A DNA stretch of 26,834 nucleotides, taken from IMG/VR virus record IMGVR_UViG_3300025120_000448, positions 1 to 26,834 of that record. One strand, 5' to 3'. Each line of letters starts with the position of its first letter. The first letter of the stretch is position 1. Positions 1-26,834 of this stretch are shown here, one piece after another. The notes beneath the pieces are model-generated. The model saw only the letters and a program-made list of their open reading frames with translations. It was not told the DNA's origin and did not search any database. This stretch comes from a virus. A program made the position numbers and the translations under genes.

Positions 1-78
1 GCTTACCCTAATAATACTTTAATGACAAATACAGAGGTTAATAAGTTTATTAGAGATAACGCAACAGACGAGATATAA
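1..78 (+). CDS. 3' end of an upstream protein (partial, unidentified)
   Basis: The first 26 codons of frame 1 are open and end in TAA at 76-78, giving a 25-residue C-terminal tail rich in Asn, Thr and Asp that ends in DEI. The start lies outside the window. It has the same strand as everything downstream, and a 57-base AT-rich gap separates it from the next gene. Codon use (AGA, AAT, GAT, TTA) resembles the neighbouring phage genes, so it is probably the tail of a real gene. It is too short to assign a function, and chance open reading is possible. Confidence 0.5.
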   Translation, partial: AYPNNTLMTNTEVNKFIRDNATDEI

Positions 79-135
79 TTTTCATAATGTAAACAAACAA
101 GTAATTATACAATAAGTAATTTAATTTAATCTATT

Positions 136-438
136 ATGGCAAAAAGAAAAACCCCTAAAAAAAATAGGATTTTAGACTTAAATCCTAAACCTGAAAAAAT
201 TGAAGCGCAAGAATTGCTAAAGCTTCAATCTTTAATAAAAGGTATCAATAAAGCTCAAGCTCAAATAGGTATGATCGAAGTTCAAAAACATAGTGTTTTA
301 AATGACATTATGGAAATGAGAGGTTATTTGGCTAATATTCAAAAAGAGTTTCAGGAAAAGTACAATTCACATGATGTTAATCTTGAAAACGGAACAATAA
401 ACTACAATAAAAATGGATCAAACGAAATTAATTCGTAA
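136..438 (+). CDS. Small lysine-rich coiled-coil protein, conserved phage hypothetical
   Basis: A 100-aa protein with a strongly basic N-terminus (MAKRKTPKKN), then a long helix-forming stretch at about residues 20-75 rich in Glu, Lys, Gln and Leu that should form a coiled coil. A short polar tail contains the pattern VNLENGTINY. Small proteins of this shape are common in marine phage late regions, but I know of no assigned function. The start is the first ATG after an AT-rich leader that lacks a Shine-Dalgarno sequence. Its end overlaps the next gene by 26 bases, which suggests coupled translation. A DNA-binding or virion-assembly role is possible from the basic N-terminus, but that is a guess. 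Confidence 0.75.
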   Translation: MAKRKTPKKNRILDLNPKPEKIEAQELLKLQSLIKGINKAQAQIGMIEVQKHSVLNDIMEMRGYLANIQKEFQEKYNSHDVNLENGTINYNKNGSNEINS

Positions 439-640
439 GATCACTATTGGTAAAGACTATAAAATAGACGCCATGCACTATGCTGTTGGGCAAGAAGTCT
501 ATGGTGGTCATACCATTTGTGATATTATAGAAGAAGACGACAAGTATAGTATATATATTAAAAAAAACAATGATATATTACCTTGGAAAGACTTTAATAA
601 AAACATGGCTGTATCTGTGGAATATAATTTACAATACTAA
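413..640 (+). CDS. Conserved hypothetical protein, 75 aa
   Basis: A 75-aa protein with no signal peptide or membrane segment. The order of residues suggests a small beta-rich fold: a KITIGKDY strand near residues 9-16, a G-x-x-V-x-G-G-H turn around 26-33, an acidic turn, then an aromatic WKDFN segment near 58-62. It starts inside the preceding gene (26-base overlap, different frame) and its TAA stop shares a base with the next ATG (TAATG at 638-642). This places it in a tightly coupled cluster with the GroES-like protein. I do not recognise a functional family. Coding is supported by the ordered overlaps and by codon use like the flanking genes. Confidence 0.7.
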   Translation: MDQTKLIRKITIGKDYKIDAMHYAVGQEVYGGHTICDIIEEDDKYSIYIKKNNDILPWKDFNKNMAVSVEYNLQY

Positions 641-1236
641 TGAGAAGTATACACAGTTTTGTAGTAGAACCACTTGGTGGTAGATATAACAATACTAAAA
701 AAATAGGCGACAAAGAGCTTATAATAAATACTGAAATATATAATCATCAGTTTGTTAACAGACAAGCTACTATTTTATCATGCCCTATAGTAGGTGATGA
801 TCTAGGTTTAGTACCTGGTAGTACTGTAATTGTTCATCATAATGTTTTTAGAAGATGGCATGATGTTAAAGGTAAGGAAAGAAACAGTAGAAGTTATTTT
901 GATGAAAATACTTACATAGTAAATGCTGATCAAATATTTTTACATAAGCAATTAATTGGTGAATGGAAAGCTCCTAAAGGGTTTTCTTTTATTAAGCCAA
1001 TAAAATCTATAGATAAATATAGTATAGATAAAGAAAAGGAACTTATGGGTATTATAAAATACTCTGATGGTTTTCACAATGTTGGTGATGTAGTTGGTGT
1101 TAGACCTAACAGTAAGTATGAGTTTATTATAGATAATGAAAGGCTATATAGAGTTATGAATAGCTTTATAACAATTAAATATGAATATAAAGGAAACGAA
1201 GAGGAGTATAATCCAAGCTGGGCAAATAGCAGTTGA
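640..1236 (+). CDS. Putative phage co-chaperonin, tandem GroES-like fold
   Basis: A 198-aa protein that appears to be two GroES-like beta-barrel halves. In the first (about residues 1-103), FVVEPLGGR resembles the N-terminal strand of GroES. It is followed by a polar loop (14-26) ending in hydrophobic LII (27-29), placed like the IVL tripeptide of the GroES mobile loop. Then come NRQATILSCP, a PGSTVIVHH strand (59-67) and a TYIVNADQIFLH strand (91-102). In the second (about 106-182), FIKPI, ELMGIIKYSD, VGDVVGVRP (148-156), IDNERLYRV (164-172) and ITIKYE repeat the order. In known phages, GroES substitutes such as T4 gp31 help the host chaperonin fold capsid protein. The gene overlaps both neighbours and lies just before the terminase. 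It ends in TGA. The assignment rests on pattern similarity only; a generic beta-barrel virion protein is the alternative. Confidence 0.5.
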   Translation: MRSIHSFVVEPLGGRYNNTKKIGDKELIINTEIYNHQFVNRQATILSCPIVGDDLGLVPGSTVIVHHNVFRRWHDVKGKERNSRSYFDENTYIVNADQIFLHKQLIGEWKAPKGFSFIKPIKSIDKYSIDKEKELMGIIKYSDGFHNVGDVVGVRPNSKYEFIIDNERLYRVMNSFITIKYEYKGNEEEYNPSWANSS

Positions 1237-1453
1237 AGAACTTATTAAAGTTGCTAAAGAGGCTATCGTTGATAGTGGTGATGACATTACAGCTGACAGG
1301 CTTAAAAATGCCGCAGCAACAAAGAAGCTTGCAATATTCGACGCGTTTGAAATACTTAATAGAATACAAGAAGAAGAGGCAATGCTAGACAGTAAAAACC
1401 CAAAAAAAGAAGATAGAACTTTTAAAGGTTTTGCTGAAGGGAGATCAAAATAA
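1181..1453 (+). CDS. Candidate small terminase subunit / conserved phage protein
   Basis: A 90-aa, almost entirely helical protein. Residues 8-30 (Q-A-G-Q-I-A-V-E-E-L-I-K-V-A-K) and 37-66 (ITADRLKNAAATKKLAIFDA, then an amphipathic helix) are Ala-, Lys- and Glu-rich, and the tail is charged. The pattern is typical of a small protein next to the large terminase in marine phages, where a small terminase subunit is expected, but no helix-turn-helix is certain by eye. It starts 56 bases inside the GroES-like gene in another frame, and its stop overlaps the terminase start as TAATG (1451-1455). Position and helical makeup support a packaging role; the function itself is inferred. Confidence 0.6.
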   Translation: MNIKETKRSIIQAGQIAVEELIKVAKEAIVDSGDDITADRLKNAAATKKLAIFDAFEILNRIQEEEAMLDSKNPKKEDRTFKGFAEGRSK

Positions 1454-3669
1454 TGTACGAGCAAACACTATATAAAGTAATTGAACCTATAAAACTCACT
1501 ACTGTTCATCGTTTGAATAAAGGTAAAAAATGGGTTTTTGGTTATGATAAAATTCATGACATTGTTGTTCTCAGCAAGAATGGTCAGATAGGTGATATTT
1601 ATGATATTCAAGGTTTAAAAATAGCTTTACCAAAACCACCTAAAAATGTTTATTCTAACAATAGTAAGAAGTGGCAACAAATACATAAGCCTGATATTTT
1701 AAAAAAAGTTAAAACAATATTTGACTGGCGAGCATACCCTGAAGATAAAAAACCTGAATGGTATGACTACATAGATGAAGAGTTTAAACGTAGAGATGAA
1801 GGCTTTTGGTTTAACAATAACGATGTAGATACTTATATAACTGGTACTCACTATATGTACCTGCAATGGAGCAAAATAGATATTGGCGCACCTGATTTCA
1901 GAGAGGCTAATAGACTATTTTTTATTTTTTGGGAAGCTTGTAAAGCTGACAAAAGATGTTATGGTATGTGTTATTTGAAAAACAGACGTTCTGGATTTTC
2001 ATTTATGAGCTCTGCAGAGACCGTTAACTTAGCAACTATTTCGAGTGATTCTAGATACGGTATACTTTCAAAAAGTGGTGCTGATGCTAAGAAAATGTTT
2101 ACAGACAAGGTTGTACCTATATCTATAAATTACCCTTTCTTTTTCAAGCCTATTCAAGATGGTATGGATAGACCTAAGTCTGAACTAGCTTATAGAGTAC
2201 CCGCTAGCAAGTTCACTCGTAAAAAAATAGAAACTAACGAGCAGCTTGAAGAAATAAAAGGTTTAGATACTACTATCGACTGGAAAAATACAGGTGATAA
2301 TAGCTATGATGGTGAGAAGCTTTCTTTATTAGTTCACGATGAAAGTGGTAAATGGGAAAGACCTGACAACATATTAAATAATTGGCGAGTAACAAAAACT
2401 TGTTTAAGATTAGGTAGTAGAATTATTGGTAAATGTATGATGGGCTCAACGTCTAACTCTTTAGATAAAGGTGGTGATAACTTTAAGAAGTTATACAATG
2501 ATAGTAACGTAGAAAAAAGAAATAAAAATGGTCAAACAAAATCTGGTTTATATTCTTTGTTTATCCCAATGGAATGGAACTTTGAAGGTTTTATTGATGA
2601 GTATGGACAACCAAGATTCACTACTTCAGAACAACATGTTTGTGGACCAGACGGTGAATTAATTGACGTTGGAGTAATAGATCATTGGCAAAACGAAGTA
2701 GAAGGATTGAAAGGTGATCAAGACGCTCTTAACGAGTTTTATAGGCAATTTCCTAGAACAGAGGAGCACGCTTTTAGAGATGAAACAAAAAACAGCTTGT
2801 TTAACTTAACAAAGATATACGAGCAAATTGATTATAATGAAGGCATTGGAAACACTTCAGTTACAACTAGAGGTAATTTTCAATGGGTTGGTGGTGTTAA
2901 AGACACGAGTGTAGTTTTTAATCCAGATCCAAAAGGTAGATTCAACATCAGTTGGACACCACCTAGCCATCTTCAAAATAAAGTTATAGTAAAAAACGGA
3001 GTAAAATATCCAGGTAACGAACATATGGGTTGCTTTGGTTGTGATAGCTACGATATAAGTGGAACTATAGATGGTAGAGGCTCTAATGGAGCTCTTCATG
3101 GACTTACTAAGTTTAGTATGGAAGATGCGCCAGCTAATTCGTTTTTTTTAGAATATATTGCAAGACCACAGACCGCTGAAATATTTTTTGAAGATGTATT
3201 AATGTCTTGTATATTTTATGGTATGCCTATACTAGCAGAAAATAATAAACCTAGACTTTTATATTATTTTAAAAGAAGAGGTTACAGAGGTTTTAGTATG
3301 AATAGACCTGATAAAGTTTGGAATAAATTATCAACAGCTGAGAAAGAAATAGGTGGTATACCTAACTCTAGTGAAGATATAAAACAAGCTCATGCTGCAG
3401 CAATAGAAATGTATATTAATGACCATGTTGGGCATTTAGGTAACGGTAACTACGGAAGTATGTACTTTAATGAAACTTTAAATGATTGGGCTAGGTTTGA
3501 TATAAATAAAAGAACAAAGTTTGACGCTGCTATAAGTTCTGGTCTAGCTGTTATGGGATGTAATAGACATTTGTATTCGCCTAAGCATGTTAGCAGTAAA
3601 CCTAAGTTAAACGTAAATATAAGTAAGTATAATCAAGATGGTTTTTCATCTTCACTAATTAAAAGATAA
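1453..3669 (+). CDS. terL: Large terminase subunit (packaging ATPase and nuclease)
   Basis: A 738-aa DNA-packaging motor. The N-terminal ATPase has a deviant Walker A, KNRRSGFS (176-183), after a hydrophobic strand. Walker B is SLLVHDES (291-298), with D296 and the catalytic E297. A coupling motif follows at CMMGSTSN (328-335), and a YRQFPRTEEHAF segment (430-441) matches the usual end of the ATPase domain. The C-terminal RNase-H-like nuclease is marked by GCDSYD (529-534), with likely metal-binding acids at D531 or D534, then E596 and D691. The length is near that of crAss-like terminases. It cuts and translocates DNA through the portal encoded 2 bases downstream. The start shares a base with the upstream stop. 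Individual catalytic acids in the nuclease are inferred from spacing. Confidence 0.93.
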   Translation: MYEQTLYKVIEPIKLTTVHRLNKGKKWVFGYDKIHDIVVLSKNGQIGDIYDIQGLKIALPKPPKNVYSNNSKKWQQIHKPDILKKVKTIFDWRAYPEDKKPEWYDYIDEEFKRRDEGFWFNNNDVDTYITGTHYMYLQWSKIDIGAPDFREANRLFFIFWEACKADKRCYGMCYLKNRRSGFSFMSSAETVNLATISSDSRYGILSKSGADAKKMFTDKVVPISINYPFFFKPIQDGMDRPKSELAYRVPASKFTRKKIETNEQLEEIKGLDTTIDWKNTGDNSYDGEKLSLLVHDESGKWERPDNILNNWRVTKTCLRLGSRIIGKCMMGSTSNSLDKGGDNFKKLYNDSNVEKRNKNGQTKSGLYSLFIPMEWNFEGFIDEYGQPRFTTSEQHVCGPDGELIDVGVIDHWQNEVEGLKGDQDALNEFYRQFPRTEEHAFRDETKNSLFNLTKIYEQIDYNEGIGNTSVTTRGNFQWVGGVKDTSVVFNPDPKGRFNISWTPPSHLQNKVIVKNGVKYPGNEHMGCFGCDSYDISGTIDGRGSNGALHGLTKFSMEDAPANSFFLEYIARPQTAEIFFEDVLMSCIFYGMPILAENNKPRLLYYFKRRGYRGFSMNRPDKVWNKLSTAEKEIGGIPNSSEDIKQAHAAAIEMYINDHVGHLGNGNYGSMYFNETLNDWARFDINKRTKFDAAISSGLAVMGCNRHLYSPKHVSSKPKLNVNISKYNQDGFSSSLIKR

Positions 3670-3671
3670 AT

Positions 3672-6089
3672 ATGGCTGAGTCAGTTGTAAAAAGTTATTT
3701 TCCTAGTCAAGCAGTAAGTGATCTTGAAAAGATGTCAGCTGAGTATGGATTAAAAGTTGCTAAAGCTATAGAGCAAGAGTGGTTTTCAGACGATAGAGGT
3801 TCTAGAGCAGGTAGACATATAAATACTAAAAATGATTTTCATAATCTAAGATTATACGCTAGAGGAGAGCAATCAGTTCAGAAATATAAAGATGAACTAT
3901 CTATAAACGGTGATTTAAGTTATTTAAACTTAGACTGGAAGCCAGTACCTATAATACCTAAATTTGTAGATATTGTAGTTAATGGTATAGCTGAAAGAAC
4001 TTACGATGTAAAAGCCTACTCACAAGATCCATTCGGAGTTGAAATGAGGACTGAGTATATGGAGTCTATACTAAGAGATCTTAGATCTAAAGAGTATACT
4101 GACTTAATCTTAAAGTCTACAGGTGTTGATTTATCTGAGAACAAAATGGAAGAAATGCCTCAAAACGAGGAAGAATTAAAGCTTCACATGCAACTAACTT
4201 ATAAACAAGCAGTTGAGTTAGCTGAAGAACAAGCGATAAACGTATTATTTGAAGGTAATAATTACGAGTTAATAAAGAAAAGGTTTTTTTACGATTTAAC
4301 AGTGTTAGGTATAGGTGCTGTAAAAACTAGTTTCAACACATCGCAAGGTGTTGTTATAGATTATGTTGATCCAGCTAATTTAGTTTACTCACAAACAGAA
4401 TCACCTTATTTTGAAGATATATATTACGTTGGTGAAGTAAAACATGTACCTATAAATGAGCTAGTAAAACAATTTCCTAATCTTACTGAAGAGCAAATAG
4501 AAGAAATATCTAAAACTAATAATTATGATAAAGGTAATTATAATGCTCAACGAGGTTATGATAATAATCAAATACAAGTGTTGTATTTTAATTGGAAAAC
4601 TCATAAAAATGAAACTTACAAGTTAAAAGAAACAGGATCTGGTGCTAGTAAAGTTATTGAAAAAGATGATACTTTTAATCCTCCAGAGAATATGGATGGT
4701 AATTTCGGTAAATTGCAAAGACAAATAGAGTGTTTGTATGAAGGAGCTTTAATACTAGGTACTAGTAAATTATTAAAGTGGGATATGGCTGAAAATATGA
4801 TAAGGCCAAAGAGTGATTTTACCAAAGTAAAAATGAATTATAGTATCGTGGCTCCAAGAATGTATAAAGGCAGAATAGAGTCTTTAGTTAAACGCATAAC
4901 AGGTTTTGCTGACATGATACAACTAACTCACTTAAAGTTACAACAAGTTATGTCTCGCATGATACCAGACGGTGTTTATTTGGATGCTGATGGTCTAGCT
5001 GAAATTGATTTAGGTAACGGTACTAATTATAATCCTCAAGAAGCTTTAAACATGTTTTTTCAAACTGGTTCTGTAATTGGTAGATCTTTTACTGAGACTG
5101 GAGATATGAATCCTGGTAAAGTTCCAATACAGGAAATATCAAGTGGATCAGGAGGTCAGAAAATGCAAAGCTTAATTGGTACTTACAACTATTACTTACA
5201 AATGATACGTGATGTAACAGGTTTAAATGAAGCTAGAGACGGAAGTACACCAGATAAAAACGCTTTAGTTGGTGTTCAAAAAATGGCTGCAGCAAACAGC
5301 AACACGGCTACTAGACATATATTACAGTCTGGTTTATTCTTAACCGCAGAAGTTGCAGAACAACTTTCTCTTAGAATATCTGACATTATAGAATATTCTC
5401 CAACTAAAAATGCGTTTATACATGCTTTAGGCGCTCATAATGTAGCTACTTTAGAAGAAATGAGTAATTTGCATTTATATGACTTTGGTATATTTATAGA
5501 TTTAACTCCTGATGAAGAAGAGAAAGCAATGCTTGAAAATAACATACAAGCAGCATTAGCACAGGGTGGTATAAACTTAGAAGATGCTATAGATGTTAGA
5601 GAAATTAAAAACATAAAATTAGCCAACCAAGTTCTTAAGCTTAGAAGAAAAAAGAAAATGGAGCAAGATCAACTAATGCAACAACAAAATATACAAGCAC
5701 AAGCGCAGGCTAATGCTCAAGCTCAACAAGTTGCTGCTCAAGCAGAAATGCAAAAAGATCAAGCTAAAATGCAAGGACTTACTCAATTAGAACAAGTTAA
5801 AGCTCAATTACAAGCTCAAAAAATGCAACAAGAAATTGCTGGTAAAAAGGAGCTTATGATGTTAGAATTTCAAATGAATCAACAGTTGAAAGGTATGGAG
5901 CAAGATGAGTTTAGCAATAAAGAAAAACAAAAAGAAGATCGCAAAGATGAGAGAACTAGAATACAGGCCACTCAACAGAGCGAACTAATAGAACAAAGAA
6001 AAACAGGTAAACCACCTAAAAACTTTGAATCATCAGGTAATGATATACTTGGTGGTGGAATAGGTATGGATGATTTCATACCCAGATAA
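3672..6089 (+). CDS. Portal protein (dodecameric DNA channel)
   Basis: An 805-aa protein in the position and size range of crAss-like portals. It forms the ring through which DNA enters and leaves the head. The core (about residues 30-640) mixes helices and strands. It carries a well-ordered segment from about 400 to 540 that includes the motif RDVTGLNEARDG (513-524) followed by STPDKNALVGVQ, which I recognise from portals of this phage group. Residues about 650-780 form an exceptionally long Gln/Ala/Lys-rich helix, probably the barrel or a coiled coil projecting into the head, and a Gly-rich tail ends in DDFIPR. It starts 2 bases after the terminase stop and is followed by a 22-base AT-rich gap. 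No frameshift is visible. Confidence 0.88.
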   Translation: MAESVVKSYFPSQAVSDLEKMSAEYGLKVAKAIEQEWFSDDRGSRAGRHINTKNDFHNLRLYARGEQSVQKYKDELSINGDLSYLNLDWKPVPIIPKFVDIVVNGIAERTYDVKAYSQDPFGVEMRTEYMESILRDLRSKEYTDLILKSTGVDLSENKMEEMPQNEEELKLHMQLTYKQAVELAEEQAINVLFEGNNYELIKKRFFYDLTVLGIGAVKTSFNTSQGVVIDYVDPANLVYSQTESPYFEDIYYVGEVKHVPINELVKQFPNLTEEQIEEISKTNNYDKGNYNAQRGYDNNQIQVLYFNWKTHKNETYKLKETGSGASKVIEKDDTFNPPENMDGNFGKLQRQIECLYEGALILGTSKLLKWDMAENMIRPKSDFTKVKMNYSIVAPRMYKGRIESLVKRITGFADMIQLTHLKLQQVMSRMIPDGVYLDADGLAEIDLGNGTNYNPQEALNMFFQTGSVIGRSFTETGDMNPGKVPIQEISSGSGGQKMQSLIGTYNYYLQMIRDVTGLNEARDGSTPDKNALVGVQKMAAANSNTATRHILQSGLFLTAEVAEQLSLRISDIIEYSPTKNAFIHALGAHNVATLEEMSNLHLYDFGIFIDLTPDEEEKAMLENNIQAALAQGGINLEDAIDVREIKNIKLANQVLKLRRKKKMEQDQLMQQQNIQAQAQANAQAQQVAAQAEMQKDQAKMQGLTQLEQVKAQLQAQKMQQEIAGKKELMMLEFQMNQQLKGMEQDEFSNKEKQKEDRKDERTRIQATQQSELIEQRKTGKPPKNFESSGNDILGGGIGMDDFIPR

Positions 6090-6111
6090 TTACTAATTTA
6101 TATTTTATATT

Positions 6112-7293
6112 ATGGAAGAAAACGAAAAAGTAGTTGAAGAAACTACTCAACAAACCCAAGAAGCTAAGATTGATGAATCTAAGTTTGAGTCGGCTGGAGA
6201 TGACTCAGTTATTAAAGTAGATTTAAGTAAGCCAGTAGAAAATGAAAAACCAGAAGAAGCAACAGAAGTTGCAGCAAGTACAGCTGACGACGAGGGAGTG
6301 GCTGGAGTCAATGAAAGTTCCAACACCGATAAAGAATCAGAAAAAGTACAACCGCAAACCGAAACACAAGAACAACCAGTACTAGAAGAAGTAACTGAAG
6401 AAGAAGTTCAAGAAGTTACAGAGCAGGTAGAAGAAGCTATAGCTAAAGCTGAAGAAACAGGTAATCCGTTACCTGAGAATATTCAAAAGCTAGTAGACTT
6501 TATGGAAGAAACTGGTGGTACTCTAGAAGATTATGTTGAGTTGAATAAAGATTATGAAGATCTTGACAATCAAACAGCTTTGATGGAGTATTATAAGAAA
6601 ACAAAACCGCACTTAAATGCGGAAGAGATAAACTTCTTAATGGAAGATTCATTTAACTACGATGAAGAGGTAGATGATGAAAAAGAAATTAGAAGAAAAA
6701 AGTTAGCGCTTAAAGAGCAAGTTGCCAGTGCTAAAACCTACTTAGACGGGCAAAAGTCTAAATATTACGATGAGATTAAAGCAGGAAGTAGATTAACGCC
6801 TGAAGCGCAGAAAGCTATGGATTTCTTTAATCGTTATAACAAAGAGTCAGAAGCGAAAACTAAATTAGCAGAAAGACAAAAATCTGTTTTTAACAATAAG
6901 ACTAATCAAGTCTTTAGCGACACATTCAAAGGTTTTGAATACAATGTCGGAGATAAAAAATACAGATTTAATGTTAAAAATGCTGATAAAGTAAAGTCTA
7001 CTCAAAGTGACATAAATAACTTCATTAACAAGTTTGTTAACGAAGACGGAGTTATAGATGATGCTAAGAGTTATCATAAAGCTTTATACTCAGCAAATAA
7101 TGCTGATGCGATTGCTCAGCACTTTTATGAACAAGGTAAAGCCGACGCTTTAAAAGACAGTGTTGCTAAAAGCAAAAATGTCAACATGGATCCTCGACAA
7201 ACAAGAGGAGAAACAGAAGTTGGTGGAATTAAGTACAAAGTGTTAGGTAATCAGAGTTCTGATTTTAAGTTTAAAATTAAAAATAAAAAATAA
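6112..7293 (+). CDS. Acidic candidate scaffolding protein
   Basis: A 393-aa protein lying between portal and major capsid protein, the usual scaffold position. The first 115 residues are extremely acidic and low in complexity (Glu, Thr, Val, Gln). The middle is helical and charged, with an EEINFLMED segment near residues 166-174. The tail is basic: about 358-393 runs from a DPRQTRGE motif through GGIKYKVLG to a Lys-rich end (KFKIKNKK). An acidic helical body with a basic C-terminal capsid-binding tail is a known layout of phage scaffolds. No protease motif is visible, so scaffold removal, if it occurs, would need another factor. The leader is AT-rich with no Shine-Dalgarno. An internal core protein is the main alternative. 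Confidence 0.6.
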   Translation: MEENEKVVEETTQQTQEAKIDESKFESAGDDSVIKVDLSKPVENEKPEEATEVAASTADDEGVAGVNESSNTDKESEKVQPQTETQEQPVLEEVTEEEVQEVTEQVEEAIAKAEETGNPLPENIQKLVDFMEETGGTLEDYVELNKDYEDLDNQTALMEYYKKTKPHLNAEEINFLMEDSFNYDEEVDDEKEIRRKKLALKEQVASAKTYLDGQKSKYYDEIKAGSRLTPEAQKAMDFFNRYNKESEAKTKLAERQKSVFNNKTNQVFSDTFKGFEYNVGDKKYRFNVKNADKVKSTQSDINNFINKFVNEDGVIDDAKSYHKALYSANNADAIAQHFYEQGKADALKDSVAKSKNVNMDPRQTRGETEVGGIKYKVLGNQSSDFKFKIKNKK

Positions 7294-7316
7294 TTTAACT
7301 TTAAAAACATTTAATT

Positions 7317-8798
7317 ATGGCAATTACAAGTGCAAGTGGACCAGATGCTGCTCCACGTCAACAAACATTATCTACTAATTATGTAGATTTTACAAGCTCA
7401 GCTACTTTAGGTTGGGCACAACAATATCTACCAGATCTTATGGAAAAAGAAGCTGAGATTTATGGTAAAAGAACTATCTCTGGTTTCTTATCTCAAGTAG
7501 GAGCTGAAGAAGGATCTGCTTCTGACCGAGTTGTATGGTCTGAACAAGGTCGTCTTCATTTAGCTTATACTGCTACCTGTGAAGATGCAGTAGGTGGTAA
7601 CGATGATGCATCTGATAATGGTTTTACTATCATAAAAGATGTAGATGGAAATACTATTGCTGCAGGTGAACACGGTATTAGATTAGGTGATACTGTACTA
7701 GTTTCTAATGCTTCTTTAACATTAAGAGGTTATGTAAGTGTTATTAACGAAGCTACAAATAACATTACTATACTTCCTTACGGCGCAGCCAATTTTGACA
7801 CTGCTGGTTTTTCTGATAGTGCAGGTGCTGAAGCTTATAGAATTTTAGTTTATGGTTCTGAGTTTGGAAAAGGTACTGATGGACGTTCTTCAGCTAATCA
7901 ACCAACTTTTAAATCTCACTCTAATAAGCACATTATCTTGAAAGATTACTATGAAGTATCTGGATCTGATGCATCTGCTATTGGTTGGGTTGAAGTTTCT
8001 GGTGAAGAAGGACAAAACGGTTACTTATGGTACTTAAAAGCTGAAGGTGATACTCGTGCTAGATTTGCTGACTACGTAGAAATGTCTATGATGGAAAGTG
8101 AGTTTGCAGCCGCTGCATCTACTATTGAAAATGCAACTGGTGGTTTAGGTCTTGCTGCTTCAACAACTGGAGCTGATGCAGGTACTGAAGGTTTATTCAA
8201 AGCAATTGAAACTAGAGGTCACCAATCAACTGGTATTACAGGTGTCAATGCTGCTACTGATTTAGCTGAATTTGACGCTATGCTAGCTGTTTTTGACCAA
8301 AACGGTTCTATTGAAGAAAACATGATGTTTGTTAATAGAGGTACTTCTCTTGCAATTGACGATATGTTAGCTTCTATGAATTCTTACGGTGCTGGTGGTA
8401 CTTCTTACGGAGTATTTGACAACAACGAAGATATGGCGATTAACTTAGGTTTCTCTGGATTCCGAAGAGGTTCTTATGACTTTTACAAGTCTGATTTCAA
8501 ATACTTGAATGACAAAGGAACTCGTGGAGCTCTTAATGATACTGTTACTAACATACGTGGTGTAGTTGTACCTGCAGGTGTATCTTCAGTATACGATGAG
8601 CAATTAGGTAAAAACCTAAAACGTCCGTTCTTACACGTTCGTTTCCGACAGTCTGAAACTGAATCTCGTAAATACAAAACTTGGGTTACAGGTTCTGTAG
8701 GAGCAATGACTTCAGGAAAAGACGTGATGGAGGTTCACTATCTTTCTGAAAGATGTTTAGTTACTCAAGGTGCTAACAACTTTATGTTGTTGAACTAG
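7317..8798 (+). CDS. Major capsid protein, HK97 fold, crAss-like type
   Basis: A 493-aa shell protein. The N-terminal region has the pattern LGWAQQYLPDLMEKEAEIYG (31-50) followed by a GFLSQVGAEE segment (56-65) and VVWSEQGRLH (72-81), which I recognise as typical of crAss-like capsid proteins. A beta-rich insertion lies around 115-156. An E-loop-like arm follows near 195-230, then helices typical of the P and A domains. The length matches crAss-like capsid proteins (about 490-500 aa). Arginine codons are unlike the neighbours: about 12 of 22 are CGT or CGA, whereas adjoining genes use AGA almost exclusively, consistent with high expression. The gene stops at TAG and is followed at once by a strong terminator. 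Confidence 0.92.
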   Translation: MAITSASGPDAAPRQQTLSTNYVDFTSSATLGWAQQYLPDLMEKEAEIYGKRTISGFLSQVGAEEGSASDRVVWSEQGRLHLAYTATCEDAVGGNDDASDNGFTIIKDVDGNTIAAGEHGIRLGDTVLVSNASLTLRGYVSVINEATNNITILPYGAANFDTAGFSDSAGAEAYRILVYGSEFGKGTDGRSSANQPTFKSHSNKHIILKDYYEVSGSDASAIGWVEVSGEEGQNGYLWYLKAEGDTRARFADYVEMSMMESEFAAAASTIENATGGLGLAASTTGADAGTEGLFKAIETRGHQSTGITGVNAATDLAEFDAMLAVFDQNGSIEENMMFVNRGTSLAIDDMLASMNSYGAGGTSYGVFDNNEDMAINLGFSGFRRGSYDFYKSDFKYLNDKGTRGALNDTVTNIRGVVVPAGVSSVYDEQLGKNLKRPFLHVRFRQSETESRKYKTWVTGSVGAMTSGKDVMEVHYLSERCLVTQGANNFMLLN

Positions 8799-8810
8799 TA
8801 GTTTTTATAT

Positions 8811-8844
8811 AAGATCGGGGCTTCGGCCTCGGTCTTTTTTTTTT
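8811..8844 (+). terminator. Rho-independent terminator after the capsid gene
   Basis: The stem GATCGGGGC (8813-8821) pairs with GCCTCGGTC (8826-8834) around a TTCG loop (8822-8825). That gives nine pairs, two of them G-T wobble, with a C-G pair closing the stable UUCG tetraloop. Ten T residues follow (8835-8844), and two A residues at 8811-8812 can pair with the first T's. It is the most GC-rich stretch in an AT-rich window and starts 12 bases after the capsid stop. It should end or reduce transcription after the capsid gene, so capsid messages could outnumber those of the downstream tail genes. Confidence 0.92.
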
Positions 8845-8864
8845 AATTTTTATTATATTATATT

Positions 8865-9707
8865 ATGGCAAAGAAACAAAGTAAGGCAAAACAAGAGCCT
8901 AAGGTTAATGAAATACAAGAAACCTACACAAGCACCAACGATATGGTTGAGGCTACAATTAAATATCCAAAACAAAAAGAAGATACCTGGGAAATAAAAG
9001 ATAGAATGTATTATCTTAAAAATGGTAGATCACCTCTAACTTACATGATAAGAGGTAGTAACGTTTTTTATTTTGATGAAAATCTAGGATATGAAAGAGA
9101 GTTGAAGTACACTTCAAATCAAAGAACACCGTTTGTAGATGAAATGAAAGGTGAACAGAGGTTAGAGCATATTATATTTCAAAATGGAGCTTTATTTGTA
9201 CCAAAAAATAAAACTGTTTTACAAAAAATGCTTTCAATTTACCATCCTCACAATGGTACATTGTTTGAAGAGCATAAACCTCAAGAAGTTGCAGCTAGTG
9301 AAATAGATATATTAGAGCTTGAAATAGAAGCATTGACAGCGGCTCAATCTTTAGATATTGAAATGGCTGAAGCTGTTATGCGTGTAGAAGTTGGTTCTCA
9401 AGTTAATAACATGAGTTCTAAGGAACTTAAAAGAGATTTACTATTATACGCTAAGAGAAACCCAAGCTTGTTCTTAGAATTAGTGAATGATGATAATGTG
9501 CAGTTGCGTAACTTTGGTATTAAAGCTACTGAGCTAGGAATTATCAAACTATCAAGTGACCAACGTACATTTATGTGGGGTACTAATGATAGAAAATTGT
9601 GTACTGTACCTTTTGATGAACACCCTTATTCTGCTTTAGCCGCTTGGTTTAAAACAGATGAAGGAATGGAGATATATTCCAACATTGAAAAACGCTTAAA
9701 CGCGTAA
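8865..9707 (+). CDS. Conserved phage protein downstream of the capsid gene (function unknown)
   Basis: A 280-aa protein with a basic N-terminus (MAKKQSKAK), then a compact mixed domain at about residues 42-130. That domain includes MYYLKNGRSPLTYMI (48-62), a GYERELKYTSNQRTPF stretch and KMLSIYHPHNG (121-131). A long acidic helix (about 142-178) follows, and then a C-terminal domain (about 185-280). The C-terminal domain holds LRNFGIKATELGIIKL (214-229) and PYSALAAWFKTDEG (254-267) and looks like a small winged-helix-type fold. I recognise the overall pattern as recurrent in marine phage genomes without a known role. The position right after the capsid gene suggests an auxiliary capsid or head-completion protein, by inference. 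It lies between the terminator at 8811 and the hairpin at 9714. Confidence 0.8.
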   Translation: MAKKQSKAKQEPKVNEIQETYTSTNDMVEATIKYPKQKEDTWEIKDRMYYLKNGRSPLTYMIRGSNVFYFDENLGYERELKYTSNQRTPFVDEMKGEQRLEHIIFQNGALFVPKNKTVLQKMLSIYHPHNGTLFEEHKPQEVAASEIDILELEIEALTAAQSLDIEMAEAVMRVEVGSQVNNMSSKELKRDLLLYAKRNPSLFLELVNDDNVQLRNFGIKATELGIIKLSSDQRTFMWGTNDRKLCTVPFDEHPYSALAAWFKTDEGMEIYSNIEKRLNA

Positions 9708-9713
9708 CTATCT

Positions 9714-9759
9714 TATAGTAGAGCAGCCATTCTACAAAAGGATGGTTGCTTTAACTATA
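9714..9759 (+). promoter_or_regulatory. Long hairpin upstream of the connector gene, possible attenuator or weak terminator
   Basis: The arm at 9714-9732 (core GCAGCCATTC) pairs with the arm at 9740-9759 (core GGATGGTTGC) around a 7-base loop (TACAAAA). TATAGT at 9714-9719 also pairs with ACTATA at 9754-9759. This gives about 19 pairs with a few G-T wobbles and one bulged A at 9753. Only a short T run (9750-9752) lies within the lower stem, so it is a poor classical terminator. It fills most of the 63-base gap and ends 11 bases before the next ATG. It could protect a message end, act as an RNase site, or modulate translation. Confidence 0.6.
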
Positions 9760-9770
9760 AAACATAAACA

Positions 9771-10964
9771 ATGGCAATAAGTATAAATACAGTATACCAA
9801 AAAGTCTTGGCTATCGCCAATAAAGAACAAAGAGGTTATATCACACCTCAAGAGTTTAATCTATTTGCAGATCAAGCTCAAAAAGAAATATTTGAACAAT
9901 ATTTTTATGATATAAATCAATTTAATAGAGTGCCAGGTAATTCAACTGAGTTTTCTGATCAACTTTACATGCTAGAAGAAAAGATTTCAGCATTTAGAGT
10001 TAATGGTGTTTCAATGGTTTCTAGCACTGAGCTAGTAACTAGATCAACATTTGAAGCTGGAGTTACTACAGGTTGGACAGATAGTACTGGTGATAATTCA
10101 GCTCCTACTGTAGTTACAGAAGCTCTCAATGGTTATGTGCCTAGTTTAAAATTAATAAACGATGGTAGTGATGACGATCCTGATATTTATGAAGACATAA
10201 TACTTTCAACCTCTAAAAAATATAGATTAAAAGTTAAAGTTTCTTACGCTGTTGATCCAACAGGTGCTGGTGACAGTGTAGGTTTAAAAATACAAGCTTT
10301 TTCAACTGCAGGAACTGAAGACGGTTATTATTTACTACAAGTATCTGCAGTTACCGGTGGTGAGTACTTTTTAGACTTTGAACCATTAGACTACGCAGGT
10401 GGTGGAGGTGCAACTGAAACTTACAGGATACAAGTAGGCTTAGAAGAAGATACTTTAGATAGCACTATAATACATTTTTCTGAAATATCTGTTAAAGAAA
10501 TTGATAATACAACTTTAGCTTCTGATATTTATAGATTAGGTGATGTTACTTACAAAAACACAGGAAGCTCTTATCCTATTGGTATTAGCGAAGTAAACAC
10601 TGCTGAATTAACTAATTATAATTTATCATTACTAACTAGACCTACAGTAAGTAATCCTGCTTATGTGAGAAGTAGTAATACTTCTATAACGATATATCCA
10701 ACAACATTAACTAGCGGTTCTTCAGTTTCTTATAATTACGTAAAAAATCCAGTTAGTCCAAAGTGGACTTATAATGTAGTATTAGGAAAAGCTGTTTATA
10801 ATGGCTCTGCTAGTGACGCTAAAGACTTTGAGCTACATGACTCAGAAGAAAACACTTTAGTATATAAAATATTAGAGTTAGCTGGTATATCAATGGGAAG
10901 AGCAGATATAGTACAAGCCGCGGCTACTAGAAGTATACAAGAAGTACAACAACAAAAATCTTAG
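9771..10964 (+). CDS. Head-tail ring/connector protein with an inserted beta-sandwich domain
   Basis: A 397-aa protein. Residues 1-80 begin with an NTVYQKVLAIANKEQRGYIT helix-and-turn pattern. They continue with PQEFNLFADQAQKEIFEQYF (26-45) and LEEKISAFRVNG (68-79), which I recognise as the start of a conserved short-tail connector or ring protein in marine and crAss-like phages. The same fold seems to resume at about 246 (TLASDIYRLGDVTYK) and runs through SITIYPTTL (305-313), YNYVKNPVSPKWTY (321-334) and DFELHDSEENTLVYKILELA (352-371). Between them, about 84-245 forms a separate domain with the order FEAGVTTGW, SLKLIN, KKYRLKVKVSY, YRIQVGL and FSEISVKE, typical of a jelly-roll carbohydrate-binding-like domain. 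The next ring gene starts 3 bases downstream. The connector role is inferred from position and motifs. Confidence 0.75.
   Translation: MAISINTVYQKVLAIANKEQRGYITPQEFNLFADQAQKEIFEQYFYDINQFNRVPGNSTEFSDQLYMLEEKISAFRVNGVSMVSSTELVTRSTFEAGVTTGWTDSTGDNSAPTVVTEALNGYVPSLKLINDGSDDDPDIYEDIILSTSKKYRLKVKVSYAVDPTGAGDSVGLKIQAFSTAGTEDGYYLLQVSAVTGGEYFLDFEPLDYAGGGGATETYRIQVGLEEDTLDSTIIHFSEISVKEIDNTTLASDIYRLGDVTYKNTGSSYPIGISEVNTAELTNYNLSLLTRPTVSNPAYVRSSNTSITIYPTTLTSGSSVSYNYVKNPVSPKWTYNVVLGKAVYNGSASDAKDFELHDSEENTLVYKILELAGISMGRADIVQAAATRSIQEVQQQKS
10020..10505 (+). other. Jelly-roll carbohydrate-binding-like domain inserted in the connector protein
   Basis: Residues about 84-245 of the 397-aa connector break the conserved ring fold. 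The segment runs FEAGVTTGW (94-102), VPSLKLIND, then DIILSTSKKYRLKVKVSY (142-159), VGLKIQAFS, GEYFLDFEPL (197-206), ETYRIQVGL (216-224) and IIHFSEISVKEI (233-244). That is the usual jelly-roll order with a terminal I-S-V-K-E strand. Boundaries are by eye and the carbohydrate-binding role is not demonstrated. Confidence 0.5.
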
Positions 10965-10967
10965 TAA

Positions 10968-11855
10968 ATGGCACTAATAGAAGAGACAGGATCAAATTAT
11001 TATAATGGAAATAATATTGGTGGTTATCAATTTACTTCTTTACAAGATATAGTTAATCAATTTATGATAGCCTACGTTGGTGAAGATAAAATTATTGGTA
11101 GAATTAAAAAGCCAGACATTTTATTTCACGCACAGCGCGCTTTGCAAGAATTAAGTTTTGATACTTTTAAATCTACTAAAGCTTACGAAGTTGTTATACC
11201 TCCTTCTTTGTCTATGCCTTTACCTCAAGATTATGTTAATTATACTAAAGTATGTTGGGTTGATAAGTCAGGTGTTGAACATAGAATATATCCAACCGCG
11301 GACACTAGTAATCCTTCTAATATAGCTCAAACAGCAACACCAGATACAGCTCCTTATTATGAGTTTACAAATAATGAATTAGTTTTAAATACTGAATCTG
11401 ATACTTCTACTAGTTTTAAAAATGACAATCCTAATGAAAACGTTGTTAACGATTTTAATTACGATGATGAACTTTACGATCCTAATATTGGTCAAAGGTT
11501 TGGTTTAGATCCTCAAAGAGCTCAAATTAACGGTTCATTTTATATAGATGATATTAGAGGATTTATAAATTTTAGTTCTAATATTTCAGGCAAGACTGTA
11601 ATACTTAAATACATTAGTGATAGTTTAGGTACTGATGCGGAGATGCAAGTTCATAAATTTGCTGAAGAAGCTATGTACAAGCAAATAGCATATGCTGTTT
11701 TGTCTACAAGATCAAACGTTCCTGAGTATGTTGTTGCCAGATTTAAAAAAGAAGCTTTTGCTTCTAAACGAGTAGCTAAGCTTAGATTATCTAATATAAA
11801 AATAGAAGAAATAACTCAAGTACTAAGAGGTAAGTCTAAACACATCAAACATTAA
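10968..11855 (+). CDS. Ring / tail tubular protein (P22 gp4-like or T7 gp11-like role)
   Basis: A 295-aa protein. A helix-rich first part (about residues 22-75) includes FTSLQDIVNQFMIAYVGEDK (22-41) and DILFHAQRALQELSFDTFKS (50-69). A strand segment with PPSLSMPLPQDYVNY (78-92) and SGVEHRIYPT (101-110) follows. A middle acidic loop region and a C-terminal helical bundle containing MQVHKFAEEAMYKQIAYAVL close the protein. The pattern of an N-terminal helical bundle followed by a beta region ending in MPLP-D-YVNY is one I associate with adaptor or tubular proteins that extend the portal channel in short-tailed phages. It sits 3 bases after the previous connector gene and 3 bases before the hub gene. 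No truncation is visible. The exact ring it forms cannot be told by eye. Confidence 0.75.
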   Translation: MALIEETGSNYYNGNNIGGYQFTSLQDIVNQFMIAYVGEDKIIGRIKKPDILFHAQRALQELSFDTFKSTKAYEVVIPPSLSMPLPQDYVNYTKVCWVDKSGVEHRIYPTADTSNPSNIAQTATPDTAPYYEFTNNELVLNTESDTSTSFKNDNPNENVVNDFNYDDELYDPNIGQRFGLDPQRAQINGSFYIDDIRGFINFSSNISGKTVILKYISDSLGTDAEMQVHKFAEEAMYKQIAYAVLSTRSNVPEYVVARFKKEAFASKRVAKLRLSNIKIEEITQVLRGKSKHIKH

Positions 11856-11858
11856 GAT

Positions 11859-14800
11859 ATGCCAGAATTAAGTAACAACTTTCTAAAAGGTCGTATGAAC
11901 AAAGACCTTGATGATAGAATTGTGCCTCGTGGAGAATATAGGGACGCTTTAAATATAGAGGTTTCTACAACTGAAAATGCTGATATAGGAACTGTTCAAA
12001 ACTTAAAAGGTAACAAACAAATAGTATCTGGAATATTTAACTCTATTCATGATTCTAATATATATACTACTGAAGGCGCTGGTGTTTATAGTAGTCTTTA
12101 TACAGACCAATATGGGACTGCAAATAATAATGAATCAACTTCTAGTAATGTTTTTAACGAAATAATATATAATCCTAGCATAATACCTTTAACTTCAACT
12201 ACTAATATAGGTCATAGATCTACAATATTAGAAATAGGTAAAAGTTATACTGTAACTTTTGATGTAGAAGTTAATATAAATAATTATAATACTGATGGAG
12301 AGTATACTTATACAGCTGGAATAGTTGGTTCTGAAGATTCTGATAATTTTACTAGTACCATAAACGTTCAAAACAATGTTCTTATAGCTAACGCAGATAG
12401 TTCAACTGGAGTTTTGTTTACTAACTTTACAAAAACTTTCTTTGCTCAAAACGAATACATACAAATATATGCTAGTAAATCTTTTTCAGGATTAATAAAA
12501 AATATAACAGTAGTAGAATCTAATGTTTTGGTTAGTGATAGTAGTAATGCTATAACTGTTGGATCTAAAGAAGATACTACTACTGACACAATATACAACT
12601 TTGTTTACAAAGCTTCAGACGTTAAGTCTAGTACTTTTTCTAACTCACAAGGTATTGTAAAGTCAGTAAATGTTGGTATAGTTAGCGATTGTATTATATC
12701 TCACAAACCAAATACTTCAACTGAAGATTCAGTAGATGAAGTTGTTTTTACAGATGTGTATAAAGTTGTTCTTGCACCTATTAAATCTTCTACTGGTAAA
12801 TTACCAATGTCTACATCTGACGGTATACCTACTTCTACTACTATAACAGGTTTGCCTTACATAGTTAACGAAGAAGGTATTACAGAAATACAAGGAATTA
12901 GATTAGGTATGGATATTGCATATATAAATACTTCTGGCATAGACTTTTGGGCTGGTAAAGGCGTTAAAGTAACTAACATTTACTTTGACACTAATACTTC
13001 TACTGGTGCTATAACTATAACTAATCCACATAGCGTTAATTTATATAACAATAATGCAGTGGAAGAAGGTCATACTTTAGAATTTACTTCGAATAGAATA
13101 TTAAACTTTACATGTGGTACTATAGAAAAAGAACTTAATGTAGATAATACCCCAAGTAGTAATTCTCCAATAGGTACTAACATACATGCTATCAACATTG
13201 TAGAAGATTTTATATATTTTACTGATGGCAGAAATGAGCCTAAAAAAATAGATATAAAAAGATTTACAGAGTCTACAAGAAGTATATTTCATCATACTTT
13301 TTTAACAGAAATAAATACTTCAGATCCTGTAAAATTTGCTGTTGAAGAAAAACATGTTACTGTTATAAAAGCAAAACCTACATCACATCCATACTTGTTG
13401 ATGAACGGTAAGTTTAGAAATAAAACTGGTTATATAAAAATATCTGGAAATATATACAATGGTAAAGGAGATTTTCCCGCTGCTTTTTATGCTGTAGAAA
13501 CTTCTTGCTTAGTTCAAAGTGATTCTTTTGAGCCAATAACATTTTTAAAAGATGATGATAATATAAAATCTTTTAATACTGAAATTGGAATAGGAGTAAG
13601 TATAAACAATATTAACTGGAAAGAAGGAGATAATATTATACTTACAGGCTTGACTAGTACCAAAAAAGTTAATATTAGAATAGTCAATGCTCTACCCAAC
13701 TCTTTACAGTTCAATAAGTTTACAGTTAAAGTTATATCTTTTGATTCAAGCTATGAGCATAATAATTTTCAAGCAGAATCTTGGACAGCAGAGCTAGAAG
13801 CTCCTAAAGCAATATATGAAAGAAACTTTGTTTCTTTTGCAACAAGATATAAATACGATAATAACGAATATTCGGCTATTGGTCCTTACTCAGAAGCAGC
13901 TTTTTTACCCTCAGCATATTCTTATAAAGCTGAAACAGGATTTAACGCTTCTATGGAAAACACTTTAAGATCTTTAGAAATATTTGACTTTGTACCTAGT
14001 GACATACAGAAAGACGTTAAAGCTGTAGATATAATACTTAAAGATCATTTTTCTACTAACGCTTACGTTATAAAAACTGTAGAAAAAGATACGCCTGAAT
14101 GGAATACTATAGGTCACGGTGCTAATCAAGGTAGGTACGAGATAAATTCAGAAGTTAAAGGTACTACAGTTCCATCGTTACAACTGTCTAGAGTTTTTGA
14201 TGCTGTACCTGTAAAAGCTAAAACTCAAGAGTTTATAGCTTCTAGATTAATGTATGGTAATTACACTGAGAGTTACAACATGGTAGATCATGGTCAGTCT
14301 AGCATTGATTTTTCAATGATTAGTGATTTTGAAAACATAGACGGTTATACAGTAGATTTGGGTACTGGTAGCTCACCTAATGACTTGTTTGCTAGTTGTA
14401 ACCCTTTTTTCGATGTTACTACAGAGTCTCACAAGTATATTCATAATTACTTCAAGCAACAACATCAACTTACTCCAGAAGCTTCTAACAATTATGACGA
14501 TACAGACACTAGTAGCAGTCAAGCTATTTTTTGCGCAGAAGACATAGATACTTTTTATAATGGTGGCACAGTCGGTAATGGACCTAGATATGCTAAAGTT
14601 TTAATACCAATAATTCCAAAAGACGAAGATAATGATGATAATGTAACGCATTTGTTTCCTAGTTTAAATGACTTAGCTTCTTCATCTAACGACGAAGGTG
14701 CTTCTGGTAATTATCAAGATTTTAATTGTACTCATGATGACACTTATAATACAGGAGTAAACGAGCCAGGTAATAATGAATTATCATCAAGTATTACTCC

Positions 14801-17672
14801 GTTTATATATAAGCTACCTTCAGACGGTGAATACACTATAAATGTTAGTACAAGAGCTAATGCTAGATATTTTTACGGTAAAGATTTACATACACTTTGG
14901 GCAGCATCTGGAGCCCCAAATAGTCACACTGCTCAATGGAGTCCAGGTCCAACTCAACTTAGCAAGGCTATGCCTTCAAGATTAGAAGTACATAAAGTTG
15001 ACATAGCAGGTAATTCTTTAGGTATAATAAAGGATTCAGAAAACTTATTAAATACTAACACGCCTTTTGCTACTACAAAATACAGTACGTACGCTGCTTC
15101 TGAATTACTTACAGAAGAACCTTTAAACGGTAAGCAATATAGATTAACCCAAGGGTCAAAACCTTTACATAATCATAGAAACACAAACAGCGGAGACTCT
15201 CCTAATATACCTTACCATCAATTACGTCGTAAAATAACCGTTGGTACAGGTAGTAGCTTGTCGGCCAATGATTATATAGGTATTTTCTACGTGTACCAAG
15301 TGAGTTTTCTTCCTACAACAAACACGCCTGTATACACACCACCTTTTGTTGATTACAATATTGCACTTGGTCAATCGTATGCTAGCTTTACTCCTAATCA
15401 TGCTGAGAACGCTAACATAAGGTTTTTAATAGACTCTACGACAACAGTTTATAACATAGACGCACCTTTAACAACTAATAGCGTAGAAGTTTACAAACCA
15501 GCTAAGTCAGTGAAATCTAATAGATCTTACGAGACTGGAGTTACTTATTTAGATGAGTACGGTAGAGAAAGTACTGTTATGATAAGTGAGACTGCTAGTT
15601 TAGAAATAAACGAAAAGTTTAGTGATAAAAAAAATATTATAACATCTTGTATAAAATCTAATGCTCCAAAGTGGGCAACACACTACAAGTATTATATAAA
15701 GGAATCTGGCCAAAAAACTCCTAATATAGTTATGTATAAAGCATACTCTAACGAAGAAAGTGGAGATAGTAGTTATGCCTGGCTTTCATTTAATTCAAAT
15801 GACTTTAGTAAAGTTAATGTTGATGATTATCTTTTAGCTAAGAAAATGCACGGTAATAATAAAGCTGTTAACAATATACTTGCTAGATACAGAGTTCTAG
15901 ACGTTTCAGCTCAAGTTCCTAGTTTTGTAACTGATGATGGTGAAACTACTCCTTTACAAGTTACAGCTTCTGATGCTTCAGGTAAGTTTTTTGTAAAAGT
16001 AGAAAGATTAGGATTAATACATATTATAAATGAATCAACAGATGACGCTTTTTTTGCTTTTGCTGCTGATGACGCTAACACAGCTATAGGTGCTGTGTTT
16101 GAAATAGAATCAGAATCTGCAAGTAATGAAGGATTCTTTTGGGAAACTTCAAAAGCATATCCTATTATTTTAAATAATAAAACTATACATCAATACATTA
16201 CTGCTGGTGACAAAATAGAGATGGATTCACTCTATGATCCTGCAACTGGTCTTTATTTAAAATCTGAAGAAATACACATATGGAATCAAAACAACACCAG
16301 CGTTAAAGTTCTTGATGCTAATGGTGCTGTATCTTTTCCTAACGTAATTAATACTTTAGATGATAATCAACTTTGTACTATAGTACTTAATAAATCTGTA
16401 GGTTTAGTTTCTTCTAATTTAAACGGAAATTACATAATAGCTAAGTTTGTAAAAGAAGATGGGTCGTATGTTACAGCTAGAGTAGCTAATATAGATAATA
16501 ATTCAATAACAATAATTCCTTATACTCACCCTGTTTCAAAAGTTGCTCAAGGAGCTTTAAATAAAATAGCTCTACCTTGGTTCAACTGTTTTACTTGGTT
16601 CAATGGTGTTGAATCAGACACTATAGGTGATATTTTTAATGGTAAAACATTATATCCTTACATTTCAGGTGGTAAACAAAGTGGTTTTAATGCAAGTGAT
16701 TATTTTGCTGATTACGGTGAAGAAAACAATAAGCATGACATTATATACTCTCAACTACTAAATGAATCTTCTAATATAGATATGACTAATCAATTTATAT
16801 TAGCAGATAGTATAATTAAAAAACTAAACTCAAGTCACGGTCAAATAAATAGTATAATAAGTAGAAACAATGACTTGTTAGTTTTCTGTGAAGACAAGGT
16901 GCTTAAAATATTAAGCTCAGGCAAAGACGCTTTGTTTAATGCTGATGGTAATCCTCAACTCATAGCATCTAATAGAGTTCTTGGACAGTCAATGCCTTTT
17001 GTAGGTGACTTTGGTTGCCAACATCCAGAATCTATAGCTGTAGATGAATATAGAGTCTATTTTATAGATAAAGCTAGAGGATGTGCGCTTAGACTGTCTA
17101 GAAATGGTATAACACAAATATCTAACGAAGGTATGAGTACTTGGTTTAATGAAAACTTAGAAAAAGCTCAGTCTGTAGTTGGTAGTTTTGATGATAAAAA
17201 ATCTGAGTACAATATAACAGTACATGACATAACTTCATCTTTAGTAGATAAAAACGTTTATACTTTAAGTTTTGATGAATCTGCTAACGGTTGGGTTAGT
17301 TTTAAATCTTTCATACAAGAAAATGGTTTAAGTTTAAATAATCGATATTATACATTTAAAAAAGGAAGAATATACTTACATCATAGTGATGATGCTTTAC
17401 GTAATAATTTCTATGGCGTTCAAGGTAACTCAACTGTAACTAGTCTGATCAACATGCAACCTAATATAGTGAAGTCTTTTGCTGTTATAAACTATGAAGG
17501 CTCACAAGCTGAAGTAGTGAAAAGTTTAACAGACGACAGGCACGACAATATACAAGCAAAGTCTGGATGGTCTGTGGAGCTTTTAAAAACAGATCAACAA
17601 GAAGGTTTGGTAGAAGAGTTTATAGAAAAAGAAGGCCGTTGGTATAATAATATAAAAGGTAAAAAAGAATAA
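11859..17672 (+). CDS. Giant tail hub / stabilization-like protein
   Basis: A 1937-aa protein, the largest complete gene here. It opens with FLKGRMNKDLDDRIVPRGEY (8-27) and RDALNIEV (28-35), a start I recognise from hub or stabilization proteins of marine short-tailed phages. An apparent jelly-roll insertion lies at about 60-225, after which the conserved fold resumes with VGSKEDTTTDTIYNFVYKAS (234-253). A FVSFATRYKYDNNEYSAIG segment begins at about residue 657 and is fibronectin-like. Many Ser/Thr/Asn-rich beta stretches follow. At about 1661-1765 a propeller-like region includes LLVFCEDKVLKIL and RVYFIDKARGCALRLSRNG. It has no signal peptide or membrane segment. It follows the ring genes, and its stop overlaps the BACON gene as TAATG. 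The role is inferred from synteny; a tail spike or fibre component is possible. Confidence 0.75.
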   Translation: MPELSNNFLKGRMNKDLDDRIVPRGEYRDALNIEVSTTENADIGTVQNLKGNKQIVSGIFNSIHDSNIYTTEGAGVYSSLYTDQYGTANNNESTSSNVFNEIIYNPSIIPLTSTTNIGHRSTILEIGKSYTVTFDVEVNINNYNTDGEYTYTAGIVGSEDSDNFTSTINVQNNVLIANADSSTGVLFTNFTKTFFAQNEYIQIYASKSFSGLIKNITVVESNVLVSDSSNAITVGSKEDTTTDTIYNFVYKASDVKSSTFSNSQGIVKSVNVGIVSDCIISHKPNTSTEDSVDEVVFTDVYKVVLAPIKSSTGKLPMSTSDGIPTSTTITGLPYIVNEEGITEIQGIRLGMDIAYINTSGIDFWAGKGVKVTNIYFDTNTSTGAITITNPHSVNLYNNNAVEEGHTLEFTSNRILNFTCGTIEKELNVDNTPSSNSPIGTNIHAINIVEDFIYFTDGRNEPKKIDIKRFTESTRSIFHHTFLTEINTSDPVKFAVEEKHVTVIKAKPTSHPYLLMNGKFRNKTGYIKISGNIYNGKGDFPAAFYAVETSCLVQSDSFEPITFLKDDDNIKSFNTEIGIGVSINNINWKEGDNIILTGLTSTKKVNIRIVNALPNSLQFNKFTVKVISFDSSYEHNNFQAESWTAELEAPKAIYERNFVSFATRYKYDNNEYSAIGPYSEAAFLPSAYSYKAETGFNASMENTLRSLEIFDFVPSDIQKDVKAVDIILKDHFSTNAYVIKTVEKDTPEWNTIGHGANQGRYEINSEVKGTTVPSLQLSRVFDAVPVKAKTQEFIASRLMYGNYTESYNMVDHGQSSIDFSMISDFENIDGYTVDLGTGSSPNDLFASCNPFFDVTTESHKYIHNYFKQQHQLTPEASNNYDDTDTSSSQAIFCAEDIDTFYNGGTVGNGPRYAKVLIPIIPKDEDNDDNVTHLFPSLNDLASSSNDEGASGNYQDFNCTHDDTYNTGVNEPGNNELSSSITPFIYKLPSDGEYTINVSTRANARYFYGKDLHTLWAASGAPNSHTAQWSPGPTQLSKAMPSRLEVHKVDIAGNSLGIIKDSENLLNTNTPFATTKYSTYAASELLTEEPLNGKQYRLTQGSKPLHNHRNTNSGDSPNIPYHQLRRKITVGTGSSLSANDYIGIFYVYQVSFLPTTNTPVYTPPFVDYNIALGQSYASFTPNHAENANIRFLIDSTTTVYNIDAPLTTNSVEVYKPAKSVKSNRSYETGVTYLDEYGRESTVMISETASLEINEKFSDKKNIITSCIKSNAPKWATHYKYYIKESGQKTPNIVMYKAYSNEESGDSSYAWLSFNSNDFSKVNVDDYLLAKKMHGNNKAVNNILARYRVLDVSAQVPSFVTDDGETTPLQVTASDASGKFFVKVERLGLIHIINESTDDAFFAFAADDANTAIGAVFEIESESASNEGFFWETSKAYPIILNNKTIHQYITAGDKIEMDSLYDPATGLYLKSEEIHIWNQNNTSVKVLDANGAVSFPNVINTLDDNQLCTIVLNKSVGLVSSNLNGNYIIAKFVKEDGSYVTARVANIDNNSITIIPYTHPVSKVAQGALNKIALPWFNCFTWFNGVESDTIGDIFNGKTLYPYISGGKQSGFNASDYFADYGEENNKHDIIYSQLLNESSNIDMTNQFILADSIIKKLNSSHGQINSIISRNNDLLVFCEDKVLKILSSGKDALFNADGNPQLIASNRVLGQSMPFVGDFGCQHPESIAVDEYRVYFIDKARGCALRLSRNGITQISNEGMSTWFNENLEKAQSVVGSFDDKKSEYNITVHDITSSLVDKNVYTLSFDESANGWVSFKSFIQENGLSLNNRYYTFKKGRIYLHHSDDALRNNFYGVQGNSTVTSLINMQPNIVKSFAVINYEGSQAEVVKSLTDDRHDNIQAKSGWSVELLKTDQQEGLVEEFIEKEGRWYNNIKGKKE
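12036..12533 (+). other. Jelly-roll carbohydrate-binding-like domain inserted in the hub protein
   Basis: Residues about 60-225 of the hub protein form a self-contained beta-rich unit. In order it has ILEIGKSYTVTFDVEVNI (123-140), GEYTYTAGIVG (147-157), LFTNFTKTFF (186-195), EYIQIYASKSF (199-209) and GLIKNITVVE (211-220). This strand order, ending in an I-x-N-I-x-V-x-E strand, is usual for carbohydrate-binding-module-like jelly rolls in phage tail proteins. Conserved hub sequence seems to lie on both sides. The boundaries are estimates by eye. Confidence 0.5.
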
Positions 17673-20600
17673 TGGGATTAGATACTTCTAAAATAAGCTT
17701 GCAAGGTCTTGGCGTTTTAAATGCTAATGCCACTATGGTTAGCGGATCAGCTCCTTCTACTACGTTTAACGTGGTAGTTAGTATTTCAGCTGTAGACCCT
17801 AAATGGACTACTGAAGGATTAACTTTAAGTAATGTATCTAGCGTAAGCGGACAGTCTACATTTTTAATAACTTCAAAACCTGGATTTCAAATTAGTTCTT
17901 CTTTTTTTAATTACAACCCTGATGTAGCTGAAGTTTCAACTTTGTTTAGTAGTATAAGCTTTACGAACACAACAAATAATTTAGACACTAACAATCAAGT
18001 TTTAGTAACTATAAATTGGATTACACAAAGTATAACTAGTGATACAAACATAGTATTAAGTAATATTCAAATACAACAACCTACAGCTGGTAATTTACTC
18101 TATGAAGCAAGAGTTGTAGTATTTCACGGCGGTAATGTAGATATATATATAGAAACAAGTTTTACTGAAGAAATATCAAATCCTGAAGAAAACACATATC
18201 AATCTATACTCCAAGGATTAATGGTGGAAAATGAAACTGCTTTAGTTGGTAAAGTGTATATGACACCTACTTTGAATGGAGGAGCTTTTGTAGGACCACC
18301 AAATTGTTCCGTAAGTGGTCCTGGCTCTGATAGTTACACTTTACAAACTTATTATGAATACAACCAACAAGTAGTAGAAATATTTGCTACACCAACACTA
18401 GAATTATCACAAGATAATCAAGCTGAAACAATATCTATAACGTCTAATCAATATCAAAATAGCTTTGATACGCAAAACTTAAATGGTGTTGCTACTTCTC
18501 AATTCAGTATCTCGGATGAAGATCAACAAACATCAGAAGCTTATCAAGAGTTAGAAGTAAAAATAATTGGTAACTACGCTATATTAGCTGGCTGGGAAGT
18601 CTATCAAAATCCTTATGACGGAGAAACTGGTGCTACTTGGATTCCTGATGCAAATATTGAGTGGGATGAGTCAACTAATATTTTAAAGTTAAGAGTTAAT
18701 AATAATTCAGGAGCAGAAAGGCAAGCTGTTATAAATTTATTTTCTACTGTCAATGGTAATATACCATTAGGTAGTTTTTTTGTTACACAAACAAAAAGCA
18801 GTTTTTTAAGTGTAGACGTTGCTAACGTAACAGCTAATGTTCCAACAAACTTCGATGGCTCTAGCATTGATTTTCCTATAACTGGTGGAAGTTTAATTAT
18901 TTTAGCAGTAATAGAAGATTATAACGTTTTTACTAGCACAGCTGGATTAGTTACTGCTTTACCTACATCAGATAGTATAACAAACGGTAATAACAATACT
19001 AATTGGTTTACTTTTGGTGACGGGTATTTACTAAATAATACTGTTGCTTTTGTCTGTACTATATCTGGTAACACCTCTTATGGTAATGGAACTAGAGAGT
19101 TAACCTTCACTGTTAAGCATCCACTTGATAGTAGTCTAACTAAAAGTATAAATATAACTCAAGCAAGAGCTTATGATCCTTCTGTAGACACGTTAGACAT
19201 TTACAGTATAGCTAATCCTAGCACTAATGAAGATGTTAGTTTAGAGTTTGAAGGAATTTCAGGGACTAACAACTACTATGTACAAGGTACTGTTGCAAAC
19301 GCTGATGATTTATCTGTGCCAGGTGAATCACCTTTGACCACTCATGATGCTGTATTGCAAATGGATTTTGGCGGTGCAGCATTAATAGATACACCTACTG
19401 TTTTATTAAGATATATAAATAGCACTGGTTCTGAAACTACAGTTTTACCTGGAGGTGAAATAAACAATGGGTTTTTTGGCTTTAATCAGTGGGCTGAAAT
19501 AATTGACATAGACAGCATTGGTATTAGTTCTAATTTTCAATATGATTACTTCGCGCTTATAAATATACAAGACAATGATAGTTACTATGAAACTAGGCAA
19601 GTTGTTGCTGAAGTTTATCATCCTAATTCATTAGTTCAAGATTTAGTCTCTGCTGTACCTGTTAGATCATTAACAATTACTCAACAGGTTAAATCTGGCG
19701 CGTTTTTTATAGCTCCTGATACTACTGAGCATGTGTTTGATATTTTAGCTGATAACACAAGTGAAACTTTTAGTTTTAATATGTTTTCTTCAAACGGTTT
19801 GCCAGTTGTTAGACTTGAAAGCACTGAAACATTTAACTACCCCAACGGTGAACCAACCGTTAATAATCAAAGCAATATTGTTTTTCATATATTTGATGGT
19901 AATGGTGGTACTGGTAACACAGATGGCTTAGTGAATAGCTTTACTCAGGCAGCTGGAGCCGCGGCCGTAGATTCAACTTTAACTGTTAACATATCTCAAA
20001 ATACTGTACAAGAATTTTCAAATAATCACATTAGATTTAAACAACACATTTTTAAATGTTGGCCAAATGGAACTACAATAAACGCTGCTCAAGCAGGTAA
20101 TAACGTAATAACTTACACTACTCAACCAAGTAGTACTTTAATAATAAATCAATACGCTTTAACTGATCCACAATCTATAGAGTTAACAGGTTTTATGGCT
20201 TCCCTTTTATCAGATGGAGACTTTACACCTGCAGCATACTCTATGAGCGGCCAATATAACTACACGCAACTAAGCACTGTCATGGGATCTTTATTCTATA
20301 GACCTAATAGACCTCAAAGCGCACCAACATATAATGGTGGATTAGCGGGTATGGTTAACTTGCATAATAGTCATCAAGTAAGCAATCAACTTAGTTACAA
20401 TTCGTCTTTTAATAACGCCATATGCATGGTTATAGGTTTAGAAACTTCACCTTCTTACGAAGCAGCTACTATAGAATTTGTAAATCATAGGTATCATGAG
20501 GCAGATGGAAGTATAATAGCTGCTACTGGCGTTCTATTGTCAGATCATTTTACTAGCTTTTCAATAGTTACTGATAGCAGTGGCCAAGCGTGGAGTTCGC

Positions 20601-20755
20601 AAGGAGATTTTGATAAATATATTAAAATAAATTTATCCCCTAAATCTTCTTTTAGTTCAGGTGGTAAGACTGTAGATAATATTGAAACAGTATTTAAATT
20701 ACGTATTGGAGACAATTTTGAAAAACAACTACGTATATCTACTAAAATGACTTAA
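17672..20755 (+). CDS. BACON-repeat adhesin / tail protein
   Basis: A 1027-aa, almost all-beta protein rich in Ser, Thr and Asn. Several segments end in the pattern typical of BACON domains, an Arg followed by alternating hydrophobics and then a (V/I)-(T/S)-Q strand. They are R350 with FFVTQT (369-374), R476 with SINITQA (492-498), R642 with SLTITQQ (666-672), and a weaker copy ending TVNISQN (771-777). BACON domains are known in Bacteroidota glycan-active proteins and in crAss-like phage tail proteins, where they are thought to bind mucin or surface polysaccharide. The C-terminal 240 residues (from about HIRFKQHIF, 786) differ and may be a fold-specific tip. It has no signal peptide, as expected for a virion protein. 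Its start shares a base with the hub stop. The receptor-binding role is inferred. Confidence 0.7.
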   Translation: MGLDTSKISLQGLGVLNANATMVSGSAPSTTFNVVVSISAVDPKWTTEGLTLSNVSSVSGQSTFLITSKPGFQISSSFFNYNPDVAEVSTLFSSISFTNTTNNLDTNNQVLVTINWITQSITSDTNIVLSNIQIQQPTAGNLLYEARVVVFHGGNVDIYIETSFTEEISNPEENTYQSILQGLMVENETALVGKVYMTPTLNGGAFVGPPNCSVSGPGSDSYTLQTYYEYNQQVVEIFATPTLELSQDNQAETISITSNQYQNSFDTQNLNGVATSQFSISDEDQQTSEAYQELEVKIIGNYAILAGWEVYQNPYDGETGATWIPDANIEWDESTNILKLRVNNNSGAERQAVINLFSTVNGNIPLGSFFVTQTKSSFLSVDVANVTANVPTNFDGSSIDFPITGGSLIILAVIEDYNVFTSTAGLVTALPTSDSITNGNNNTNWFTFGDGYLLNNTVAFVCTISGNTSYGNGTRELTFTVKHPLDSSLTKSINITQARAYDPSVDTLDIYSIANPSTNEDVSLEFEGISGTNNYYVQGTVANADDLSVPGESPLTTHDAVLQMDFGGAALIDTPTVLLRYINSTGSETTVLPGGEINNGFFGFNQWAEIIDIDSIGISSNFQYDYFALINIQDNDSYYETRQVVAEVYHPNSLVQDLVSAVPVRSLTITQQVKSGAFFIAPDTTEHVFDILADNTSETFSFNMFSSNGLPVVRLESTETFNYPNGEPTVNNQSNIVFHIFDGNGGTGNTDGLVNSFTQAAGAAAVDSTLTVNISQNTVQEFSNNHIRFKQHIFKCWPNGTTINAAQAGNNVITYTTQPSSTLIINQYALTDPQSIELTGFMASLLSDGDFTPAAYSMSGQYNYTQLSTVMGSLFYRPNRPQSAPTYNGGLAGMVNLHNSHQVSNQLSYNSSFNNAICMVIGLETSPSYEAATIEFVNHRYHEADGSIIAATGVLLSDHFTSFSIVTDSSGQAWSSQGDFDKYIKINLSPKSSFSSGGKTVDNIETVFKLRIGDNFEKQLRISTKMT

Positions 20756-20767
20756 TAAATAATAATT

Positions 20768-21121
20768 ATGAATATAACAAAGTTAACATTTAATGGTGCT
20801 GTAGGACACAACGTGAGCGTTGGAGATACTGTTCATTATTGTGCTATAAGTTTATTAGGAGGTTTTAATAGTCAATTAGAAGAAGAAAATGTATATAAGC
20901 TTGGTACAGTGCTTAAAGTATCAAGTAGTGCATTAATTGTTGAGTTAGTAGGAGATAATCCTTTACCTTTATCTACTGATTTTATATTTACATCAAAAGA
21001 TGATGAGGTAAACTTAAGCTCTTTAATAGGTCATTTTGCTGAAGTTAAAATGAAAAACACATCAACTGAAAAAGCTGAGTTGTTTAGAATAACGTTAGGA
21101 TTCAGCGAGAGCAGTAAATAG
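20768..21121 (+). CDS. Small conserved beta-rich protein, 117 aa
   Basis: A 117-aa protein of alternating short strands: ITKLTFNG (3-10), a VSVGDTVHYCAISL stretch (16-29), YKLGTVLKV, ALIVELVGD and DFIFTSK. It ends with GHFAEVKMKNTSTEKAEL (88-105) and a tail in ESSK. The tail pattern, K-N-x-S-T-E-K-A-E-L-F followed by a final ESSK, is one I recognise as recurrent in marine phage genomes, with no known function. It follows the BACON adhesin by 12 bases and ends in TAG. By position it could be a small tail accessory protein or adhesin chaperone, but this is only positional. Confidence 0.75.
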   Translation: MNITKLTFNGAVGHNVSVGDTVHYCAISLLGGFNSQLEEENVYKLGTVLKVSSSALIVELVGDNPLPLSTDFIFTSKDDEVNLSSLIGHFAEVKMKNTSTEKAELFRITLGFSESSK

Positions 21122-21164
21122 AGCATGTACACTGTAATTATAAAAATACTAATACATAAATAAA

Positions 21165-21899
21165 ATGGCAATAGGAAAACAATCACCGTTCAAGATTTTT
21201 GGTAGTAGACGTAGAAAGGAAGAGCAAGATAAAGCTAATCAAGAATTTAACACTCAAATGAGTGATTATCAAAATTTTGATGTAGGTAGTAATATATATG
21301 GTAATTATCAAAATGTTTACGCTGATGCGCAAAACGTGTATGCTGGAGCTGAAAATGTATTTGAAGGTATGGAAAATACTTTTGAAGATCTTAGAGTTGA
21401 TACCACTGGAGCAGAGCTTGGTGGTCAACAGTTCGCACAGTCACAAGCTGATCAACTAGCTGCTTTAGGTGGTGGTGTTAGCGGTGCTGGATTTGGTGCT
21501 TTAACTTCTACTATGTCTAGACAAGCAGCGCAACAAGCTGCAGGTACACAAGCTAATATTGCTGGACAAGTAAGACAAAATGAAATGGCTAGAGCTACGG
21601 GTGCTGCAAATATTCAGCAAGCAGAAAGATCAGGGGCTGCTGCTCAACAGGGATTAATATTAAGTGGAGCTGCCGAACAGCAACGTTTAATGTTAAGTGG
21701 CGCTGATACAGCACAACAAATGCAGTTTGCAGGCGCTGAAAATGCTTTTAATAGACAATTTAGTCAACAACAAGAATTACTAGCTATGGCTGCTGGTAGG
21801 AAAACAGCGGCAGATCAAGCTAGAGCTCAAAACACTCAAATGTGGATGGGATTAGCTGGAGATATAATTGGAGCTGGTACTACAATAGCGACAGCTTAA
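21165..21899 (+). CDS. Ala/Gln-rich repeat protein, candidate internal (ejection) virion protein
   Basis: A 244-aa protein with a basic N-terminus (1-20). A tandem 7-residue repeat (43-77) is followed by a FEDLRVDT segment, then a Gly-rich hinge (102-112). A long Ala/Gln-rich helical region carries an 11-residue repeat (145-199), and the protein ends in a weakly hydrophobic Gly/Ala/Ile segment (226-244) that could enter a membrane. The FEDL-V-x-T plus Ala/Gln pattern is one I recognise in marine phage proteins placed just before giant internal proteins. Size and helical makeup recall T7 gp14-type core proteins that are ejected into the host envelope, though I see no direct homology. The leader is AT-rich, with no Shine-Dalgarno. 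Confidence 0.72.
   Translation: MAIGKQSPFKIFGSRRRKEEQDKANQEFNTQMSDYQNFDVGSNIYGNYQNVYADAQNVYAGAENVFEGMENTFEDLRVDTTGAELGGQQFAQSQADQLAALGGGVSGAGFGALTSTMSRQAAQQAAGTQANIAGQVRQNEMARATGAANIQQAERSGAAAQQGLILSGAAEQQRLMLSGADTAQQMQFAGAENAFNRQFSQQQELLAMAAGRKTAADQARAQNTQMWMGLAGDIIGAGTTIATA
21291..21395 (+). repeat. Five tandem 7-residue coding repeats
   Basis: Residues 43-77 of the 244-aa protein divide into five units of seven with consensus N-(I/V/T)-(Y/F)-x-x-x-(Q/E/R). Asn is invariant at position 1 and an aromatic residue is invariant at position 3. DNA units are 21 bases and diverged, so this is protein-level periodicity rather than a recent DNA expansion. Confidence 0.85.
21597..21761 (+). repeat. 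Five tandem 11-residue coding repeats (hendecads)
   Basis: Residues 145-199 of the 244-aa protein divide into five 11-residue units with consensus (S/T/A)-G-A-(A/D/E)-x-x-x-x-x-x-x, Gln-rich in the middle and ending in Leu, Phe or Arg. Gly-Ala at positions 2-3 is invariant. Eleven-residue periodicity fits a right-handed coiled coil or a long membrane-lying amphipathic helix. Confidence 0.85.
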
Positions 21900-21919
21900 G
21901 CATAGATAAAAACAAAAAC

Positions 21920-23296
21920 ATGAAAAAATCACCAATAAAATATAACGCAAACTTAGTTCAAAAAGTTGTTGCAGCTTACCAAAGCAGTAATGCAGTTAGT
22001 CAAGCCGCTACTCAAGGTATAGCTTTTAATATTGGTAAAACAATGAAAGGTATAGCCGAGGCTTCTAAACAAAAAAAAGACAGGCTGTTAACTCAAAATG
22101 TTGCTAAAAACGCTAACGTAGAAAACTTTACTGAAATTGAAGTAAAGAACTTAATGAACTTTAAAGATCAATATGATGACGTTGCTTCTAAGTTATCAAG
22201 ACCATTTTTAAACAAACAAAAAAAAGCTGAACTAAACTTACAGCTTAACAAAATAAATAAAGCAACAGCTACATATGTCGGTAGTGTTAAACATGTTATG
22301 GCAAGGCAGAAAGAAGCTTTAGCTGGTGATAAATCTAGATCAAGCGCTTACGATCATCAACAACACATGACTTGGGACAGGTTTGCTACTGGTGAAGCTA
22401 GAGAAGAAGCGTCATCCTCTGTTGATTTTGAGACTGGCGAGATGTTTATTCAAGATCCTTATGGCTCTACTGGTGACACAATGAATGTAATGAACTGGGG
22501 AGCGTTAAAAGTAGTTGATCCTACTTGGTTAAACAGCGATACTAAAACTTCAAAAACGTCTAATGGTTTAGCAAAGAATTTAAATATAACTTCTGATGTT
22601 GCTAAAGAGCAGATTAGAAATGAAGTTTCTAATAATTACTATAGTAATCCTTCAGCTATATGGGATCACACTTCAAGCAGAAATAATGATTTTGCAGATT
22701 ATTTAATAAATAGTGATAAGTTTGAAGACTTAATGAAAGCTAAATATCCTAGTGAGTTTGCTGAGTTGGAAACTTTAGAGTCTAACAAAGATGATGAAGG
22801 TTTTTATGACTTAGTTAAACAAAAAGCTAGAAAAGAAGACATGTCTGAGTATTGGGTTGACTTTAGAACTGAAAAACAAATGAATCAATTTAATAGCTCT
22901 AGAGAACAAGTAGAGTTAAATAACCAAGTTACTGGAGATGATTCTAAAAAATATACTTCTTCGCAAAAAGTTAAGTTTAATACATTTGTAAGAAGCTTTA
23001 ATTCTGGTGGTAACATATACATTGGCGATGGTAGTGTTGTTAAGAAAAATAAAAGTGGTGACTATGACTTGTACAACAGTAGTGGTCAACCTGTATTAAA
23101 ACCAGGATCAAGAACTGAAAGTAATCCTAGTGGTGAAATGATGACATTAACTTACAATGACATTATAAACAAAGCAGGATTACCAGAAGAGTTTGTAAAT
23201 CAATTAAACTTTGATAAAGATCAAAGAGATTCTTATTTAGATGGACCGTTTCCAGGTGTTGCAAACACTAACGTATCTACAAAAAAATTACCTTAA
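21920..23296 (+). CDS. Candidate internal virion / cargo protein, 458 aa
   Basis: I place the start at ATG 21920, giving 458 aa beginning MKKSPIKYNANLVQKVV. An earlier in-frame ATG at 21842 would add 26 Trp/Tyr-rich residues that read across the end of the upstream gene and look like out-of-frame translation. The protein is helical and charged through about residue 140 (with KAELNLQLNKINKATATYVG), then has DHQQHMTWDRFATGEAREE and an EMFIQDPYGSTGD stretch, followed by mixed segments. It has no membrane segment or known enzyme motif. It lies between the repeat protein and the giant peptidase-motif protein, where short-tailed phages usually encode internal or cargo proteins. I do not recognise a family. 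Confidence 0.75.
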   Translation: MKKSPIKYNANLVQKVVAAYQSSNAVSQAATQGIAFNIGKTMKGIAEASKQKKDRLLTQNVAKNANVENFTEIEVKNLMNFKDQYDDVASKLSRPFLNKQKKAELNLQLNKINKATATYVGSVKHVMARQKEALAGDKSRSSAYDHQQHMTWDRFATGEAREEASSSVDFETGEMFIQDPYGSTGDTMNVMNWGALKVVDPTWLNSDTKTSKTSNGLAKNLNITSDVAKEQIRNEVSNNYYSNPSAIWDHTSSRNNDFADYLINSDKFEDLMKAKYPSEFAELETLESNKDDEGFYDLVKQKARKEDMSEYWVDFRTEKQMNQFNSSREQVELNNQVTGDDSKKYTSSQKVKFNTFVRSFNSGGNIYIGDGSVVKKNKSGDYDLYNSSGQPVLKPGSRTESNPSGEMMTLTYNDIINKAGLPEEFVNQLNFDKDQRDSYLDGPFPGVANTNVSTKKLP

Positions 23297-23335
23297 TATA
23301 GGTAATACTACAGTTATAACATAAAATATATAAGC

Positions 23336-26300
23336 ATGTACGAATTCGAAGATGCTCTTTTCACCGAGAACGACGTGATACAAAGAGCGCAAGAAAAAGG
23401 TATGACAATGGATGAATATCTATCTCAAAATCCTGAAATAATTAAAGTTGATGAGGGAAAGGAGAACGATACTGCGACAACGGACACAGCGTCAGTATCA
23501 GATACGGTGTCCACATTGGAAAATGGTTCTTCGGAGCAGTTTGTAGCTCCAATAGGTAGTAGAAATGAATGGATAACAAATGATTTTTTTAACCTACAAG
23601 AAGAAGAGGCAAAAGGTCAATTAAAACAAAGATACCCTGATTTTGAGTTTAGCGAAACAGGTAAGTTTTTTCCATTTGATGAAGCTACAAAAAACGATCC
23701 TAGATCTAATCAAAGATTAGGTTTATCTAACTTTATAGAAGTTAAAGCTCCTAATGGTGAGAAATTATTACTTGAAACAGCTTTAAGTTCTTCTAATAAA
23801 AATGTAGTCAATAAAAAAGGTGGTAAAGATTTTTTAAATCAATACTATAAAGATCAGATAAAAGATTTAACAAACTTTATTGATATTAATCAAACGGCAA
23901 AAACAGAAGACTTATATACTGCTAAAAAGAAAAGACGAACTATATATGAAAAGTTTAATGAATCAACAAAACTTACAGACCAAGAATTAAAAAGTATAGA
24001 AGAAGAATTTAAAGATATAAGTGTATTTGACACTAAAAGATCTAAAGACTTTGTTGGTTACATACCAACAAGAGAAAGAGTACCAGGTTTACCTGAGTAT
24101 AAAGACATTACAACTCAGCCTTATAAAGACATATTAAAACAAGCTAAAGCTAAGTTAAAGAAAGAAAAAAAAATAGATTTTAATGACGATAATGCAATAA
24201 AAAAAGAAGCTTTAGTTATTTTAAAGAACAATGCACGTGAATCTATTCGTAATAAAAAAACTAAAGAATATTTAGAGCAAATTGAAGCTGGGCAAATACC
24301 AGATGTATTAAAAGAAGATTTTGCAAATCTTATAAATGAAGGTGACAGGATAAATGTAAAAGATATAAAACCTCTTATAACTGTAGGTTCTAAAGAATAC
24401 GATGAAGATTTAACTTCTTTTATGCTTGGAACTGTTAAACAGAAAACAGAAGTAGAAAACTTACAGTCTGAGCTTCAGAAGATAATAGACAAGAAAGTCT
24501 ACAATGAAGAAGACAAAGTTCAATACGAAGATATATTTAAAAAATACGAATCTAGCATCAATGACTATAATGATACAGTAGAAGCCTTAAGCAGTTTTGC
24601 TGTTGATATGAAGAATAAATCTGCTCAATTAAACTTGTTACAAAAAAACTATAATGATTGGGATAAACAAGGTGCTAGCTTACTTTTAAATTTTAGAGAC
24701 TTTGCTGCAAAAGCAGTTTATGGTATATCATCTTTAGTAGGTGCAGATGGTAATTTGCCAGATAAAGTTGATCCTACAAGAACCAGAGAAGAAGTAAGAA
24801 CGCAAGACTTAGTTAATACTTTAAATCAATCTCAAATAATACGCAGTGGATATGGAGAGGATGTTTCTTTTGACAATGCTTTTAAAAGCCCAGCAAACTT
24901 TGCTAAGTGGACAGTATCTATGGGTAATAGCCAGTTGCCAATACTAGCATCGTTAGCTACACCTGGTGGATGGTCAGCATTACTTTTAAGTTCTTTTGGT
25001 GAGAACTATAAAGAAATGACATATGAAGAAATGAAAACCAAAGCTGCAGCAGAAGAGTTAGGTCTTGATTATTCAACTCCTGAGTACTTTGAAAAAAACA
25101 GCAAGTTCAATAAGTGGGCATTTAGTATGATGTTTGCGGCTCCAGAAGTTCTTCTCGATAGAGCAACTACCGGTATGCGAATCAGAGGTGTAAAAGAAAT
25201 GTTCACTAAGTCTAGTAAAGATCAACTCATAGATACAAATTTAAAAGAAGTAATGTCAAACTTAGCTTTTGGATTACCTCAAGACGCAACTTTAGGTGCA
25301 CTCTCTGAAGGTACTACTCAACTTTGGCAAAACTTCCTTACAGGTAAAGAAGATATTTGGGAAGGAGTTGATGAAGCTGCGTTTTCTGGTTTATTAATGG
25401 ACGGTGTTTTAAGTAGTATGCCTACACTTAAAGCTGCTGTTTATACACAAATGTCTGATCCTCAGAAAATTAAAGAAATACAAGCTGCTAAGAAAAAGTT
25501 AGACATGCTTTATACTGTTAGAGACAATGCTCCAACTGGAGGTTCTTTAGATGCTGAAATAAAAAATTTAGAAAAAGAAATAGACGACAAGATTAGAGAG
25601 AACGTAGATTCAATAATAGGTATTGGATCTAGAGGTTTAACGGCAACGGCTATAAAAGATTACGTTGTATTAACTGCACAAAAAGCCACATTAAAAAATA
25701 GAGCTCAAAGCATTATTAATGACAATCTTATTACAGAAAGTCAAAAACAAAAAATGCTCAGCGAATTAAGTGTTCAGTATGAAGCTATAAAACAAATACA
25801 AAAGAAGTATGAGTCAGAAAAAGGATCTGAGTTTTCAATGTTTGCTGCCAACCCAAAAAACAAAGCTGTAGTAGATTTATTTGTAAGACAAGCTAAAACT
25901 GATTTAACTAAAGAAGGTAAAAAAAATATTTCTGATTTAGAAATACAAGATAGAGCCAGAGAGTTGTATAATAAAAGTAAAATACTTGAAAACGTTAATG
26001 CAGCTAAAAAAAATAAACTTGATAAAGGCTTAATAGTAGTAAAATCAGAACAAGAGTTTAACGAGCTTATTGAAAAAAATATTGATAAAATAAAAACATC
26101 AGAATTTTCTGAAACTGCATCTTTGTACAAAAATGGAGGATATGGTTTTAACCTTGATGGAATGTCAGTTATAATAATTGACAATATGGCTAAAGATGAT
26201 AGGCTTGAAATTAGAACTCATGAGCTTGGCCACGAGCTTGGAGCTAGGGCTTTCAAGAATAACCCAGCTATATTTAACGGTATGGCTAATACTATATTAA

Positions 26301-26834
26301 ACTGGGCTAAAGTAAACGACGAAAGTTTATTTAATAGAATACAGCGTATAACTGAGCGTAAAAACGATCAACTTATATCAGACGAGGTTATGGCTGTGTT
26401 TTTTGAAGAAGTAGCTGCTAACAGAGTTAATTTAAAGTCTGAAAAAAATCGAGGTTTGCTTTCTATATTTGGTTTTGGTACTAACAAAGCCATGAAAGAC
26501 ACTTATGGTATTGATTTTGATTTAGCAGGTATTGATGACACTTTTAGTTTAATGTACGGAATAGCTAAAAAAATCAGTAAAGGTACTTTAACACAAACAG
26601 ATATAGATGCTTTGTCTGATTCTGATGCTATAAAAGCTTTAGAAAAGCAAGGACGAAAAGCAGTAGGTGAATACATGTTTGCAACTGAAGAAGGAGTTAA
26701 AAAAGCTTCTAAAGTTCAAAGCAAAATTGATGACCTTGGTAATAAATATACTAGAGACGAGTGGGTAGAGTCTGGAGCGGATGAAACAATAGGTGAAATA
26801 TATACTGACTTAGAAGGTTTAATATCTAGCAAGG
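23336..26834 (+). CDS. Giant internal virion-like protein with HELGH metallopeptidase motif (partial, 3' end outside window)
   Basis: I translated this frame from ATG 23336 to the window end and found no stop in 1166 codons. The N-terminus (MYEFEDALFTENDVIQRAQE) is followed by an acidic Thr/Ser linker. Long charged helices run to about 500. A hydrophobic stretch at about 530-556 contains LPILASLATPGGWSALLLSS. The motif EGTTQLWQN (658-666), with following Gly/Ala-rich helices, resembles membrane-active segments of phage internal proteins. More coiled coil follows (about 715-910). HELGH (962-966) is a zinc-metallopeptidase motif with candidate third ligands E1017 or E1024/E1025. Size, layout and last position in the virion block suggest a protein ejected into the cell. 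A tape measure is unlikely because no long-tail genes are present. The enzyme activity is inferred. Confidence 0.8.
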   Translation, partial: MYEFEDALFTENDVIQRAQEKGMTMDEYLSQNPEIIKVDEGKENDTATTDTASVSDTVSTLENGSSEQFVAPIGSRNEWITNDFFNLQEEEAKGQLKQRYPDFEFSETGKFFPFDEATKNDPRSNQRLGLSNFIEVKAPNGEKLLLETALSSSNKNVVNKKGGKDFLNQYYKDQIKDLTNFIDINQTAKTEDLYTAKKKRRTIYEKFNESTKLTDQELKSIEEEFKDISVFDTKRSKDFVGYIPTRERVPGLPEYKDITTQPYKDILKQAKAKLKKEKKIDFNDDNAIKKEALVILKNNARESIRNKKTKEYLEQIEAGQIPDVLKEDFANLINEGDRINVKDIKPLITVGSKEYDEDLTSFMLGTVKQKTEVENLQSELQKIIDKKVYNEEDKVQYEDIFKKYESSINDYNDTVEALSSFAVDMKNKSAQLNLLQKNYNDWDKQGASLLLNFRDFAAKAVYGISSLVGADGNLPDKVDPTRTREEVRTQDLVNTLNQSQIIRSGYGEDVSFDNAFKSPANFAKWTVSMGNSQLPILASLATPGGWSALLLSSFGENYKEMTYEEMKTKAAAEELGLDYSTPEYFEKNSKFNKWAFSMMFAAPEVLLDRATTGMRIRGVKEMFTKSSKDQLIDTNLKEVMSNLAFGLPQDATLGALSEGTTQLWQNFLTGKEDIWEGVDEAAFSGLLMDGVLSSMPTLKAAVYTQMSDPQKIKEIQAAKKKLDMLYTVRDNAPTGGSLDAEIKNLEKEIDDKIRENVDSIIGIGSRGLTATAIKDYVVLTAQKATLKNRAQSIINDNLITESQKQKMLSELSVQYEAIKQIQKKYESEKGSEFSMFAANPKNKAVVDLFVRQAKTDLTKEGKKNISDLEIQDRARELYNKSKILENVNAAKKNKLDKGLIVVKSEQEFNELIEKNIDKIKTSEFSETASLYKNGGYGFNLDGMSVIIIDNMAKDDRLEIRTHELGHELGARAFKNNPAIFNGMANTILNWAKVNDESLFNRIQRITERKNDQLISDEVMAVFFEEVAANRVNLKSEKNRGLLSIFGFGTNKAMKDTYGIDFDLAGIDDTFSLMYGIAKKISKGTLTQTDIDALSDSDAIKALEKQGRKAVGEYMFATEEGVKKASKVQSKIDDLGNKYTRDEWVESGADETIGEIYTDLEGLISSK
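26219..26233 (+). other. HELGH zinc-binding peptidase motif
   Basis: Codons CAT GAG CTT GGC CAC encode HExxH at residues 962-966 of the giant protein. They lie in a helix preceded by the hydrophobic strand SVIIIDN and followed by ELGAR. About 50 residues later come DEVMAVFFEEVAANR (1016-1030), whose Glu residues could be the third zinc ligand of a gluzincin-type site. Confidence 0.6.

Follow-up and report, generated by a model that had tools for sequence, protein, structure and literature searches.

The last gene of a marine crAss-like phage fragment encodes part of a giant protein in which we find what is very probably a zinc-peptidase domain carried in the virion as cargo, a reading that, from sequence comparison, we hold with a probability of about 0.85. 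A sequence-only reading of this DNA had proposed a zinc peptidase that might cut peptidoglycan; the HExxH motif, an invariant glutamate in a later helix and conserved surroundings do predict a zincin-type domain, but the peptidoglycan role found no support. Beyond the predicted domain, we infer zinc binding, catalysis, ejection of the protein and its substrate.

The giant gene lies in a crassvirus-type structural module

The window, i.e., the whole stretch of DNA analysed, is a 26.8-kb IMG/VR fragment (26,834 nt, IMGVR_UViG_3300025120_000448). Because it is a fragment, genes absent from it cannot be called absent from the phage, and the earlier remark that no separate lysin was seen in the window has no weight. 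Its gene content marks the window as a structural module from a marine crAss-like phage: the genes for muzzle, portal and capsid follow the crassvirus order, and the families matched are PF25729, phrog_14478, phrog_6547 (the portal), phrog_13704 (the capsid protein), phrog_13977 and phrog_14543, with two more head proteins present. It is the muzzle (stabilization) protein (1937 aa; 11859..17672, + strand) that identifies the phage as crAss-like, matching PF25729 crAss_MUZ_C at E=2.9e-7 and phrog_14478 at E=5.7e-101. Between the muzzle and the cargo genes lies a 1027-aa protein without a family match (17672-20755), whose counterpart in the relative L006 (described below) is an unlike protein of 471 aa. 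Two smaller genes follow, namely one for a 244-aa Ala/Gln-rich protein, a candidate ejection protein by synteny with the structural genes of Panino and elemoC (21165..21899, + strand), and one for a 484-aa protein 5' of the giant (21842..23296, + strand). The latter occupies the position of a crassvirus cargo protein, as judged from the gene order in crassviruses, and its product gave no match in a family search.

The giant gene itself (23336..26833, + strand) is the last of the window and is represented by its 5' part, encoding at least 1166 aa: the reading frame stays open from 23336 to the 3' end of the window, with no stop, and is cut by the contig end. That the protein deserves to be called giant is borne out by two relatives found in IMG/VR by protein similarity. 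The giant of L002 is 64% identical to the window protein and exceeds 2825 aa, being itself cut, and that of L006 is complete at 2733 aa, with 28% identity to the window protein over 777 aa. The gene lies downstream of the muzzle, matching the position of phi38:1 gp101, elemoC gp90 and crAss001 gp47, and the gene at the comparable place in Cellulophaga phi38:1, the elemo phages and Gundel_1 is annotated as encoding a structural protein. Since known cargo or structural genes occupy this position, the window protein is likely to be located in the virion as cargo, and synteny thus supports the earlier suggestion of a virion-carried protein. Searches of the window protein against Pfam, PHROG and NCBIfam gave no match; neither an LPD nor any other Pfam domain rose over the cut-off in the window protein or two long relatives, and the DxDxD motif of the crAss-like virion RNA polymerase was found in none of P0001, P0002 and P0004.

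The most conserved part of the giant is a block at residues ~430-710 (24623..25465, + strand), which includes a hydrophobic segment at residues 534-552 and is also common to phi38:1 gp101, a protein without HExxH. The segment preceding the peptidase domain is charged and helix-like, and the giants of relatives carry several more domains downstream of the peptidase. The earlier description of the protein as otherwise coiled-coil is therefore imprecise.

A conserved HExxH domain with an invariant downstream glutamate

The HELGH motif (26219..26233, + strand) is in frame at residues 962-966, as numbered in the sequence-only reading, and provides H962, E963 and H966 as predicted zinc ligands and general base. 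The two histidines of the motif are the only ones in the 1166 visible residues, and the number of HExxH motifs expected from the composition of the protein is 0.0003. The motif lies in a predicted zincin-like metallopeptidase domain at residues ~896-1090 (26021..26605, + strand), supported by alignment, AlphaFold and hhalign. The predicted third zinc ligand, E1017 (26384..26386, + strand), sits 50 residues past HELGH in the helix SDEVMAVFFEE, and H962, E963, H966 and E1017 are all kept in L002 and L006.

So that the motif itself did not bias the survey, the C-terminal part of the muzzle served as the IMG/VR query, and 80 loci were taken; the counted set comprised the 37 non-redundant giant ORFs that extend past the ends of those loci and show 900 residues or more. 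Exactly one HExxH was found in 34 of these 37 distinct giants, while shuffling left on average 0.18 sequences, and at most 3, with the motif. The three giants lacking it may be cut off ahead of the domain. A control set from the same loci, 310 further ORFs of 300 aa or more, contained 1 HExxH (2.07 expected). Mostly, the peptidase lies midway along the marine giants, in a single copy; the giant of the related environmental phage ctfjg026 (L091:741-12320, 3859 aa) has two HExxH motifs, at residues 1615 and 2500.

In the alignment of the 34 HExxH domains, which are mostly 11-25% identical to each other, the only invariant columns are H, E and H of the motif, which were fixed by selection, and E1017, which was no selection criterion. 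The HExxH-to-Glu spacing across the aligned domains is 50-79 residues. A lack of conservation of the two histidines and the glutamate among homologues had been set beforehand as a refuting condition; all three are conserved. Among the downstream glutamates pointed out earlier, E1017 is thus the one invariant in 34/34 domains, whereas E1024 is fixed in the close subfamily but not across the larger set. Comparison of the window subfamily (6 sequences) with the other 28 gave an hhalign probability of 98.3%, and 97.1% when the HExxH residues were masked on both sides. As the match survives masking, the similarity is one of a domain and not of a motif. A chance HExxH in a helical protein without a peptidase fold would be in line with the lack of a significant match to solved zincin structures (see below), but it is hardly credible given the low expectation, the retention of the motif in 34/37 giants and in relatives sharing 28-64% identity, the invariant glutamate and the match with the motif masked.

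The same survey bears on a reading in which the domain is an active zincin with a host substrate: once ejected, it would degrade or trim a protein of defence, transcription or the envelope and use the giant as its delivery vehicle. The diversity of the domain beyond its catalytic residues, with four invariant columns in 34 sequences, would fit such a role, as would the effector role that metallopeptidases play in other conflict systems (PMC5512222). An effector would, however, be expected to be more variable in presence than one copy in 34/37 marine giants, and no host target is indicated; we regard a host substrate as possible but unlikely.

Predicted fold and database searches

In the AlphaFold model of the window domain (pLDDT 82, pTM 0.75), HExxH lies in a helix formed by model residues 80-94, and E1017 in one further on, at 136-148. 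For the L048 domain the model (pLDDT 84) comprises an N-terminal helix, three strands and the helices of HExxH and of the Glu, as described for polyvalent-protein zincins (PMC5512222). Foldseek with the window model against the PDB gave globin-like noise and no significant match, and against viral models a best E of 0.06, with some of the matches being giant phage or polyvalent proteins, a hint at most. With the L048 model, lethal-factor entries, which have the zincin fold, topped the PDB list, followed lower down by M32 carboxypeptidases and matrix metalloproteinases, all at E above 0.2. For the check for a zincin fold proposed in the sequence-only reading, the model thus contains the expected elements, but no match to a solved structure was statistically significant. 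On the strength of the models, a zincin fold is likely.

Sequence searches of the PDB gave noise with a 3-row profile and, with the 34-row profile, only two matches, both to small zinc proteases at the motif (E=0.9), too weak to serve as proof. The family searches bear on the proposal that the domain hydrolyses peptidoglycan cross-links at entry. Its position in a presumably ejected protein would suit this task, but no cell-wall hydrolase family was matched in Pfam, PHROGs or NCBIfam, and the signals that came closest were those of other metallopeptidase families and of the zincins of ejected polyvalent proteins. We consider peptidoglycan cutting, which is unsupported by these results, very improbable.

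Comparison with polyvalent proteins, N4 and P1

Zincin-like MPTase domains occur in the polyvalent proteins of phages and plasmids, where self-processing has been proposed (Iyer et al. 2017, PMC5512222). These resemble the window family in the HExxH helix, later Glu helix and three-strand core that the models predict for it, and in being embedded in giant multidomain proteins. Polyvalent proteins are delivered at invasion, and the window protein, a candidate for ejection, would fit this group by its size, mosaic downstream region and cargo synteny. The window family nevertheless differs from the polyvalent MPTase in that 0/20 records matched the PF18818 MPTase-PolyVal HMM at E up to 10; PF20573 gave no useful match on the 20 records either. 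In PMC5512222, crAss-like phages have 0 occurrences.

Two packaged proteins with comparable domains differ in their processing. P1 DdrB, one of the packaged polyvalent proteins bearing HExxH, undergoes cleavage ahead of packaging (PMC5512222). It is annotated as a possible metallopeptidase and, like the window protein, has HELGH, with a strand 'vavNlnde' before it and a Glu motif 'TEVFSMAL' after it; against the marine profile, hhalign gave only 24%, aligned in register at the motif. The virion RNA polymerase of N4 also contains a comparable HExxH domain but enters the particle unprocessed, and a region including the metallopeptidase domain is needed for its encapsidation (PMC5512222). The C1 domain of N4 gp50 (PMC12633501) is like the window domain in its HExxH (HELVH) and lies within an ejected virion protein of ~3500 aa, followed by a large helical part, with 'NEFMAW' as the Glu motif; unlike the window protein, gp50 contains an RNA polymerase domain. 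The single N4 sequence compared with the marine profile gave an hhalign value of 5.5%, which is no profile match, in register.

The N4 findings would favour a zincin-fold domain that is mainly structural or serves packaging, for example by binding the portal or a partner, with little or no catalysis. This we think unlikely, given that each of the four positions predicted to bind zinc or act in catalysis, of which E1017 alone was not selected for, is invariant at such low identity. The theme of a metallopeptidase in a packaged giant is already known from the polyvalent proteins and the N4 virion RNA polymerase; what appears new, from sequence comparison, is the spread of the zincin through crassvirus cargo, including gp47, which we did not find in the literature searched.

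A probable related domain in gut crassvirus gp47, and HExxH in cultured relatives

In crAss001, the muzzle gp44 is followed by the cargo genes gp45 and gp46 and then by gp47, and gp45, gp46, gp47, gp49 and gp50 were detected in virions by mass spectrometry and modelled as ejected cargo (PMC10172136). The protein gp47 (L096:6120-13145) carries an RNA-polymerase-subunit annotation, and at its residue 2157 of 2341 we found HEAFH, followed by EENMAEGFRRF. Its homologues span the gut crassviruses, where the HEAFH zincin-like domain is conserved. A nine-row gut profile matched the main marine family (hhalign 94.9%) but not the window's own small subfamily (1%), and the link between the window protein and gp47 is therefore transitive. 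The two proteins share their nature as virion cargo, which for the window protein is the likely reading, their position after the muzzle and two cargo genes, and HExxH with an acidic helix; they differ in that the zincin of gp47 is near the C-terminus and not mid-protein, and in having no detectable overall similarity. The crassvirus papers searched make no mention of a peptidase in gp47: the words 'protease' and 'peptidase' occur 0 times in both PMC10172136 and PMC7886860, as do 'zinc' in the former and 'zincin' in the latter. Also present in gp47 is a stretch, EVDIL...YDVKTS, that resembles a PD-(D/E)XK nuclease motif.

As in the window protein, there is one HExxH in the structural giants past the muzzle of elemoC (gp90, Elemovirus, 3694 aa) and of the Tenacibaculum phage Gundel_1 (gp74, 2482 aa), both of which a tblastn search with the window protein missed. 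No HExxH was found in the equivalent protein of phi38:1, phi13:2 and Panino, and the domain is thus dispensable in some lineages.

The region downstream of the peptidase and possible self-processing

On its N-terminal side the peptidase is preceded by the conserved block, and what follows it is mosaic. Directly after the peptidase, L002 (13325-14557) has a sigma-70 region-2-like domain, matched by NCBIfam TIGR02937 at E=3.3e-7 and Pfam Sigma70_r2 at E=8e-4; comparison of its profile with two phage sigma factors yielded no clear match either way. By eye, a sigma-like pattern is seen in several relatives. Alignment to P0002 places the start of the segment that in L002 continues into this domain at 26786..26833 (+ strand), so that the window stops where the sigma-like region begins, ahead of any putative cut site. 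The modules of other giants vary. Those in the middle of L002 are unlike those of L006, whose giant (7340-15541) has a HAD-like stretch, STFDFDETVA, in its middle and a small Cys/His finger-like C-terminus (residues 2708-2733). L021 and L079 have nearly the same post-peptidase segment behind unlike N-terminal parts, a pattern that, at the sequence level, suggests module exchange.

The motif [IVLM]x[FY]SK occurs 18 times downstream of the peptidase, compared with 2.9 expected, and 3 times upstream, compared with 3.2 expected. A looser form, [IVLM]x[FY][SA]K, has six copies in P0002, the most in one protein, and recurs after HExxH in P0002, L021, L048, L057 and others, often ~500 residues on. 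We rejected [IVLM]x[FY]SK as an established cleavage site, as many giants with the peptidase have no FSK-type motif and it lies outside the window.

Of the two substrates in view, the giant itself and host proteins, the former, which means self-processing, fits best, and we give an even chance to the proposal that the domain cuts the giant protein itself around ejection, by a mechanism that would run as follows. The head would hold the giant until it is threaded down the tail and into the host, where it would refold; while it is being ejected or afterwards, the peptidase would cut its own chain or that of a neighbouring copy. The conserved N-terminal part, presumably for delivery, would thereby come apart from the variable modules behind the peptidase; in the closest relative these begin with the sigma-factor-like domain, which could start early transcription. 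Self-processing is favoured by the location of the domain between the conserved block and the mosaic region, by the cutting of P1 DdrB and by the enrichment of [IVLM]x[FY]SK solely downstream of the peptidase. It is disfavoured by the packaging of the N4 virion RNA polymerase uncut and by the giants that lack the FSK-type motif, and no cleavage product of the giant protein is known. A bolder version, in which crassvirus cargo proteins are injected polyproteins whose zincin, conserved from marine to gut phages, cuts at [IVLM]x[FY]SK linkers and frees a sigma-70-like factor that redirects the host RNA polymerase, we judge to be improbable.

Significance for crassvirus biology

Few known phages are as abundant as the crassviruses, yet to our knowledge no activity has been assigned to most of their injected proteins. 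A predicted metallopeptidase that is near-universal in the marine giants and recognizable in gp47 offers a concrete enzymatic hypothesis for a cargo protein annotated as an RNA-polymerase subunit, and one that is open to test in the cultured phages crAss001, the elemo phages and Gundel_1. If true, it would link crassvirus ejection to polyvalent-protein and N4-type strategies.
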